Part shown: piece by piece, positions 1 through 64,000 of the stretch | How positions within the stretch are numbered: the stretch's first letter is position 1 | Layout: the number at the start of each line of letters is the position of its first letter | DNA from: Cystobacter fuscus | Lineage (GTDB): Bacteria; Myxococcota; Myxococcia; Myxococcales; Myxococcaceae | Assembly (NCBI RefSeq): GCF_002305875.1 | Contig: NZ_CP022098.1 | Coordinates: 5,890,001 to 5,954,000, forward strand | DNA length: 64,000 nt | Reading direction: 5' to 3' | Made by a program: the position numbers and the translations under genes | The notes under the pieces: model-generated | What the model was told of the DNA's origin: nothing | Seen by the model: the letters and a program-made list of their open reading frames with translations, nothing else | Databases searched by the model: none

Positions 1-171
1 GGGCGCGTGGAGGTGCGTGAGGGGCTCGAGCCCGGCGAGCAGCTGGTGGTGCGGGGTGGCGAGGCCCTCAAGGAGGGCGTGGCGGTGCGGCTGGCCAAGG
101 GGGACGAACCGTCCTTCACCGGCGAGCCTCGGGTGATGAGCACGGATGGCGGCGTGGGGGCGGTGCGATGA
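1..171 (+). CDS. RND efflux periplasmic adaptor subunit, C-terminal end (partial)
   Basis: The frame is open from the window edge and ends at TGA 169-171, giving the last 56 residues of a protein. The piece VRGGEALKEGVAVRL resembles the final beta-strands (membrane-proximal domain) of HlyD/AcrA-type membrane fusion proteins, which end in a loop reading roughly 'V..G...L.dG..V'. The stop overlaps the ATG of the RND pump gene (ATGA at 168-171), the usual adaptor-pump operon arrangement. The adaptor would bridge the inner-membrane pump and an outer-membrane channel. The assignment rests mostly on this position, because the tail alone is short. Confidence 0.72.
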   Translation, partial: GRVEVREGLEPGEQLVVRGGEALKEGVAVRLAKGDEPSFTGEPRVMSTDGGVGAVR

Positions 172-3100
172 ACATCACCGAGGTCTGCATCAAGAAACCC
201 GTCTTCGCCTGGATGTTGATGGCGGCCACCATCACCTTCGGCCTGGTGGCGGCGCAGCGCATCGGCATCAGCCAGTTTCCGGATGTGGACTACCCCGTCA
301 TCAGCATCGGCGTGACGTGGGAGGGCGCTTCGCCCGAGGCGGTGGAGAGCGACATCATCGAGCCGCTGGAGGAGGCGGTGATGCAGGTGGAGGGCGTCAA
401 GTCCATCACCTCCAGCGCGCGGCAGTCGAGCGGCTCCATCACGGTGGAGCTGGACCTGGCGCGCAACGTGGATCTGTCGTTGCAGGACGTGCAGGCCAAG
501 GTGAGCCAGGCCCAGCGCCGGCTGCCCGAGGACATGGATCCGCCGGTCGTCTCCAAGAGCAACCCCGAGGATCAGCCCATCATGACGGTGGGCGTGTCCG
601 GCCCCTTCTCCCCGCAGTACCTCTCCGACTTCGCCCGCTACCGGCTCAAGGAGCTGTTGCAGACGGTGCCCGGGGTGGGGGAGGTGGCGCTCAACAGCTC
701 GCTGGAGCGCAACGTGCGCATCTGGGTGGACGCGGCGAAGCTGGACGCGCGGGGGCTCACTGTCGCGGACGTACTCGCCGCGCTGCAACGCGAGCACGTG
801 GAGCTGCCCGCCGGACGCATCGAGGCGGAGGGCCGGGAGATCAACGTGCGCGTGATGGGCGAGGCGTTGGATCTGGAGACGCTGCGCCATCTCGTGGTGC
901 GCGAGGCCGAGGGGGCTCCCGTCTACCTGTCCGACGTGGCGCTGGTGGAGGACGGCTTCGAGGACCAGCGCCGCCTGGCGCGCGTCAACGGCGAGCCCGC
1001 GCAGGGCTTGGGCATCAAGAAGCAGCGCGGCGCCAACGCCGTCGCGGTGGCCCAGGGCGTGCGCGAGAAGATGGCGCAGATCCAGGCGGATGCCCCCGAG
1101 GGACTGGAGGTGAGCGTCAACTTCGACTCCACCCAGTTCATCGAGGAGAGCGTGCATGAAATCGAGTTCGAGCTGCTGCTCGCGTGCATCCTGACGGCGC
1201 TGGTGTGCTGGGCGTTCCTCGGCTCGCTCTCGAGCACCTTCAACGTCATCCTCGCCATTCCCATGTCGCTCCTGGGCACGGTGGCGGTCATCTACTTCCT
1301 GGGCTTCACGCTCAACACCTTCACGCTCTTGGGGCTGTCGCTGGCGGTGGGCATCGTGGTGGATGACGCCATCATGGTAATGGAGAACATCTTCCGGCAC
1401 GCGGAGGAGGGCGCGGACCGGGTGCGCGCCGCGCGCGAGGGCACGCACGAGATCACCTTCGCGGCCCTGGCGGCCACGCTGGCGGTGGTGGCCATCTTCC
1501 TGCCCGTCATCTTCATGAAGGGCATCATCGGCAAGTTCTTCCTCCAGTTCGGCGTCACGCTGTGCGTGGCGGTGCTGCTGTCGTACGTGGAGGCCATCAC
1601 CCTGGCGCCGGCGCGCTGCGCGCAGCTGCTCAAGACGGGGCGCGAGGGGCGTGGCCGGGTGGGGCTCGCCGTGGATCGTGCCTTCGAGTGGCTGGAGCGG
1701 CGCTATGGGGGGGTGCTCGCGCGCGCGCTGCGCCACCCCTGGTGGGTGCTGGGAGGAGCGGTGGTGTTGCTGGCCGTCTCCGGGTTCGCCTTCAAGACGC
1801 TGTCGAGCGAGTTCGTGCCCTCGCAGGATCAGAGCCGGTTGATGGTGCGGATGCAGACGCCGGTGGGCAGCACGCTGGAGGAGAGCAACCGGCTGTTCCA
1901 GAAGGCCGAGGCCTTCCTGCTCGGGCGGCCCGAGGTGGCGCGGCTCTACGCGGTGGTGGGCGGTGGCGGCGGGGTGAGCAGCGTCAATGGCGGCATGCTC
2001 AACGTCACCCTGGTTCCGCCCGAGCAGCGCATGAGCCAGGCCGAGTTCCAGCAGGTGCTGCGCAAGGAGCTCAATTCCTATCCGGGCCTGCGCGCGGTGG
2101 TTATGGACCTGTCGCAGAGTGGCTTCACCGCCTCGCGCGGCTTCCCGGTGGAGTTCAGCGTGCGCGGCGCGGACTGGGAGCGGCTCATCGAGGCGAGCAC
2201 GCAGATGCGCGAGCAACTCCAGGCGAGCGGCAAGGTGGTGGACGTGGACACCGACTACCAGATTGGCATGCCCGAGCTGCGCATCACCCCGGATCGGGCG
2301 CGCGCCGCGGATCTGGGGGTGTCCATGGAGGCGGTGGGCAGCACGCTCAACTCGCTGGTGGGCGGGGTGCGCGTGGGCAAGTACAGCACGGGCGGGCGGC
2401 GCATCGACGTGCGCATGCGCCTGCTCAAGGATCAGCGCGCGCGGCCGGAGGACTTGTCACTGCTCAAGGTGCGCACCCAGTCGGGTGAACTGGTGCCGTT
2501 GTCGTCGCTGGTGGCGCAAGAGGAGCGCCCGGCGCTGCAGGCCATCACCCGGAGGGATCGCGAGCGCGCCATCAGCATCTTCGCCAACGTGGCCCCGGGC
2601 GCCACGCAGCAGGAAGCGATGGACACGGTGGAGCGCCTGGCGCGGGAGCTGCCCGGAGGCACGCGCGTGGTGTTCGGCGGCTCGAGCGTGGCCTTCCAGG
2701 AGTCCATCAGCAGCCTGCTCTTCGCGCTCGTGCTGGGGATTCTGGTGGCCTACATGGTGCTCGCCTCGCAGTTCAACTCGTTCCTGCACCCGGTGACGGT
2801 GCTCACCATCCTCCCGCTGTCCATCGCCGGAGCGGCCTTCGCGATGGCGGCCACGGGCACGACGCTCAACATCTTCAGCATGATCGGCCTGCTGTTGCTC
2901 ATGGGCATCGTGAAGAAGAACTCCATCATCCTGGTGGACTACGCGCTGTTGCAGCGTGAGCAGGGCGCGGACGCGACCGAGGCCATGCTGCGCGCGGGGC
3001 CGGTGCGCCTGCGGCCCATCCTCATGACGACGCTGGCCACGATGATGGCGGCGGTGCCGGCGGCGCTGGCGCTGGGCGCGGGCAGCGAGACGCGTGCCCC

Positions 3101-3278
3101 CATGTCGGTGGCGGTGCTCGGAGGCCTGTCGTTGTCCACGGTGCTCAGCCTGCTCGTGGTGCCTGCCTTCTACGTGGTGGCGGACCGGATGAAGACGCGG
3201 CTGGCGCGGCGCTTGGGCGGCTCCTCCGGGGACGCACCTGTCGCCGAGGGAGACAAGCCCGGACTCGCCGGGCCCTGA
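168..3278 (+). CDS. RND efflux transporter, inner-membrane permease (HAE1/AcrB-like)
   Basis: This is a 1036-residue protein, the standard length for AcrB/MexB-type proton-driven drug pumps. It starts with the typical N-terminus (VCIKKPVFAWMLMAA) and first TM helix. Two periplasmic porter/docking halves alternate with two six-TM blocks. TM4 carries GIVVDDAIM near residue 400 with the paired aspartates of the proton relay. TM10 carries IVKKNSIILVDY near residue 915 with the essential lysine. The start overlaps the adaptor stop by four bases. No outer-membrane factor gene follows in the window, since the next gene is an unrelated lipoprotein. The substrate cannot be told from sequence; HAE1-type pumps usually export hydrophobic drugs, bile-salt-like compounds or secondary metabolites. 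Confidence 0.93.
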   Translation: MNITEVCIKKPVFAWMLMAATITFGLVAAQRIGISQFPDVDYPVISIGVTWEGASPEAVESDIIEPLEEAVMQVEGVKSITSSARQSSGSITVELDLARNVDLSLQDVQAKVSQAQRRLPEDMDPPVVSKSNPEDQPIMTVGVSGPFSPQYLSDFARYRLKELLQTVPGVGEVALNSSLERNVRIWVDAAKLDARGLTVADVLAALQREHVELPAGRIEAEGREINVRVMGEALDLETLRHLVVREAEGAPVYLSDVALVEDGFEDQRRLARVNGEPAQGLGIKKQRGANAVAVAQGVREKMAQIQADAPEGLEVSVNFDSTQFIEESVHEIEFELLLACILTALVCWAFLGSLSSTFNVILAIPMSLLGTVAVIYFLGFTLNTFTLLGLSLAVGIVVDDAIMVMENIFRHAEEGADRVRAAREGTHEITFAALAATLAVVAIFLPVIFMKGIIGKFFLQFGVTLCVAVLLSYVEAITLAPARCAQLLKTGREGRGRVGLAVDRAFEWLERRYGGVLARALRHPWWVLGGAVVLLAVSGFAFKTLSSEFVPSQDQSRLMVRMQTPVGSTLEESNRLFQKAEAFLLGRPEVARLYAVVGGGGGVSSVNGGMLNVTLVPPEQRMSQAEFQQVLRKELNSYPGLRAVVMDLSQSGFTASRGFPVEFSVRGADWERLIEASTQMREQLQASGKVVDVDTDYQIGMPELRITPDRARAADLGVSMEAVGSTLNSLVGGVRVGKYSTGGRRIDVRMRLLKDQRARPEDLSLLKVRTQSGELVPLSSLVAQEERPALQAITRRDRERAISIFANVAPGATQQEAMDTVERLARELPGGTRVVFGGSSVAFQESISSLLFALVLGILVAYMVLASQFNSFLHPVTVLTILPLSIAGAAFAMAATGTTLNIFSMIGLLLLMGIVKKNSIILVDYALLQREQGADATEAMLRAGPVRLRPILMTTLATMMAAVPAALALGAGSETRAPMSVAVLGGLSLSTVLSLLVVPAFYVVADRMKTRLARRLGGSSGDAPVAEGDKPGLAGP

Positions 3279-3280
3279 GG

Positions 3281-5377
3281 GTGTTGGTGCGCCCGGCACG
3301 CCTGGCCCTGGTTTCGCTCCTGCTCCTGGCGGGTTGCGCCACGGGCGCGATTGGTGGCTCCGGCGGCGTGGCTGGGGAGGTGTCCACCTGTGCCACCCAG
3401 GCTCTTGCCCCGGGTTGGCCCGACCTCTCCTCTGGCGATTCCCAGGCGCTCCTGGAGCCCTTCCTCTCCTGTGCCTCGCCCGGCGACTTCCTCGCCTTGC
3501 AGCGGCGCGTGGACATGCCCCGGCTGGTGGCGCGGTTGGATCCATGGAGCGCCGTGCGGCTCGGGGCGCTGGGGCCGGTGTGCGAGGAGGCGTCTGGCCC
3601 GCTCAACCGCCAGCGCACCGTCTTCCTGCTCCAATCGCTGGAGCACTACGGCGCCGCCAATACCGAGGTGCTCGCCCACTTCGTCCTCGACTCCTGCCAT
3701 GACGATGATCTGAAGGACATCCTCCGCCTGCTCGCCCAGGACAAGCGGCTCACGGAGCTGCTCGAGCAACTGCCTTCCCTGGACCCGGCGCTGAAGGCTC
3801 GTGGCATCGAGCCTTCGTCTCATCCCGAGCGTGACTTCCAATGGAGTGACGTAGGCCGAGGCCTGTCCCGCGCGGCGAAGGACGCGCTGTCCACCAGCTC
3901 CGTGGTGAACGGCGCCCAATCCACGCTCATGGCGTTGCAGGCGCTCAAGGCCCAACTGCCGCCGCCCTACCAGCGGGCGCTCGACGCGGTGGAGCACGAG
4001 CAACTCGAGCAGCGATTCTCGACGGGCTCCGTGGCGGTGGGCGTCGTGGACCACATGACCTTCGGCGTGCCACTGGGTTTCTACGGCCTGGTGGCCGGGA
4101 CGGGCCAGGGGGCGCACTCGCTGGTGCGGGGCAGGTACGAGCAGGCCGTGCGCGAGCTGGCGCCCGCGGCCTTGCTGGTGGCGCTCTACGCGGGCGGGAA
4201 GGGCGCGGCCTGGCTCTCCGAGGGCCGAGGCGTCCCGGGAGTAGGGACGCGGGTGTTGAGTGGACTGGAGGTGGTGGAGTCGCGGGTGAAGGGCCTCCAG
4301 GACATGGCGCGGCGGGGGCGGGAGCTGTTGGGCGAGGAGGGGATGCGAGAGCTGGCCGGATACATCCGCGCCAGGAGGGAAGCGGGACGCCTGGTGGCGG
4401 TGGGGGGGGTGGATGCGGCCCTGGCGTTGCACGAGACGCGGGGGAACGTCGCCAAGGCCCAGGCGATGCTGTCCAGGGCCCACCCCGAGGCCACGGGCTC
4501 CTCGACGGGAAGAGGCGGCACGAAAGGCGCCTCCGCGGCGAATGAAGCCGCACGCCCCTCGCTGAAACAGGGCGGCGTCATGGAGCACCCCGCCACCCTG
4601 GCCGCCTGGGTGGATGAGCGGGCGGGCCTCACCCGGGAGGTGGTGCAAGCCAAGCTCGCGGCGGCGGAACTCGAAGCCTCGAGCCCGCGACTGCCCAGGG
4701 ACGTGGCGGTGCTGGAGAAGCAGCGTCCCTCGCTCGATGCCTCGCCGCCCGAGGCCCAGGGCAATCCACGCTGGAGCGAGTACGTCGCCTACTACGAGAG
4801 GCGCCTGGCGGAAATAAAGGAGGGCAAGGCCTCCAAGGGTCCTCTGCGCTGGGAGGCCTACGAGCGGCTGTGGGGGTGGTTCACCCGGGGGCTGGCCTTC
4901 GAGCGCACCATGGTGGAGCGGCTGAAGGCAGATGCGGCTCTGCCCCGGGCTCAGCGCCGCTTCCTGGGCGATTTTGACAAACCTCGCATCGAAACCTATG
5001 TGGGCGTGAGAAAGCCGGACACGGGCCTGCGCTTCGTGGATGTGCTCATCATTGAAGAGGGTGAATTCGCTGGGCGGCAACCTCGTGTCGAGACGTTGAG
5101 CTTCAAGAGTCGAGACTTCTCGGGGCTGGAATTCAATGCCTTGAAAGCTCAGTTGATTGAAGATGCAAGGGAAGCCCTGTGGAAGTATGGTGAGACACTG
5201 GATATCCGTCGAGACTCCCTCCAGCCCATCCTCCGGCAGGGCCGCGAGGTGTCGGTTTCAAGGATTCGTCTCGTCTACGAAGGCGGTGGGCTCATGCCCA
5301 GGGGTCCAAGCCTATTGGACGAGGCTGTGCACGAGACCACGGCAAAAATTCCTGAGGTGGAGGTGCTGATTCAATGA
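3281..5377 (+). CDS. SitA-like polymorphic lipoprotein toxin
   Basis: This 698-residue protein has a GTG start and a clear lipoprotein signal (LLLLAGCATG, lipidated Cys19). The body (about residues 40-400) is helical, with a hydrophobic stretch around 240-310 (DHMTFGVPLGFYGLVAG and following). I recognise it as the kind of N-terminal region found in SitA-family toxins, which myxobacteria pass between kin by TraA/TraB outer-membrane exchange. A low-complexity linker lies near 395-430. The distinct C-terminal domain (about 560-698) includes RFVDVLIIEEG and ETLSFKSRDFSG, which might be a restriction-endonuclease-like core, but this is a guess. The DNA for the C-terminal domain is visibly more AT-rich than the 5' part, as expected for an exchangeable toxin tip. 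The next gene overlaps it by four bases and is the candidate immunity gene. Family membership is from memory and needs a profile search. Confidence 0.66.
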   Translation: MLVRPARLALVSLLLLAGCATGAIGGSGGVAGEVSTCATQALAPGWPDLSSGDSQALLEPFLSCASPGDFLALQRRVDMPRLVARLDPWSAVRLGALGPVCEEASGPLNRQRTVFLLQSLEHYGAANTEVLAHFVLDSCHDDDLKDILRLLAQDKRLTELLEQLPSLDPALKARGIEPSSHPERDFQWSDVGRGLSRAAKDALSTSSVVNGAQSTLMALQALKAQLPPPYQRALDAVEHEQLEQRFSTGSVAVGVVDHMTFGVPLGFYGLVAGTGQGAHSLVRGRYEQAVRELAPAALLVALYAGGKGAAWLSEGRGVPGVGTRVLSGLEVVESRVKGLQDMARRGRELLGEEGMRELAGYIRARREAGRLVAVGGVDAALALHETRGNVAKAQAMLSRAHPEATGSSTGRGGTKGASAANEAARPSLKQGGVMEHPATLAAWVDERAGLTREVVQAKLAAAELEASSPRLPRDVAVLEKQRPSLDASPPEAQGNPRWSEYVAYYERRLAEIKEGKASKGPLRWEAYERLWGWFTRGLAFERTMVERLKADAALPRAQRRFLGDFDKPRIETYVGVRKPDTGLRFVDVLIIEEGEFAGRQPRVETLSFKSRDFSGLEFNALKAQLIEDAREALWKYGETLDIRRDSLQPILRQGREVSVSRIRLVYEGGGLMPRGPSLLDEAVHETTAKIPEVEVLIQ

Positions 5378-6714
5378 AATCGCTGAGCGTGCATGATTTG
5401 AAACCGGAGGATAGTCTATGGTTCGACTTCAAAGGTGACGTGGATCCTCAAGCCGCACAGGAGAATGAGTTGGAGCCCTTTCTTCAGGCGTTCGAGGCAT
5501 ACGCGGATGGATGGATGCCGAACGTCGTCAAGGGTAAGCGAAAACGCAAGTACTCTCGTACTTCATTCTGGCAGGCGTTGGAGGAGGGGCACGATGGAAA
5601 TAGCTCGGACCTTGGACTCTACCGGACGGAGTTGCCCGCACTGGATGGTTATTTGGGGCTAAAGCACCCGCCGCGCCTTCCCCAACTGCACATCCTCATC
5701 AACGTGAAACCGCTCTCCTTTTTCGCGGAGGCGGAACGCTGCCGGAAGTTCGTGGAAATGGTGCGCGCCTGGGCCTCCCGCTACCCGGTCAATCATGCCA
5801 AGGCCCATAGCTCCGATGACTTGAACCTGTCGGGCTCTCCCAATTTTGGCCGCGATGACGAGATTCAAAGAAGAGATGGGTTCGACAAAATCTACGAGGT
5901 GTTCTGGCTCAACGTTTTCGGCCCCAAGCTGGTGCAGTCCGTCGGCCGTGAGCGCGTGCTGTCCACGCCCGCCTGGAGGGTGGAGGAACTTCCCAATGGC
6001 TGCGTCCTCCTGGTGACGTGGCCTACCGCCGCGGACTTCGCCAGTGACGAGGCACGCCTCGCCCAGGCCCGTGCTCACGCCCACCTTCGGCCGGACCTGG
6101 ACTTCGACACCGTATTGCGCACCCTGCGCGAGCGCAGCGCCCTGCTCGCGCCCGTGGAGCCCCGCTTCCACCCGGACCTCGCGCCGCTGCTCTCCCGCGT
6201 GGTGGACGATGTCGCCAGCTACGAACGCCAACGGAAGGTGGCCGAATTCAACGCCTGGCAGCCGCCCGAGCCCGAGGAGTGGGCTCCGGCCACCTCCGCC
6301 TTGCCCTCGGACGTGGACGACCCGGAAGCGGCGCGCGAGCACTACGACACCCTCGCCGAACACCTCGTGGCCCTGCTGCACACAAAGGCGCCCTCCGTCT
6401 TCAATGCGACGCCCGAGTCGCTCACGGACGCCGACTTCCACTTCTGGCACGAGGACTTCCCGACGCGCTATCTACCGGAGGTCATCGAGCGATACGCGAT
6501 CCCCGCGGTGGGCGCCTACCTGGGCGAGGTCCTGGTGCGCCACCTCGGCGGCCAGTGGATCCCGCGCCGCAAACTCGAGGAGGCCCAGGTGCGCGTGGGC
6601 AGCCGCGTCTGGTTTCCCTTCGTCCGGGCACGCCACTACATGCGCTCGCGCCAGTCGCTCCTGGACCACTCCCTCACCTGGCTGTACCGCGTGGCCGAGC
6701 GGCACCGTTCCTGA
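5374..6714 (+). CDS. Candidate immunity protein for the adjacent SitA-like toxin
   Basis: This 446-residue protein has no signal peptide and is therefore probably cytoplasmic. Its ATG overlaps the toxin stop (ATGA at 5374-5377), implying coupled translation. Two parts can be distinguished. An N-terminal half (about 1-215, DNA relatively AT-rich) contains LPQLHILINVKPLSFFAEA and NLSGSPNFGRDDEIQ. A GC-rich C-terminal half ends in LGGQWIPRRKLEEAQVRVGS and a following helix, a tail I associate with immunity proteins repeated across myxobacterial genomes. The N-terminal part may be the toxin-specific recognition domain and the C-terminal part a shared module, but that is inference. The gene ends four bases from the convergent ubiB-like gene, with no room for a separate terminator. 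Confidence 0.5.
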   Translation: MKSLSVHDLKPEDSLWFDFKGDVDPQAAQENELEPFLQAFEAYADGWMPNVVKGKRKRKYSRTSFWQALEEGHDGNSSDLGLYRTELPALDGYLGLKHPPRLPQLHILINVKPLSFFAEAERCRKFVEMVRAWASRYPVNHAKAHSSDDLNLSGSPNFGRDDEIQRRDGFDKIYEVFWLNVFGPKLVQSVGRERVLSTPAWRVEELPNGCVLLVTWPTAADFASDEARLAQARAHAHLRPDLDFDTVLRTLRERSALLAPVEPRFHPDLAPLLSRVVDDVASYERQRKVAEFNAWQPPEPEEWAPATSALPSDVDDPEAAREHYDTLAEHLVALLHTKAPSVFNATPESLTDADFHFWHEDFPTRYLPEVIERYAIPAVGAYLGEVLVRHLGGQWIPRRKLEEAQVRVGSRVWFPFVRARHYMRSRQSLLDHSLTWLYRVAERHRS

Positions 6715-6718
6715 CTCC

Positions 6719-8413
6719 TCACCGCGGGGGATTCTTGTTGCCCAGCCACCGGCTCACGCGCACCTTGCCGAAGCGCTTGCCGAACAGGAACCAGGTGAAG
6801 GTGGCCCCGAAGAGCCCCGCCGACAGGGCGAGCCCCAACAGGCCCAGCACGGGCAGGCCGTGGAACTGCCAGGGCCCCGTCTGCGCGAAGGAGATGAACA
6901 CCCCCACGATGGTGCCGCACGCGCACAGGCCCAGGAACATCACCAGCGCCGCGCTGCGCAGGCTGTCGTTGAGCCGATCGAACTGCTCGGCCCGCACCGT
7001 CACGCTGAACTTCCCCGACTCCAGATCCAGCAGGATCTGCGACAGCTGCGTGGGCAGGTCCGCCGCCATCGACTGGAAGCGCAGCAGGGTGCGCATCAGT
7101 CCGCCCTGCAACTGGCTCGGATCATACCGGTCCGCGAGCAGCTCCTTGGCGTAGGGCATCGCCACCTCGAGCACGTTCATGTCCGGGTGGAGGCTGCGCA
7201 GCATGCCCTCGGTGGACACCGAGGCGCGGCCGAGCAGGGCGTACTCCTTGGGCACGCGGATGTGGTAGCGCACCGCCAGGTCCAACAGGTCGCGCATGAG
7301 GCTGCGCGAGTCCACCTCGCCCAGCGTTGTCGTGAGGTACTTGCCGAGCAACGTCTCGATGTCGTTGCGGAAGCCCATCAGGTTGGCGCGCGAGTCCGGC
7401 GCGCCCACGCGGTAGAGGATGCGCGCCACCGAGTCGCTGTCCTTGAGTGCCACCGCCATCACCAGCATGACGAGCGTCTCCTGCATGACGCGCGTGAGCC
7501 GGCCCACCACGCCGAAGTCCAGCAGCGCCAGCCGGTTGCCCTCCAGCACGAGCAGGTTGCCCGGGTGCGGATCCCCATGGAACAGCCCGTCCTCGAAGAG
7601 CTGCCGGAAGCTCGTGTCGAGGATGTGGCCGGCCACCTCGCGCCGGTCCTCGGGTGAGAGCTGCGCCTGGCTCACCTTCACGCCCCGGACGAACTCCATC
7701 GTCAGCACCGTGCGGCTGCTGAGCGCCTCGTACACGCGCGGAATCGTCATGTACGGCCGGTTGCGGTGGTTCTCGAGGAAGGCGCGGATGTTGGCCGCCT
7801 CGTGCACGAAGTCCAGCTCCTCGTGGATGGCCCGGTCGAACTCGTCGATGATGCCCGTGGGGGAGTAGAGGCTCGTCTCCTCCACCACGGCCTCCAGCAG
7901 CCGCGCGAGCGAGCGCAACACGGCCAGGTCCGAGTCGATCTGCTCGGCGATGCCCGGCCGCTGCACCTTCACCACCACCTCGTCGCCCTCGAGCGTCACC
8001 GCGCGGTGCACCTGGGCGATGGACGCCGCGGCCAGGGGCCTGGGATCGATCTCCCGGAAGAGCTCCGAGGCGTCGCTGCCGAGCGACTCGCGGATGCGCG
8101 CATACACCTGCTCCAGGGGGAAGGGCTCCACGTGATCCTGCAGCGTGGCCAGCTCCTCGACGTACTCGCCAGGCAGCAGGTCCGCGCGCGTGGAGAGCAC
8201 CTGCCCGAGCTTCACGAACGAGGGGCCCAGGTCATTGAGGAGCATCCGGAAGCGCCGCGCGGTGCTGGCGCGCTGGGTCTCGGCGGAGACCTCCACCTTC
8301 TCGCGGCGCCCGAGCATGCGCCACACCCCGGCCCGTTCGAACCACTCGCCGAAGCCGTGGCGCGCTGCGATGACCCCAATCTGCCGGAGGCGGTTCAAGT
8401 CCTGGAAGAGCAC
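6719..8413 (-). CDS. ABC1/UbiB (AarF) family atypical kinase
   Basis: This is a member of the UbiB/ADCK atypical kinase-like family (564 residues from the chosen GTG). In ubiquinone-using bacteria the family supports quinone synthesis. Seen here are the invariant KLGQ motif (PSFVKLGQVLSTRADLLP, near residue 68), an A-rich loop followed by AQVHRA, HGDPHPGNL (near 279) and the DFG equivalent LLDFGVVGRL (near 299). Two hydrophobic helices at the C-terminus (VMFLGLCACGTIVGVF and the segment after it) fit membrane anchoring. The frame stays open to a TTG at 8452. I chose the GTG at 8413 because it gives the familiar N-terminus (LFQDLNRLRQIGVI) and has GGAAAGG upstream. It lies downstream of nhaA on the same strand. 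Confidence 0.88.
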   Translation of the reverse strand: MLFQDLNRLRQIGVIAARHGFGEWFERAGVWRMLGRREKVEVSAETQRASTARRFRMLLNDLGPSFVKLGQVLSTRADLLPGEYVEELATLQDHVEPFPLEQVYARIRESLGSDASELFREIDPRPLAAASIAQVHRAVTLEGDEVVVKVQRPGIAEQIDSDLAVLRSLARLLEAVVEETSLYSPTGIIDEFDRAIHEELDFVHEAANIRAFLENHRNRPYMTIPRVYEALSSRTVLTMEFVRGVKVSQAQLSPEDRREVAGHILDTSFRQLFEDGLFHGDPHPGNLLVLEGNRLALLDFGVVGRLTRVMQETLVMLVMAVALKDSDSVARILYRVGAPDSRANLMGFRNDIETLLGKYLTTTLGEVDSRSLMRDLLDLAVRYHIRVPKEYALLGRASVSTEGMLRSLHPDMNVLEVAMPYAKELLADRYDPSQLQGGLMRTLLRFQSMAADLPTQLSQILLDLESGKFSVTVRAEQFDRLNDSLRSAALVMFLGLCACGTIVGVFISFAQTGPWQFHGLPVLGLLGLALSAGLFGATFTWFLFGKRFGKVRVSRWLGNKNPPR

Positions 8414-8464
8414 GGTGGGCGGCACCTTTCCACGGGCCCGGGCGCCCGGCAAACCCCAAGAATT

Positions 8465-9823
8465 TCAGGGTGCGTCCGTTCTCGGGTCTGGCGCGGGCTC
8501 GGGCGCGGGGAGGACCGGGGAGAAGCGCAGCAGCAGGTAGCCCACCACCGCGGACAACAGAGAGCCCAGCAGGATGCCCAGCTTCGCCTCCGCCAGCAGC
8601 CGCGGCTCGTTCGCGAACGCCAGCCCCGCGACGAACAGCGCCACCGTGAAGCCGATGCCCGCCACCACCGCCACCCCATGCAACTGTCCAAGCCGCGCCC
8701 GGCCCGGCATCTCCGCGAACCCCGCCTTCACGCTCGCCCAGGTGAACAGGAAGATTCCCGTCTGCTTGCCCACGAAGAGGCCGGCCATCACCCCCAGGGG
8801 CAGGGGCGCGAGCAGATCCGCCAGGTGCATGCCACGCACGGAGATGCCGGAGTTGGCCAGGGCGAACAGGGGGACGATTCCATAGCCCACCCAGCCGTGC
8901 CACAGGTGCACGAAGCGGGTGAGCGGCGGCTCGATGTCCTCCAGCCGCTCCTCGATGTACAGCAACTGGCTGGAGCGCACCTCCTCGTCCTCGGGCTCGT
9001 TGAGGAGCCGATCGACGAACCCGTGCAGCTCCTGCAGCACCTCCCGGCCGCGGCGCGTGGGGCGCGCGGGAATCATCATGCCGGTGATCACCCCCGAGAT
9101 GGTGGCGTGCACGCCGCCATGGTGCAGGGCGTACCAGAGCGCCGTGCCCAGCAGCGCGTACACCACGCCATTGCGCACGTAGTAGTGGTTGCAGGCCGCC
9201 AACACGAGGGTGACGCCCAGGGCTCCGAGCAGCCACGACACGTGCAGTCCCGAGCCATAGAAGAGGGCGATGACCAGGATGCCGCCGATGTCGTCGAAGA
9301 TGGCGAGCGCCGTGAGGAACACCACCAGGCCATGGCTCACCCGGCCCTTGAGCAGCGTGAGGCACCCGATGGCGAAGGCGATGTCGGTGGCCATGGGGAT
9401 GGCCCAGCCCTTGAGCGCCGGGGTGCCCGCGTTGAACGCCGCGTAGATGGCCGCCGGCACCACCATGCCACCCAGCGCGGCGATGAGGGGCAGCAGGGCC
9501 CGGGAGGGGGAGCGCAGCTCGCCCGTGGCCAGCTCGCGCTTGATCTCCATCCCCACGAGGAAGAAGAAGATCGCCATCAACCCGTCGTTGATGAACTCAC
9601 GCACGGTGAAGTGGGAGAGGGCCTCGCCCGCGCCGAGCGCCAGGGGGGCCTCGAAGAGCGCCTCGTAGCCGTGGGCCCAGGGGGAATTGGCCCAGACCAT
9701 GGCCACCACGGCGCACAGCGCCAGGAGGATGCCGCTGCTGGCCTCGAGCTTGAAGAAGGCCTGGACGGGTGCGACGGCGGCCCGGAACAGCCGGGGAACA
9801 GGGGGCGCGGGGCGGGGGTCCAT
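8465..9823 (-). CDS. nhaA: Na+/H+ antiporter NhaA
   Basis: This 452-residue inner-membrane antiporter exchanges sodium for protons. It keeps the key motifs: TDIAFAIG (near residue 144, Asp133 of the E. coli protein), FDDIGG (near 178, the paired ion-binding aspartates) and GKQTGIF (near 352, the Lys300 equivalent). The hydrophobic profile suggests about 12 TM helices. An insertion of about 50 charged residues between the two halves (RSSQLLYIEERLEDIEPPLT) is seen in many longer bacterial NhaA proteins. The frame is open upstream to an ATG at 9925, but the extra 34 residues look non-native, so I start at the ATG 9823 (MDPRPAPPVP). No strong ribosome-binding site decides the point. The gene diverges from mutS across about 195 bases. 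Confidence 0.93.
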   Translation of the reverse strand: MDPRPAPPVPRLFRAAVAPVQAFFKLEASSGILLALCAVVAMVWANSPWAHGYEALFEAPLALGAGEALSHFTVREFINDGLMAIFFFLVGMEIKRELATGELRSPSRALLPLIAALGGMVVPAAIYAAFNAGTPALKGWAIPMATDIAFAIGCLTLLKGRVSHGLVVFLTALAIFDDIGGILVIALFYGSGLHVSWLLGALGVTLVLAACNHYYVRNGVVYALLGTALWYALHHGGVHATISGVITGMMIPARPTRRGREVLQELHGFVDRLLNEPEDEEVRSSQLLYIEERLEDIEPPLTRFVHLWHGWVGYGIVPLFALANSGISVRGMHLADLLAPLPLGVMAGLFVGKQTGIFLFTWASVKAGFAEMPGRARLGQLHGVAVVAGIGFTVALFVAGLAFANEPRLLAEAKLGILLGSLLSAVVGYLLLRFSPVLPAPEPAPDPRTDAP

Positions 9824-10017
9824 GTTCGGGACAGTTCGCACACCCGCGCCCTCGGAGGCCACGTTTTTGGTCGGGGCTCCCACCGATTCTTTCCCACCCG
9901 GGGTGCCTGCCCTCCAGGCGGGCATGGGCCCATGGGCGGAGTAGGCGTGAACGGGTGGACGGCGGAGGTCAGATGTTCTGTTGATCCCCGACGGAACGCG
10001 TGAGACAAGAGGCGGCG

Positions 10018-12750
10018 ATGGGCGCGACGCAGGCGAAGGCAGTCAAGGGCAGCGGGGACGAGGTCGAGGCGGCGGTGGAGGGGGCGGGCGAGCCCTCGGC
10101 CGGGGCGCGGGAGATCGGCGCGCTCACCCCGATGATGCGGCAGTACCTCGAGGTGAAGGCGCTCAATCCGGACGCCATCCTCTTCTTCCGGCTGGGGGAC
10201 TTCTACGAGATGTTCTTCGAGGACGCGGTGCGCGCCTCGGAGCTCTTGCAGATCACCCTCACCGCGCGGGCGAAGAACGCGGAGAAGGTGCCGATGGCGG
10301 GGGTGCCGTACCACTCGGCGCGGCGCTACATCACACGGCTGGTGGAGCACGGGCTCAAGGTGGCCATCTGCGAGCAGGTGGACGAGCCGGGGGCCGGGCC
10401 GGGCATCGTCCGGCGCGAGGTGACGCGTGTCATCACGCCCGGCATGGTGCTGGACGAGGAGGCGCTGGAGCCGCGCGCGAGCAACTTCCTGGCGGCGGTG
10501 TACCCGGGGGCCGAGGGCTTCGGGGCGGCGCTGCTGGAGGCGTCCACGGGGGAGTTCTTCTCCCTGGAGGCGGAGACGACGCAGGAGCTGGTGGAGGCAC
10601 TGGCGCGGGTGGAGCCGCGCGAGCTGCTGGTGCCGGAGGGGCATCGGGACTCGCCGGAGACGGCCCTGGTGGTGTCCCGGCTCACGCGCACGCCGGCGGT
10701 GGCGGAGCTGGAGAAGGCGGCGTTCGAGCCCGCGCGGGCCGCGGTGTTCCTGCGGGGCCACTTCGCGGTGCAGTCGTTGGAGGCGTTCGGGTTGCAGGAC
10801 GCGCCCCTGGCCACGGGGGCAGCGGGCGCGGCGCTGCGCTACCTCAAGGACACGCAGAAGACGGACGCGGCGCACGTGGATCGGCTCAGCCGCCAGCAGC
10901 GCGGCGGGCACCTGCTGATGGACGAGTCCTCGCGGGCCAACCTCGAGGTGCTGCGCACGCTGCGCGATGGGGGGCGCAAGGGCTCGCTCCTGGGGGTGTT
11001 GGATCGGACGGCCACGGGGCTGGGGGCGCGCAAGCTGGCGCGCTGGCTCGGGGCGCCGCTGTGCTCGCGGCCGGAGATCACCGCGCGCCTGGACGCGGTG
11101 GAGGAGCTGTCGCAGCGCAGCGTGTGGCGCGAGGAGCTGACGGTGGCCCTCAAGGAGGTGGGGGACATCGAGCGGCTGTGCGGCCGGCTGTCGCTGGGGG
11201 CGGGCAACGCGCGGGATCTGAGGGGGCTGGCGGTGTCGCTGGCGCAGTTGCCGCGGCTCGCGGCGGTGCTGGCGCGGTGCGAGGCGGGGCTGCTCAAGGC
11301 CCTGGGTGGACCGCTCGGGGCATTGCCGGAGCTGACGGAGCTGCTCCTGCGGGCGGTGGTGGACGAACCGCCGGCGACGCTCAAGGAGGGCAACTTCATC
11401 CGTCCGGGCTTCCACGCCGAGCTGGACAAGCTGGTGGCGCTCGCCACGCAGGGCAAGGACTACCTGCTGCGGATTGAAACGCGCGAGAAGGAGCGCACGG
11501 GCATCGGCTCGCTGAAGGTCCGCTACAACCGGGTGTTCGGGTACTACCTGGAGGTGACGAAGTCGAACCTGCACCTGGTGCCGGCGGACTACATCCGCAA
11601 GCAGACGATGGCGGGGGCCGAGCGCTTCATCACCCCCGAGCTCAAGGAGTACGAGGAGAAGGTCCTCACGGCGGACGAGCAGCGCGGCACGCTGGAGCTG
11701 GAGCTGTTCGAGCAGCTTCGGGCGCAGGTGGTGAAGGAGGCGCCGCGGCTGCGCTCGGCGGCGGAGGCGGTGGCCACGGCGGACGCGCTGTTGTCGCTGG
11801 CGCGGTGCGCGGCCGAGTACGGCTACGTGCGGCCGGTGGTGGACGACTCCGAGGTGCTGAGCATCACGGGGGGGCGCCATCCGGTGGTGGAGCGGATGTT
11901 GGGGGCGGGGGAGGCGTTCGTCCCCAACGACGTGAAGATGGACTCGGGCGAGTCGCAGATCCTCATCATCACGGGCCCGAACATGGCGGGAAAGAGCACG
12001 GTGATGCGGCAGGTGGCGCTCACGGTGTTGATGGCGCAGGTGGGCTCGTTCGTGCCGGCGAGCGCGGCGCGGATTGGACTGTGCGATCGGATCTTCACGC
12101 GCGTGGGGGCGGCGGACAACCTGGCGCGGGGGCAGTCCACCTTCATGGTGGAGATGACGGAGACGAGTCACATCCTGCACCACGCCACGCGGCGCAGCCT
12201 GGTGGTGCTGGACGAGATTGGCCGGGGCACGTCCACGTATGACGGCCTGTCCATCGCGTGGGCGGTGGCCGAGCACCTGCACGACAAGTGTGGGGCGCGC
12301 ACGCTCTTCGCCACGCACTACCACGAGCTGGTGGATCTGGCGCGGGAGAAGCCGCGGGTGAGGAACCTGTGCATCGCCGTGCGCGAGCAGGGGGGCAAGG
12401 TGCTCTTCCTGCGCAAGCTGGTGTCGGGTGGGGCCAACCGCTCGTATGGCATCGAGGTGGCGCGGCTCGCGGGCCTGCCGCCGGAGGTGGTGGCGCGGGC
12501 GCGGGACATCCTCCAGAACCTGGAGTCGGGGGAGTTCGACGACAACGGCAAGCCCCGGCTGGCGCGGCGCGGCGCCCGGACGTCGGCGCCGGCCCCGGGT
12601 CAGCTCGGCCTGTTCGGTGGGGAAGGCGGGCCGAAGCTGGAGCCCGCGCAGCAGAAGGTGTTGGAGTCGCTCAAGGCCACGAAGCTGGACGAGCTGACGC
12701 CGCTCGAGGCCCTCAACCTGCTGGCGTCACTCCAGCGGGAGTTGAAGTAA
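10018..12750 (+). CDS. mutS: DNA mismatch repair protein MutS
   Basis: This 910-residue MutS recognises mismatches and starts mismatch repair. The mismatch-binding domain has FFRLGDFYEMFFEDA (near residue 56) with the Phe-X-Glu wedge. The connector, lever and clamp domains follow. The C-terminal ATPase has Walker A GPNMAGKST (near 652), Walker B VVLDEIGRGTST (near 730) and the TLFATHYHELVDL switch. The C-terminal tail includes QLGLFGG, reminiscent of a beta-clamp-binding peptide, which is inference. The ATG at 10018 is preferred because AAGAGG sits about seven bases upstream; an in-frame GTG at 10000 is possible. A stem-loop directly follows the stop. No mutL is in the window. Confidence 0.97.
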   Translation: MGATQAKAVKGSGDEVEAAVEGAGEPSAGAREIGALTPMMRQYLEVKALNPDAILFFRLGDFYEMFFEDAVRASELLQITLTARAKNAEKVPMAGVPYHSARRYITRLVEHGLKVAICEQVDEPGAGPGIVRREVTRVITPGMVLDEEALEPRASNFLAAVYPGAEGFGAALLEASTGEFFSLEAETTQELVEALARVEPRELLVPEGHRDSPETALVVSRLTRTPAVAELEKAAFEPARAAVFLRGHFAVQSLEAFGLQDAPLATGAAGAALRYLKDTQKTDAAHVDRLSRQQRGGHLLMDESSRANLEVLRTLRDGGRKGSLLGVLDRTATGLGARKLARWLGAPLCSRPEITARLDAVEELSQRSVWREELTVALKEVGDIERLCGRLSLGAGNARDLRGLAVSLAQLPRLAAVLARCEAGLLKALGGPLGALPELTELLLRAVVDEPPATLKEGNFIRPGFHAELDKLVALATQGKDYLLRIETREKERTGIGSLKVRYNRVFGYYLEVTKSNLHLVPADYIRKQTMAGAERFITPELKEYEEKVLTADEQRGTLELELFEQLRAQVVKEAPRLRSAAEAVATADALLSLARCAAEYGYVRPVVDDSEVLSITGGRHPVVERMLGAGEAFVPNDVKMDSGESQILIITGPNMAGKSTVMRQVALTVLMAQVGSFVPASAARIGLCDRIFTRVGAADNLARGQSTFMVEMTETSHILHHATRRSLVVLDEIGRGTSTYDGLSIAWAVAEHLHDKCGARTLFATHYHELVDLAREKPRVRNLCIAVREQGGKVLFLRKLVSGGANRSYGIEVARLAGLPPEVVARARDILQNLESGEFDDNGKPRLARRGARTSAPAPGQLGLFGGEGGPKLEPAQQKVLESLKATKLDELTPLEALNLLASLQRELK

Positions 12751-12781
12751 TCCCCAGCCAGCGGGTGGCGCTGACTGGGGA
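12751..12781 (+). terminator. Stem-loop after mutS (candidate terminator)
   Basis: Starting right after the mutS stop, TCCCCAG (12751-12757) pairs with CTGGGGA (12775-12781). An inner CAGCG (12759-12763) pairs with CGCTG (12769-12773) around a GGTGG loop. There is no T-run, which is common for terminators in very GC-rich genomes. It sits between the convergent mutS and the lipoprotein gene and could serve both. Confidence 0.55.
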
Positions 12782-12789
12782 CGGGCTAC

Positions 12790-14871
12790 TCACCGAGGTG
12801 CTGTATTCCAGCACAGTGCATCGATCGGGTTGTCGGCGAAGTTGTTATTGAGCGAGGGGTCTTCGAGGTAATCGTTGAGCCCACTGTCTCGGGTTGCCGC
12901 GCACTCTTTCGCCTTGCTCATGGTGCTGTTGGTCATGAACTTCCCGAGTTCGCGGTGGACGTTCACATTGCCCAAGCCATAGACGGCGTCCTCTTGGTAG
13001 GGAGGGCTTTCCCCGCCTCCGTGCGAGACGAGCACATGGTCCAGTCGGCTTCCCGTGGCGTCCCAGAAATGGAGTCCGGCCCAATGGCCATTGGGGGCAT
13101 TGGGGATGTCTGGAACGAAGCGGATGGGGGCGTCCGTTGTCCCCACGGCCTTCAGGGCACCCGGCCGGCCGCGAGCGCCGATCAGGATTGCCGCGCCCTG
13201 GGCGAGCTGGATCTCCGTCCCGGGAGCGAGGGTCAACGTGGGTGGGGTCGTGAAACCCACAATCATCGTACCGCGGAGCAGGTAGGGCATTCCCATGTTG
13301 GGCCACGTCTGGGTGTCGTAGAGTTCTCCATCGTGGAGCGCCAACGCATTGATGCCATTGTTCTGGAAGGTGAGCTCCGGGGGCAGTGTGCGGACGTTAC
13401 CGGGCTGCATGAGGATGGGGTAGGTGCCGTTCTCGCGTGACGTCAGCCGCGCCGAGCCCGCGGCGAACCCCCCCCCATCCACCAGGACGAGACCGGGCTC
13501 ACTGCTCCTGCGCACGACGAGATCGGTGGCGATGAAGGCCGTGGCCTGGATCAGGTTGCCATAGAGGTTCAGGTTGCCTTGTCCTGGCGTGGTGAAGTCG
13601 TCGGGCTTCGGCTCCGCGCCCGCGTACTCGATGGTGGCATGGGAGATGCGGCCCGCGTAGGCAGCAGAGGTCATCACATGGACACCCCGCCAATGGCCCG
13701 GCTGGGGGGCGTCCGCGTGGGCGGTGAGGAGGATGGGAGCTTCGGCCGTGCCGTCCAGCACCAATCCTCCATGGATGTCCCCAGTGGAGCCCACGAAGAG
13801 TCCCAGGTTGGCGCCAAAGCGCACCACCGTTCCGGCGGCCAGGGTGAGGATCGCCGGGGTGGTCTTGTCGCCGACGGTCAGCTCCTCATTGACGATGAAG
13901 GCAATGCCCGGGTTGGGCCAGGTCTGGGTGCGTGAGACCCGCGCGCCGGTGAGTTCCACGGCGTCGGGCTTGTTGCTCGTGAAGGCGCCACCCGTGGGAA
14001 GAGTGCCGGCCTGGTTGGCATCGATGCGCACCGCGGGGCCCTCGCTGCCCGAGACGGAGAGCCGGATCGAGCCGGCGCCGAAGGAACTGCCGTCACTGGC
14101 CACGAGGACGCCGGTGGACGCGCTGTCGCGCACCGACACGTCCTTGAGCACCGGAGCCGCCCCGTCGCGGATGACGAGACAGGCGCCCGCGCTCTGGGGG
14201 CCGCAGCCTGACAGCGTGACGTGCTCCAGTGTCGAGGCGCTGTCCTTGGAGGCGAGCACCACGCCGTTCCAGGAGCCGCGCGTGGCGCCGTTCTGGGCCT
14301 GCAGCAGGATGGGGGCCTCCGGGGTACCGGGGGCCCGCAGGGAGCCGTGGGCCACCCGCAGCTCCGCGCCCGGGGCGAAGCGCACCACGGTGCCCGCCTC
14401 CAGGGTGAGCGTGGCGCCCCCGTCCACCACGAGCGCGGCGCTCACCAGGTGGGGGTTGTTGGCGGCCCGCCAGGTCTCCGCGGCGGTGACGGGGGTGGAA
14501 TGAACGGTGGGGGGCTTGGGGGTGACGGAGAGTGAGGCTTCACCCTGGCGCGTGGTGTCACCGGCGCTGGCGCTGGCGCGGATGGCCACGGTGCCGCTGG
14601 AGACGACCACGGTGGCGACCTTGCCCGAGGCATCCACCTTGGCGAGGGTCTCGTCACCGGACGACCAGGTGTAGGAGGACACGGTGAAGGGTTGACCGTT
14701 CTGGTCCGTGGCGCTGGCGGAGCACTGCGCGCCCTGGCCGGCCTCCAGGGTGGTGGGGGTACAGGTGACGGACACCTTGTCGAGCTGGGGCGGCTTGGGC
14801 TCCGGCTCACTGGGGCACCCCGCGAGCACCAGGAGCGATGGAAGCCACGGGAGGGCCTTGCTGAACTTCAT
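12790..14871 (-). CDS. Secreted lipoprotein: Ig-like domain plus right-handed parallel beta-helix-like repeats
   Basis: This 693-residue lipoprotein has the signal sequence MKFSKALPWLPSLLVLAGCPS with Cys19 as the lipidation site. Residues about 30-120 look like a bacterial Ig-like (Big2) domain (SSYTWSSGDETLAKVDASGK, then SGTVAIRASA). The rest repeats a pattern of TLTLEAGTVVRFAPGA and GTPEAPILLQA at roughly 160-170 residue intervals, resembling parallel beta-helix surface proteins. I start at the ATG 14871 because it gives the lipobox and has GGAG about ten bases upstream; an in-frame start at 14940 would add 23 non-signal residues. The C-terminus has LCWNTAPR but no obvious anchor. The role is probably cell-surface or outer-membrane adhesion or structure; no enzymatic motif was seen. 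Confidence 0.72.
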   Translation of the reverse strand: MKFSKALPWLPSLLVLAGCPSEPEPKPPQLDKVSVTCTPTTLEAGQGAQCSASATDQNGQPFTVSSYTWSSGDETLAKVDASGKVATVVVSSGTVAIRASASAGDTTRQGEASLSVTPKPPTVHSTPVTAAETWRAANNPHLVSAALVVDGGATLTLEAGTVVRFAPGAELRVAHGSLRAPGTPEAPILLQAQNGATRGSWNGVVLASKDSASTLEHVTLSGCGPQSAGACLVIRDGAAPVLKDVSVRDSASTGVLVASDGSSFGAGSIRLSVSGSEGPAVRIDANQAGTLPTGGAFTSNKPDAVELTGARVSRTQTWPNPGIAFIVNEELTVGDKTTPAILTLAAGTVVRFGANLGLFVGSTGDIHGGLVLDGTAEAPILLTAHADAPQPGHWRGVHVMTSAAYAGRISHATIEYAGAEPKPDDFTTPGQGNLNLYGNLIQATAFIATDLVVRRSSEPGLVLVDGGGFAAGSARLTSRENGTYPILMQPGNVRTLPPELTFQNNGINALALHDGELYDTQTWPNMGMPYLLRGTMIVGFTTPPTLTLAPGTEIQLAQGAAILIGARGRPGALKAVGTTDAPIRFVPDIPNAPNGHWAGLHFWDATGSRLDHVLVSHGGGESPPYQEDAVYGLGNVNVHRELGKFMTNSTMSKAKECAATRDSGLNDYLEDPSLNNNFADNPIDALCWNTAPR

Positions 14872-15012
14872 GAGGTATGGACTCCTTTCCGACGAGCGGC
14901 CGGATGATAGGACGAAATCGAGCGCGAGTTGGATCGGCACCGGCTTCGCCCGCCGTCCTGCCTGGTCGACGGTGCGTTGCGACCCTGGATCACTCCCGAT
15001 AATCTGCCGCGC

Positions 15013-16011
15013 ATGCGAGTGGATGGCGCCAAGGGGGCTGAGTCAGCGGGGGCGGTGGATACCCTGGCGCTCGAGGGCATCAGCTCGCAATCGGCCTACG
15101 AGTCCTTCCTCTCCGCCGCCAAGGCTCTCGAGCCTGGCTTCATCGAGGAGTGCTGCGCCGACATCGTCCTCGCCTACCACGGTGTGAGCCACGCGGTGGA
15201 GCAGGTCCTGGGCGGAGGGGCCCAGAGCGTGAGCGGGTTGCCGCACGTCGATGTCGGGGATCTCTCGCTGCTCCCTCGGCTCGTGCAGGGCCTGGCCTTC
15301 GCCGCGCTCCGGGTGGAACGCGAGCGCGAGGCGGCCTCGTTCGGCCCCTTGTTCGAGCGCGTTCAACAGGTGCGGCGCAGGTTGCGCAAGGCCGCGGACG
15401 CCTTCGCCGAGGCTCATCTCCTGCCCGACCCGGACATCGACGAGGTCTGGCTTCACGCGCGGCAAGACGTCCTGGAGGATTGTCTGTCGCTCGTGGCGTT
15501 GTTTCGCAGGAACGCGGCGCGAATCGCGGGCCGCTCTCCCGTGACTCCCGACGAGGTTGACGCGGCGGAGCAGCTCGTCGGGCAATTGCGCATGCTGCTC
15601 GGGCAGCCAGGGGGCGCGAAGCAGGAGGAGAACGCGCTCGTCCGGGCCCTGGAGATGCGCGACCGGTTCTGGACGCTGCTCCACCAGCGCTATGATGTGC
15701 TCTGGCGGTGTGGTGCCTGGCTTTATGGCCGTGCGGTCGCGGAGCGGGTCCCTCCGCTTCCCGTTCGTCCGGCACTGGTCCGGCGCAACCCCAGCAACGC
15801 GAATGACGGGGCGGCCCCGCGCGTGGAGGTGGCGGTGTCGCGAGGCGCCAGCACTCCCGTCCTCATGCCCGTGCGAGGGGGCGGTCCGTCTTCCTCCCAA
15901 AGGGCGCCCGAGAGAACCTCGTCCCGCCACCTGGACGAGCTGCAGCGGGAGATGGATCGCAAGACGCGGTTCCTGGTCCGCATCGGAGCCCTTCCTTCCT
16001 CGCGCCGGTGA
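15013..16011 (+). CDS. Protein of unknown function, helical (332 residues)
   Basis: I do not recognise this protein. From the ATG at 15013 it is 332 residues, soluble, and mainly alpha-helical up to about residue 260 (for example PLFERVQQVRRRLRKAADAF and ENALVRALEMRDRFWTLLHQ). A basic, low-complexity tail with serine/arginine-rich segments follows. No signal peptide, TM helix or catalytic motif is visible. The frame extends upstream to 14929, but those 28 residues would overlap the promoter area of the divergent lipoprotein gene. Codon bias (third-position G/C) and an uninterrupted frame support a real gene. The 141-base divergent gap upstream probably holds both promoters. Confidence 0.6.
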   Translation: MRVDGAKGAESAGAVDTLALEGISSQSAYESFLSAAKALEPGFIEECCADIVLAYHGVSHAVEQVLGGGAQSVSGLPHVDVGDLSLLPRLVQGLAFAALRVEREREAASFGPLFERVQQVRRRLRKAADAFAEAHLLPDPDIDEVWLHARQDVLEDCLSLVALFRRNAARIAGRSPVTPDEVDAAEQLVGQLRMLLGQPGGAKQEENALVRALEMRDRFWTLLHQRYDVLWRCGAWLYGRAVAERVPPLPVRPALVRRNPSNANDGAAPRVEVAVSRGASTPVLMPVRGGGPSSSQRAPERTSSRHLDELQREMDRKTRFLVRIGALPSSRR

Positions 16012-16026
16012 ACCCTCCTCCCACCA

Positions 16027-16043
16027 CCGGCGCGGGGCGCCGG
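16027..16043. terminator. Short GC-rich hairpin between convergent genes
   Basis: CCGGCG (16027-16032) pairs with CGCCGG (16038-16043) around a five-base loop, in the 49 bases between two convergent stops. It could end transcription from both sides. There is no T-run on either strand, so the call is tentative. Confidence 0.35.
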
Positions 16044-16060
16044 GGCTGTGGACGGGGAGG

Positions 16061-17536
16061 CTAGGGAGGGGAGGACTGGGTGGTGGGTGGGGCGGAGGAG
16101 TCGGTGATGACGAGCACTTCCGCCCGGCGATTGAGCTGCCGCTCCTGCTCGGTGGCGGGCTGGGCGCTGACGGGCCAGTCCGAGCCAAAGCCCTGGATGC
16201 GCACCTGCGTCGCGGGAATGCCTTGATCGATCAGGTAGCGCCGGATCGCCTGTGCGCGCCGGACCGACATGAACGAGTCAGCGCTGTCCTTGTCCGAATG
16301 CCCCTCGATGAGGATGCGGCCCGCGTTGGCACGCTCCGCCATCCGCAGGACGGCCTGATCCAGCAGGGGAACCACTCCCGGCAGCTCCGAGCTGCCCCGC
16401 GCGAAGTGCAACTCCCCACGGAGCACGACCTTGTCCTGGGGACCGGGTTGGTAGGGCTTGGGCGGCGTGGGGGGTGCCATGTCGTCGGCCACCCGGGCCT
16501 CTCCACGACCCAGGGCATTGAGCTCCCAGGCGGCGACCGGACGGACCGGCTCCTCCGTGGAGGTGGACGGGGGCGTGGCCAGGACGAGTTGCAGTTCCTG
16601 GTCCGCGCGCTCATCCAGGAAGGAGATCTTGGGCGGAGGCTCGTTGCGGAAGGAAATGCCCATGATCACGCGGTAGAGCGGCGTCCCGAGCGCCTCCCCG
16701 ACTCCCGGGCCGCCCAGCACGAAGGCGTCCAACGAGGGGACCAGGGGGAAGCGAATGCCACCCAGCAACTCGAAGGAGGGCTTGGGGTTGGCGAACGTCG
16801 CCCGCAGGGCCAACTCCCCTCGCAGACCCTTGCCCACCGTGGCCAGCGCGGCCCCGAGCCGCACCTCCGGGGACGCCCCCGAGCGGACCTCCCAATCCGA
16901 ATCCGACGTGGGCAGGAGGATGTTGGGCCGGAACAGGACGCCGGCCTCGAGCGAGGTCTGGAACCAGCCCAGCTCCATTCCCGCGGTCATCCGCGCGTGG
17001 TAGCGAAATCCGTCATCGCCGGCCAGCGCCGTCCCGGTGCCGAACGGAAGACCCACGCCCAGGTCCGCCGCCAGATCCACCGGTTGCCGGCGGCGCCGCG
17101 ACAGCACCCCCAACCGCACCTGGAGAACGGGAGTTCCCAATCCCTGCGCCGTCAGCTCTGCCAAGCCCACGCCGCTGGGGTTCGCTCCCCTTTGAAAGAG
17201 CACGATCGGAAGCTGGGCGCCCACCTCCAGCCACGGCAGGATCCCGTAGCTGGCCGAGAGCAGGGCCGTGGCCCGGTCCTGGACGACCTCGAGCCTGTCC
17301 CCAGCGTCGCGCAGCACGAGCGGCAGGTGCTGGTAATGCCCCAGCAGGTTCACGTTCAGTCCCTGGGGCACCAGCAGTTCGCCGTTGCCGACCAGCAGCG
17401 TGCCACGCCCGATGTTCGTCTCCAGTCGCTCCAGCTCGAAGCCCGGCAGCCGATCCCCGCTTTGCGCGGCGGCCAGCGGGCAGCCCAGCAGTGTCGCGGT
17501 GATTGCGAGCCGGATCGGGAATGAAGGTAAGCTCAT
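16061..17536 (-). CDS. OmpA-family outer-membrane protein
   Basis: This 491-residue exported protein has the signal sequence MSLPSFPIRLAITATLLGCPLAAAQ. The middle (about 25-330) is rich in alternating beta-strands typical of an outer-membrane barrel (GILPWLEVGAQLPIVLFQRG, ELGWFQTSLEAGVLFRP). The C-terminal ~110 residues form an OmpA/MotB peptidoglycan-binding domain: LRGELHFARGSSELPG, ILIEGHSDKDSADSF, RRAQAIRRYLIDQGI, VRIQGFGSDWP and RQLNRRAEVLV. It should tether the outer membrane to peptidoglycan. The ATG at 17536 gives the signal peptide; an upstream in-frame start at 17578 would overlap the divergent gene. It shares a 42-base intergenic region, with a perfect inverted repeat, with the giant surface protein, suggesting joint regulation. 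Confidence 0.84.
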   Translation of the reverse strand: MSLPSFPIRLAITATLLGCPLAAAQSGDRLPGFELERLETNIGRGTLLVGNGELLVPQGLNVNLLGHYQHLPLVLRDAGDRLEVVQDRATALLSASYGILPWLEVGAQLPIVLFQRGANPSGVGLAELTAQGLGTPVLQVRLGVLSRRRRQPVDLAADLGVGLPFGTGTALAGDDGFRYHARMTAGMELGWFQTSLEAGVLFRPNILLPTSDSDWEVRSGASPEVRLGAALATVGKGLRGELALRATFANPKPSFELLGGIRFPLVPSLDAFVLGGPGVGEALGTPLYRVIMGISFRNEPPPKISFLDERADQELQLVLATPPSTSTEEPVRPVAAWELNALGRGEARVADDMAPPTPPKPYQPGPQDKVVLRGELHFARGSSELPGVVPLLDQAVLRMAERANAGRILIEGHSDKDSADSFMSVRRAQAIRRYLIDQGIPATQVRIQGFGSDWPVSAQPATEQERQLNRRAEVLVITDSSAPPTTQSSPP

Positions 17537-17541
17537 GATCA

Positions 17542-17555
17542 GGTAGAATCCTACC
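17542..17555. promoter_or_regulatory. Inverted repeat between divergent genes
   Basis: GGTAG-AATC-CTACC is a perfect 5-bp inverted repeat in the only 42 bases separating the divergent OmpA-like and giant surface protein genes. Its place between two start codons suggests an operator, but no regulator is identified and a short palindrome can occur by chance. Confidence 0.3.
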
Positions 17556-17578
17556 GCTCTTTTCGTGGGGAGTGACAA

Positions 17579-20500
17579 GTGTTCCGACTCTACGTGCTGG
17601 CTCTGCTTCTCCTTGGCGGCCTGGTCTCCTGCGGGCCGAGCGACGCCGAAAGGGCCGCGCTCGAGGATTCGCTCTGGGTGAACGCCATGGAGGAGGCGCT
17701 CGTCATCAACCCCGACGCGGGGACTCGCGTCATCACCGACCGCGACGCGGGGATGCTCAGGTTGGAGTGGGACGGAGGCGGACCTTTAGCTAGTACGGAT
17801 TGTTTGAAGTGCCGGAGCCCCTATGCGTATCGCTGCCCGGGAGCGGTCGACTCTGCTGAATTCAAGCGGTCCCTTGGTTATATCCTTCCGCGCGGGCTGG
17901 TCGTCGTGGGAGCCAAGGCCAATGTCTATGGCGCCACGGTTAATGCGCCGGGCACCGGGCAGGTTGTCGTCAAACTGAACGACCGCACCCTGACGACTGG
18001 TGACGCCGGGTATCCCAACATCCAATCGACGAGCCGGGGTTGCTCAGCGAGTAGCTACAGGTGCGACGGGCCCAGTAACGGAGCGAATGGCGTAGCGGTC
18101 TCCGTTTTGGACAAGGTCAATGGAATCGGGTGGATTACCGATACGGGCACGGCCGCGGGTGCGGACGGTGGGACGCCGGGGGCAACGGACGCGGGGACAG
18201 CGCAAGGCAACCAATTCGTACTGGTACCGACCAGCACTGGCTACTGCATTTCGCACGCCGACCTCGAACTGACGGTTGTCGAACGACACATCCTGGCAGC
18301 TCCCACGACACTGGAGTTCGACCATCAGGTGGCCGGTACGGAGAGCAATCCGAAGTCAGTCAGTGTCAGAAATAATGGCGCTGCTTCGCTGACAATCTCC
18401 GAGATCGAAGTCAGCGAAGGGTTCATTGTCGTCGATCCAGTCGTTCCGGACGCGGGACTTGTCTTGAATCCGGAGGGGCTGGGTTATCCGCCCCTGGGAG
18501 TCAAGGTCAAGTTCGCTCCTGGCGCTGACCAGATGCGCCAGTTCAATGGCCAGTTGAGAATCACCAGTGACGCCATGGAGGAAGTGCTGTCCGTTGACCT
18601 CTCTGGCACTGGTGTGGAGTTCGCCACGGAGGTGGACGAGACCCCGATCGACTTCGGTTTGGTTCGCGCGAAGACCGTCCATCAAGAAAGTGTGAGGGTA
18701 TACAACGCGGGAAGCGACACCCTCACGATCACCCCCTCGTTCGCCGCCTACTCGCACCCAAGCTTCTCCCTGGATCCAACCACGGCGGGTCCCATCTTCA
18801 TCCCAGGAGGGCACGAGGAGACGATCAATGTGAATTTCGAGGGGCCCGAGGACACGGAGGAGGAGGTCAACGGAGAACTCGTCCTGGACATCGAGGGGGA
18901 TCCCAATAGCGACAGCAAATTGATTCAGCTCAAGGGCCGTGCGAACAAGCCCGTGCTGGCGGAGAACCTCAAGCTGGACTTCGGGGTCCGCCGGGCAGGA
19001 ACGGAGCCCGAGGAGACGGTGACGGTGACCAACACGGGCTCACGTGCCATCACCTTCACCTCCATTGGAGAGCCGAGCAACGCCGCCTTCAGCATCCGTA
19101 ACAAGCCCACGGGCGCGGTCACCCTCGAGCCCGGTGGAGGCGCCAACTCCACGTTGTCGCTCACGGTGCGCTTCAGCGTGCCCACGGTCACGGAGGACGA
19201 GGTCACCGGTTCCATCACCCTCACCAACCAGGACGCGACGGACCCGGACTACAGCACCTACACCATTCCCTTGTCGGGCAGTGGCAACAAGCCGGTGCTG
19301 GTGAGGGACCCCACGGCGGGCCTGGCGTTCGGAGCCCAGCGGGCCGGCACGGACACGGACGCCATGGTGACGGTGACCAACACGGGCTCGCGCGCCATCA
19401 CCTTCACCTCCATCGGCAACCCCTCCAACACCGCCTTCACCCTCCGCAACAAGCCCACGGGCGCGGTCACCCTCGAGCCCGGTGGAGGCGCCAACTCCAC
19501 GCTGTCGCTCACGGTGCGCTTCCGCGCCCCCACCAGTTCGGAGGCGCTTGTCTCGGGTTCCATCGCCCTGGTGAACACGGATCCGGACTACAGCACCTAC
19601 ACCATTCCCTTGTCGGGCAGTGGCAACAAGCCGGTGCTGGCGAGTAACCCAACGAATGGGCTGGCGTTCGGAGCCCAGCGAGCCGGCACGGACACGAACG
19701 CCACGGTGACGGTGACGAACACGGGCTCGCGCGCCATCACCTTCACCTCCATCGGCGACCCCTCCCATTCGGCTTTCACCCTCCGCAACAAGCCCACGGG
19801 CGCGGTCACCCTCGAGCCCGGAGGGGGCGCCAACTCCACGCTGTCGCTCATGGTTCGCTTCCGCGCCCCCACGGACACGGAAGTCCCCGTTTCGGGCACC
19901 ATCGCCCTGGTGAACACGGACCCGGCCTATAGCACCTACACCATTCCCCTGTCGGGCAGTGGCAACAAGCCGATGCTGGTGAGGGACCCCACGGCGGGTC
20001 TGGCGTTCGGAGCCCAGCGGGCCGGCACGGACACGGACGCCACGGTGACGGTGACCAATACGGGCTCGCGCGCCATCACCTTCACCTCCATCGGCGACCC
20101 CTCCCATTCGGCTTTCACCCTCCGCAACAAGCCCACGGGCTCGGTCACCCTCGAGCCCGGAGGAGGTGCCAACTCCACGCTGTCGCTCACGGTGCGCTTC
20201 CGCGCCCCCTCGGACACGGAAGCCCCCGCCTCGGGCTCCATCGCCCTGGTGAACACGGACCCGGATTACAGCACCTACACCATTCCCTTGTCGGGCAGCT
20301 CGGACAGGCCGGTGCTGGTGAGGGACCCCACGGCGGGCCTGGAGTTCGGAGCCCAACGGGCCGGCACGGACACGGACGCCACGGTGACGGTGACCAACAC
20401 GGGCTCGCGCGCCATCACCTTCACCTCCATCGGCAACCCCTCCAACACCGCCTTCACCCTCCTCGACAAGCCCACGGGCGCGGTCACCCTCGAGCCCGGT

Positions 20501-23500
20501 GGAGGCGCCAACTCCAAGCTGTCGCTCACGGTGCGCTTCCGCGCCCCCACCAACTCGGAGACGCCAGTTTCGGGCTCCATCGCCCTGGTGAACACGGACC
20601 CGGCCTACAGCACCTACACCATTCCCCTGTCGGGCAGTGGTAACAAGCCGGTGCTGGTGAGGGACCCCACGGCGGGCCTGGAGTTCGGAGCCCAGCGGGC
20701 CGGCACGGACACGGACGCCACGGTGACGGTGACCAATACGGGCTCGCGCGCCATCACCTTCACCTCCATCGGCGAGCCGAGCAACGCCGCTTTCACCCTC
20801 CGCAACAAGCCCACGGGCTCGGTCACCCTCCAGCCCGGTGGGGGCGCCAACTCCACCTTGTCGCTCACGGTGCGCTTCCGCGCCCCCACCAACTCGGAGA
20901 CGCCGGTTTCGGGCTCCATCGCCCTGGTGAACACGGACCCGGACTACAGCACCTACACCATTCCCCTGTCGGGCAGTGGCAACAAGCCGGTGCTGGTGAG
21001 GGACCCCACGGCGGGCCTGGCCTTCGGGGCCCGGCGGGCCGGCACGGACACGGATGCCACGGTGACGGTGACCAACACCGGCTCGCGCGCCATCACCTTC
21101 ACCTCCATCGGCAATCCCACCCACTCGGCCTTCACCCTCCTCAGCAAGCCCGCCAGTCCCGTCACCCTCCAGGCCGGTGGCGGCGCCAACTCCACGCTGT
21201 CGCTCACGGTGCGCTTCCGCGCCCCTACTGACACGGAAGTTCCCGTCTCGGGCTCCATCGCCCTGGTGAACACGGATCCGGACTACAGCACCTACACCAT
21301 TCCCTTGTCGGGCAGTGGCAACAAGCCGGTGCTGGTCATGAGTCCCACCGACGGACTTGATTTCGGTGACAAGAGGGGAGGGACCGACACCATGATGACG
21401 GTGACGGTGAGCAACTCGGGCACGCGCGCCATCACCTTCACCTCCATCGGCAATCCCACCCACGCGGCCTTCACCCTCCTCAACAAACCCTCGGGTGCGG
21501 TCACCCTCGAGCCCGAGGGGCAGGGAGTGTCCTCCCTGTCGTTGAATGTGAATTTCCATGCGCCCGAGGCTTCGGACTCCCTTGTCCAGGCCACCTTCGC
21601 CCTCGTCAACACGGACCCGACCTACAGCAACTACGCGGTCAAGCTGAAGGGCCGGGGAGTCAAACCCGCGATCGATCCCGTGCCCGATGTCGATTTCGAC
21701 GAGGTGCGAGTGGGGGTGGTGAAACGGATGCCGGTGGTGATCACCAACTCGGGTTCCGGCCCCGTGACCTTCGCGGATGTCGTCATCGAGGGAAACTCGG
21801 CGTTCACGCTGGACCCGCCCATCAGCCGCAACACCCCCGTGGTCATCAACCCTGGAACCACGACGCTGACGGTGCAGTTCCTCCCCACGATTGAGTCCGA
21901 GACTCCCGTCCGGGGCACTCTCAAGCTCTTCAGCAGCGACCCTGCGATCGATGACCTCTCGGTGGGCCTGAGTGGAGCGGGTGTGAGGCCCGTGCTCCAG
22001 ATGGTCAAGACGCCGCTCGCCTTCGGTGATCAGAACGTGGGTGTTCCGGGAGGAACGAGCTTGCAGGTGTCCTTGAGCAATTCGGGCACGGGTAAACTCC
22101 ACATCTCCAATATCGCCACGAGTGGCGCTCCCTTCTCGGTCTCGCCTTCGCTGCCCTTCGATGTGACGAGGACCGGCGGTCCACAGGTGCTCACGGTGAC
22201 GTTCTCCCCGACACGGGTTGATTCGTTCACGGGCGCCCTGACCCTCTCCACGAACGATCCGGGCAATTCGTCCGTGAGCCTCCAGCTTTCAGGAAACGGA
22301 CGGATCCTGCTCAAGGTGGATCCCGAGACCAGCCGGATCGACTTCGGCTCCACCCCGGTGCAAACCACGGTGGCGCAGAAGGTCACCCTCTCCAACGATG
22401 GTTCTCAGGACATCGTGGTCCAACCGCCGGTGTTCGCGGTGGGTTCCCCGTTCAGCAGCACATTCACGACGGCCGTGACGCTCGGGCCCAGTCAGCGGAA
22501 TTTTGAGTTCCAGATGAAGTTCACGCCGACGGCGACTGGCCCCGCGTATGAGAGCGTTGCGTTGGACAGCAATGCCTCCAATGTCACCCGGATTGCTTTG
22601 TCAGGCAGTGGGGCCGAGCCCAGGATGAGGATCACCGTGACCGATGATCCCACCCAACGAGAGCTCAACTTCGGCAATGTGAACGTGGGCTCGCGGCTCG
22701 TGAGGAATGTGACCCTTGAGAACACGGGGGATGCGGAGCTGTCGCTGAACGCCTTCACCGTCGAGCCCGCCACCCCCCAGTTCAGACCCCAGGTCCCGGC
22801 CAAGACCAAGTTGCTGCCCGCCGAGACGGTCGTTTTGCCGGTGGAGTTCGTGCCCACCGCGAATGGCCTGGTCTCGGCGGATCTCAAGGTCTCCGCGAAC
22901 ATCACGGGAGGCTTCATGACCTTCCCGCTGAGAGGCACGGGTTTGTCGGCCAACATCGGGCTGTCCGTTGCCTCGCTCAGCTTCAACGAGCAGAAGTTGC
23001 TGCAGGCCAGCGCGAGGAAGTCCCTCACCATCAGCAGCAGTGGGGAGGCCCAGTTGCTCATCAATCGGATCGAGCTGTCCGCGGGATACTCCTTCGATCC
23101 TCCCGTGACGCTGCCCTCGACCGAGAGTCCCTGGGTGCTCGCCCCGAAGACCGGGCTGCGTACGCTGGAGCTGGTCTTCACGCCGACCACGTTGGGATCC
23201 GTGCCAGGCACGCTGCGGGTCTACAGCAACGCCATCAATACCGTTGACCCCGTGGCGTTGACGGGGACGGGCGTCGATGGTGTGGGCCTGACGACCCCTC
23301 AGCGGGAGTTCAGTTTCGCGGACACCCCTGTCGGGGCTTCCGTGAGATACACCGTCAGGGTCGAGAACAATGGTGGGTATCCCCTGAGGCTCGTGAGCGC
23401 CACGAGCACGAGTGCCTCGGAGCCGAACCCATTCACTGTCGTGAACTTCGAGACCAATCGTACCTTGCAGAAGAACAGGGCGGACTACTCCGAGTTCTTC

Positions 23501-25396
23501 GTGGACTTCGTGCCGACGTTCCATGGGGCGCACAAGGGCACTCTCGTCATCCAGACCGACTCCGCGAGTCTGCCGAGCATCAGTCTGGCGATGAGCGGCA
23601 ATGCACTGGGACCGGAGGCGTTCCTCACCACGACGGGACCCGTGAACTTTGGAAAGATCAACGTGCAGGCAACCGCCAAGGCGCAGCTGGCCGTGAAGAA
23701 CACGGGGCAGGGCACCCTGACCATCCAGGACATCGCCTTCACGAACAAGGTCTCGACGGATGGGGGGACGTCCTCTCCGGACGACCCGTCCCAGATCTTC
23801 GCGGTTGGCCCCAGCGCCGATGGCGGGCTCGCGCTGCCCGTGGACGTGGCCTCGCAGCAGGTGGTCTCCATTCCGTTGACCTTCAAGCCCGTCGCGATGG
23901 GGGTCCGTGAAGCCCTCGTCACGGTGAAGTCCAATGCGCGGGACGTGTCGAAGGATGCCGTGGGGGAGGGGACCGCTCCCGTCCTGACGATCACGCCCCC
24001 TACTCTGGAGTTCAAGGGAATCCTGGTGGGCAATTACTCCCAGGCGCAGACCCTCACCGTGCACAACACGGGCAATGGTTCGGTTGAAATCGACAGCATC
24101 ACCATGTCCTCGAACGGGTCGGACGTCTTCATCGTCCAACCGGTCGTCACCCCCTACCTGCTGTATCCGAACGCGGAGTTGCCGATCTCGGTGACGTTCC
24201 AGCCCACGGCGGAGCGGACCTCCGCCGAGGTTCAGCTGATCGTCACTCCCGTCACGGGGTATCGCGTGCCGGCGGTGTCGGCGAGGCTGGTCGGCAAGGG
24301 GGTTCTCGAGCCGATCACGGTGGAGTCCGAGCTGGAGTACGGAAAGCAGCTCATCAACAACCCGGCGGTTCGCGTCCTGCACATCGGCAACGCGACGGGA
24401 GAGGCCATCACCTTCATCCGCGCGACCGTGGATTCGGCGCCGGGGTGCTCACAGTTCAGGTCGGATCCCGCGCAGGCGGGGGGCTTCACCGTGGAGCCCT
24501 TCGAAACGAAAGAGCTGCGCATCCTCTTCACGCCCCTGGCCGAGGGCCCGTTGAACTGCAATCTGAAGCTCGAGTTCGGCCAGTTCAGGGACAAGCTGCC
24601 GGTGGCGTTGCATGGAGAGGGAATCCGCGCGGTGCTCTCCGTCAACACGACGACACTGGACTTCGGAAGCCTGCGCGCGGGGGTCGACCGGCGGGTGGAG
24701 CGGATCGCGCTCAGGAACCTGAGCAGTGACACCGTCAAACTGGCCGAGCCCGAGGAGACGTCGAGCACCGGCGAGCGCTTCAAGATCGATCTGCTGTCCT
24801 TGAAGGACAGGCTCCTCGAGCCCGACGTCCCCTTGTACGTGGACGTGGAGTACCAACCCCAGGGGGAGACGCTCTCCAAGAGCACGCTGTTGTTCGGGAC
24901 GAAAGAGCCCCTGTTGTTGCGCTCGGTGGAGGTGCAGCTCGCCGGCAAGGCGACGAAGCAGATCCTGGGGATTGATCAAACCGAAGTGGATTTCGGCCGG
25001 GTGGATGTCAACGCGAATCCGGTGTCCAAGACCATGACCATCACCAATGGCTCGTCCCAGGCCCAGCGGGTGCTCGTGAGCATGCAGGGCCAAACGGGGT
25101 CGCCCTTCAGCACGAATGTGGGAGCGAGCGGTTTGGACATCCCCGCGCAGGGAAGCGCCACGTTCACGGTGTCGTTCGATCCCACCGATTCGGGCAATGT
25201 CGAGGACAAGGTGTTGATCAAGCTGCAGGACTCGTCCACGGCCGACATGGTGCTCACCGTGAAGGGCGCGGGCCGCACCCTGTCGGGGCAGGGCAATGGT
25301 CTGGGGTGCTCCGCGAGCGGCGCCTGGGGAAGCGCGGGCGTGCTGGCCCTGCTGGCGCTCGTGGGTCTGCGCTCGCGGCGGCGGAGGCGGGAGTAG
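17579..25396 (+). CDS. Giant surface lipoprotein of choice-of-anchor D (ASH-type) domains with MYXO-CTERM-like tail
   Basis: This 2605-residue protein has a GTG start with GGGGAG seven bases upstream. It begins with a lipoprotein signal (LLLLGGLVSCGPS). An N-terminal region (about 30-235) is followed by some 20 immunoglobulin-like choice-of-anchor D/ASH (ASPM-SPD2-Hydin-type) domains of about 100-115 residues, marked by L.FG...VG and V.L.NTG motifs. Eight consecutive domains (about residues 457-1361) are near-identical; later ones are diverged. The C-terminus reads GLGCSASGAWGSAG, then a hydrophobic helix, then RSRRRRRE. That is the Gly-Cys, helix, Arg-cluster plan of MYXO-CTERM sorting signals. 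Such proteins are expected on the myxobacterial cell surface as long rod-like adhesins. The stop lies two bases before the first gene of the T6SS arm, so the two may be co-transcribed. Confidence 0.85.
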   Translation: MFRLYVLALLLLGGLVSCGPSDAERAALEDSLWVNAMEEALVINPDAGTRVITDRDAGMLRLEWDGGGPLASTDCLKCRSPYAYRCPGAVDSAEFKRSLGYILPRGLVVVGAKANVYGATVNAPGTGQVVVKLNDRTLTTGDAGYPNIQSTSRGCSASSYRCDGPSNGANGVAVSVLDKVNGIGWITDTGTAAGADGGTPGATDAGTAQGNQFVLVPTSTGYCISHADLELTVVERHILAAPTTLEFDHQVAGTESNPKSVSVRNNGAASLTISEIEVSEGFIVVDPVVPDAGLVLNPEGLGYPPLGVKVKFAPGADQMRQFNGQLRITSDAMEEVLSVDLSGTGVEFATEVDETPIDFGLVRAKTVHQESVRVYNAGSDTLTITPSFAAYSHPSFSLDPTTAGPIFIPGGHEETINVNFEGPEDTEEEVNGELVLDIEGDPNSDSKLIQLKGRANKPVLAENLKLDFGVRRAGTEPEETVTVTNTGSRAITFTSIGEPSNAAFSIRNKPTGAVTLEPGGGANSTLSLTVRFSVPTVTEDEVTGSITLTNQDATDPDYSTYTIPLSGSGNKPVLVRDPTAGLAFGAQRAGTDTDAMVTVTNTGSRAITFTSIGNPSNTAFTLRNKPTGAVTLEPGGGANSTLSLTVRFRAPTSSEALVSGSIALVNTDPDYSTYTIPLSGSGNKPVLASNPTNGLAFGAQRAGTDTNATVTVTNTGSRAITFTSIGDPSHSAFTLRNKPTGAVTLEPGGGANSTLSLMVRFRAPTDTEVPVSGTIALVNTDPAYSTYTIPLSGSGNKPMLVRDPTAGLAFGAQRAGTDTDATVTVTNTGSRAITFTSIGDPSHSAFTLRNKPTGSVTLEPGGGANSTLSLTVRFRAPSDTEAPASGSIALVNTDPDYSTYTIPLSGSSDRPVLVRDPTAGLEFGAQRAGTDTDATVTVTNTGSRAITFTSIGNPSNTAFTLLDKPTGAVTLEPGGGANSKLSLTVRFRAPTNSETPVSGSIALVNTDPAYSTYTIPLSGSGNKPVLVRDPTAGLEFGAQRAGTDTDATVTVTNTGSRAITFTSIGEPSNAAFTLRNKPTGSVTLQPGGGANSTLSLTVRFRAPTNSETPVSGSIALVNTDPDYSTYTIPLSGSGNKPVLVRDPTAGLAFGARRAGTDTDATVTVTNTGSRAITFTSIGNPTHSAFTLLSKPASPVTLQAGGGANSTLSLTVRFRAPTDTEVPVSGSIALVNTDPDYSTYTIPLSGSGNKPVLVMSPTDGLDFGDKRGGTDTMMTVTVSNSGTRAITFTSIGNPTHAAFTLLNKPSGAVTLEPEGQGVSSLSLNVNFHAPEASDSLVQATFALVNTDPTYSNYAVKLKGRGVKPAIDPVPDVDFDEVRVGVVKRMPVVITNSGSGPVTFADVVIEGNSAFTLDPPISRNTPVVINPGTTTLTVQFLPTIESETPVRGTLKLFSSDPAIDDLSVGLSGAGVRPVLQMVKTPLAFGDQNVGVPGGTSLQVSLSNSGTGKLHISNIATSGAPFSVSPSLPFDVTRTGGPQVLTVTFSPTRVDSFTGALTLSTNDPGNSSVSLQLSGNGRILLKVDPETSRIDFGSTPVQTTVAQKVTLSNDGSQDIVVQPPVFAVGSPFSSTFTTAVTLGPSQRNFEFQMKFTPTATGPAYESVALDSNASNVTRIALSGSGAEPRMRITVTDDPTQRELNFGNVNVGSRLVRNVTLENTGDAELSLNAFTVEPATPQFRPQVPAKTKLLPAETVVLPVEFVPTANGLVSADLKVSANITGGFMTFPLRGTGLSANIGLSVASLSFNEQKLLQASARKSLTISSSGEAQLLINRIELSAGYSFDPPVTLPSTESPWVLAPKTGLRTLELVFTPTTLGSVPGTLRVYSNAINTVDPVALTGTGVDGVGLTTPQREFSFADTPVGASVRYTVRVENNGGYPLRLVSATSTSASEPNPFTVVNFETNRTLQKNRADYSEFFVDFVPTFHGAHKGTLVIQTDSASLPSISLAMSGNALGPEAFLTTTGPVNFGKINVQATAKAQLAVKNTGQGTLTIQDIAFTNKVSTDGGTSSPDDPSQIFAVGPSADGGLALPVDVASQQVVSIPLTFKPVAMGVREALVTVKSNARDVSKDAVGEGTAPVLTITPPTLEFKGILVGNYSQAQTLTVHNTGNGSVEIDSITMSSNGSDVFIVQPVVTPYLLYPNAELPISVTFQPTAERTSAEVQLIVTPVTGYRVPAVSARLVGKGVLEPITVESELEYGKQLINNPAVRVLHIGNATGEAITFIRATVDSAPGCSQFRSDPAQAGGFTVEPFETKELRILFTPLAEGPLNCNLKLEFGQFRDKLPVALHGEGIRAVLSVNTTTLDFGSLRAGVDRRVERIALRNLSSDTVKLAEPEETSSTGERFKIDLLSLKDRLLEPDVPLYVDVEYQPQGETLSKSTLLFGTKEPLLLRSVEVQLAGKATKQILGIDQTEVDFGRVDVNANPVSKTMTITNGSSQAQRVLVSMQGQTGSPFSTNVGASGLDIPAQGSATFTVSFDPTDSGNVEDKVLIKLQDSSTADMVLTVKGAGRTLSGQGNGLGCSASGAWGSAGVLALLALVGLRSRRRRRE
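18947..21661 (+). repeat. Eight tandem 339-342 bp in-frame coding repeats
   Basis: Units begin at the Lys/Arg-Pro-(Val/Met)-Leu codons at 18947, 19289, 19628, 19967, 20306, 20645, 20984 and 21323. The first unit is 342 bases and the rest exactly 339. Each encodes one domain with TVTNTGSRAITFTSIG, VTLEPGGGANSTLSL and YSTYTIPLSGSGN. Inner units share long identical DNA stretches, including synonymous positions, so they arose by recent duplication or are kept alike by recombination. Units 1 and 8 are the most diverged. The boundary after 21661 leads into clearly older, diverged copies of the same fold. Confidence 0.9.
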
Positions 25397-25398
25397 GG

Positions 25399-27078
25399 AT
25401 GGCCTTCGACGTCCGAAAGATCCTCGAGCAGCTCGAGACGGGGGCCCCCGCGGAGCCGGGGGTTCCCACCTGGCAGCAGGAGAGCTGGGACCGGTCCGAG
25501 GAGTTCTTCGCCGCGCTCGTCGCGGCCCACGTGGGCCGCGGCGCTCCGCTCAAGAGCCGGGTGGGCCAGCACTACGACTTCTTCCACGACGCCGTGGTGC
25601 GCCACGCGAACACGGACCGCATCGCCCTGCGGCACTATGACCGCCGGAGCGGCTGGCAGGTGCTGGGCTACCGGCAGTTGCACGAGCAGGCGGCGCGGCG
25701 GGCCACCGAGTGGGCACGGCAAGGCGTCAAGGCGGGCGCCAAGGTGTGCCTGCTCTACCCGGTGGGTAGCGAGCTGCTCATCTCCCTCGCGGCGGCCCTG
25801 GGGCTGGGCGCCAGTGTCAGCCTGTTGCTTCCGCAGGGCCGGCGGTTCATCGCGAACCGGCTGGCCACGCTCGAGCCGGACCACATCGCCACCGAGCCCC
25901 ACCAGACGCTCCTGGTGGCGGGCTTCGAGAAGAAGGTGTTGCAGAGTCGGGGGCAGGCGGCTCCAGCCTTCACCTCGCACACCTTCAAGCCGGAAGAGCC
26001 CGTGGGCTTGTTGTTCTCTCCGCTGGTGGAGCCCTCGGGGACTCCCGCGGTGTTGACGGCGGAGGATGCCTGGCGCGGAGCGCTGGTGGACGGCCTGCTC
26101 ACCTTCGGGCTGGGTCCGGGCGAGCACCTGTGCGCCCCGGGCTACCACCCCCTGCAACACCTGCCCGCGTTCCTGCTCACCACCTTGTTGCGCGGGGCCA
26201 CCTACCTCCACCTGGAGCTGGCGGACCTGGAGGCCAACCCCGCGCTGCTCACCGAGCATCCGGTGCGTGCGTTGGGTGTCACGCCCGCGCTGAGGGATCT
26301 GCTGCTGCGCGCGCGCCTGCCCCTCAAGAACGTGGCCCACTGGTTCCGCAACCCCGAGGAGCCCATCGACTGGCTGGCGTGGCGTGCCTGGGTCAAGCAG
26401 TGCGGCATGGCGGCGGTACCCTCCGCGAACGTGCTCGTGGATGGCGCCGCCGGAGGCGCGGTGCTCGCCTCGCCGCGGCAGGTGAGGGATCTGCACGCCG
26501 AGGCGCCGCCCGCGGCGGGCCGGAGCTGGGCCCTGCGGGACGTGAACATGAGCGGCCAGCACGCGCCGGGGGACCTGGGCGTCTTCACGCTGTTGCCGGA
26601 CAAGGAGCGGCCTCCGGGCTACGTGGTCCTCACGCGCGCCTATGGGGTGTACCACTACGGTGGCCCGCGCACCGCCCGGCGCGACGGCCGGGTATACCCG
26701 GGCGCCGAGGTCGCACGGGCCATCGAGCAGCTGCCCTTCGTCCGCGCCGCCACGGTGATGCAGGCGCCCACGGGCGGGGTGGCCGGTCACTACCGTCAGG
26801 TGCTGCTCGTCTTCACCGGGACCCAGAAGCCCAACGAGAGCGCCTGGATGCAGGAGATCCGCCGTTGCCTCGAATTGCAGATGGGCGGCGAGCACCTGCC
26901 CGATCGGACGGAATTCATCCCCCTGTATGCCCGCCGGGTGAAGGGGAGGGTGGATGAGGAGTGGTGCCGCTCGCAGTACCTGACGGGTGCGCTCCACCGG
27001 AAGAGTTCGGATCCGCTCTTCCGCTCGCTCACCGAGCTGCGCGGGCACCTGCTGGAAAAGGATGGCGCGGGTGTGTGA
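25399..27078 (+). CDS. Degenerate adenylate-forming (ANL/acyl-CoA ligase-like) protein in the T6SS operon
   Basis: This 559-residue protein starts at an ATG two bases after the previous stop (GGGAG upstream). Overall order resembles AMP-dependent acyl-CoA/acyl-ACP ligases: an N-terminal region with YRQLHEQAARRATEWARQG and VCLLYPVGSELLISLAAALG, then a core, then a C-terminal subdomain. The nucleotide-binding P-loop, normally (Y/S)(T/S)SG(T/S)TG.PK, is replaced by FSPLVEPSGTPAVLT. It lacks the glycine-rich run and the lysine. The C-terminal hinge (RDGRVYPGAEVARAIEQLP) and a late lysine (YARRVKGRVDEEW, comparable to the catalytic A10 Lys) remain. It may be inactive, bind a different substrate, or act as a structural partner. 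Its place directly ahead of the PAAR-like gene argues for a T6SS-related role, which is inference. Confidence 0.6.
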   Translation: MAFDVRKILEQLETGAPAEPGVPTWQQESWDRSEEFFAALVAAHVGRGAPLKSRVGQHYDFFHDAVVRHANTDRIALRHYDRRSGWQVLGYRQLHEQAARRATEWARQGVKAGAKVCLLYPVGSELLISLAAALGLGASVSLLLPQGRRFIANRLATLEPDHIATEPHQTLLVAGFEKKVLQSRGQAAPAFTSHTFKPEEPVGLLFSPLVEPSGTPAVLTAEDAWRGALVDGLLTFGLGPGEHLCAPGYHPLQHLPAFLLTTLLRGATYLHLELADLEANPALLTEHPVRALGVTPALRDLLLRARLPLKNVAHWFRNPEEPIDWLAWRAWVKQCGMAAVPSANVLVDGAAGGAVLASPRQVRDLHAEAPPAAGRSWALRDVNMSGQHAPGDLGVFTLLPDKERPPGYVVLTRAYGVYHYGGPRTARRDGRVYPGAEVARAIEQLPFVRAATVMQAPTGGVAGHYRQVLLVFTGTQKPNESAWMQEIRRCLELQMGGEHLPDRTEFIPLYARRVKGRVDEEWCRSQYLTGALHRKSSDPLFRSLTELRGHLLEKDGAGV

Positions 27079-27120
27079 GGATACCCCGTCGCTCCGAGTG
27101 GGGCGTCAAGGAGATGGACC

Positions 27121-27507
27121 ATGGGAGTCCAGGTCGTCATGGGAGCCATGTTGCAGTGCAGCTTCGGGGTGGCGCCTTCGTCGTTGGTGGTGTTGCCCAC
27201 CAACAAGACCCTGTCCACGACCCCCTCGGCCAACATCATGGACAACAAGCCCCTGGTGAACATCCTGCCCTTCGGCATGTGTCAGTCTCCGGCCAACCCC
27301 ACGGTGGCGGCGGCGACGGCGGCCGCGATGGGGGTGCTCACGCCCATGCCTTGCGTGCCCGCCACGGCGGCGCCCTGGGTGCCCGGCTGTCCCAAGGTGC
27401 TCATCGGCAACATGCCGGCCGTGGACAGCAACTGCAAACTGATGTGCAACTGGGGCGGGGTCATCCAGGTGCTCTCTCCGGGCCAGGTGGCGGTGCAGAA
27501 TGGCTGA
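27121..27507 (+). CDS. PAAR-like (DUF4280-type) T6SS tip protein
   Basis: This 128-residue protein has AAGGAG ten bases before its ATG. It matches the DUF4280 PAAR-like plan: an initial MGAMLQCSFG, NIMDNKPLVNILPFGMCQS, a run of small residues, then CVPATAAPWVPGCP and a closing CNWGGVIQVLSPGQ. The spaced cysteines (six in all) may bind a metal or form the conical tip. PAAR proteins sharpen the VgrG spike and can recruit effectors. This one has no extra toxin domain, so it would be a bare tip. The stop overlaps the next start by eight bases. Confidence 0.82.
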   Translation: MGVQVVMGAMLQCSFGVAPSSLVVLPTNKTLSTTPSANIMDNKPLVNILPFGMCQSPANPTVAAATAAAMGVLTPMPCVPATAAPWVPGCPKVLIGNMPAVDSNCKLMCNWGGVIQVLSPGQVAVQNG

Positions 27508-28525
27508 ACCCGCGCAGCAACTGTCTCCGCTCGAGCCCCAGCTGCTCACCCAGTCGCTGACGGCCGAGGCACCGGATCTGGAGAGTTCGGACGAGCGGCT
27601 GGAGAAGGTCAACGACCTGGTGTCTCGCAGCGCCTACACCGAGGCGGCTCACGCGGCGCAGACCCTGCTGGGGCAGGGTCTGTACGACGTCCGCCTGGTG
27701 GGGCCCTACCTTCTGGGGCTCTTCATGGAGGGCGGCCTGGAGGCGCTGCCGACGATGTTCCATTCGCTCTCCAGCACGCTGCTGATCAACTGGCAGTACT
27801 TCGGGCCGCGCGAGCGCAAGGATGTCTTCGCCGATGCGGGCCTGCGCTGGTTGCTCAAGGTGCTCAACAAGCACATCGAGCACCACGAGCGCCTCAAGAA
27901 CGAGACGTGGCAGCGCTGGAGTCAGGCGAGCAACCGCGAGCCGCTGGAGCAGGCGCTCGCGCTGAGCGAGGAGATCTTCGCCTCGTTCAACCGGGTGTTG
28001 CAGCGCAACGCCTGCGAGGCGCCCTTCCGTCGGCTCACCCAGTGGATGGAAGGGCATCTGCGCTCGCTGCCCGAGCCGGAGCCCGAGGCGGAATCCGAGC
28101 CGGAGCCGGAACCCGAGGCGGAAGCAGAGGTCGTTCCCGCGCGCGCGCGCACGGGGCCCGCCGAGTCCTCGCGTGCCGCGTCCGCGTCGACCGGGCCCAC
28201 GATGCCGGTGTCGCCGGCGCTGGCGCAGTTGATGCGCAAGCTGGCCGCGTTCGACACGCTCATCGAGCGGCAGGACTTCCGGCGCGCGACGGTGGTGGCG
28301 GCCGACGTGCTGCAGGTGGTGGAGCATTTCGATCCCCGCGTGTACCTGCCCGCGATGTTCTCCCGGTTCTTCGCCGGATTGAGCACCAAGGCGGATGAAG
28401 TGGAGCCCCTGCTGCAGAGCACCGACTCGCTGGGGTTCCGCGCGTTGGATCAGCTCTACCGCGTGGACCTGGAGGCCTTCCTCGCCCAGGAAGACGGCAT
28501 GAGCACGGGCGGGGATGAGGAGTAG
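27500..28525 (+). CDS. IglI/TssA-like T6SS protein
   Basis: This 341-residue cytoplasmic protein consists of two related helical repeats joined by a Glu/Pro-rich linker (about 190-230, PEPEPEAESEPEPEPE). Each half has a pattern of LVSRSAYTEAAHAAQTLL or LIERQDFRRATVVAADVLQ, then D(V/P)R.(V/Y)..(Y/A), then a hydrophobic helix. The second half ends with ALDQLYRVDLEAFLAQ. This plan recalls the IglI family of Francisella-type T6SS and some TssA-like proteins, which cap or prime the baseplate/sheath; the name is from recollection. The start overlaps the PAAR-like gene by eight bases. Confidence 0.5.
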   Translation: MAEPAQQLSPLEPQLLTQSLTAEAPDLESSDERLEKVNDLVSRSAYTEAAHAAQTLLGQGLYDVRLVGPYLLGLFMEGGLEALPTMFHSLSSTLLINWQYFGPRERKDVFADAGLRWLLKVLNKHIEHHERLKNETWQRWSQASNREPLEQALALSEEIFASFNRVLQRNACEAPFRRLTQWMEGHLRSLPEPEPEAESEPEPEPEAEAEVVPARARTGPAESSRAASASTGPTMPVSPALAQLMRKLAAFDTLIERQDFRRATVVAADVLQVVEHFDPRVYLPAMFSRFFAGLSTKADEVEPLLQSTDSLGFRALDQLYRVDLEAFLAQEDGMSTGGDEE

Positions 28526-28529
28526 GGCC

Positions 28530-29417
28530 ATGGACGGCCCCGTCGAGCGGCGCATCCGCGAGCGCATTCGCGGCTTCGACATCCCCGCGCTGTTGGCGGT
28601 GCTCTCCGCGTCCGGTTACGGCGACGCGCAGATCGAGTACCGCAGCCACCGCACCACCGTGCACCAGTCCCACCTGGTGCACGACATCCAGTTCATCCAT
28701 CAGCCGAGCAAGCGGGTGATCATCACGGTGAACATGGGGCTGCTCAGTGCGCAATCGCCACTGCCCTCGTTCTTGATGCAGACGATGGATCAGCTGGATC
28801 ACGATCGGCTGGAACGATTCATCGGTTATTTCGATCACCTGTTGTTGCATGAATGCTTCACGGGCCTGTACCCGGAGCGGGACGAGGCCTTGCTGCCGGG
28901 GTGGGCACAGACGCAGGTGGATCGGCTGCGCATGCTGCGCCCCACGAGTCCCAGCACCCTGCACTGGCTCTTTTCCAAGATCTTCCCCGAGGTGGAGCTG
29001 TCCGTGCGCCGCGAGGTGCGCCAGCAGCGGGTGCCCGCGCGCGAGATGCGCCTGGGCGCCACCACGCTGGGGGAGGGGGACGCCATGGGGGGGTTCGCGT
29101 CCATTCCCACCGGAGGCATGGAGGTGAAACTCTATTGCGACGAGCCCATCTCCAGCAATGGCGTGCCCTGGGCCGTCGAGGCGCGCCGCCGCTTCGAGAC
29201 GGACCTGCTGCCCCTGTTGTCAGAGTCGGTGTTCATGCTGACGGTGTTCCTCGTGCTTCGCGATCAAGAGGGCATATTGCGCATCGAGCAGGACAGCTAC
29301 CTGGGCTACGAGCCGCTCCAGGATGCCTCGCTGTATACCCAACAGGTTCTCCTCTTCTCGGGGGACACGTCGAGTCCTTCCGAGAGGAACACCGACGTAT
29401 GGAGCAAGCGCCCTTGA
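28530..29417 (+). CDS. TssG-like T6SS baseplate protein
   Basis: This 295-residue protein has an ATG at 28530, five bases after the preceding stop, with GAGGAG upstream. The second half carries RLGATTLGEGDAMGG, a proline/glycine strand (FASIPTGGMEVKLYC), a helix (ARRRFETDLLPLLSESVFML) and a final SYLGYEPLQ. Those features match the C-terminal plan of TssG, with its '+LG..A.lG' and 'LGy/w..L' motifs. TssG pairs with TssF in the baseplate wedge, and a TssF is present further down the operon while no other TssG candidate exists. Sequence similarity is remote, so the call depends partly on the missing-subunit argument. Confidence 0.55.
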   Translation: MDGPVERRIRERIRGFDIPALLAVLSASGYGDAQIEYRSHRTTVHQSHLVHDIQFIHQPSKRVIITVNMGLLSAQSPLPSFLMQTMDQLDHDRLERFIGYFDHLLLHECFTGLYPERDEALLPGWAQTQVDRLRMLRPTSPSTLHWLFSKIFPEVELSVRREVRQQRVPAREMRLGATTLGEGDAMGGFASIPTGGMEVKLYCDEPISSNGVPWAVEARRRFETDLLPLLSESVFMLTVFLVLRDQEGILRIEQDSYLGYEPLQDASLYTQQVLLFSGDTSSPSERNTDVWSKRP

Positions 29418-29443
29418 CCCGTTTGTCCGCTTTTCTCTAAAGT
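29414..29443 (+). promoter_or_regulatory. Candidate sigma-70-type promoter upstream of tssB
   Basis: TTGACC (29414-29419) and TAAAGT (29438-29443) are separated by 18 bases and lie about 100 bases before the tssB GTG. The -35 overlaps the TssG-like stop codon. The 125-base gap here is the largest in the plus arm of the T6SS, so an internal promoter for the sheath/tube genes is plausible. Myxobacterial promoters often deviate from this consensus, so confidence is modest. Confidence 0.35.
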
Positions 29444-29542
29444 GTCGAACCACCACACACAGTGGGTTGTTCTCCTGCGGTGCCGGGCGGCGGAGTCAGG
29501 GGTTCCTCGGGGGATGCAAACCGACTCGTGTAAGGAGATGCC

Positions 29543-30136
29543 GTGCCCATCCAGGATACTCTGCCCAAATCTCGTATCACGCTCACCTACCGCACCAACA
29601 TCAACGGCCAGCAGGAAGAGGTGAAGCTGCCTTTCCGCGTCGTGGTGACGGGAGACTTCTCGCTCGGTAGCTCCAAGGATCGGCAGCAGGACCTGGAGGA
29701 GCGGCAGCTGCGGTCGGTCAACGGCTCCAACATCAATGATCTGATGAAGGACATGGGAATGTCCTTGTCGTTCGACGTGGAGGACAAGATCAGCACCGAT
29801 GCGGGGGCGAAGATGTCGGTCACGCTGCCCATCGATCGGATGAAGTCCTTCCACCCGGATGAGATCGTCCATCACGTGCCCAAGCTCAAGGCGCTGCTCC
29901 TGATGCGCAAGCTGCTGCTGGAGATGCAGTCGGACATCGACAACCGCAAGGAGCTGCGGCGCACGCTGTACGAGCTGTTCTCCAACAAGGAGCAGCTCAA
30001 GCAGCTCCTGGAGAGCGATCAGCTCAAGGGGTTCGCGTCCATGCGCCTGCCGGTGTCGAAGGCTCCGGCGGCCGAGTCCGGACAGCCGGCCCTCGTCTCC
30101 GAGACGGTCCCCGCCGAAGCGACCGTCAAGGCCTGA
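29543..30136 (+). CDS. tssB: T6SS contractile sheath small subunit TssB
   Basis: This 197-residue TssB/VipA starts at a GTG with AAGGAG seven bases upstream. Seen are the N-terminal beta hairpin (SRITLTYRTNINGQQEEVKL), LPFRVVVTGDFSLG, the DR-type segment LSFDVEDKIS, and the typical SFHPDEIVHHVPKLKALLLM with its basic helix. It would form the contractile sheath together with TssC, encoded next. The C-terminal tail after about residue 160 is variable. It is moderately longer than standard TssB (about 160-170). Confidence 0.93.
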   Translation: MPIQDTLPKSRITLTYRTNINGQQEEVKLPFRVVVTGDFSLGSSKDRQQDLEERQLRSVNGSNINDLMKDMGMSLSFDVEDKISTDAGAKMSVTLPIDRMKSFHPDEIVHHVPKLKALLLMRKLLLEMQSDIDNRKELRRTLYELFSNKEQLKQLLESDQLKGFASMRLPVSKAPAAESGQPALVSETVPAEATVKA

Positions 30137-30181
30137 TCCTCCTCCTCTCCATTCCTCTTCTTGCCGGGAAGCCCATCGCTC

Positions 30182-31672
30182 ATGGCCGAAAAGAATTATC
30201 TCAACGAGTTGTTCAAGGTTCGCGGTTTCGACGTCCCCCTGAATGCCAATCCGATGATCGGCACCGGTCTGGTGCCCATCGCCGCGGACGAGGCGCAGGT
30301 GGGAGGCGAAGAGCGCTTCATGTCCGCCGTGGCGGCGCTGCTCCAGAACGTCGAGCCCATCCAGGACGACGTGGGGCAGGTGCGCTTCGACAAGGGCGAG
30401 GTGATGAAGGCCATCGCCCGCATCGATGATCTCATCGAGACGCAGGTCAACGAGATCCTCCACCACGAGAAGTTCCAGAAGATGGAGTCCGCGTGGCGCG
30501 GGCTCGAGGATCTGGTCGGCCACACCAACTTCCAGGCCGACATCACCATCGACATCCTGGACGTGGACAAGGAGGAGCTGGCCGAGGACTTCGAGAAGAA
30601 CTCGAGCAGCATCTTCTCCAGCGCCCTGTTCGACAAGATCTACATCAAGGAGTACGACCAGTTCGGCGGCAAGCCGTACGGGGTGATGCTGGGTCTGTAC
30701 GAGTTCAGCGCCTCGCGCGCGGACATCACCTGGCTGGAGCGCATGGCGAAGGTGGCCAACGCCGCGCACTGCCCGTTCATCGCCTCGGCGAGCTACAAGT
30801 TCTTCGACTGCGACAGCATCGAGCAGCTCGAGTCGCTCAAGAACCTGGACGGCGTGCTCAACCACCCGCGCTACGGCAAGTGGATGGAGCTGCGCGACAA
30901 GGAAGAGGCCGCGTACATCGGCCTGACGCTGCCGCGCTACGTGGTGCGCCAGCCGTGGGATCCGGACACCAACCCCTGCGACGTGCTCAACTTCAAGGAG
31001 CACGCCCAGGGTGACTCGACGAAGTACCTGTGGGGCAGCGCCGCGCTGCTGATGGGGCGCAACCTGGTGAAGGCCTTCGAGCAGTCCGGCTGGTGCCAGT
31101 CCATCCGCGGCCCCAAGGGCGGCGGGCTCGTCACGGGGCTGCCGGTGGACACCTTCACCCTGCGCGGCCAGAAGATGATCCAGGCGCCGGTGGAGATCGC
31201 GATTCCGGACTACCGCGAGTACGAGTTCGCCCGCAACGGCTTCATCCCGCTCGTCTACCGCAAGGGCTCCAGCGAGGCGACGTTCTTCAGCACCCAGTCC
31301 ATCAAGCGCGCCCAGAAGTTCAAGGACGCCAAGGACTCGGAGAACTCGCAGCTCGTCACCAACCTGGCCTACACCTTCTCCATCACCCGACTCGCGCACT
31401 ACGTGAAGAGCATCATGCGCGACAACATCGGTAGCACCGCCGACGCCGGCTACGTGCAGCGGCAGATCGACTCCTGGCTGTCGGGGTATGTCACCACGGT
31501 GGTCAACCCGGACGATCTCACGCTTCGCCGCTTCCCTTTCAAGGCCACCAATGTGATGGTGGAGTCGCGGCCTGGGGAGATCGGCTGGTATGACTGCAAG
31601 ATCGCCGTCTTGCCGCACATCCAGTTCGAGGGCCTCAACGCGGAACTGATGCTGGAGTCCCGCCTGGGATGA
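30182..31672 (+). CDS. tssC: T6SS contractile sheath large subunit TssC
   Basis: This 496-residue TssC/VipB has its ATG at 30182. Diagnostic segments are ILHHEKFQKMESAWRGLEDL, DVDKEELAEDFEKNSS, GGKPYGVMLGLYEFS, IASASYKFFDCDS, LPRYVVRQPW, YLWGSAALLMGRNLVKAF, LVTGLPVDTF and the closing GWYDCKIAVLPHIQFEG. With TssB it builds the sheath whose contraction drives the Hcp tube outward. Length is normal. No ClpV gene, which normally recycles contracted sheath, is present in the window. Confidence 0.96.
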   Translation: MAEKNYLNELFKVRGFDVPLNANPMIGTGLVPIAADEAQVGGEERFMSAVAALLQNVEPIQDDVGQVRFDKGEVMKAIARIDDLIETQVNEILHHEKFQKMESAWRGLEDLVGHTNFQADITIDILDVDKEELAEDFEKNSSSIFSSALFDKIYIKEYDQFGGKPYGVMLGLYEFSASRADITWLERMAKVANAAHCPFIASASYKFFDCDSIEQLESLKNLDGVLNHPRYGKWMELRDKEEAAYIGLTLPRYVVRQPWDPDTNPCDVLNFKEHAQGDSTKYLWGSAALLMGRNLVKAFEQSGWCQSIRGPKGGGLVTGLPVDTFTLRGQKMIQAPVEIAIPDYREYEFARNGFIPLVYRKGSSEATFFSTQSIKRAQKFKDAKDSENSQLVTNLAYTFSITRLAHYVKSIMRDNIGSTADAGYVQRQIDSWLSGYVTTVVNPDDLTLRRFPFKATNVMVESRPGEIGWYDCKIAVLPHIQFEGLNAELMLESRLG

Positions 31673-31722
31673 CCGGGCGTCCGTCGTAAATCCTACCCAA
31701 CGCCACCACGCAGGAGGGGTTC

Positions 31723-32301
31723 ATGCCTCAATTTTCTCGTTCCCTGGACGTGTATCAGGGCTTCAACTTCAAGAAGGACAAGCAGTCGGCCGTGGGCTAC
31801 ATCACCGCCCTGAAGGTGGGTGACATCGTCCTCGCCGCCGACCAGGAGACCATCAAGGATCCGGAGCAGCCGGACAAGGTGCTCGCCGGCAAGGTCGTGG
31901 GCGTGCTCAACCACTACATGTGGGAGACGGGCATCACGGACGCGATGTACCTGTCCGCGCAGATCTCCACCAACAACAAGCAGACCCTGGCCGCGGCGCT
32001 GCTCGGCTCGTGGTCCAACGTCGAGGTGGAGCTCACCTACGTGGTCTACGAGTACGACCCGAAGGCGAAGAAGTACTACAAGTCCAACTCGGTGGACGCC
32101 GCGCTCAAGGGCCTGCTGGAGAAGAGCGGGGACGAGCTGAACCTGTCGGTGGCGGATGATCCGTCCAGCGAGGTGCAGTCGCCCAAGAACTTCACCCTGC
32201 AGATCGGCGTGAAGCCGCAGACGCTCGAGCAGACGGTGAACCTGGCCACGGCGTCCGGGAAGAACCTCGTCAAGCAGTGGGGCGTCACCGAGACGGCCTG
32301 A
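31723..32301 (+). CDS. Hcp-like (TssD) tube protein, divergent
   Basis: This 192-residue protein has AGGAGG before its ATG. It is predicted mostly beta: LKVGDIVLAADQET, VELTYVVYEYDPKAK, NFTLQIGVKPQTLEQTVNLA and a closing KNLVKQWGV. Its place right after tssC is where hcp usually sits. The alternating-strand character fits a tail-tube fold, but classical Hcp landmarks are absent. It could be the inner tube (comparable to IglC in Francisella-type systems) or another sheath-associated subunit. No other tube candidate occurs in the locus, which supports the call by elimination. Confidence 0.55.
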   Translation: MPQFSRSLDVYQGFNFKKDKQSAVGYITALKVGDIVLAADQETIKDPEQPDKVLAGKVVGVLNHYMWETGITDAMYLSAQISTNNKQTLAAALLGSWSNVEVELTYVVYEYDPKAKKYYKSNSVDAALKGLLEKSGDELNLSVADDPSSEVQSPKNFTLQIGVKPQTLEQTVNLATASGKNLVKQWGVTETA

Positions 32302-32327
32302 CGTCCCGGAGTCCAGGAGTCCACGAC

Positions 32328-33584
32328 ATGCAGCGTCACAAGCTCGCGCGGGTCCGCTGGCAGGTTGGCCAGACGCTCCTTCCCGAGCACTTCCGCGCCC
32401 AGGACGAAGCCCTTTCGGCCGAGGCGCGGCTGCATGGCGAGCTGTCCGGGTTGCCCCAGGTCGGTATCGCCTCGCTCACCTGGAGCGAGGCGCTGCTGGC
32501 CGAAGGCAGCCTGTCACTGCCCTCGTTGACCGCCATCCTGCCGGGAGGTTTCCTGGTGGACGTGCCGGGAAACGCCGCCGAGCCCTCGTTCTCGCTCGAG
32601 GCCACCGGCAGGGCGGAAGTCACCGTCTACCTCCACCTGATGGACGAGACGCGGGGCACCGAGGGGGTGCCACTCTACGCGGACTCGCCGCCCACCGTGC
32701 AGCGCATGCTGCAGCGCGTGCAGCTGTCCAGCGAGCCGGCGGTGGACCGGGCCCGCTCGACGCTGGAGTTGATGACGTTCTCCAAGAATCTCGAGGGGGT
32801 GTGGAGCCCGTCGGCCCGCAAGGTGCCGCCCCTGTTGCTCGTGGGGCCCAATCCCTTCCTCGACGGATTCCTCGGGGATCTGGACTCGTTGCTGGAGAAG
32901 GCCCACGGGCAGCTGCGCACGCTGCTCCTGGACAGCTACCAGCGTGGCGAGCGGCTGGCCAGCGCCCGCCGGACGCTGCTCGAGGTGCGCCGCCTGCAGG
33001 CGCTGCGCGCCGACATGCGCAACAACGTTTTTCCCCACCCGTACCGCTTCTTCGAGTCCCTGCGGCAGTTCTACTTCGAGGTGTGCTGCTTCCTCGAGCT
33101 GGTGCCGGATGACGCCCTGCCCACCTACGTCCACAATGATCCGGGCGCGGGGCTCTGGGGGTGGATGGAGTTGTTCAACCGGGCCTTCCGTCCCGAGGAC
33201 ACGCGGCTCACCTACAAGCCCTTCGAGTCGCGCGAGGGCCAGTTCGTCCTCACGCCGCTGCCCGCGCTGGACGAGGGGGTGACGAGCGAGCTGTATCTGC
33301 TGGTGCGCAACGAGGATCCCAACCGGCCGGTCACCCTCGAGGGGGTGAAGGTGGCGAGCCCCTCGCGCCTGCCCGCGGTGCGCCGCCTGGCGCTCCGGGG
33401 AATTCCCCTGGAGCACGTGCCGCACCCCGCCTTCCCCCACGCCTTCGGTCCGGAGATCTCCTGGTACAAGCTGTCGCTGGGCGAGGAGTGGCAGTACGCC
33501 CTGCGCGACAACGGCATGGCCTTCTACACCACCCCCGCGCTGCAGGGCACCCAGGTCTTCCTCTTCTGGCGCAAGGCGGGGTGA
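32328..33584 (+). CDS. tssK: T6SS baseplate subunit TssK
   Basis: This 418-residue protein opens with the family signature VRWQVGQTLLPEHFRAQD, the N-terminal phage-receptor-binding-like domain. A helical middle follows (FPHPYRFFESLRQFYFEVCC), then the C-terminal domain that contacts the membrane complex. TssK trimers connect baseplate wedges (TssFG) to TssL/TssM. The ATG at 32328 has CAGGAG upstream. Length is slightly below the usual ~440. Confidence 0.9.
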   Translation: MQRHKLARVRWQVGQTLLPEHFRAQDEALSAEARLHGELSGLPQVGIASLTWSEALLAEGSLSLPSLTAILPGGFLVDVPGNAAEPSFSLEATGRAEVTVYLHLMDETRGTEGVPLYADSPPTVQRMLQRVQLSSEPAVDRARSTLELMTFSKNLEGVWSPSARKVPPLLLVGPNPFLDGFLGDLDSLLEKAHGQLRTLLLDSYQRGERLASARRTLLEVRRLQALRADMRNNVFPHPYRFFESLRQFYFEVCCFLELVPDDALPTYVHNDPGAGLWGWMELFNRAFRPEDTRLTYKPFESREGQFVLTPLPALDEGVTSELYLLVRNEDPNRPVTLEGVKVASPSRLPAVRRLALRGIPLEHVPHPAFPHAFGPEISWYKLSLGEEWQYALRDNGMAFYTTPALQGTQVFLFWRKAG

Positions 33585-33585
33585 C

Positions 33586-33981
33586 ATGAGCCGCCCCTCG
33601 TTCCTCGACAAGTTCACCGGCGCCGCGCCGCGCACGCCGGGCCGCCAGGGCGAGCTGGAGCGGGTGCGGCTCAACCTCGAGTCCGTGCTCAACACCAAGG
33701 AGGGCTACGGCTACTTCGTCGAGGGCTTCGGCCTGGGGCGCTACACGGAGAAGTTCGGCACCCAGGACTTGATGAAGACGCTCACGGGCGAGTTGCTGCA
33801 CGCCATCCAGACGCACGAGCCGCGCCTGCAGGACGTGGAGCTGAAGCTCAAGGGCCGGGACTCGGGATTGTGGCTGCACTTCGTGCTGACCGCTACACTG
33901 CTCGGCGCCCCGTGCACGCTGCGGCTGCTCTTCCATACCGTGAGCGCGCAGGTGCGCGTGGATGAGGACGAGGAGCGATGA
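33586..33981 (+). CDS. tssE: T6SS baseplate subunit TssE (gp25-like)
   Basis: This 131-residue protein begins one base after the tssK stop. FLDKFTG at the N-terminus, LERVRLNLESVLNTKEGYGY and the helix DLMKTLTGELLHAIQTHEPR match the TssE/gp25 plan, with an EPR-containing motif (HEPRLQDVELKL) corresponding to the conserved 'yEPRL' segment. It helps start sheath polymerisation on the baseplate. The stop overlaps the next start (ATGA). Confidence 0.88.
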   Translation: MSRPSFLDKFTGAAPRTPGRQGELERVRLNLESVLNTKEGYGYFVEGFGLGRYTEKFGTQDLMKTLTGELLHAIQTHEPRLQDVELKLKGRDSGLWLHFVLTATLLGAPCTLRLLFHTVSAQVRVDEDEER

Positions 33982-35627
33982 TGGAGCGCACGTTCGAGGA
34001 TCGGCTGTCGGTGGTGCTGACCCTCACGGTGGGGGGAACGGCGCACAAGGTCATCGCCGGCAGCATCAAGCGCGTCGCGCTGGAGCTGTTCAGCTGGGGC
34101 CTGCGGGGCGAGGTGGAGTTCCTGCTCACGGACAACGCGGCCCAGGGCGGCCAGCAGAAGGACGCCCTGCTCGCCGACTTCCTCAAGGCGGATCTGATCG
34201 AGGTCGCGCTCGTCATCAAGGCCGTGCTGCCGGAGGTCGCGGCGCGGGTGACTCCGACGGAGCTGAAGGTGAAGGGCTTCGTCACCGACAAGTCGCTCGT
34301 CGAGGACGTCATCACCACCGGCGACAGCAACCTCATCCTCCACCGCCGCTATGGCATCCGCTTCCAGGACGCCGCCCAGCTCTTGTGGCGCCAGCACCAC
34401 CCCACGGCCCTCTACACCGGGAAGACCGTCAAGGACGTGCTGGAGGCGCACAAGGGGGAGAAGATCTCCCTGAGCTACGACTGGGACGCGGGGCTCGGCA
34501 CGTCGCACCCGGTGCTGTTCCTGGGGTTGGCTCCCCAGGACGGGGCCAGCTTCTACGACTGGGTGATGTGGTACGTGCACGGCCGCGCGGGCGTGTTCAC
34601 CCACGACTACACGACGCACGGCTACAAGTTCGCGGGCGCCAAGGACACCTCGGGCACGCCGCTCACGCTGCACGCGCTCAACCTGTCGGGCATGGAGGTG
34701 CTGATGCCCGAGGTCATCCGCCACGACGTGACGGTGCTCAACGCCACGGCGGTGAGCCCCCAGACCCAGGCCGTCACCCAGACGCACGCCGTCACCGGCA
34801 TCCGCCAGGACGTGCTGTTGTGCACGCCCATCTCCGACGAGGTGCAGGCGCGCGTGAAGCTCGAGACGGCCCGGCTCAAGCCGCGTGAGTCGGAGCTGGA
34901 GCTCGTCTGGCGCTCCTTCCCCGAGAAGGCCGTGACCCCGGGCACGCGGGTGAAGCTGCCCGCCAACGAGGCCTGGAGCGCCGCGGGCGTGGCCAAGGAC
35001 GAGGTCTTCCGCGTGCGCGGCCTGCAGCTGTTCGCCGAGGTGGCGGACGAGGATCAGGAAGAGGTGTACGGCGAGGACTACGCCCTGATGTCCCTGAGCC
35101 TGAGCACCCGGCTGGAGCGCGAGGCGGAGACCCACGTGGACCTGCCCGCCTGGCAGCCCCCGGTCTACCCGCGCTACGTCGAGGGCCTCATCGTCAGCGA
35201 GCAGGGCGGGGAGAAGGACGACACGTGGCAGGCCTACACCGATCCGGACACCTCGGTGGAGGGCTACAAGGTGAAGCTGCCGCTCTTCGCCAATCAGATC
35301 GTCCCCGCGCCCTTCAACCCCAACCTGCTGCCCGGCCACTTCTACTTCCCGGCCTACAAGGGGGAGCGGGTGCTCGTGGGGCTCGACTTCCAGCGCGCGT
35401 GGATCAAGCGCTTCCTGGACTGGCGCACCGGCGCGCGCATGCCCCAGGCGGGGCAGGGCGTCCAACTGCTCGTGGGCAAGACGCCCGAGAATGGCACCGC
35501 GCTCAAGCATTACTACACGGAGGACAAACCCGTGTTCCTGATGCAGCGCACCCATGACAAGGACACCCAGAAGATCCAGCTGAACGAAGGTACGCTGCTC
35601 ATCCAGGTGAAAGAAGAGCCGTCGTGA
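33978..35627 (+). CDS. VgrG-like spike core without beta-helical tip (TssI, split form)
   Basis: This 549-residue protein overlaps the tssE stop by four bases. The first ~380 residues resemble the gp27-like hub of VgrG (RRYGIRFQDAAQLLWRQHH, ASFYDWVMWYVHGRAGVF). Residues about 385-520 resemble the gp5 OB-fold (YPRYVEGLIVSEQGG, LLPGHFYFPAYKGERVLVGL). The chain ends at LNEGTLLIQVKEEPS, just where the triple-stranded beta-helix needle of an ordinary VgrG would begin. A separate 200-residue beta-repeat protein encoded 44 bases later probably supplies that part. A second, longer paralogue lies at 45403-47334; the two share the DAAQ(L/V)LWRQH motif. No effector extension is present. Confidence 0.83.
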   Translation: MMERTFEDRLSVVLTLTVGGTAHKVIAGSIKRVALELFSWGLRGEVEFLLTDNAAQGGQQKDALLADFLKADLIEVALVIKAVLPEVAARVTPTELKVKGFVTDKSLVEDVITTGDSNLILHRRYGIRFQDAAQLLWRQHHPTALYTGKTVKDVLEAHKGEKISLSYDWDAGLGTSHPVLFLGLAPQDGASFYDWVMWYVHGRAGVFTHDYTTHGYKFAGAKDTSGTPLTLHALNLSGMEVLMPEVIRHDVTVLNATAVSPQTQAVTQTHAVTGIRQDVLLCTPISDEVQARVKLETARLKPRESELELVWRSFPEKAVTPGTRVKLPANEAWSAAGVAKDEVFRVRGLQLFAEVADEDQEEVYGEDYALMSLSLSTRLEREAETHVDLPAWQPPVYPRYVEGLIVSEQGGEKDDTWQAYTDPDTSVEGYKVKLPLFANQIVPAPFNPNLLPGHFYFPAYKGERVLVGLDFQRAWIKRFLDWRTGARMPQAGQGVQLLVGKTPENGTALKHYYTEDKPVFLMQRTHDKDTQKIQLNEGTLLIQVKEEPS

Positions 35628-35671
35628 AGAGGGAGGGGGGCCCTCGCGCCTCCCACCGGTGAGGGTCGATC

Positions 35672-36274
35672 ATGGGCACACTTGTCTGCACCGTCGAGTT
35701 GGACAAGGAAAAGGGCGTCACCGTGAAGGTGGAGAACGCCGACGGGAAGATCACCCAGACGGTGGTGATGGACGGCACGAGCATCACCCTCAAGGTCCAG
35801 GGCGACTCGGAGACGAGCACCGTCGTGCAGAAGCAGGACAGCATCACCATCACCTGCAAGGACTTCACCGTCGATGCCACCGGCACGCTCACCCTCAAGT
35901 CCGCCAAGGCCTCGAGCTGGGCCAGCCAGGACATCCTCAAGGTGGAGAGCACCAAGGACATGACGCTGGACACCAAGGCCAAGCTCACCCAGAGCGCGGC
36001 CCAGGACGCCAAGCTGTCCTCCAACACCAACGTGACCGTGGAGGCGACGTCCAAGCTCGATCTCAAGGGCATGCAGACGAGCCTCACGGCCTCGGCGGGA
36101 GACAACAAGGTGGAGGGCGTCAACCTGAAGATGGCCGGCAAGGCCCAGGCGGAACTGTCCGCGCCCATGACGAAGGTGGAGGGCCAGGCCAAGCTCGGTC
36201 TGGAGTCCTCGGGCGTCGCGGAGCTCAAGGGGACGATGACCACCGTGGGTGGTTCGCTCGTGAAGGTGGGGTGA
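35672..36274 (+). CDS. Stand-alone beta-helical spike (VgrG C-terminus-like)
   Basis: This 200-residue protein is made almost entirely of short alternating strands rich in T, S, K, V and D: SITLKVQGDSET, SITITCKDFTVDATGTLTLK, LSSNTNVTVEATSKLDLKGM. This is the same texture as the triple-stranded beta-helix at the end of VgrG or phage gp5 (compare the 'itikA.g.itl.a' repeats). No signal peptide or TM segment is present. Encoded directly after the truncated VgrG core, it most likely trimerises onto it as the needle. Alternatively it is an accessory structural protein. Function is inferred from texture and position. Confidence 0.66.
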   Translation: MGTLVCTVELDKEKGVTVKVENADGKITQTVVMDGTSITLKVQGDSETSTVVQKQDSITITCKDFTVDATGTLTLKSAKASSWASQDILKVESTKDMTLDTKAKLTQSAAQDAKLSSNTNVTVEATSKLDLKGMQTSLTASAGDNKVEGVNLKMAGKAQAELSAPMTKVEGQAKLGLESSGVAELKGTMTTVGGSLVKVG

Positions 36275-36275
36275 G

Positions 36276-37931
36276 GTGGCGGTGAGTGACTCGTCGGACC
36301 GGATCTACCTGGAGTACCTCAACGAGCTGGATGCGCTCGAGCGCTTCCGGCAGCGCTTCCTGACGGCCTACCCCACCGTGCCCCTGGACCGGGAGGATCC
36401 GCACGTGCGGCGCCTCGTGGAGTCCATGGCCTTCTTCGCCGTGCAGACGCGCGCGGCCACGCAGCACAACGTGCGCTCCACCTGGCTGCGGCTCTTCTCC
36501 TCCTTCTTCGACTTCCTGCTCCAGCCCCTGCCCGCGGTGGCGATGGTGCAGGCGCTGCCGGGGGACAAGATGACGGAGACGGTGGTGCTGTCGCGGGGCA
36601 CCGAGCTGCGGCTGTCACCCGCCCATGGCTCGCCCGGGAGCTTCCGCACCCGGCGCCACCTGCGCGTCCTCCCCATCGCCCCCGCGGGCACCGACGTGGT
36701 GCGGCTGGCGGATGGGCGCTACCGGCTCATCCTGCGCTTCGAGTCCAGCTTCGCCCGGAGGGATCCCGTGGGCATGTTCAGCCTGCACGTGCGCCACCTG
36801 GACGAGTACCGCCCCTCGCTCGCCGTCTTCCACGCGCTGCGCCAGCACCTCAAGCAGGTGTCGGTGCTCTACGACACGCCCGCCAGCGAGACGTCCCAGG
36901 GCACCCCGTGCGAGTTCTTCCTCGGCGACTCTCCGGCCGAGCTGGACGACGCGGGCGTCTACGAGCACCCGCTGCACCGCGTGCGCGCCTTCTTCCAGAT
37001 GCCCGAGCAGGGGCTCTTCCTCCACGTCTCCGTGCCCTCGCACCGCAAGGAGTGGAGCCGCTTCAGCCTGTGCCTGGACCTGGACAAGTCCTGGTCCGTG
37101 GGCCGCTCGACCCACCCGGACTTCCTCGTGCCCTTCGTCGTGCCGGTGGAGAACCTCAAGGCCGAGCCCGCCCAGCCGCTCATCGCCGATGGCACCCGCT
37201 CCGAGTTCCCCATCCGCGGCATGACGGCCGGCAGGGATCTGCGGCTGCACTCGATCACCGGCGTGTTCACCCTGGGCCGCTCGGGGCGCATGCCCATGCG
37301 TCCCGCCTTCCTCCCGGGCGAGGGGCCGAGCTACGAGCTGGATGAGTCCCTGGACGCGGAAATGCGGCCGCGTCACAGTCTGCTCGTGTCCCTGCCCGAG
37401 GCCTTCGCCGAACCCCAGAAATTGTTGGTGGAAGCCCTCTGGCACCAGCCGGACTTCATCACCGAGGCCGTCGGCCGCGTGGGCATCTCCATCCCGGGCC
37501 GGCACGTGGAGGGCCTCGATTGGCGGCTGGCGGGCCGGCTCGAGGCCCACCGCGACAGCACGCTGCGCCAGGACGTGGCGGGGCTGACGCGCCTGCTCGC
37601 CTGGAAGGTCAAGTCGACCCTGGATCGCAACGAGCTGGCCGCGTTGCTCAACTACCTGGGCACCCCCGTCGACGAGCCCTTCAACCGCGTGCTGCCCTGG
37701 GTGCGCGAGCTCAAGGCCACGGTGGCTCCGGACGGGGCCCTGCGCGGCTCGGGCCTGCTCCACGTCTACGAGATGATCCTGGAGCCCTTCGACTCCAGCG
37801 CCGAGCCCCTCGTGGCCTGTTTCCTCGAGCAGATCCAGCGCCTGCTGGAGGCCTGGAACGGCGAGGCCTCCGTGGTGCTGCGCTCGTCGATCGCGGGAGC
37901 GGGCGCCTTCCCGGTGAAGACCTCCTCATGA
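36276..37931 (+). CDS. tssF: T6SS baseplate subunit TssF
   Basis: This 551-residue protein has a GTG start one base after the preceding stop. The opening YLEYLNELDALERFRQRFLT and HVRRLVESMAFFAVQTRAAT match the TssF N-terminus. Later parts include ETVVLSRGTELRL and FRTRRHLRVLPI, the beta-rich wedge domain, and PLHRVRAFFQMPEQGLFLHV. TssF dimers with TssG form the baseplate wedge. Length is slightly short of the typical 580-600. The stop overlaps tssL by four bases. Confidence 0.85.
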   Translation: MAVSDSSDRIYLEYLNELDALERFRQRFLTAYPTVPLDREDPHVRRLVESMAFFAVQTRAATQHNVRSTWLRLFSSFFDFLLQPLPAVAMVQALPGDKMTETVVLSRGTELRLSPAHGSPGSFRTRRHLRVLPIAPAGTDVVRLADGRYRLILRFESSFARRDPVGMFSLHVRHLDEYRPSLAVFHALRQHLKQVSVLYDTPASETSQGTPCEFFLGDSPAELDDAGVYEHPLHRVRAFFQMPEQGLFLHVSVPSHRKEWSRFSLCLDLDKSWSVGRSTHPDFLVPFVVPVENLKAEPAQPLIADGTRSEFPIRGMTAGRDLRLHSITGVFTLGRSGRMPMRPAFLPGEGPSYELDESLDAEMRPRHSLLVSLPEAFAEPQKLLVEALWHQPDFITEAVGRVGISIPGRHVEGLDWRLAGRLEAHRDSTLRQDVAGLTRLLAWKVKSTLDRNELAALLNYLGTPVDEPFNRVLPWVRELKATVAPDGALRGSGLLHVYEMILEPFDSSAEPLVACFLEQIQRLLEAWNGEASVVLRSSIAGAGAFPVKTSS

Positions 37932-38566
37932 AACTCGAGCATTGGCAGATCGTCCTGCAGACCTACCGGCAGGTGCGTCTGGTGTTGGATCAATCCCTGC
38001 CGCCAGAGCCCATCGACGGTGAGCCGATCCCCCAGGTCCGCGTGGGTGCCCAGGGGCTGGCGCTCGTCCACCAGCAACTGCTGGCGGAGGTGAAGGGTCT
38101 CGAGCAGGCGCTGGGCAGCGCGTACCGGGAGGAGGAAATCAGGGAGGCGATGCGGCCCTTCGTCTACCTGCTCGACGAGCGGGTGCTGCGCCGGCTCACG
38201 GACGCCGAGGACGCGCAGTGGAGCCTGCTCCAATACAAGGAATACAAGACCGACGCGGGCGGCGATCATTTCTACGAGCTGGCCGACGAGAAGCTCGCGC
38301 AGCGGGTGGCCTCGCCGCTGGTCTTCGAGATGCTGCACTTCTGTCTCACCGCCGGCTTCGAGGGCCGCTACACGGGCAACAAGGCACGGCTGCGTGAGTA
38401 CAAGGAGCGGCTGGCGGCGCGCATCCCCAAACCCGAGGCCGTGCCCGCTCCCCCTCCAGCCGTCGGACAGGCCCCCCTCGTCCATGCCTTCCCGTTGCGC
38501 TACTACCTCGTCTCCAGCGCCGTGGTGGTCACACTCCCGGTCTTGCTCTGGTGGTTGTCGAGATGA
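37928..38566 (+). CDS. tssL: T6SS membrane complex subunit TssL (DotU-like)
   Basis: This 212-residue protein has an N-terminal cytoplasmic helical domain (REAMRPFVYLLDERVLRRLT, SLLQYKEYKTDAGGDHFYEL, PLVFEMLHFCLTAGFEGRYT) and a single C-terminal TM helix (YLVSSAVVVTLPVLLWWL). This is the tail-anchored plan of DotU/TssL. It bridges baseplate (TssK) and TssM at the inner membrane. There is no OmpA-type peptidoglycan-binding extension. It overlaps both the upstream and downstream genes by four bases. Confidence 0.9.
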   Translation: MKLEHWQIVLQTYRQVRLVLDQSLPPEPIDGEPIPQVRVGAQGLALVHQQLLAEVKGLEQALGSAYREEEIREAMRPFVYLLDERVLRRLTDAEDAQWSLLQYKEYKTDAGGDHFYELADEKLAQRVASPLVFEMLHFCLTAGFEGRYTGNKARLREYKERLAARIPKPEAVPAPPPAVGQAPLVHAFPLRYYLVSSAVVVTLPVLLWWLSR

Positions 38567-38874
38567 AGGACGAGGCGCAGAAGAAGACACAGCCGGTGGG
38601 GGCCCGGTCCCAGCTGGGGCACCTCGAGCAGATCATCCGCGACGAGCTGGGCTCGCTCCACGTGGCGGTGGAGCCGCTGCTGGCCAGGGTGCGCGCGGAC
38701 GTGAGCGCGCTCTATCCGGAGTCGGGTGGCACGCGCCTGGCCCCCAAGGAGCAGGAGGGCCGGCAGGACGAGCTCCTGGGCACGTTGAATGAATTGGAAG
38801 ATGTGCTGGAGGCGCTCCAGTTGGCTGTACGCTCGGGCCGTCCTGGTCCCTCCGCGGCCAGTGGAGAGGAGTGA
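38563..38874 (+). CDS. Small helical protein between tssL and tssM
   Basis: This 103-residue protein has an ATG that overlaps the tssL stop (ATGA) and ends three bases before the tssM GTG. It is hydrophilic and helical, with heptad-like leucines (LLGTLNELEDVLEALQLAV), and has no TM segment or signal. I do not recognise a family. Tight coupling to both membrane-complex genes suggests it works with TssL/TssM, perhaps as an assembly factor. Other T6SS loci carry unrelated small genes here. Confidence 0.7.
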   Translation: MKDEAQKKTQPVGARSQLGHLEQIIRDELGSLHVAVEPLLARVRADVSALYPESGGTRLAPKEQEGRQDELLGTLNELEDVLEALQLAVRSGRPGPSAASGEE

Positions 38875-38877
38875 GCC

Positions 38878-41800
38878 GTGGGGTGGCTGCTGAACGTGGT
38901 CGTGTCGGAGTCATTGAGCGCGGCGGATCCAGCCAAGGCGATGGAGGCGGGAGCGCAGTCGGTCGCCGCCAGTGAGTCCGCGTTCCGGAAGTTCTGGAAC
39001 GCGGTGGGCCCCTACGTACCCTGGGTGCTGTTGTTGCTGGGCCTGGCGCTCGCCGTGTTCCTCGGCTGGAAGCTGGTGAAGTGGTGGCGCGCCCGGCGCG
39101 CGGCCGCTCCGGCCGCCAGTGGCCCTCCGCCCATGGCTACCCAGCGCCTGGTGCACGTGCGGCGCACCTTCCTCAATGGACTGCCGCTCGCCCACCGCGC
39201 CGCCGTGGTGGATCTGCCCACCGTGGTGGTGTTCGGACCCGCGGGCAGCGGCAAGACGAAGCTCATTGGCCTGGACGTGGACTGGCAGCGCCAGGCGCGC
39301 CAGTACCTGCCCAGCTACACGTCGGATCCACTGCTGCAGATGTACCTGGGCCCCGACTGCGTGGTGCACGAGGTGTCGGCGCCGCTGCTCGAGGACGAGA
39401 CGCTGTCGGCCCGGACGGCCCTGCGGCGCATGTGGGGCAGGAGCTTCAGCCACCGCCAGCAGGGACTGGCCGTCATCGTCCTGGACGTGCGCTGGCTGTC
39501 GGATACCCCGCCCGACGAGCAGCGGCGCTTCGCCCAACTGCTGCGCGGCAAGCTCAACCTGATGTCCGAGGCGAGCCGCGGTCCGGTGGAGACGCGCCTG
39601 TGCCTGACGAACATGGACGGGCTGGAGGGCTTCGAGGACTTCGCCCGGCTGCTCAAGACGCATGGCGCGGCGCTCGCCTTCGACATTCCCCGGCAGGGCG
39701 AGGAGGACGGGCTGTCCTCGCTGCTGCGCAACCAGGAGCAGTACCTGGCCCTGGGCCTCACGTCGCTGCCCGTGGACTCCTTCGAGCGGCTGGAGCGCTT
39801 CTACTCGCAAGGGGGGCGCTCGTTCTCGGGGCTCGGCCGCTTCGTCACCGCGCTGCTCGAGGGCGATACCCTCTCGTTCAAGCCGCTGCTCTCGCGTGTC
39901 TACCTCTCCTCGCTGACGCCCGAGGCGCGCGCCAGCGGCACGCTGTCCGTGGTGGCCGCGGAGGGCGCCAACGACTCGATGCGCAAGCTGTACCTGCGCA
40001 CCCACCTGCGCCGCGCCGCGGGCATCGCCGCGGTGTGCTGTCTGCCCGTGCTGGCCGCCTACGCGAACTTCTACCTGTTGCTCGACGACGCCCAGGACGA
40101 AGTGACGGTGCTCGAGGAGACGGTGACGCAGCTGCGCGAGCAGGGGCTGGAGGGCAGGGGAGAGGTCGTCGAGGGCCAGGTCAACAAGGCCGCCGAGGCG
40201 CTGCTGCACCTCGAGCGCGCCGAGCGCTGGTGGCCGCCCCTGGAGACCAGCTTCCCCGACGAGACGCTGGAGCTGCGCCAGCGCCTGGCCAGTGGCATCC
40301 GGGAAATCCACCTGCGGCCCGCGCTCGAGCGCTGCCGCAAGCAGCCCCAGGCCTGCCGCCCCGAGCAGGTCGTGTATCTGCTGGCCACCCTCCACGCCTC
40401 GAATGGGGACGGTCTGGGCACGTTCGTGATGTCCAACCTCCAGAAGGGCTCGCGCCGGTTCGGCTCCAAGTCCGCCGCGCCGGACACGCTGTCCGGTGCG
40501 TCCCACCGCACGTGGATCTCCGCGCTCGAGCTGAGCGAGCCGCTGATCGCCACCTACATCCTCGCCAGTGATCAGCCCTGGGAGCGCACGCCGCCGTGCC
40601 GCCGCGACACGACGGTGCAGCTGTCCAACAACGAGGAGGTCTGGTCCTGCTGGCCCCTCGCGGAGCGGCTCACGTTCGAGAGCCAGCTCAAGCCCTGGTT
40701 GGATCACCTCCGCTTCCTGCGCCGCTCCCTCGAGGCCGGCCCCCGGGGCATCGCCGAGTTCGACCTGCGCCGCGAGGAGCGCGAGCGGCTGCTCGCGCAG
40801 CTGGCCGACCTGGACGTCTACGCGTCCCTGCCCACGCTGCTCAACCTGTTCGACGCCTCCACGGTGCAGGTCAACACGCGCTACTTCCAGGGCATCGAGA
40901 CCACCGTCGACGTGCTCGAGTGGTTGCGCAACAACCGGGAGGCGCTCACGGCGGTGCTGCGCATGGAGGATGATGCCTACTCGGGGCTGCTCGCGGTGCG
41001 CAAGATGGGCGCCTCGGAGCTGCTCACCCGGGATGGGCTCTGGCTGCCGGGCAGCAACAAGGGCCCCTACCGCATCGAGCTGCTCCAGGAGTCCTTCGAG
41101 TTCGTTCCCGAGAAGCTCTCCCGGGAGCTGCTCCAGAAGGAGCTCGACATCCAGGAGGCCAATGGCCAGCTGACCGTGAACGCCCAGGCCGCCGTGCGCC
41201 CGGGGGCGATGGTGCTCAGCCGTACCGCCTTCGAGACCGACTTGAAGCCCCTGGTGGATGACTTCACCCAACGCATCAAGAGCGCCCAGCTCCCCACGGA
41301 CGAGGCCGCCCGGCGCTCCCAGTACGTGCAGAAGCGCGTGAACGGGTTCTCCCAGGGCTACCGCGATGGCCTGTTCCACACCGTGGACCAGTACCGCTTC
41401 AACACCTCGCGCAAGCTGCTCATCGACGAGCTGGGGCGGCTGTCCCAGCCCTCCTCCGGCCAGGTGGACATGCTGCGCGAGGTGGCCGAACGGGCCAACC
41501 TGGATCCGCTCGAGGGGCCCTACTACGAGCCGCTGCGCAACGCCGTGGCGCCCTTCCGCCCCGTCGTGCAGCTCATGGTGGCCGACAAGAGTGGCTTCTA
41601 TGCCGCGCTCGCCCCCTACCAGGCGCTCGTGGCGCAGATGCGCGACGAGCTGGATGCCGGAGCCAAGGCCAAGAGCGCCAAGGACGCGGCTGCCAAGGAC
41701 GCGCCGGCCCCCGACAAGGAAGCGGCGCCCGAGGACGGCACCGCGACCGATGCCCAGCTGTCGGAGATGATCACCCCGCTGGAGAAGGTCGCCCTCGCCA

Positions 41801-42651
41801 TGCTGCTCGAGGAGGAGGGCTCCTACCTGCGCAAGGCCCAGGCGTGGCTGGACTCCCAGGGCATCACCGGCGAGTTGCGCCAGCCCTTCCTCGCGCCCTT
41901 CCTCACGGTGCAGCGCCTGGGCAAGGAAGAGCTGGAGAACACCCTGGGGCGGGAGTGGGAGGAGGCCTCGTCGCGCATGTTGCGGCCCCTGCTCACGCGC
42001 TACCCCTTCAACCCCGACGCCAAGGAGGACGTGGATCCGAGTGAGCTCGAGGTGCTGCGCCGCAAGGATGGCGCCTTCTGGCACTTCGTGGAGCAGGTGT
42101 ACTCGCGCGTGTGCGTGGAGCGGGGCACCCAATGGGCGCTGCGCGGCACCCTGCGTGACAAGCTACAACTGCCCGAGTCCCTGCTGCCCACCCTCAGCCA
42201 GGTGGCGCGGCTGTCCAAGCTGCTGTGGGACGACGAGGGCCGCCCTCGGCCGCTCATGCTCAAGGTGCAGCCCCAGCCCCTGCCGCCCCCACCGATGCCG
42301 GGGGTGTTCGTCACCATGTCGTCCCTCAAGTGTGGCAAGACGACCGCCTACGGCTTCAACCAGAGCCCCTCCTGGCAGGACTTCCCGCTCAACTGGTGGG
42401 ATCAGCAGGTGTCCTCCATCGTGTTGGAGCTGCGCTCGCCCTCGCGCGATGATCCCAAGTTCTTGTCCCTGCCCTGGAATCGCTCTATCTGGAGCTGCTT
42501 CCGTCTCTTCGAGGAGGCCCTGGTCACGACCGATCAGCGCCGCCAGTGGAGCCTGGTCCTGCAGGGGAACAACGTGAACAAGCGGGGAGTGGACATCAGC
42601 TTCGGCCTCAAGGGAGACCCGTGGGTGCCGTTCCGGGAAGTGCCGCGATGA
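38878..42651 (+). CDS. tssM: T6SS membrane complex subunit TssM (IcmF-like)
   Basis: This 1257-residue protein has a GTG start. A TM helix lies near residues 47-65 (VPWVLLLLGLALAVFLGW). A cytoplasmic GTPase-like domain follows, with Walker A GPAGSGKTKL (120-129). Then come the second TM (near 378-400, AAGIAAVCCLPVLAAYANFY) and a long periplasmic region. The large C-terminal domain ends with FGLKGDPWVPFREVPR. TssM spans the envelope between TssL and the outer-membrane lipoprotein TssJ. An A/K/P/E-rich low-complexity linker lies near residue 940 (AKAKSAKDAAAKDAPAPDKE). Length is normal for the family. An intact Walker A suggests nucleotide binding may be used. Confidence 0.92.
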   Translation: MGWLLNVVVSESLSAADPAKAMEAGAQSVAASESAFRKFWNAVGPYVPWVLLLLGLALAVFLGWKLVKWWRARRAAAPAASGPPPMATQRLVHVRRTFLNGLPLAHRAAVVDLPTVVVFGPAGSGKTKLIGLDVDWQRQARQYLPSYTSDPLLQMYLGPDCVVHEVSAPLLEDETLSARTALRRMWGRSFSHRQQGLAVIVLDVRWLSDTPPDEQRRFAQLLRGKLNLMSEASRGPVETRLCLTNMDGLEGFEDFARLLKTHGAALAFDIPRQGEEDGLSSLLRNQEQYLALGLTSLPVDSFERLERFYSQGGRSFSGLGRFVTALLEGDTLSFKPLLSRVYLSSLTPEARASGTLSVVAAEGANDSMRKLYLRTHLRRAAGIAAVCCLPVLAAYANFYLLLDDAQDEVTVLEETVTQLREQGLEGRGEVVEGQVNKAAEALLHLERAERWWPPLETSFPDETLELRQRLASGIREIHLRPALERCRKQPQACRPEQVVYLLATLHASNGDGLGTFVMSNLQKGSRRFGSKSAAPDTLSGASHRTWISALELSEPLIATYILASDQPWERTPPCRRDTTVQLSNNEEVWSCWPLAERLTFESQLKPWLDHLRFLRRSLEAGPRGIAEFDLRREERERLLAQLADLDVYASLPTLLNLFDASTVQVNTRYFQGIETTVDVLEWLRNNREALTAVLRMEDDAYSGLLAVRKMGASELLTRDGLWLPGSNKGPYRIELLQESFEFVPEKLSRELLQKELDIQEANGQLTVNAQAAVRPGAMVLSRTAFETDLKPLVDDFTQRIKSAQLPTDEAARRSQYVQKRVNGFSQGYRDGLFHTVDQYRFNTSRKLLIDELGRLSQPSSGQVDMLREVAERANLDPLEGPYYEPLRNAVAPFRPVVQLMVADKSGFYAALAPYQALVAQMRDELDAGAKAKSAKDAAAKDAPAPDKEAAPEDGTATDAQLSEMITPLEKVALAMLLEEEGSYLRKAQAWLDSQGITGELRQPFLAPFLTVQRLGKEELENTLGREWEEASSRMLRPLLTRYPFNPDAKEDVDPSELEVLRRKDGAFWHFVEQVYSRVCVERGTQWALRGTLRDKLQLPESLLPTLSQVARLSKLLWDDEGRPRPLMLKVQPQPLPPPPMPGVFVTMSSLKCGKTTAYGFNQSPSWQDFPLNWWDQQVSSIVLELRSPSRDDPKFLSLPWNRSIWSCFRLFEEALVTTDQRRQWSLVLQGNNVNKRGVDISFGLKGDPWVPFREVPR

Positions 42652-43178
42652 GCGCGCGTGGACGCGCGTGCCTGGGCCTGCTGGCGCTCGTGCTGGGGGC
42701 CTGTGGGCCGAGTCAGATCAACATCGCCGTGAAGTCGCCCGTGGGCACCAACATGGGCCGGCCCCTGTACATGCTCGTGCGGCAGGTGGACCCCAAGCAG
42801 TACGCCAACGAGGCGTACTCCGAGGTCGCCGCCCGCGTGGGTGTTCCGGACACCACCGTGTTGCAGACGGCCGTCATCTACCCGGGCACCATCCAGCGCT
42901 TCCAGGTGAAGGCGCCCAAGGAGGGCTCGGTGGCGCTCTCCTTCCTCTTCACCGCGCCGGACGGCAACTGGCAGGTGCTGCTCAGCCCGCCGCTGGCGAG
43001 CGCGGTGGACGTGGAGCTGGCCACGAGCCGCATCCTGCGCGACACCATTCCCCAGGGTCCCTCCCTGGACGAGCCCCCGACGGCCCCCGAGGGCGCTCCG
43101 GAAGTCAAACCGCCCGAGGCCCCCAAGGCGCCGGAAGCTCCCAAGGCACCGGAAGCCCCCAAGCTCGGCGGCAAGTAG
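42648..43178 (+). CDS. T6SS outer-membrane lipoprotein TssJ-like
   Basis: This 176-residue lipoprotein (lipobox VLGAC, Cys19) overlaps tssM by four bases. The mature part (about 25-125) is a small beta domain (PLYMLVRQVDPKQY, PGTIQRFQVKAPKEGSVALS) matching the transthyretin-like TssJ plan, including the 'plylrvyqL' strand. A proline/alanine-rich tail with repeats (PPEAPKAPEAPKAPEAPKAP) follows and is absent from typical TssJ. It should bind the periplasmic end of TssM. It is the last gene of the plus-strand T6SS arm. Confidence 0.82.
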   Translation: MSARGRACLGLLALVLGACGPSQINIAVKSPVGTNMGRPLYMLVRQVDPKQYANEAYSEVAARVGVPDTTVLQTAVIYPGTIQRFQVKAPKEGSVALSFLFTAPDGNWQVLLSPPLASAVDVELATSRILRDTIPQGPSLDEPPTAPEGAPEVKPPEAPKAPEAPKAPEAPKLGGK

Positions 43179-43181
43179 CGC

Positions 43182-45149
43182 TCAGCCCGTCAGCTCGCGC
43201 ACCCGGGTCTCGGTCCTTCCCATCACCGAGTCCACCTGGGTGCGGGCCTGCTCCACCACCGGGGCGAAGGGGCTGTTGTCGCGCAGCGAGGCCTCCAGTG
43301 TGTCCAACGGCACGAGGAGCCGCTCCTTCGTCGAGTCCACCTGACCGAGCATTCCGTCGAGCTGTTCGGCCGCGGGAGCTCCCACGCTCCCGGCCCGCTG
43401 GGTGAAGGCGCCGAGCACCTGATCCACCTGCTGCGTCACCGTGGTCTCGATGCGCTCGATGCCCTCGCGAGCCCCGGCGAGCGCCGAGTCCACCGTGCCG
43501 CCGATCGCGTCCAGGCCGGAGCGCACCCGCTCCTGGGCGGCGGCGAGCTGCTGCTCGAGCTGGGCCTCCACCGCCGCCACCTGATCGGCCGCCGCCTGGA
43601 CTCCGTCCGCGAGGGTCTGCTGGAGCGTCGCGAGCTGCCCGCTCACCAGCTCCTGGAGGGACTCCACGCGCGTGGCCACCTGGGCCTGCATCGCCTCCAC
43701 CTGGCTCACCACCTGGTCGCGCGCGGTGCCGATCTGCTGCGTCACCTGCGCCACCAACTGCTCGGCCTGGGTGACGGCCTGATCGATACCGCCCTGCACC
43801 GACTCGGTCAGGGATTGAATCTGTTGCAGGAGCTGCTCCTGCATCGTCTGCACCTGCTGCACCGCCTGCGCCTGGACCTGCTCCACCTGGGAGATGACCT
43901 GATCCTGCACCGTGGTCATCTGCTGACCCACCTGCGAGGTGAGGGTGCCGAGCTGGGTGGAGATCTGCGTCACCACCTGTTTGATGGCCTGGACGGCGGG
44001 ATCCACCAGTGGCTTGGGGAGATCCGCGGCGGGGATGGCCTCCAGCATCTGCACCGCCCGGGCCAGCAGCGACTCCAGCGTGCCCACCAGCGTCTTGAAC
44101 AGGGTCTGGAGTTGCTCGAGCTTTTCGGGCAGGGCGGTGAAGATGGCCTGGAGCTGCTTCTCCAACTGCTCGAGCGTGTCCGTCAGCCCGTCGAACACCT
44201 TGAAGGCGGAGTCGATCGCCAGGCGCGCCGGGGCCTGGATGGACTCGAAGGTGGTGAGCGCCGTGCTCATCAGCGCGTCGATGGCGCCGACGCCCTGGGT
44301 GATGAGCGTGTCGATCTGCTCGCCCACCTGCTGGAGGAACTGCTCCACCACCTCGAGCTGCTGGCTCAGCGAGCGCATCGGCCCGCCCAGCGTCTGATCC
44401 AACGCGTCGAGCATCTGCCCGAGCTGCTGGGCACCCGCCTGGAGGGCGGCGCCGACGGTGGTCTCCAGCGTCTGGAGTACCTGATCCGCCGCCTGGGTGG
44501 CGCCCTGCACCTGGGTGCGCAGCGGCTGGAGTCCGGAGCGCAGCTGCTCCACCTGACGTCGCACGGTCGCCTTCGAGGACTCGCTCGCGGATTGGATCTC
44601 CTGGTGGAGCTGCTCCAGGGCGGGGAGAACCGGGGCGAGCACCGCCTCGAGCGCGGCGAGCAACCGCTGGACCTCCGCGTCCACGGAGCCGCGCGTGCGC
44701 GCCACCTGGCCGGACACCGAGTCCACCGTGGTCGCGAGCTGGGAGTGGGCGCCCTGGAGGTGCGCATCCGTCTCGCTCCCCGTCGTGCGCAGCAGCTCCT
44801 GGAGTTGCTGCTCCCGGGCCTCGAGCCCCGCCACCTCCTGCTGGAGCTCCGCCTTGCTCCGGGCGGTGTTGGCGCGCGCCGCCTCCTTGCGCTGCTGGAG
44901 ACGGGCCGTGCCCTCGCTCAAGAGCGCCTCGCGGCGCCTGGCGGTGTCCTGGCCGAGCGACTCGAGCTGCTGGGCGAAGGAGTCGTGCGAGCCCTTCACC
45001 TGCTCCTCCAGGGCATCACACCGCGAGGAGACCGAGGGCGTGAGCTCCTTCACCGAGTCGCGCACGCGCTCCCCGGAGCCGTCGAGCCGCGTGCGCAGGC
45101 CCTGTACCTCGTCCGCCGTCTGGTCGAACCGCGTCCACAGCGCCTTCAC
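43182..45149 (-). CDS. Long amphipathic coiled-coil protein in the T6SS minus arm
   Basis: This 655-residue protein is almost wholly helical and amphipathic, rich in Q, V, L, A, E and T, with repeating patterns such as QVISQVEQVQAQAVQQVQTM and IGTARDQVVSQVEAMQAQV. The texture is like apolipoprotein-type repeats or tape-measure-like helices. One more hydrophobic stretch lies around 330-400. There is no signal peptide or enzyme motif. The GTG start (45149) directly follows, in the same frame, the TGA of the 74-residue gene, with GGAG six bases before it. Convergent tssJ ends three bases away. I do not know its function. Candidates are a sheath-associated ruler, a membrane-active helical effector, or a partner of the helical tail of the adjacent VgrG. 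Confidence 0.7.
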   Translation of the reverse strand: MKALWTRFDQTADEVQGLRTRLDGSGERVRDSVKELTPSVSSRCDALEEQVKGSHDSFAQQLESLGQDTARRREALLSEGTARLQQRKEAARANTARSKAELQQEVAGLEAREQQLQELLRTTGSETDAHLQGAHSQLATTVDSVSGQVARTRGSVDAEVQRLLAALEAVLAPVLPALEQLHQEIQSASESSKATVRRQVEQLRSGLQPLRTQVQGATQAADQVLQTLETTVGAALQAGAQQLGQMLDALDQTLGGPMRSLSQQLEVVEQFLQQVGEQIDTLITQGVGAIDALMSTALTTFESIQAPARLAIDSAFKVFDGLTDTLEQLEKQLQAIFTALPEKLEQLQTLFKTLVGTLESLLARAVQMLEAIPAADLPKPLVDPAVQAIKQVVTQISTQLGTLTSQVGQQMTTVQDQVISQVEQVQAQAVQQVQTMQEQLLQQIQSLTESVQGGIDQAVTQAEQLVAQVTQQIGTARDQVVSQVEAMQAQVATRVESLQELVSGQLATLQQTLADGVQAAADQVAAVEAQLEQQLAAAQERVRSGLDAIGGTVDSALAGAREGIERIETTVTQQVDQVLGAFTQRAGSVGAPAAEQLDGMLGQVDSTKERLLVPLDTLEASLRDNSPFAPVVEQARTQVDSVMGRTETRVRELTG

Positions 45150-45374
45150 TCAGGGCTCCAGCTCCGCCAGCTCGGCGTCCAGCGATTCGATCTTCCCCGT
45201 CAGCCCGCCGTCCACCGAGGAGACCTCGGGACGCAGGGAGGCGAGCGTCTCTTCCAGCCTGCCCGACAGGGAGTCCACGCCGCCGCGCAGGGGCGTCAGG
45301 CGGGCCACCACGCCCGTGCTGAAGGACTCCAGTTGTCCGCGAAGCTCCGCGATTTTCGCGCTCAGTTCCTGCAT
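45150..45374 (-). CDS. Small coiled-coil protein, possibly the N-terminus of the following gene
   Basis: This 74-residue protein is helical with heptad-like spacing (MQELSAKIAELRGQLESF, KIESLDAELAELEP). Its TGA (45152-45150) is followed in the same frame by the GTG of the 655-residue coil. The two therefore read as one 730-codon coiled coil interrupted by one stop. A ribosome-binding-like GGAG lies within the last codons, so translation could restart. It lies 28 bases downstream of vgrG2. Whether this is two coupled genes, a broken gene, or a base error cannot be settled from one sequence. Confidence 0.6.
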   Translation of the reverse strand: MQELSAKIAELRGQLESFSTGVVARLTPLRGGVDSLSGRLEETLASLRPEVSSVDGGLTGKIESLDAELAELEP

Positions 45375-45402
45375 GGGTGTCCCCCATCCATTCGTTGGTT
45401 GC

Positions 45403-47334
45403 TCACCGCAGCTTCTTCAGCGAGGCCTTGGCCGACTCGCTCGCCGCCGAGAGCTGACCGGAGCCCTGGGACAGCTTCGAGGAGGCGCTCTTCATCCCAC
45501 TCTTGGCCTTCGCCACCTTGGCGCCCACCTCCGCGCGGGCCGCCTTCATCGCCGTCTTCATCGCCGCCTGGGCGCTCTGCATCTTCGCACGCGAGGCGCT
45601 CATCGCGCCCTGGAAGGCCGCCGACGTCTGTCCGAGCGAGTCGCCCACCGACGCCGAGAGGTCTCCCTTGGCGGCCTCGACTTGAGGGGTGACGTCATAG
45701 GTGGGCGTGGGCGTCTTCGAGGCCCCGGTCTCCTTCACCTGGATGAAGAGGTTGCCCTCGCGCATGCGGATGACCTGGGTGTCACCCCCCGAGGTGCGCA
45801 GCATGCGCCACACGGGCTTGTCCTCCTGGAAGTCATGGGTGAGCGCCGTCTGGCTCGACTTGCTCTCGCCCAGGAGGATCTGATCGCCCTGGCCGGACTG
45901 GGGTGTGCGCACGCCTTCCTTCCACGCGAGGAAGCGCAGCAGCTCGGCGCGCTCGTGGTGGAGCGCCACCAGCACCCGGGTGCGCTTGTACGGCGGGAAG
46001 AAGAACTGGCCCGGCACGTGCGTGGGCTCGGCGGGCACGCTCACGGTCTTGTTCCACAGGGGGACGGTCATCCGGAAGTCGGTGATCGAGGTCTTCTCGT
46101 CCTCGACGATGAGGTAGCGCCGATCCTCGGGCTCGCCGCCCGGGCTGTGCACCAGGCCCTCGACGTGGATGGGGTAGCGGGGGACGCGGTAGGCGGGCAG
46201 GGAGACCGCGGTCTCGGAGGTGGACTCCAGCCGCAGCGACATCCGCACCGCGTAGGGGGCCTGGAGGTCCTGCTGCTGCTCGTACGGGCCCGCGCCCTCG
46301 GCATGGGCCTCGAAGTCCAGCTCCGCCACCCGCATGTCCTCGCCGAGCCCCGTGAGGGACGCGGGCCAGAGCGAGCCCTCCAGGCGCAGCAGCGCGCCGG
46401 GGAAGACATCCACCGTGGGATAGCGTTTGAAGGCGACCTGGAGCTGGCGCTGGTGGAGCTTCAGGCGCGTCTTCTCCAGCTTCTCGCGCTCATCGGCCCG
46501 GTTGGCCAGCGGGGTGCGCACCAGCACGTCGTGGAACGTGCCCTGGACGGCCTGGGGTTGATCGATCGGCGTGGTGGTGGGGCCCTGGGCCACGGCGTTG
46601 AGCACCCGCGCCCCATGGCGGATGGGCGGCGGCAGGAGCACCCGCGTGCGGTGGATCCGGAGCGGACCGAGCGGCGCCGCCTGACCCGAGGACGGCTTGC
46701 TGTCGGCGAAGAGGTACTCGTTCTTCTGGCTGTCGTAGCTGAAGACGCCCTGGTGCGCGTCCACGTACCAGCAGACGTAGTCGTAGAAGCTGACCCCGGG
46801 CTCGTCCGCGCCCAACGCCAGGCAGATCATCGGCTGCTTGCGCTTGAGCTCGGTCCAGTCGAGCGCGAGCTTGAGGCTGGCCTTGTGCGCCTCGAGCAGC
46901 TCCTTCATGGAGAAGTGGGTGTGCAGCTCGATGGGGCGGTGCTGCCGCCAGAGCACCTGGGCGGCGTCGGCGAAGTCGAGCGTGTAGCGGCGGAAGACGC
47001 GATTGGAGCCCTGGACGGTGCCGTGCTCCTCCGCCACCAGGCGGCGGCCGCGCACCAGGCCCTTGAGGACGAGCGGCGCCGGAGGCGAGGTGAGCTCGGG
47101 ATCCTCCGCGGCGATGGAGACGCGCACCTCGATGAGATCCGGCTTCTGGAAGGCGGTGAAGAGGGGGGCGTCCTGCTTCTCCAGCAAGGTCCAGAAGGTC
47201 ACCGCCGCGGTGAAGCCATACGAGGCCAGCTGCACCGACAGGTGTTTGATCTGCCCACCGGGGATGGAGAAGGTGCTGCCGCCCGCCGTGAGTGACAACT
47301 CCAGCCGGAGATCGTCGTGAAATGTCTTGCCCAC
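45403..47334 (-). CDS. Second VgrG-like protein with alpha-helical C-terminal tail
   Basis: This 643-residue protein is a paralogue of the VgrG core at 33978. Both share the hub (RRYTLDFADAAQVLWRQHRP, VSFYDYVCWYVDAHQGVFSY) and OB-like part (YPIHVEGLVHSPGG, VPGQFFFPPYKRTRVLVAL), ending in REGNLFIQVKE. Where the first VgrG stops, this one continues for about 100 residues of Ala/Lys/Ser-rich helix (AAMKTAMKAARAEVGAKVAK, SGQLSAASESAKASLKKLR) instead of a beta-helix. The GTG at 47334 is preferred (GGGAGG seven bases upstream) over an upstream ATG at 47382. Coiled-coil genes follow directly, suggesting an alternative helical tip or adaptor assembly. Confidence 0.8.
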   Translation of the reverse strand: MGKTFHDDLRLELSLTAGGSTFSIPGGQIKHLSVQLASYGFTAAVTFWTLLEKQDAPLFTAFQKPDLIEVRVSIAAEDPELTSPPAPLVLKGLVRGRRLVAEEHGTVQGSNRVFRRYTLDFADAAQVLWRQHRPIELHTHFSMKELLEAHKASLKLALDWTELKRKQPMICLALGADEPGVSFYDYVCWYVDAHQGVFSYDSQKNEYLFADSKPSSGQAAPLGPLRIHRTRVLLPPPIRHGARVLNAVAQGPTTTPIDQPQAVQGTFHDVLVRTPLANRADEREKLEKTRLKLHQRQLQVAFKRYPTVDVFPGALLRLEGSLWPASLTGLGEDMRVAELDFEAHAEGAGPYEQQQDLQAPYAVRMSLRLESTSETAVSLPAYRVPRYPIHVEGLVHSPGGEPEDRRYLIVEDEKTSITDFRMTVPLWNKTVSVPAEPTHVPGQFFFPPYKRTRVLVALHHERAELLRFLAWKEGVRTPQSGQGDQILLGESKSSQTALTHDFQEDKPVWRMLRTSGGDTQVIRMREGNLFIQVKETGASKTPTPTYDVTPQVEAAKGDLSASVGDSLGQTSAAFQGAMSASRAKMQSAQAAMKTAMKAARAEVGAKVAKAKSGMKSASSKLSQGSGQLSAASESAKASLKKLR

Positions 47335-47421
47335 CGGCGGTCCTCCCTGTCGCGTCCGGACGCGCCGTTCATCATCGCACATCCCCTCGGTCCGTGCGCC
47401 AGTCCCGCGCGCGGCACGAGC

Positions 47422-48833
47422 TCAACCGCGCAGGGGCAGGGTGAGCTCGAGCTCGAGGCGGGTGCCGGCCAGCTCCGGTGGAAGCGCGGCGCGCACGTGC
47501 AGGCCCCGCTCGCCCCGGCCCAGGGACACCACCTGTCCCTTCAGCTCGCAGCGGCGGCCCGGGCCCGCGGGAAGGAACGCGCTCGCGGCGCGGGCGCACA
47601 CCTCCGAGATGGCCTGGGGAGTGGCCTGGGGGGCAGCCGCTCGGCGACCTCCTGGGCGAGGCGGACGATGCGGCCGGTGAGCAGTTGCGCGGGGAGGGGC
47701 GCCGCGTCCCGGCCACCGTACACGGTGGGAGCCGCCGCCAGGTTCACGTCCCGCGAGTCCCACCACCCACTCACCCCCGCGAGGCCCCGCGAGGCCAGCC
47801 GCTGCTGCTCCCGGAGGGAGAGGCACGCCTCGGTCGCCACCGGACCCCGTCCCTCCTGGGGTTGCCACGCGGCGGGCGCGCGCACCGCGCTGCCCGGACC
47901 CACGAGTCGCGCGAAGGTGTGGGTGTCGCGGAAGCTCGCCGCCAGCAGCGCCGCCACGCCCAGCACGGGACTGGCGAGGCACTCGTCGTGCACCTCTCCG
48001 TGCCGCTCGGCGCGCATCACCACCGGGTTGAGCGTGGCGCACAGCCAGCGCGAGGACTCGTCGGCGCGCAGGTGATTCCAGGCGTCCGGGGGGCGGACGT
48101 CCTGGGCGCCCGCGAGCCCGGCACCGCCCAGGGACGCGGGGGCGGCCATGACGAGGGGCAACCAGGCCTGCTCTCCCAGCGCGGCGAGCCTCCCCGGGAT
48201 GGCCGGGTCCTCGCCCACGTCCAGCAGGAAGCAGGCATCGGGACGCTGGAGCGCGGGCCCTTCGAGGCTCGCGGCGAGGGTGTCCACGAGCGCCTCGGGT
48301 CCGACGTCCAGCACCTCGAGGTCCATGCCCGCGGAGGCGGGGCATTGCGTCCACAACCAGTGCAGCCCGCGCCAGGCCGACTCCAGCCGGGCCACGAGCG
48401 GATGCTGGAGCAGCTCCCGGACGGTGGTGAACAGGGCCTCCTCGACGAGGGCGAGCGAGGCGGAACGGGAGGAGCGGGCGCGCGCCAGTGCCTCGGTGAG
48501 GCGGCCCTGGCCCAGCATGTCCCGGAGGTGGGCGGCGTCCTGGGGCGCCAGGGGGCGCGTGCTGGAGATCGCCTCGCGCAGGGCGCTCAGGGCACGCAGC
48601 TCCGGCAGGGAGGCGATGAGCGCGGACATCCCGAAGGCGTCCAGCGAGCCGAAGGACAGCGCGTGGGTGCTCGTGTCGCCCGAGCCGATGCGGTCCGGCA
48701 CGGTGACGCGCAGGCCCGTGGTGGCGCGCCGGAGCTCCTCGGCGAAGGACTGCTCGGTGAGCGGGAAGCGCCTTCCCGTGGGCGAGGGATGGAAGGCGCC
48801 GGCGACGAGCCAGCGCACGCGGTTGCCGGACAT
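47422..48833 (-). CDS. TssB-TssC fusion-like sheath protein, frameshifted near its C-terminus
   Basis: Residues about 15-100 align with TssB (RVTVPDRIGSGDTSTHALSF, then MSALIASLPELRALSALREA). Residues about 125-430 align with TssC (LLQHPLVARLESAWRGLHWL, LVMAAPASLGG, AWNHLRADESSRWLCATLNP, VLGVAALLAASFRDTHTF). One polypeptide thus carries both sheath subunits in shortened form. The frame then breaks at a run of six G (47628-47633, C on the coding strand). Without correction it ends in an arginine/proline-rich run at 47541. One added C gives a TssC-like ending (ATPQAISEVCARAASAF, then LELELTLPLRG) stopping at 47422, 470 residues in all. The start ATG overlaps the aroG stop (TGATG). It may be a sheath cap or baseplate-proximal element; the role is inferred. 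Confidence 0.68.
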
Positions 48834-49906
48834 CACGCCGCGCGGCGCGTGGAGATCACGCCGCGCAGAATCTCATGGGCCTGGCGCAGCATGGTCTCGG
48901 TGGTGTTCCAGTCCACGCAGGCGTCCGTCACCGAGCAGCCGTAGCGCAGCTTGGACAGGTCGGCGGGGATGGGCTGGTTGCCCGCCTCGAGGAAGCTCTC
49001 GATCATCAGGCCCACGATCGAGCGGTTGCCCTCGCGCACCTGGTGCACCACGTCGCGCATGACGAGCGGCTGCAACTCGGGCTTCTTGCTGGAGTTGGCG
49101 TGCGAGCAGTCCACGACGAGGTTGCACGGCAGCTTCGCCTTGGTGAGCGACTGCTCGGCGAGGGTGATGGACACCGTGTCGTAGTTGGGCCGTCCGCCGC
49201 CGCCGCGCAGCACCAGGTGCCCGTGGGCGTTGCCCCGGGTGCGGATGATGGCCGACACCCCGTTCTCGTTCAGTCCCAGGAAGCTGTGCGCGTGCGAGGC
49301 GGAGAGGATGCCGTTGACCGCCGACTCCAGCGAGCCGTCCGTGCCGTTCTTGAAGCCCACCGGTGTCGACAGGCCCGAGGCCATCTCCCGGTGGGTCTGC
49401 GACTCCACGGTGCGCGCGCCGATGGCCGTCCAGGACACCAGGTCGCCGTAGTACTGCGGCGCGATCGGATCGAGCGCCTCGGTGGCGGCCGGCAGCCCCA
49501 GCTCGGCCACGTCCCTCAGGAAGCGGCGGCCGCGCTCCATGCCTTCCTCGATGTGGAAGGAGTCGTCCATGCGCGGATCATTGATGAAGCCCTTCCAGCC
49601 CGTCGTGGTGCGCGGCTTCTCGAAGTACACCCGCATCACCACGCACAACGTCTCACGCACCTCCGCGGAGAGGGCGAGCAGGCGGCGCGCGTAGTCCATT
49701 CCCGCCACGGGATCGTGGATGGAGCAGGGGCCCACGATGACGAACAGGCGCGGATCCTTGCGCTCCAGGATGTCCACCAAGGCGCGGCGGCCGGCGAGGA
49801 CGGACTCGGCCGCTCGCTCCGTCATCGGGACCCGCTCCTTGATCTCGGCGGGAGTGGCCATGCGGTCGATGCCGACGACATTGAGGTTTTCGGTGCGGGA
49901 GGTCAT
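48833..49906 (-). CDS. aroG: 3-deoxy-7-phosphoheptulonate (DAHP) synthase, class I
   Basis: This 357-residue enzyme condenses phosphoenolpyruvate and erythrose 4-phosphate, the first step of aromatic amino acid synthesis. Motifs seen are VGPCSIHDP, YFEKPRTTTGWKGFINDP, AIGARTVESQTHREMASGL, GFKNGTDGS, LRGGGGRPNYD and DCSHANSSKKP with the metal-binding residues. Length matches the AroF/G/H family. Its TGA overlaps the start of the sheath-fusion gene, so a housekeeping enzyme and a T6SS gene are translationally coupled here. Which of the AroF, AroG or AroH types it is cannot be told; feedback regulation is unknown. Confidence 0.95.
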   Translation of the reverse strand: MTSRTENLNVVGIDRMATPAEIKERVPMTERAAESVLAGRRALVDILERKDPRLFVIVGPCSIHDPVAGMDYARRLLALSAEVRETLCVVMRVYFEKPRTTTGWKGFINDPRMDDSFHIEEGMERGRRFLRDVAELGLPAATEALDPIAPQYYGDLVSWTAIGARTVESQTHREMASGLSTPVGFKNGTDGSLESAVNGILSASHAHSFLGLNENGVSAIIRTRGNAHGHLVLRGGGGRPNYDTVSITLAEQSLTKAKLPCNLVVDCSHANSSKKPELQPLVMRDVVHQVREGNRSIVGLMIESFLEAGNQPIPADLSKLRYGCSVTDACVDWNTTETMLRQAHEILRGVISTRRAA

Positions 49907-49957
49907 GGGCTCGTCGAGGAAGATGGGGGCCTCGAATGTAACAGGGCCCGGGCGGCA

Positions 49958-50974
49958 CTAATACACGTTGTATTTGCGGCGCAGCGCTTCGTGCTCCTCG
50001 GCGTTGCGCGAGGGGTGCAGGCGCCGCTCGGAGTCGTGCAGGTAGTACCAGTACTCGTTGGTCTGGGGGGCGAGCGCCGCCTGGAGCGATTCCACGGTGG
50101 GCGAGCCGATGGCGCCCGGAGGCAGGCCCTTGCGATGGCGCGTGTTCCAGGGATCCGTCGTGTCGCGCAGGCGCTGGAGGAAGGCCTTGCGGTCGTTCCA
50201 CTCGCTCAGGCTGTAGCGCGAGGTGGCATCCACCCCCAGGGGAAAGCCCTTGTCGATGCGCTTCCAGAGGATGCCCGACACGATGGCGCGCTGGGCGGGC
50301 ACGGGCTCCTCGCGCTCGAGCATGGAGGCCATGACCACCACCTCGTGCAGGGTGCGCTTGCCGCGTGACAGCGCCTCGCGGTGGGGGAGGTAGAAGCGCT
50401 CGGCGAAGGTATCGAGCTGACGCTGGATGAGCTCCTCCACGTTGAACGCCCCGGGCACGACGCCATACGTCTCCGGGTAGAGGTAGCCCTCCAGGGTTCC
50501 CTGGGGGAGCTGGAAGGGGGCCTTGTAGCGCTCGGGGTGGCTGGCGGCCTCCACGTAGGCCCCCGAGGTGATGAACCCCGCGGCGGCGAGCGCGGCATCG
50601 GTGTCGCGCAGGCGCCAGCCCTCGACGATGACGAAGGGCTTGTCCTCGGGCAGCGGGGGAGACTCGAGCGCGGTGGCGATCTCCGCCATCGTCATGGACG
50701 GGCTCACCAGGTGACGGCCCGCCTTGGGGGCGAACGCGCCGCGGCGGAAGAGGAACCAGCGCCATATCCGGCCATCATGGATGAGCTTGGCGGAGGCGAG
50801 CTGCCGCCCCAGGCCACGACCCGTGGTGCCCTTGGAGACGACGAACTCCACCGTGGGCGCCCCCGGAGGCGCCGCGGCCCGCTGCACTTCCCGTTGTACC
50901 CACACCCAGGCGCCACCCGCCGCCACCACGCCGAGGATGACCACCCCGAACAGGACCCATAGAAGACGCTTCAT
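49958..50974 (-). CDS. mltG: Endolytic murein transglycosylase MltG
   Basis: This 338-residue inner-membrane-anchored protein has one N-terminal TM helix (MKRLLWVLFGVVILGVVAAGG). It has a LysM-like region, GYLYPETYGVVPG, the catalytic-glutamate segment VMASMLEREEPVPAQRAIVS and the closing TRHRKGLPPGAIGSPTVESL. MltG cleaves nascent glycan strands and helps end peptidoglycan polymerisation. The ATG at 50974 is chosen for the TM start; an ATG at 50992 would add six residues. It lies 51 bases upstream of aroG on the same strand. Muralytic enzymes sometimes help T6SS cross the wall, but a housekeeping role is more likely. Confidence 0.94.
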   Translation of the reverse strand: MKRLLWVLFGVVILGVVAAGGAWVWVQREVQRAAAPPGAPTVEFVVSKGTTGRGLGRQLASAKLIHDGRIWRWFLFRRGAFAPKAGRHLVSPSMTMAEIATALESPPLPEDKPFVIVEGWRLRDTDAALAAAGFITSGAYVEAASHPERYKAPFQLPQGTLEGYLYPETYGVVPGAFNVEELIQRQLDTFAERFYLPHREALSRGKRTLHEVVVMASMLEREEPVPAQRAIVSGILWKRIDKGFPLGVDATSRYSLSEWNDRKAFLQRLRDTTDPWNTRHRKGLPPGAIGSPTVESLQAALAPQTNEYWYYLHDSERRLHPSRNAEEHEALRRKYNVY

Positions 50975-51058
50975 GTGCCCCCAGGTTAGCACCGCCCCGG
51001 TGCCCGCATGGGGGCGAAGCGGGCCGGGCGTGCCGTCGTCCGAGGGGCGGACAGGCGC

Positions 51059-52150
51059 TCAGGGACGGGGCAGGCCCCTGCCGGTCACCAGGTACACCGC
51101 GAAGCTGCCCAGCCAGTGCCCTCCCTCATAGTGGGCCCCCGTCACCGACCGGAGTCCCGCCTCCCGGTGGCGCCTCGCCGACTCCTCCAGGGAGCGGCGC
51201 CGTTTGTCCTGGGCGGGCAGGCCCGAGAGGATGCCTTCCAGCATCCAGGCCCGGCTCAGGTTCAGACCATCCAGGTGCGCGAGCTTCGGATCGCCCGGAT
51301 CCGTCACCACCGCCGGCTCCAGCCAGGACGTGCCGCTCTTGGAGGGAATCTCCGGCAGGAAGCCGCTCAGCCAGGTGGCGAAGCGCGCCGGGGGCAGCAC
51401 GCGCCGCATCAGGTCCGCCTCGGCCAGACAGGGGGAGAGGAAGTCATGCCCCGAGGGCTCATAGGCGAGTGGACCCCGCACATCCCTGCCGTAGAACGTC
51501 TCCACGCGCTCGGTGAGCAGCTTCACCATCGCCTCATCTCCGGAGCGCCGGGCCCAATCCAGCACGAGCCCGAAGGCGAAGGCCGTCTGATCATGCTCGC
51601 CCACGCGGATGGGCCGCGACAGCTTGGGCAACCACTCGCGCAAGCGCCCGGCCGCGTGCGCCTCCAGGGGTTCGAGCGCGGTGGACCACGCGCGCGCCTG
51701 GGGCTCCTCCCACTCGCGCAGCTCCGCCGCCAACTGCAGCAGCCAGGCGAGCCCATAGGGGCGCTCGAAGGACACCCGGCCCGAGGTGCTCAGGTAGCGC
51801 ACCTCCGCCGCGATGTTCTCGGGCGTCAGGCTCCGGGCCACCGCCTCGCGGGCCCGTGCGGCGAAGGGCGCCTGGGGATGGAGCCGCGCCAGGCGCACGA
51901 GCAGCCAGTGCCCATGTACCGAGGAGTGCCAGTCGTAGCACCCGTAGAAGGAGGGGGTGAGCTCGCGCGGCGGGCGCGCGTCCGCGTCGCCGTTCATCAC
52001 GTGGGCGATCTTGTTCGGGTACTCGCGATGGACACAGGTGAGCGCGAGCTCCGCGAAGCGCGCCGCGGCCTCGTCGCCGAAGTCCGGGGGAGTGGGAGCC
52101 TGGGTGCTGAGCGTGGTCACGAGGAGGGCCAGGAGGAAGGTGGACTGCAT
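51059..52150 (-). CDS. DUF2891 family protein, exported
   Basis: This 363-residue protein has an N-terminal signal (MQSTFLLALLVTTLSTQAPT). The body matches the DUF2891 plan: YPNKIAHVMN, TPSFYGCYDWHSSVHGHWLL, ERPYGLAWLLQLAAELREW, GEHDQTAFAFGLVLDWAR, PSGHDFLSPCLAEADLM, LDGLNLSRAWMLEGI and HYEGGHWLGSFAVYLVTGRG. The fold is expected to be an alpha/alpha barrel like those of glycoside-processing enzymes. The activity is unknown. Start at the ATG gives the signal peptide. It follows the histidine kinase gene by nine bases. Confidence 0.86.
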   Translation of the reverse strand: MQSTFLLALLVTTLSTQAPTPPDFGDEAAARFAELALTCVHREYPNKIAHVMNGDADARPPRELTPSFYGCYDWHSSVHGHWLLVRLARLHPQAPFAARAREAVARSLTPENIAAEVRYLSTSGRVSFERPYGLAWLLQLAAELREWEEPQARAWSTALEPLEAHAAGRLREWLPKLSRPIRVGEHDQTAFAFGLVLDWARRSGDEAMVKLLTERVETFYGRDVRGPLAYEPSGHDFLSPCLAEADLMRRVLPPARFATWLSGFLPEIPSKSGTSWLEPAVVTDPGDPKLAHLDGLNLSRAWMLEGILSGLPAQDKRRRSLEESARRHREAGLRSVTGAHYEGGHWLGSFAVYLVTGRGLPRP

Positions 52151-52159
52151 TCCTCCATT

Positions 52160-54055
52160 CTACCCCGGGCGCTCGCTCTGCATGGGCAGATCGATGGTGA
52201 AGGTGGCGCCCAGGCCCGGCCCCTCGCTCTCGCAGGAGAGGGTGCCCGCCATCTCGATGGCGGCCAGGGCGCTGATGTGCAGGCCGAAGCCATGCCCGTC
52301 CTTCTTGGTGGTGAAGCCCTGGGTGAACATGCGCGTCAGGTGCTCTGGCGAGATGCCCTGGCCATTGTCGCTCACCTGGATCCTCACCCGATCATCCGGC
52401 AGGGCCGCCAGACGGATGGTGATGCGCTTGTCGTCCCGCTCACTGTCGAGCAGCGCGTGGCGGGCGTTGCTGAGCAGGTTGAGCAGGATCTGCAACAGCT
52501 TGTGTCGGTCGAGCAGGATGGGAGGGATCTGCTCGTACTCGCGGCGGATGTCGATGCCCGAGCGCTGGAAGGAGACGGCGTGCAGCCGCAAGGCATCGTC
52601 GATGAGCTGGGACACCTTCACCAGCTCCACCGGCGCGGACACGCGCGCGTGCTCCTGCTGCATGCCGATGATGGATTTGACGTGATCCAACGCGTCGGTG
52701 AGGGTGCGCTGCTCGGCCAGCAGCGCCTGTTGCTCCTCGACGAGCTGCCGCGAGAGGGCGAGCATGTAGGAAGGCAGTTGCTGACCCCGGGGATCCTGCT
52801 CGAGGAACCTGCCCAGTGCCTCGCGGTGCGTGTGGATCAACTCCGCGGCGCGCACCATGCTGCCCACGCGCGAGGCGCGGATGCGCTCGGTGACCAGGTG
52901 CACCGAGACGTTGATGCTGTTGAGGGTATTGCCCACGTTGTGCAACAGCCCGGTGACCACCTCCGCCATGCCCGCCTGTCGCGAGACATCCACCAGGGAG
53001 CGGTGCATCTCGGTGAGCTTGTGCTCGGCCTCGCGGCGCTCGGTGACGTCCCGGCCGAAGAGCGTCACTCCGACCATCTGCCCGTCCTCGCCGAGCACGG
53101 GCTTGACGGAGATTTCCAGCACTTTCGGCGGGTTGCTCTCGAGGGATCCATCCTCGAGCCTCACGGACTGCCCGTGCAGCACCCGCTGGAGGATGTGCTC
53201 CATCTGCCGGTGTTGGGGGTCGTCGGAGAGCAGGGACTCGCCGGGGTGAATCTCCCGTCCAAAGCGGGCGCGGCAGTAGTCGCGCATCGCCGAGTTGGCG
53301 ATGATGATCCGGCCTTGCATGTCCATCGAGCACACCAGGTCGTCGGTGTTCTCGATGAGCGTGCGCAGCTTGTGCTCGCTCTCATGCAGCGTGCGCAGCG
53401 CCTGTTCCCGGGAGACGCGTGCCTGGTCCAGCGCGGAGGCGTGCATCCAGCACACGCCCCAGATGCCCAGCATGAAGATGGCGGCGGACACGTCCAATAT
53501 CCATAACTGGACCAGTTCCTGCCGCGGCATGCTTCCGAGCAGCGTGTAGCGCATCGGGTGGAGCACGCCCAGGACCAGGCAGACGGGGAGCGTGAGGAAG
53601 AATCCCAGGCGCGCGCCCACCAGATAGACGGACAACGCGGGCAGCAACATGGTCGCCGCGTGCGAGGCCGAGTAGGGCAGGTCCCGGGCGGTGCAGATGA
53701 ACACGAGGGCCACGGCCAATGCTGAACAGACCAGGAGCGCCGTCTTCTGGGGCGAGCACTGACGGCGCAACCGCGCCAGCGCCAACGTGGTCACCCCCAG
53801 GATGAGGATCGCCAGCGGGCCTTGCACCCAGGGCTCGGGACTCCAGGGCAGCGCCAGCAGACTCAGCGCATTGAGCAGCAGCAGGCCGAGGGAAATGAGG
53901 ATGAGCAGCCGGTAGCGGCCGAGATCCTCCGGGGGCGCCCGACGCAGGGGCTCGGAAAGAAAGACGTCCAACCGACGGAGCAACCGTCCCCCCGGCGTCA
54001 GCCAGGAGTTCTCTACCCCGAGCATCTTCGCTCCACTCTCGGTCTCCGGTTTCAT
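52160..54055 (-). CDS. PAS-domain sensor histidine kinase
   Basis: This 631-residue membrane kinase has about six TM helices in residues 45-205, a PAS domain around 230-345 (LRTLIENTDDLVCSMDMQGR) and an H-box near 370 (VTGLLHNVGNTLNSI, His followed by NVGN). The HATPase domain (about 480-625) has the N-box LLNLLSNARHAL, G1 DNGQGI, F/G2 TTKKDGHGFGLHISA. The HNVGN-type H-box is shared with a class of kinases common in myxobacteria. No receiver or response regulator is adjacent, so it is an orphan. Start at ATG 54055 (MKPETES) is preferred over 54103, which overlaps the divergent gene. Confidence 0.92.
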   Translation of the reverse strand: MKPETESGAKMLGVENSWLTPGGRLLRRLDVFLSEPLRRAPPEDLGRYRLLILISLGLLLLNALSLLALPWSPEPWVQGPLAILILGVTTLALARLRRQCSPQKTALLVCSALAVALVFICTARDLPYSASHAATMLLPALSVYLVGARLGFFLTLPVCLVLGVLHPMRYTLLGSMPRQELVQLWILDVSAAIFMLGIWGVCWMHASALDQARVSREQALRTLHESEHKLRTLIENTDDLVCSMDMQGRIIIANSAMRDYCRARFGREIHPGESLLSDDPQHRQMEHILQRVLHGQSVRLEDGSLESNPPKVLEISVKPVLGEDGQMVGVTLFGRDVTERREAEHKLTEMHRSLVDVSRQAGMAEVVTGLLHNVGNTLNSINVSVHLVTERIRASRVGSMVRAAELIHTHREALGRFLEQDPRGQQLPSYMLALSRQLVEEQQALLAEQRTLTDALDHVKSIIGMQQEHARVSAPVELVKVSQLIDDALRLHAVSFQRSGIDIRREYEQIPPILLDRHKLLQILLNLLSNARHALLDSERDDKRITIRLAALPDDRVRIQVSDNGQGISPEHLTRMFTQGFTTKKDGHGFGLHISALAAIEMAGTLSCESEGPGLGATFTIDLPMQSERPG

Positions 54056-54080
54056 GTCGGTACGGGAAGGTCTGTATAGG

Positions 54081-54854
54081 ATGCGGGCCATGCAACTCGC
54101 CATTCCTCAAGCGCCCCGGCGCGTTTCGCTCATCCGTGTCCCTGGTGCCCTCGCCCGGCTCGGCCGGGTGTTGCTCGGGGGGCTCGCGCTGATGGTGGCC
54201 CTCGGGGCGGGAGCGGCGCTGCTCGGCCGCTTCGTCGTGGAAGAGCAGGGCTTTCTCGCGCGCGCCGAGCCGTTCGATGGTCAACTGGTCACCATGACCT
54301 TGCCCCCGCTGGACGAGCGCGACGGCGCCGAGGCACGCCTGGAGGTGCTCTATAATGTAGGGCCCGTGAGCTACTCGGCCAGTGGCGTGCGCGCGCGCGT
54401 CGAGGATGTCGAGGGCCTGGGCCGAGGTGCCCGTATTCCCTTGTTGGTGGATCCCCAGGTACCAGACAAGCCCCGGGAGGAGCGCCACGTGCGCGCCCGG
54501 GCGCGGGCCCTCGGGCTCGTGCCCTGGGGCGTGGTGCTCGGAGCACTCGGGGCCCTGGGCCTCTTCGCCTGGGAACTCAAACGGACACTGCGCGCGGAGC
54601 TGGAGCCGCTGCGCAAGGGCATGTTGGTGTGGCTGACGCCGGACTCGCCCCTGCCCGAGTCCCGCCGGGAAGCCATCTTCCCCGCCACCTATTGGAAGCA
54701 GGACCAGAAGCACGCGGTGCGCGCGCGCCTGCGGGGCGGCCGCGCCCCGGTGCGCAACGGGGACAAGGTGCTGGCGGCGGTGCTGTCCTCCCTGCCCGGA
54801 GAGGCCCGGGTCATCGACGAGGAGCTGGCCCGGACCCTGGAGTGGGTGCGCTGA
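54081..54854 (+). CDS. DUF3592-like membrane protein with two TM helices
   Basis: This 257-residue protein has TM segments near 35-60 (LLGGLALMVALGAGAALLGR) and near 155-175 (VPWGVVLGALGALGLFAWEL). A small extracytoplasmic beta domain lies between them (EARLEVLYNVGPVSYSASGV). That layout resembles DUF3592-type proteins. Function is unknown. Two starts are possible, ATG 54081 and ATG 54090, each with a weak purine-rich site upstream; I give the first. It diverges from the kinase gene across only about 25 bases. Confidence 0.62.
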   Translation: MRAMQLAIPQAPRRVSLIRVPGALARLGRVLLGGLALMVALGAGAALLGRFVVEEQGFLARAEPFDGQLVTMTLPPLDERDGAEARLEVLYNVGPVSYSASGVRARVEDVEGLGRGARIPLLVDPQVPDKPREERHVRARARALGLVPWGVVLGALGALGLFAWELKRTLRAELEPLRKGMLVWLTPDSPLPESRREAIFPATYWKQDQKHAVRARLRGGRAPVRNGDKVLAAVLSSLPGEARVIDEELARTLEWVR

Positions 54855-54928
54855 GGGGCGAAAAATTGCCGGGGGGGGAGGGCCATGACACACGTCTGTA
54901 GCCCTCGCCCTACCTGGAGGCTTCGTTC

Positions 54929-56650
54929 ATGCGCGCTCACCTCGCTCCGCTCCTGGCCCTGCTGCTGCCGCTCTCCGCCCAGGCGAAGCGGGATCCCGCC
55001 GAGGTCGCCTACGAGGAGGCGCGCCGCTCCTATTACGTCCTCAAGGACGACGCCGCGCGGCGCAAGCTGCGCCACCACTGGCTCAACGTGGCCAGCAAGT
55101 TCGAGGCCGTCGCCAGCCACTACCCCAAGAGCGAGCGCGCTCCGGACGCCCTCTACACCGCGGCCGAGCTGCTCAATTCGCTCAGTCGCCTCTCGTTCGT
55201 CGTGGAGGATCAGCAGGCGGCCATCGCCGACTACACCCGCGTGGTGGAGGCCCACTCGAACCACCGGCTCGCGGACGACGCGGCGGTGACGCTCGCGCGC
55301 ATCTACTTCGAGCGGATGGATCAGCCCGAGACCGCGCGCCGCATCATCACCAGCTTCCTGGCCAAACACTCCAAGGGAGACCGGATCGCGGAGCTCAAGT
55401 CGCTCCTGGCCTCGCTCCCCCCGCCGCCCAAGGCGGCGCCCACGCCCGTGCGGAGCAAGCCCGCGGAGCCGGCGCCCGCGCCCGCCGTGGCATCCGCTCC
55501 GGCACCCGTCAAGCCGGCTCCCACGCCGCAGCCGCCGGTCATCCGCGTCGAGCTCAGCAAGCCCGCGGAGCCCGCCGCCGCGCAGGCCTCGGCCACGACG
55601 GGAGGCGAGCGGCCCGGCTCGTCGCCGTTGCTCGACGCCATCAGCCAGCAGGCGCGGGATGCGTCCGCCACGCCGTCGTCCCCGGCCGAGACGAAGACCG
55701 CCGAGACGAAGTCGGTGGAGACGAAGACCGCCGAGGTGAAGGTCGCCGAGACGAAGCCGGTGGAGCCCAAGGCCGTGGAGGTGAAGTTCGCCGAGACGAA
55801 GGCGGGGGCGGCGCCCACGTCGGCCGAGCTGCTCGAGGCGAACAAGCCCGTCACCGCGGCGGTGGACGAGCACATGGCGCAGGCGCGGCTCAAGGCCGCG
55901 GCGAAGGTGTCCAACGGCGCGGAGCTGACGCTGGCGGAGCAGCTCGGGTTGAAGGTGCGCCGGGTGGTCATCGACGCGGGGCACGGTGGGCATGACACGG
56001 GCGCCATCGGCCGCAAGGGGTTGAGGGAGAAGGACGTGACGCTGGTCATCGCGCGCAAGCTCGCGCGGGAGCTACGCGAGCGCGGCCTGGAGGTGCTGCT
56101 CACGCGTGACGAGGATCGCTACCTGAAGCTCGAGGAGCGCGCGCGACTGGCCAACGACACCCGGGGTGATCTCTTCATCTCCATCCACTGCAACTCGGCG
56201 ACCACGTCCAAGCTGCGCGGCATCGAGACCTATACGCTCAACACCTCGGCGGACCGCTACTCCATCCGCCTGGCGGCGCGCGAGAACGCCTCCTCGGAGA
56301 AGGGCATCAGTGACTTGCAGTTCATCCTGGCGGACCTGGCCACCAAGGCGAACACCGAGGAGTCCACGCGGCTGGCCAACCAGGTGCAGCGCAACCTGGT
56401 GAGCCACCTGTCGGCGAACTACTCGGACGTGAAGAACCTGGGCACGAAGGAGGCGCTGTTCTACGTGCTGTTGGGCGCGAAGATGCCGGCCATCCTCGTG
56501 GAGACGTCCTTCCTGTCCCACCCCGAGGAGGAGAAGCGGCTGGGCTCGGAGGCGTACCAGGACGAGGTGGCCCAGGCCATCGCCCAGGGCGTGGAGGACT
56601 TCGTCGGGGGCCGCCGCCAGGTGGCCAAGGCGCCGACGGCGGTGCCGTAG
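54929..56650 (+). CDS. N-acetylmuramoyl-L-alanine amidase (Amidase_3, AmiC-like)
   Basis: This 573-residue exported protein (signal MRAHLAPLLALLLPLSAQAK) has three parts. A helical, TPR-like N-terminal region (about 25-165) contains FEAVASHYPKSERAPDALYT. A Pro/Ala/Lys linker contains repeats of a T-E-x-K type unit (TKTAETKSVETKTAEVK). The zinc amidase domain (about 345-565) has VVIDAGHGGHDTGAIG, LREKDVTLVIARKLA, SIHCNS and LVETSFLSHPEEEKRL with metal and catalytic residues. It cleaves the amide linking MurNAc to the stem peptide, needed for cell separation and wall turnover. The amidase domain lacks the blocking-helix signature that I could check only by modelling. Confidence 0.92.
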   Translation: MRAHLAPLLALLLPLSAQAKRDPAEVAYEEARRSYYVLKDDAARRKLRHHWLNVASKFEAVASHYPKSERAPDALYTAAELLNSLSRLSFVVEDQQAAIADYTRVVEAHSNHRLADDAAVTLARIYFERMDQPETARRIITSFLAKHSKGDRIAELKSLLASLPPPPKAAPTPVRSKPAEPAPAPAVASAPAPVKPAPTPQPPVIRVELSKPAEPAAAQASATTGGERPGSSPLLDAISQQARDASATPSSPAETKTAETKSVETKTAEVKVAETKPVEPKAVEVKFAETKAGAAPTSAELLEANKPVTAAVDEHMAQARLKAAAKVSNGAELTLAEQLGLKVRRVVIDAGHGGHDTGAIGRKGLREKDVTLVIARKLARELRERGLEVLLTRDEDRYLKLEERARLANDTRGDLFISIHCNSATTSKLRGIETYTLNTSADRYSIRLAARENASSEKGISDLQFILADLATKANTEESTRLANQVQRNLVSHLSANYSDVKNLGTKEALFYVLLGAKMPAILVETSFLSHPEEEKRLGSEAYQDEVAQAIAQGVEDFVGGRRQVAKAPTAVP

Positions 56651-56673
56651 CGGTCGGCCCCCGTCGGCCGCGC

Positions 56674-57813
56674 CTACTGCTTCGGCGCGGGTGACTCGAC
56701 GAGCTTCAAATCCAGCTCGTTGATCTTCGCGAGCACCCGATCGAAGCGGAAGGGCAGCGGCTTCTGGGGATAGACATACCCGTCGTACTTGTCGCCCAGG
56801 GTGCGGAAGAACGACTCGAAGAGCCCCGGGGTGAGGAATCCGACGAAGCGCGTATAGGGGCTGTTGAGCTGGTAGGCGTGGATCGTGCGGGCGGGCACGT
56901 GGACGAAGTCGCCCGGGTACACCTTCAGCGTCTCACTGTTGGCCCGCATCGTCATGGAGCCATCCAGGCAGAAGAAGTTCTCCGTGTGCTTCTCGTGATA
57001 GTGCGCCGGGATCATCGGACCCGGAGGGCCCTCGGTCATGACGGCGATGAACCTGCCATCGCTGTTCTTCTGATCGCCGAGGAAGGTGAAGAGCTGATCT
57101 CCCGCGACCATTCTCTGGCCCTCGCCGGCGGCGAGCACGTAGGGCACGTTCTTGTCGGGAATGGTGGCGTTCTGGACGCGCTGGGGCGTGCCCTTGGCGA
57201 GGGGTCTGGCGTCGAACCGGACATCCGCGCTGGCCTCCGCCTTCTTCTTCAGGTCCGCCGCGATCGTGGGGTCCACCTTCTCCGGCTGGACATGGCCGGC
57301 GTAGGCCTGGCCGAGCGCCTTGTAGAGCGGCCCCACCTCTTTTCCGGTGGACCAGGACATGAGCTGCGTCCGGTGGCTCAGCATCTTGAGGGCGTGTGGC
57401 GTCCCCGGGGGGATGCTGGCGTAGTCGCCCCGGTGCATGAGGTAGTGCCCATTGCCCAGCCAGACCTCGACCTCGCCGTCGAGCACCAGGAGGGCCTCGT
57501 GTGAACGGGCGTGGGTGTGCAGGGGGAAGTTCGCGTCGCGCCCGCCCGTCAGGATGGCGATCTCGAACATCTCTCCGGTGTCCTCTCCACGGGCGATCAG
57601 CGTCGCGACCAGCCCGCCCACCAGCCACCGCTCGCCCTCACCATTCCTGAGGTAATAGGGCGCGAGCTGCCCGGGCAGCTTGCCTTGCGGCACGACCTTC
57701 TGGATGTCGGTGGCGCCGTTGTCCTGCGCGTGGGCGCTCCGCATGGGAACGGCGGCCATCATCAAGGCGCAGGACAGCGTCCACGCGCTCGGCTTCAGCC
57801 AATGCGAGTTCAT
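56674..57813 (-). CDS. Secreted double-cupin (quercetinase-like) protein
   Basis: This 379-residue exported protein has the signal MNSHWLKPSAWTLSCALMMA, ending in SAHAQ. Two cupin modules are visible. The first has FPLHTHARSHEALLVLDGEV and MHRGDYASIPPGTPHALK with metal-ligand histidines. The second has IPAHYHEKHTENFFCLDGSM and YPGDFVHVPARTIHAYQLN. This is the bicupin plan of quercetin 2,3-dioxygenase-like enzymes, often fungal or bacterial flavonol-cleaving enzymes, but substrate prediction is unsafe. It diverges from a LysR regulator across about 100 bases, which suggests that regulator controls it. Confidence 0.82.
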   Translation of the reverse strand: MNSHWLKPSAWTLSCALMMAAVPMRSAHAQDNGATDIQKVVPQGKLPGQLAPYYLRNGEGERWLVGGLVATLIARGEDTGEMFEIAILTGGRDANFPLHTHARSHEALLVLDGEVEVWLGNGHYLMHRGDYASIPPGTPHALKMLSHRTQLMSWSTGKEVGPLYKALGQAYAGHVQPEKVDPTIAADLKKKAEASADVRFDARPLAKGTPQRVQNATIPDKNVPYVLAAGEGQRMVAGDQLFTFLGDQKNSDGRFIAVMTEGPPGPMIPAHYHEKHTENFFCLDGSMTMRANSETLKVYPGDFVHVPARTIHAYQLNSPYTRFVGFLTPGLFESFFRTLGDKYDGYVYPQKPLPFRFDRVLAKINELDLKLVESPAPKQ

Positions 57814-57873
57814 TCACGTCTCTCTTTCCGTGGGGCGGGTTCGACTCACAACATGCCGTGGCCGGATAAAGAG

Positions 57874-57888
57874 TTCCAATATATAGAA
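57874..57888. promoter_or_regulatory. Candidate LysR-type operator
   Basis: TTCCAATATATAGAA, a dyad TTC-N9-GAA that contains the T-N11-A LysR box, lies between the divergent cupin (start 57813) and LysR gene (start 57918). It is one of the few AT-rich stretches in the window, which also suits a promoter. The match is by eye only. Confidence 0.45.
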
Positions 57889-57917
57889 AGGGCTTCACTC
57901 ATCACTGGGACTGATGA

Positions 57918-58817
57918 ATGGAGCTGCGCCATCTTCGCTATTTCGTCACCGTGGCCGAGGAGCTTCACTTCGGCCGGGCCGCCAGGCGGCTGGGCATCGT
58001 GCAGCCCGCGCTGAGCATGCAGATCAAGTCGTTGGAGGAGGAGCTGGGGGTGCGGTTGTTGAACCGGACCCGGCGCACGGTCGAGCTCACCGAGGCGGGC
58101 AGGCTCTTCCTGGAGGAGGCACGCCGGACGCAAGAGCAGGCCGAGCGGGCGGCCCGGGTGGCGATCCGGGCGGGCCGGGGGGAACTCGGGCGCCTCGACA
58201 TCGGGTTCTCGTTCAACGCCGCGCTCTCGGGCGTCCTGGCCCGGGTGCTCAAGGCCTTCCGGCAGCGCGCGCCGGACATCGAGCTGGTGTTCCACGAGAT
58301 GCACCCGAATGACCAGGTCGCGGCGCTCCTGGAACGGCGCCTCCACGTCGGCTTCATCACGGCCCCCTCGCACTCCATGCCCGCGGAGCTGCTCACGGCG
58401 AGGGTGGGGGCCTGGCGGTTGATGGTGGCCCTTCCCGCCGATCACCCGCTGTCCAGACGGGACAGTGTTCCGGTGGAGATGCTGATGAAGGAGTCGTTGA
58501 TCGACTATTCCAGTGCGAGGGCCGAGCTGGGCATTCCCACCATCGAGGGCATCGCGGGCTTCGTCTCCCGCACCGCCTATCGCGGCACCAACATCATGGC
58601 GGGCCTCAATCTGGTGGCCGCGGGATTCGGAGTCACCCTGGTGCCCGAGTCCATCGTTCGGATGAACATCGACATCGACGTCGCCTACCGTCCGCTCACC
58701 GGGGTGCGCGCGAGGATGGAGACGTCCATTGCCTACCGGCGAGACGAGCAATCTCCGGCCGTGCAACGTTTCGCCGAGGTCGTCCAGGCATTTCCTAGGA
58801 CATTCACCAATGGGTAA
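57918..58817 (+). CDS. LysR family transcriptional regulator
   Basis: This 299-residue LysR-type protein has the winged-helix DNA-binding domain at residues 1-60 (MELRHLRYFVTVAEELHFGR, LGIVQPALSMQIKSLEEELG, RTRRTVELTEAG). The effector-binding domain resembles periplasmic binding proteins (LGRLDIGFSFNAALSGVLA, ALLERRLHVGFITAP). Divergence from the cupin gene is the classic layout for a LysR regulator of the neighbouring operon. The co-inducer is unknown. ATG 57918 gives the standard N-terminus. Confidence 0.92.
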   Translation: MELRHLRYFVTVAEELHFGRAARRLGIVQPALSMQIKSLEEELGVRLLNRTRRTVELTEAGRLFLEEARRTQEQAERAARVAIRAGRGELGRLDIGFSFNAALSGVLARVLKAFRQRAPDIELVFHEMHPNDQVAALLERRLHVGFITAPSHSMPAELLTARVGAWRLMVALPADHPLSRRDSVPVEMLMKESLIDYSSARAELGIPTIEGIAGFVSRTAYRGTNIMAGLNLVAAGFGVTLVPESIVRMNIDIDVAYRPLTGVRARMETSIAYRRDEQSPAVQRFAEVVQAFPRTFTNG

Positions 58818-58826
58818 CCATGGTGA

Positions 58827-58913
58827 TGGCGAGTGGCCCTCATCGTCTCCGAGGACCTCAAGCAGGCCATGGATGCGGAGGGCATCACCGGCACACGCTT
58901 CGTTGAGGTGTGA
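58827..58913 (+). pseudogene. Imm11-like immunity gene remnant (C-terminal 28 residues)
   Basis: A short open frame, preceded by an in-frame TGA at 58824-58826 and ended by TGA at 58911-58913, encodes WRVALIVSEDLKQAMDAEGI followed by TGTRFVEV. This resembles the closing segment of Imm11-family proteins common in myxobacterial toxin-immunity loci ('..PLIVSE.lK.al...gitG..F..v'). No upstream part is left; the LysR stop lies just before. I read it as a relic left by gene turnover, from memory of the family motif rather than a search. Confidence 0.45.
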
Positions 58914-59013
58914 TGCAAGACATTCCTCGAAGGTGCGGCTGCCACGCCATGAGGGATGTCCCCACCTGGTCATTGGCACGTACTATCTTCGGCCTCCAAC
59001 GAGGGAGGACGGG

Positions 59014-60018
59014 ATGCGCGCGATCAGGCTGAGGAAACCTGGTGGGCTCGAGCGGCTGGTTCTCGGAGAGGTGGAGCTGCCGCCAGTTGGCAAAGGTGAA
59101 ATCAGGGTGCGGCTGCACGCCAGCTCACTCAACTACCACGACTACTTCGTCGTGACGGGCAAGGCCCCGACGTCGGACGGCCGCATCCCGATGTCCGACG
59201 GTGCCGGCGAGGTGGTCGAGGTGGGGCAGGGGGTCACCGGGTTCGCGCCCGGTGACCGGGTCGTCAGCACCTTCTTCCCTCGCTGGCTGGGCGGCGAGCC
59301 GACGATCGAAAGTCTGTCCTCGGTGCCCGGCGACGCGGACGACGGCTATGCGCGCGAGGAGGTGGTGGCGCCCGCGACCGCCTTCACCCGCGCGCCGGCC
59401 GGCTACAGCCACGCCGAGGCCGCGACGCTCACCTGCGCCGGGCTCACCGCCTGGCGCTCACTGTTCGTGGAGGCAACGCTCCTGCCCGGTGAGACCGTGC
59501 TCGTCCAAGGCACGGGCGGCGTGTCGATCTTCGCGCTGCAATTCGCCAAGGCCGCCGGTGCGCGCGTCATCGCCACCTCGTCCTCCGACGAGAAGCTCGA
59601 ACGGCTGACCGCACTGGGTGCGGACCATGTCATCAACTACAGACGAGACGAAGCCTGGGGTGTCACCGCGAGGCGGCTGACCGGCGGGCGCGGAGTCGAT
59701 CATGTCGTCGAGATCGGTGGCGCCGGTACGCTCACGCAGTCGATCGCGGCCTGCCGCCTGCGGGGCCACATCGGGCTCATCGGCGTGTTGGCGGGCTTCG
59801 CCGGCGAGGTGCCGACGGCCGCCATCATGTCGGGCAACGTGCGGATCAGCGGACTGACCGTTGGCTCGCGCGAGCAGCAGCTCGCGATGATCCGCGCCAT
59901 CGAGGCGAACGGCATCAAGCCGGTGATCGACTCGAGCTTCCCGCTCGAAGGCATCGCCGACGCCTTCCGCCGCCAGGAGTCGGGTCGCCACTTCGGCAAG
60001 ATCTGCCTCGAGTGGTGA
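59014..60018 (+). CDS. Zinc-independent MDR / quinone-oxidoreductase-like dehydrogenase
   Basis: This 334-residue medium-chain dehydrogenase/reductase has an ATG at 59014 with GGGAGG seven bases upstream. MSDGAGEVVEVGQGVTGFAP and GDRVVSTFFP match the GroES-like half. The nucleotide-binding half has GTGGVSIFALQFAKAAGARV, ATSSSDEKLERLTALGADHV and GRGVDHVVEIGGAGT. The zinc-ligand cysteines and structural four-cysteine lobe of classical alcohol dehydrogenases are missing, placing it with NADPH:quinone reductase-like or zinc-free forms. The substrate is unknown. Upstream is the Imm11-like remnant. Confidence 0.9.
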   Translation: MRAIRLRKPGGLERLVLGEVELPPVGKGEIRVRLHASSLNYHDYFVVTGKAPTSDGRIPMSDGAGEVVEVGQGVTGFAPGDRVVSTFFPRWLGGEPTIESLSSVPGDADDGYAREEVVAPATAFTRAPAGYSHAEAATLTCAGLTAWRSLFVEATLLPGETVLVQGTGGVSIFALQFAKAAGARVIATSSSDEKLERLTALGADHVINYRRDEAWGVTARRLTGGRGVDHVVEIGGAGTLTQSIAACRLRGHIGLIGVLAGFAGEVPTAAIMSGNVRISGLTVGSREQQLAMIRAIEANGIKPVIDSSFPLEGIADAFRRQESGRHFGKICLEW

Positions 60019-60099
60019 ACCCAGCCGGGTGAGTGGAGCAATCCAGGTCTCTTCGTCGAAGGAAGGGGAAACGGCCTTCACGTTCACCCTGAAGACGGA

Positions 60100-60136
60100 C
60101 ACGCCCGGACCGTCCCACGTGGACAGTCCGGGCGTG
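60100..60136. terminator. Strong stem-loop between convergent genes
   Basis: CACGCCCGGAC (60100-60110) pairs perfectly with GTCCGGGCGTG (60126-60136). The 15-base loop itself can form GTCC-CACGT-GGAC. The structure lies between the dehydrogenase (stop 60018) and the GH26 gene (stop 60166), which face each other, so it can serve as a bidirectional terminator. No T-run is present. Confidence 0.65.
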
Positions 60137-60165
60137 CAACGTGTCAGCGGATACTGAGCCGCGGC

Positions 60166-60930
60166 TCAGAAGAGTTGCACGTAGCGCGCCGCGGAGTTGG
60201 GCATGCGGGTGTTGGGGTTGAGGATCCAGCGGCGGTTGTCCCTGTCCACGTTGAAGAGGACCTCGTAGAGGACCTTGCCGGCGCCGGTGCCACCGTTGAC
60301 CTTGAAGAAGTTGTGCATCTGCTCGATGAACAAGGGGGAGTCACCGTTGTCCGCGTTGCCGGACCACTCGGAGATGGACAGGGGCAGACCCACGCTCCTG
60401 GCGAACTCGAGGTGCCTGGCCAGACCCTTGGGAGCGCCGTAGCCGTCGGTCTGCTGGATGGCATTGTTCCAGTCGGTCACCGTCGCGACATAGGGGTACT
60501 GGTTGTAGTAGTCCACGCCCATCACATCGACATAAGCGGCGCCGGGGAACGTCTTGCGCCAGTCGATGCCCGAGCTCACGGACTCACGGTTGACGTTGAA
60601 CACCAATTTGGCGGCCGGGAAGATCTCCTTCTGCAACGCGCGGTAGCGCTTCCAGGCGGTGATGAAGGACGTCGCGTCGCTCGAGGTGACCTTCCAGGGG
60701 TACCAGTTGCCGTTCATCTCGTGGGCGAAGCGGATGTAGACCGTGCCCGTGCGGCTGGTCAGGGCGCCGGCGAGCGTGCCCTCGAGGGTGCCGGGGGCGT
60801 CGTCGAGGGACGCGGTCTCCTCGAGGGGTCCACCGCAGGCCGCGGAGAGGGCGAGCACCGCGGCGGCGGTCATCAGCCGGGGGAAGCGCTTTCGAGTGAA
60901 GAGAGGGGACAGGGTGGCCGACAGATTCAT
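60166..60930 (-). CDS. GH26-type glycoside hydrolase lipoprotein, apparently shortened at its N-terminus
   Basis: This 254-residue lipoprotein has the lipobox LSAACGG. The catalytic part keeps GH26 (mannanase-type) motifs: YIRFAHEMNGNWYPW with the acid/base Glu, YVDVMGVDYYNQYP, and LPLSISEWSGNADNG with the nucleophile Glu. Between the lipidated Cys and RFAHEMN there are only about 40 residues, whereas complete GH26 enzymes have 70-120 residues there forming the first barrel strands. The barrel may thus be incomplete, so activity is doubtful. Start chosen at ATG 60930 (GGAG ten bases upstream); 60945 is an alternative. Confidence 0.7.
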   Translation of the reverse strand: MNLSATLSPLFTRKRFPRLMTAAAVLALSAACGGPLEETASLDDAPGTLEGTLAGALTSRTGTVYIRFAHEMNGNWYPWKVTSSDATSFITAWKRYRALQKEIFPAAKLVFNVNRESVSSGIDWRKTFPGAAYVDVMGVDYYNQYPYVATVTDWNNAIQQTDGYGAPKGLARHLEFARSVGLPLSISEWSGNADNGDSPLFIEQMHNFFKVNGGTGAGKVLYEVLFNVDRDNRRWILNPNTRMPNSAARYVQLF

Positions 60931-61058
60931 GGAGAACCGCTCCATTGGGGTAGGTTGAAGTCTGCGGCGAACCCCAGGAGCAAACTCCAGACCAAGGCCA
61001 AAAACCCGGGAAACGCGAGAGCGCTCCCTCCGGGCGGGCCTGTTGCCACGCGGCCACT

Positions 61059-61084
61059 GTCCTGAGCGGAGAACAGGACCTGTT
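61059..61084. repeat. Nested inverted repeats between TetR and GH26 genes
   Basis: GTCCTG (61059-61064) pairs with CAGGAC (61074-61079). The overlapping AACAGG-A-CCTGTT (61072-61084) is itself a perfect dyad. They lie in the 202 bases between the TetR stop and the GH26 start on the same strand. They could be a terminator for the former or an operator for the latter. Function is not shown; no other signal is evident in this stretch. Confidence 0.3.
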
Positions 61085-61132
61085 CACTCGAGCGGACAGG
61101 TGCCCGTTACCGCGCGCTTCAAGAACCCCGGA

Positions 61133-61705
61133 TCAGCGGAGGATGGAGCGGAACGTGACTTCGAGGTAGTCGTCCAGGGGCTCCCGGTTCTTGACGACCT
61201 TCATCCTCAGGACCGCTCCCTGCCAGGCATTCACGAGAAAGCGCGCGGTCCGCGCGGGATCCAGTCCGCTCGCGAGCCGCCCGTCGCGCTGCGCCTCGCG
61301 CAAGGCCTTCTCCACGAGCCCGGTCCACTGATCCAGGGCGCGTTCGACCGCCTCGCGAACGAGGGGCGCGCTGTGGGAAAGCTCGTTGCCCAGACTGCCG
61401 ATCAAACAGCCGCGCTCGAAGTCCTGGTGGACGAGGCGCGTCACCAGGAAGTCGACGTGGTCGCGCAAGCGCTGCACGGGATCGCGCGTTTCGTCCATCA
61501 GGATGTCGAGGCCGACACTCTGGCCGTACCGCTCGATCGCCTCGACGGCCATCGCTTCCTTGGACTTGAAGTGATTGTAGAAGGAGCCCTTGAGCGCACC
61601 CGCCGACTCGACGATCTCCTGAACGCCGCAGGCGTTGTAACCAAGCAGATGGAAGCGATCCAAGGCCGCCTCCACGATCTTCTCCCGGATGCTGGGTCTT
61701 CCCAC
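61133..61705 (-). CDS. TetR/AcrR family transcriptional regulator
   Basis: This 190-residue regulator has a GTG start (61705) with GGGAG eight bases upstream. The frame runs further up to 61840, but those residues lie across the divergent promoter. The N-terminal helix-turn-helix (REKIVEAALDRFHLLGYNAC, then GALKGSFYNHFKSKEAMAVE) is clear. The ligand domain follows with RGCLIGSLGNELS, typical of the TetR_C_16-like repressors. A dyad between it and the divergent zinc alcohol dehydrogenase suggests it represses that gene. Confidence 0.92.
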   Translation of the reverse strand: MGRPSIREKIVEAALDRFHLLGYNACGVQEIVESAGALKGSFYNHFKSKEAMAVEAIERYGQSVGLDILMDETRDPVQRLRDHVDFLVTRLVHQDFERGCLIGSLGNELSHSAPLVREAVERALDQWTGLVEKALREAQRDGRLASGLDPARTARFLVNAWQGAVLRMKVVKNREPLDDYLEVTFRSILR

Positions 61706-61852
61706 GTGTCCGCTCCCGCTGTGCTCGTTTCGCTCTAGATAATGGGGGCCGGTCCACGAGGGCAACGCTCTTGCCCCCTGGCGGCCACCCGACCTCCTCC
61801 CCAACGAAAGAACGCCAATTCGCTTGACCCCTGTCCTCACGCCTCGTATTTG

Positions 61853-61866
61853 TACGACCGGTCATA
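61853..61866. promoter_or_regulatory. Candidate TetR operator
   Basis: TACGACCGGTCATA centres on the perfect palindrome GACCGGTC (61856-61863), with TA/TA at the ends and one mismatched pair. It sits between the TetR gene and the zinc alcohol dehydrogenase, 32 bases before the latter's ATG. Its GACC-GGTC core is reminiscent of NemR-type operators. By-eye call. Confidence 0.5.
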
Positions 61867-61897
61867 TTTAAGTGATTCAGAGAAGGGAACGACGCAC

Positions 61898-62926
61898 ATG
61901 TCCGCAGCTACCTATCGAGCGGTTCAGGCCCTGGGTGGAGGCAGGTTGGAGCTCGTGGAGCGCCCGCTGCCCAGGCCCGGCCCCGGGCAGGTCCTCCTCA
62001 CGGTCGAGGCCTGCGGCATCTGTCACACCGACGCGCTGACGGTCGAAGGTGGCTTTCCGGGACTCGAGTACCCCCGGGTGCCAGGGCACGAGGTGGTGGG
62101 CCACATCGCCGCGGTGGGCGAGCGGGTCGCCGCGCGTTGGAAGGTGGGCCAGCGCGTGGGCGTGGGCTTTCTGTCCGGGCGCTGTGGGGAGTGTGAGTCC
62201 TGCCGCCGGGGCGACTTCGTCAATTGCGCCAGCCAGCCGCTCACCGGCATTCATTTCGATGGCGGTTATGCCGAGGCGATGATCGCCGATCAGCATGGCC
62301 TGGTCGCGATTCCCGAGGAGTTCAGCGCGGTCGACGCGGCGCCGCTGCTCTGCGCCGGCGTCACGACCTTCAATGCGTTGCGCAAGTCGCCGGCACGGCA
62401 GGGCGATCTGGTGGTCATCCAGGGGATTGGCGGACTCGGGCATCTCGGAATCCAGTTCGCCCGCCACATGGGCTATCGCACCGTGGCGATCGCGCGCGGC
62501 GCGGGCAAGAAGGCGATGGCGCTGGAGCTGGGCGCCCACCACTACATCGACAGCGCGGCGGAGGATCCGGCGAAGGCGCTCCAGGCGCTCGGCGGCGCGA
62601 GCGTCATCGTCGCCACCGCCTCCAGTCCGGCGAGCATGGGGCCCCTGCTGGGAGGGTTGAAGAGCCAGGGGAGGCTGGTGATCGTCGGCGCGGGCGCGGA
62701 GCCGTTGCAGGTCCCCGTCACCGAGCTGCTGTTCGGCGAGCGTTCCATCTCGGGCAGTAACACGGGTTCCCCGGTCGAGGCCGAGGACATGCTGAACTTC
62801 AGCCTGCTGCGGGACATCCGCGCCCGGATCGAGACCCTGCCGCTGGCGCGGGCGGCGGAAGGCTACGCCAAGATGATGCGCAACGAAGCGCGCTTCCGCA
62901 TGGTGCTGACCACCGGCGTCAAGTGA
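61898..62926 (+). CDS. Zinc-dependent alcohol dehydrogenase
   Basis: This 342-residue MDR-family enzyme oxidises alcohols or reduces aldehydes with NAD(P). Catalytic zinc ligands are visible in ACGICHTDALTVEGG (Cys) and PGHEVVGHI (His-Glu), with a later Cys in PLLCAGVTTFNAL. The structural zinc lobe CGECESCRRGDFVNC has four cysteines. The Rossmann motif is GIGGLGHLGIQFA. The ATG at 61898 has AGAAGGGA upstream. Probably controlled by the divergent TetR regulator; such pairs often deal with reactive aldehydes or electrophiles, which is inference. Confidence 0.93.
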   Translation: MSAATYRAVQALGGGRLELVERPLPRPGPGQVLLTVEACGICHTDALTVEGGFPGLEYPRVPGHEVVGHIAAVGERVAARWKVGQRVGVGFLSGRCGECESCRRGDFVNCASQPLTGIHFDGGYAEAMIADQHGLVAIPEEFSAVDAAPLLCAGVTTFNALRKSPARQGDLVVIQGIGGLGHLGIQFARHMGYRTVAIARGAGKKAMALELGAHHYIDSAAEDPAKALQALGGASVIVATASSPASMGPLLGGLKSQGRLVIVGAGAEPLQVPVTELLFGERSISGSNTGSPVEAEDMLNFSLLRDIRARIETLPLARAAEGYAKMMRNEARFRMVLTTGVK

Positions 62927-62994
62927 AGACAAACAAGGTCCGCGACGGCGAATCGCCGACGCATGAACCGTGGCAACCCGAAGGAGTCGACATC

Positions 62995-63256
62995 ATGAGC
63001 CAGAATGGATTGCAGGTAACCGTTCACCGGGTTGAGGCGTCCGGACGAGATGGTGGCGCGCCTGTAGGATGCTCGACGTTGTTGATGCTAGCCAAACCAA
63101 GACACGCTCCTGTCATGGACCGTGGAGCGACTCTCGGGAGAGCGCCGCTATGTGGACCCCATCACCGTGATTGGTGAGACCTCGACCGATTCACTCCAGC
63201 AATACTGGCCCCAGGTGGTCGACTTCCTGCTGGAGCGCGCCCGACAGGCGGCCTGA
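62995..63256 (+). pseudogene. Decayed gene of unknown family
   Basis: An ATG at 62995 with an excellent AAGGAG begins MSQNGLQVTVHRVEASGRDG but this frame loses coding character by about 63080. In another frame, 63092-63256 encodes a coherent C-terminal piece with LSWTVERLSGERRYVDPITV and QQYWPQVVDFLLERARQAA before TGA 63254-63256. The two pieces are out of frame by one base and separated by little DNA, consistent with a deletion plus frameshift. I do not recognise the family. The whole interval 62927-63327 holds no other gene. Confidence 0.45.
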
Positions 63257-63327
63257 GTCAGCCAGAGCTATTCATCCCCGCCGCGTCCGGATCCCCCGCG
63301 CGAAGCCCGGGAGGGTCCCTCCTCAGT

Positions 63328-64000
63328 TCAGGGCAGCTTGCCCTTGCCCGCGAAGGCTTGCATCCACACGTGCTCATTCCGGGCCCGGGGCTCGCAGGAC
63401 TCCTCCTGCAACGGGGCCAGGGGCCAGCGGTAAAAGGCAGCCTGCTTCAATGCCTCCTCCCACTTTCCCAATTCCACCCACAAGTCGATGCTTTCCTCCC
63501 GTGTCGCGCTGTGCCCCGTCAACTCGGAGCCGAACATCTGGAGCCGCAATCCCATCTCCAATTCCAGACGTGAGCGCTGTTCGCGCAGGCACGCCCCCAC
63601 TTCCCACAGCAGTCGTCCCATCCACCGCTGCTCATCCTCGATCAGACGGGCCCTGCTGGCCCTGGCCCGCCGCAGGAGCCACGAGCCGAGGGACACTCCC
63701 TGGGCCAGGGAAGCCATCCCCCAGGCATGGTGGCCGGGCGCGTACATCATGTCGATACGCCCCAGCATCTCCCGGAAGAACTGCTCACTCGAGGGCTGCT
63801 TCCACTCGGGCAGCGCGACGAGCTTTTCGAGCGCCTCCAAGTCGCGCCGCTCGAAGGGAGCCTCGGGCGAACTGCCGGCCAGGAAGGAGAGCAGAGCGAG
63901 CTGGAGGGTCCGCGGGGAAGGCCCGGCGAGTTGCCCGAGCCGCTCCTCCACCGCGGACAGCAGGAACAGACGCAGCGGCGCTTGTTCTTCGAGGGAAAGG
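63328..64000 (-). CDS. Protein of unknown function, helical (5' end outside the window)
   Basis: The frame is open from the window edge to a stop at 63328, giving at least 223 residues. It is soluble and helical (RRDLEALEKLVALPEWKQPS, RARASRARLIEDEQRWMGRL, REESIDLWVELGKWEEALKQ). The pattern of paired helices with W, L and A is TPR-like but without a clear repeat. A GTG at 63951 is possible as a start, but coding character continues upstream, so I treat it as 5'-truncated. No family is recognised. Confidence 0.62.
   Translation of the reverse strand, partial: LSLEEQAPLRLFLLSAVEERLGQLAGPSPRTLQLALLSFLAGSSPEAPFERRDLEALEKLVALPEWKQPSSEQFFREMLGRIDMMYAPGHHAWGMASLAQGVSLGSWLLRRARASRARLIEDEQRWMGRLLWEVGACLREQRSRLELEMGLRLQMFGSELTGHSATREESIDLWVELGKWEEALKQAAFYRWPLAPLQEESCEPRARNEHVWMQAFAGKGKLP

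Follow-up and report, generated by a model that had tools for sequence, protein, structure and literature searches.

Why would a bacterium whose type VI secretion system (T6SS) already has the two separate sheath genes, tssB and tssC, carry another gene in which both sheath modules are joined in a single chain? Such a gene lies on the reverse strand of the DNA analyzed here, a 64,000-nucleotide stretch (the window) of the 12.35-Mb single-contig genome of Cystobacter fuscus. The first-pass annotation had assigned a protein with TssB-like and TssC-like modules to 47422-48833; strand, domain order and coordinates were right, except that this span overruns the main frame, which ends near 47,633 (Table 1). 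As an open reading frame, the fused gene occupies 47541-48836 on the reverse strand and encodes 431 amino acids.

Table 1. Coordinates in the window of the fused gene, its modules and the neighboring T6SS genes
Feature	Position	Strand	Basis or remark
Single-chain TssB-TssC protein, main frame, short form	47634..48833	-	ATG at 48833
TssB-like module, ~residues 6-120	48477..48821	-	PF05591, hhalign (long-form numbering 13-130)
TssC-like module, in-frame part	47634..48476	-	PF05943, hhalign, fold of relative
TssC-like module, C-terminal end, other frame	47422..47633	-	One-base length difference from two relatives
Canonical tssB	29543-30136	+	TIGR03358, 168.5 bits, cut-off 97.25
Canonical tssC, IglI-type cluster	30161-31672	+	TIGR03355, 493.4 bits, cut-off 271.5
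Rest of T6SS cluster	27500..43178	+	Profile matches
Spike-like protein, second copy, C-terminal extension	45403..47382	-	Next gene on the fused gene's strand
Coiled-coil protein, downstream, same divergent gene set	43182..45149	-	Apolipoprotein-like repeats under cut-off

Taken alone, the window protein matches VipB/TssC (PF05943) over the cut-off (E 2.4e-10, residues 129-191, 40.4 bits against 27) and TssB (PF05591) under it (E 7.6e-4, residues 27-92, 19.8 bits against 24), and a search of this single sequence against PDB sequences gave nine weak matches at E<=10, of which eight are TssB/TssC chains in the expected order and one is a kinesin (E 2.5). Within alignment A2, which holds 25 proteins after 6 of 31 scan loci were excluded as incomplete, PF05943 was matched at E<=1 by all 25 homologues (best 6.4e-23) and PF05591 by 24 of them (best 5.8e-9), so that the profile search proposed with the first-pass annotation bore out both modules. 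A family profile built from alignment A1, which comprises twelve short forms (464-483 aa) and thirteen long forms (545-555 aa), had 17 matches at E<=10 among PDB sequences: seven TssC chains (best 2.6e-15, in two collinear stretches), eight TssB chains (best 1.7e-6), a "putative type VI secretion protein" (0.24) and a designed protein (3). Profile-profile alignment with hhalign covered 117 columns of TssB (E 3e-10) and 388 columns of TssC (E 4.2e-20). By this alignment and by the matches of the family profile to solved TssB chains, the fused protein has a homologue of the TssB core from beta2 to the C-terminal helices. The gp25-like VipB_2 region is reached by the profile alignment and by the predicted fold; PF18945 (VipB_2) itself was not matched at E<=1 by any of the 25 proteins in either A1 or A2. 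Chance similarity to TssB and TssC is ruled out by the family profiles together with the predicted fold. A phage origin was likewise rejected: the window protein has no match at E<=1 among the PHROGs families, and the family profile matches TssB/TssC chains and no phage sheath sequence among the PDB sequences. That one chain carries a TssB-like and then a TssC-like module is thus confirmed; profiles, fold and conservation agree, and the TssC landmarks follow in the order first described. The protein had also been called shortened, which holds mainly for the TssB N terminus and the junction between the modules and not in the sense that a whole domain is lost.

Near 47,633, at a base run, the window gene differs by one base in length from its counterparts in two relatives (G001 and G003), which are 90-93% identical to the window copy and in which the reading frame runs uninterrupted through the gene. 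The last 64 codons of the window gene, read in the other frame, contain two or three amino-acid-changing differences from these relatives. dN/dS amounts to 0.25-0.27 upstream of the frame change, to 0.10-0.14 downstream of it and to 0.20 between the two intact relatives; the fused gene is under purifying selection (dN/dS 0.20-0.27). The low dN/dS past the frame change and the intact relatives, together with the location in a base run, argue that the break is either an assembly error or a very recent mutation, and programmed frameshifting is ruled out, since both relatives read straight through. While the shifted frame could be taken as a sign that the window copy is a decaying or nonfunctional relic in this genome, the low dN/dS on either side of the shift, the intact relatives and the base run make such decay highly improbable.

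To what kind of structure would the joined modules fold? AlphaFold2 models of a short form from Archangium violaceum (L068; pLDDT 88.3, pTM 0.89) and a long form from Myxococcus xanthus (L084; pLDDT 82.0, pTM 0.82) are both confident across the modules. In Foldseek, T6SS TssC chains take all five top places among the PDB matches of the short-form model (E 2.2e-11 to 1.8e-10). Among the VIA-align matches listed, the short form reaches Z scores of 21-23 with TssC and of 14.6-21.7 with the one-chain sheaths of phages, pyocins and eCIS, and the long form 24-26 with TssC and up to 22.5 with a one-chain sheath; many of the one-chain superpositions listed run nearly end to end, with spans such as residues 4-456 of the model. 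The last, C-terminal strand of the fused protein is present in the short-form model. Together, these matches suggest that the chain holds one whole sheath protomer, and the fused protein is accordingly predicted to fold as one. The structure prediction proposed at the outset, as run on these two relatives, thus returned a sheath subunit.

Among the closest known systems are two kinds of sheath. With the two-chain TssB/TssC sheath (VipA/VipB, IglA/IglB), it shares collinear profile similarity to both subunits and the same predicted fold, but it is a single chain, lacks the TssB N-terminal arm in the window's group and scores far under the NCBIfam cut-offs, the TIGR03355 match reaching 28.8 bits for the window protein and 36.8 for L068 against 271.5, and the TIGR03358 score of L068 being 11.7 bits against 97.25. 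The one-chain sheaths of phages, R-pyocins and eCIS (3j9r, 8kee, 6rap), in turn, are superposed nearly end to end by the predicted fold, whereas the sequence kinship of the fused protein is to TssB and TssC, and it lacks the 17-24 additional N-terminal residues that one-chain sheaths have before the beta2 strand in the rows compared. The antifeeding prophage and PVC particles (AFP/PVC) likewise use multiple sheath proteins per particle, as described in PMC8894135; theirs, however, are eCIS with one-chain sheath proteins, whereas here the fusion stands beside a two-chain sheath. TssE/gp25 and the eCIS cap adaptors resemble it in a proposed handshake-compatible domain at a sheath end (PMC5813253, PMC8894135), but these are not whole sheath protomers, as the fused protein is predicted to be. 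No account of a natural TssB-TssC fusion turned up in searches of full-text literature that covered few subscription papers and no preprints; one candidate match proved to concern a GFP fusion.

Separate tssB and tssC genes, as the first-pass annotation had noted, are also present in the window, and both score over their NCBIfam cut-offs. The cluster around them includes IglI (276.6 bits, cut-off 100) and TssK over NCBIfam cut-offs, TssE and TssF over Pfam but under NCBIfam cut-offs, TssL, TssM and an IglE-like lipoprotein under NCBIfam cut-offs, and a very weak TssG-like match (E 0.022). At the edge of this IglI-type cluster, 25306-27078 (+) encodes an acyl-CoA-ligase-like protein (weak matches) that is kept in L060, L061 and L063 at 77-82%; the 2605-aa protein of 17579-25396 (+) consists of many near-identical repeats of ~115 residues with a tail that looks MYXO-CTERM-like by eye. 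The next gene on the strand of the fused gene encodes a spike-like protein that is 40% identical to that of 33978-35627, has ~100 extra C-terminal residues and finds a Francisella PdpA chain as its best T6SS match in the PDB (E 0.088). We regard it as putatively VgrG/PdpA-like, by position and weak similarity only; the name VgrG was ruled out, Pfam, NCBIfam and PHROGs giving no support for it. In 10 of 14 other loci (among which L068 repeats L039), the short form has this spike-like gene as its immediate neighbor; in L037, L038, L040 and L041, the two lie 5-9 kb apart. In relatives, the coiled-coil gene follows the spike-like gene, and the same cluster gene order was found in the four relatives whose retrieved sequence extends far enough (L060, L061, L063 and L064). 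All 13 short-form genomes have a tssC within 26 kb on the same contig, with VipB_2 scores of 119-126 bits, as for the window's own.

For the long form of the Myxococcaceae, no other recognized T6SS gene was found within ~9 kb in any of 13 stretches (L047-L059), and in one M. xanthus genome, AM003 (L084), the long form likewise lies away from recognized T6SS genes. Seven of the 13 outgroup loci have the fused gene beside core T6SS genes (L079, L081, L083, L087, L088, L090 and L091) and four beside FHA and lipoprotein genes (L085, L086, L096 and L097); L082 has a lipoprotein gene as its sole such neighbor, and L094 begins inside the fused gene. In L079, L081 and L087, tssA precedes and hcp follows the fused gene, the order being tssB-tssC-tssA-fused-hcp in two outgroup loci, and Pfam matches in L087 and L083 confirm TssA, TssC, Hcp, TssF, TssG, a ClpB-like ATPase and a T6SS FHA protein. 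In nine loci (e.g., L083:8834-9898 and L090:8715-9857), the gene immediately preceding the fused one is lipoprotein-like; that of L083 has no Pfam match. T6SS genes also occur in 12 of the 18 deeper loci, where the fused gene is convergent with canonical tssC in L122, L123, L124, L128, L130 and L132, and one gene lies between the two in L131. At the level of genomes, canonical TssC was present in 24 of 24 with the fused gene, so that the fused protein is additional to it throughout, versus 9 of 74 without, among 98 related genomes. Since 9 of the 33 genomes with canonical TssC lack the fused gene, a T6SS can exist without it.

How widespread is the fusion, and how did it arise? Among the 98 related genomes, 29 had a match, of which 5 (G023, G091, G093, G095 and G096) were excluded as canonical TssB/TssC, leaving 24. 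Within the window's phylum group, a survey of 195 genomes returned 48 matches and, after exclusion of four canonical ones (G095, G096, G105 and G121), 44 genomes with the fused gene, all in one family; it was not found in the genus g26 genomes listed among those 195. From 377 genomes of the phylum of Plesiocystis (G200), 33 matched, and setting aside 7 with E worse than 1e-30 (G240, G328, G382, G457, G514, G538 and G547) left 26 clear members, a deep subgroup among them. While these searches covered two related groups, a species-genome collection was scanned with two short family motifs, which yielded 31 loci, all in records titled myxobacteria, Polyangia or unclassified deltaproteobacteria but for one titled Comamonas. 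The latter record (Comamonas sp. KCTC 72670; L075, BNCN01000009.1) carries a myxobacterial fused gene, and its label is probably wrong. The survey of homologues that had been suggested for this locus therefore finds the fusion conserved across several myxobacterial groups. In a tree built after 6 identical sequences were removed from 50, the short forms make up one clade (13 rows, support 100/100) nested inside the long forms. Stop-to-stop frames in the deep subgroup span 627-834 aa, and alignment relates this subgroup to TssB at E 4.7e-16, to TssC at E 1.3e-33 and to the window family at E 3e-50; fused genes in the deep loci were called by BLAST and by a simple gene caller that missed the gene in some of them.

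The long form also bears on the origin of the fusion. Between its modules it has a stretch such as LVETLL followed by AVDAFL, which profile alignment places at the very N terminus of the VipB chain; the stretch is looser in most outgroup proteins, the pattern for it having been written after seeing the sequences, and the same pattern did not find the segment in short forms. That a segment resembling the TssC N terminus sits within the chain suggests that tssB was fused to tssC, rather than that a one-chain ancestor survived. The long form, in which this segment appears to serve as an internal linker, differs in this from the one-chain sheaths of phages, R-pyocins and eCIS, in keeping with a secondary fusion.

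What the fused protein lacks concerns the arms by which sheath subunits hold each other. According to PMC5807055, two TssC strands of the Pseudomonas aeruginosa sheath are completed by neighbors' strands, one from the C terminus of TssC and one from the N terminus of TssB, and PMC5813253 describes each sheath subunit as reaching with two linkers into the ring on its baseplate side. In Vibrio cholerae, contraction is governed by the length of the VipA N-linker, and mutated subunits enter the assembly with dominant effect (PMC5797969). The TssB-like module of the fused protein begins directly at the strand equivalent to TssB beta2, and the N-terminal donor arm is absent: of the 44 distinct proteins in the window's group, 43 have 5-12 residues before beta2 (5-10 in the 12 short forms scored), the remaining one being missed by the pattern. 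The deep subgroup (in L114-L132) has its own conserved glycine-rich N-tail before beta2 (GGMNFNVGEE-like), which is unrelated to the TssB arm, so that the missing arm is not universal; this tail could be a new kind of donor arm. Some other divergent members, for example L111, L116, L133 and L139, begin near beta2, by eye.

Two single residues required in V. cholerae, VipB D333 for contraction and K223, whose change to alanine blocks sheath assembly, are described in the same study (PMC5797969). At the D333 column (position 317 of the printed chain plus a derived offset of 16, the first visible residue being 61), an acidic residue was found in 12 of 12 canonical myxobacterial TssC proteins versus none of 44 fused proteins, and at the K223 column a basic residue in 12 of 12 versus one of 44; most deep members have an acidic residue at the D333 column or one position beside it. 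In a control, however, 9 of the 14 charges conserved in canonical TssC over that stretch were lost in the fused proteins, so that the losses at K223 and D333, though in keeping with non-contraction, prove little by themselves and were ruled out as proof of it; the assembly block caused by K223A weakens the argument further.

A further difference between the two forms concerns ClpV, which recognizes a helix before the TssC core (PMC5048182); one class of TssC carries an LLDEII motif in the recognized region, as described in PMC4239648. The window's canonical tssC has no LLDEII-like motif at its N terminus, by eye. ClpV over the cut-off was found in 26 of the 98 genomes and in all 14 long-form genomes; it was not found over the cut-off in 4 of 13 short-form genomes (G010, G030, G031 and G039), nor within the window's T6SS cluster, the ClpV of this genome that scores over the cut-off lying at G000:C1:3830399, ~2 Mb away. 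Given that the short form arose once, this correlation amounts to a single event.

Taking fold, arms and neighborhood together, our leading reading, with a probability of roughly 0.45, is that the fused protein is a third sheath subunit, kept beside TssB and TssC and placed in a specialized end ring, most probably the one that sits directly on the baseplate. The myxobacterial T6SSs would have gained this third, single-chain subunit when tssB was fused to tssC. It would keep the gp25-like C-terminal region and the last strand, which ordinary sheath subunits donate to a neighbor, and the window's group would lack the other donated arm, the N-terminal TssB strand whose length controls contraction. 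A first ring on the baseplate would accept both arms of the first TssBC ring and would itself be held by one arm, the layer below being TssE in the geometry of PMC5813253; a protomer that takes arms from above and offers one arm below fits this position. Such a starter ring may anchor or start the polymer and would not be pulled into contraction through the N-linker; eCIS particles, with their several sheath proteins and their cap adaptors that imitate the handshake, offer precedents (PMC8894135). Of the roles suggested in the first-pass annotation, namely capping the sheath, starting its polymerization or regulating its length, each is possible, and the anatomy would suit an end ring that stays out of contraction. 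The long form, with its TssC-N-terminus-like segment, might be recycled by ClpV with the rest of the sheath, and the short form, having lost the ClpV-type segment, would serve the IglI-type (Francisella-like) T6SS, which has no ClpV of its own. What the analysis shows is homology, module order, predicted fold, conservation, linkage to T6SS genes and co-occurrence with TssC; incorporation into the sheath, position, non-contraction and ClpV binding are what we infer for the fused protein. The more specific proposal that fused TssB-TssC forms a starter ring of its own at the baseplate, one that does not contract, such that the sheath would not be uniform and its first ring would be the product of a separate gene, appears possible but doubtful.

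The same anatomy would also suit a protein that mixes into the sheath at random sites and halts elongation or contraction there, setting sheath length or a firing threshold as a dominant-negative subunit. Engineered VipA/VipB variants that cannot contract are known to join the sheath and to prevent firing at low dose (PMC5797969). Yet a constitutive poison of the cell's own weapon needs tight dosing, and the location of the gene among core T6SS genes in several outgroup genomes suggests a structural role, which leaves such a brake unlikely. If the fused protein acted instead in the cytosol, as a soluble assembly or recycling factor that binds TssB/TssC, Hcp, the spike or ClpV and is absent from the finished sheath, the spike-like gene adjoining the short form or lying a few kilobases from it would be accounted for, as would the segment of the long form that resembles the one recognized by ClpV; PMC13373197 offers a precedent for structural mimicry in the VgrG-like TvpC, which precedes VgrG in a pre-complex. 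We consider this role unlikely, since a chaperone would hardly require the whole protomer fold predicted here.

A specialized ring could also sit at the distal end of the sheath, opposite the baseplate, and terminate it there. A distal six-fold star of unclear composition in V. cholerae has been fitted as sheath subunits or TssA (PMC5813253), and eCIS cap adaptors mimic the handshake (PMC8894135); however, a ring with nothing above it would hold on by its arms, and one of these is missing in the window's group, so that a distal cap is unlikely; together with the brake and the soluble factor, it is among the main rivals. Finally, one chain that contains the sheath modules, as in phages, could in principle form a homopolymeric sheath or tube of its own as an alternative to TssBC. 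The distribution of canonical TssC has been relevant here: it was found in 8 of 10 and in 18 of 23 of the genomes reached through loci, G197 and G198 being negative in both sets, and the five of the 23 in which it was not found are G197, G198, G342, G497 and G576. G197 and G198 (Sandaracinaceae) have no VipB_2 match, and VipB is matched in them by the fused protein only. However, tssC lies on the same contig as the fused gene in G352, whose fused protein, judged by eye, is almost identical to the one in G198, so that the fused protein as sole sheath protein of the Sandaracinaceae was rejected and the absences of TssC may be draft gaps. With the N-terminal arm missing as well, a separate homopolymer is very improbable.

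A third sheath subunit in an end ring thus remains the reading that we favor. The T6SS of M. xanthus is described as 13 core genes in one cluster with an orphan vgrG (PMC5801462), and its sheath structure has been solved (5urw/5urx). If the reading is true, a separately encoded protomer without one of the linking arms bears on how the sheath starts, on the onset of contraction and on the distal end, and these questions about the sheath ends would become genetically testable in M. xanthus.
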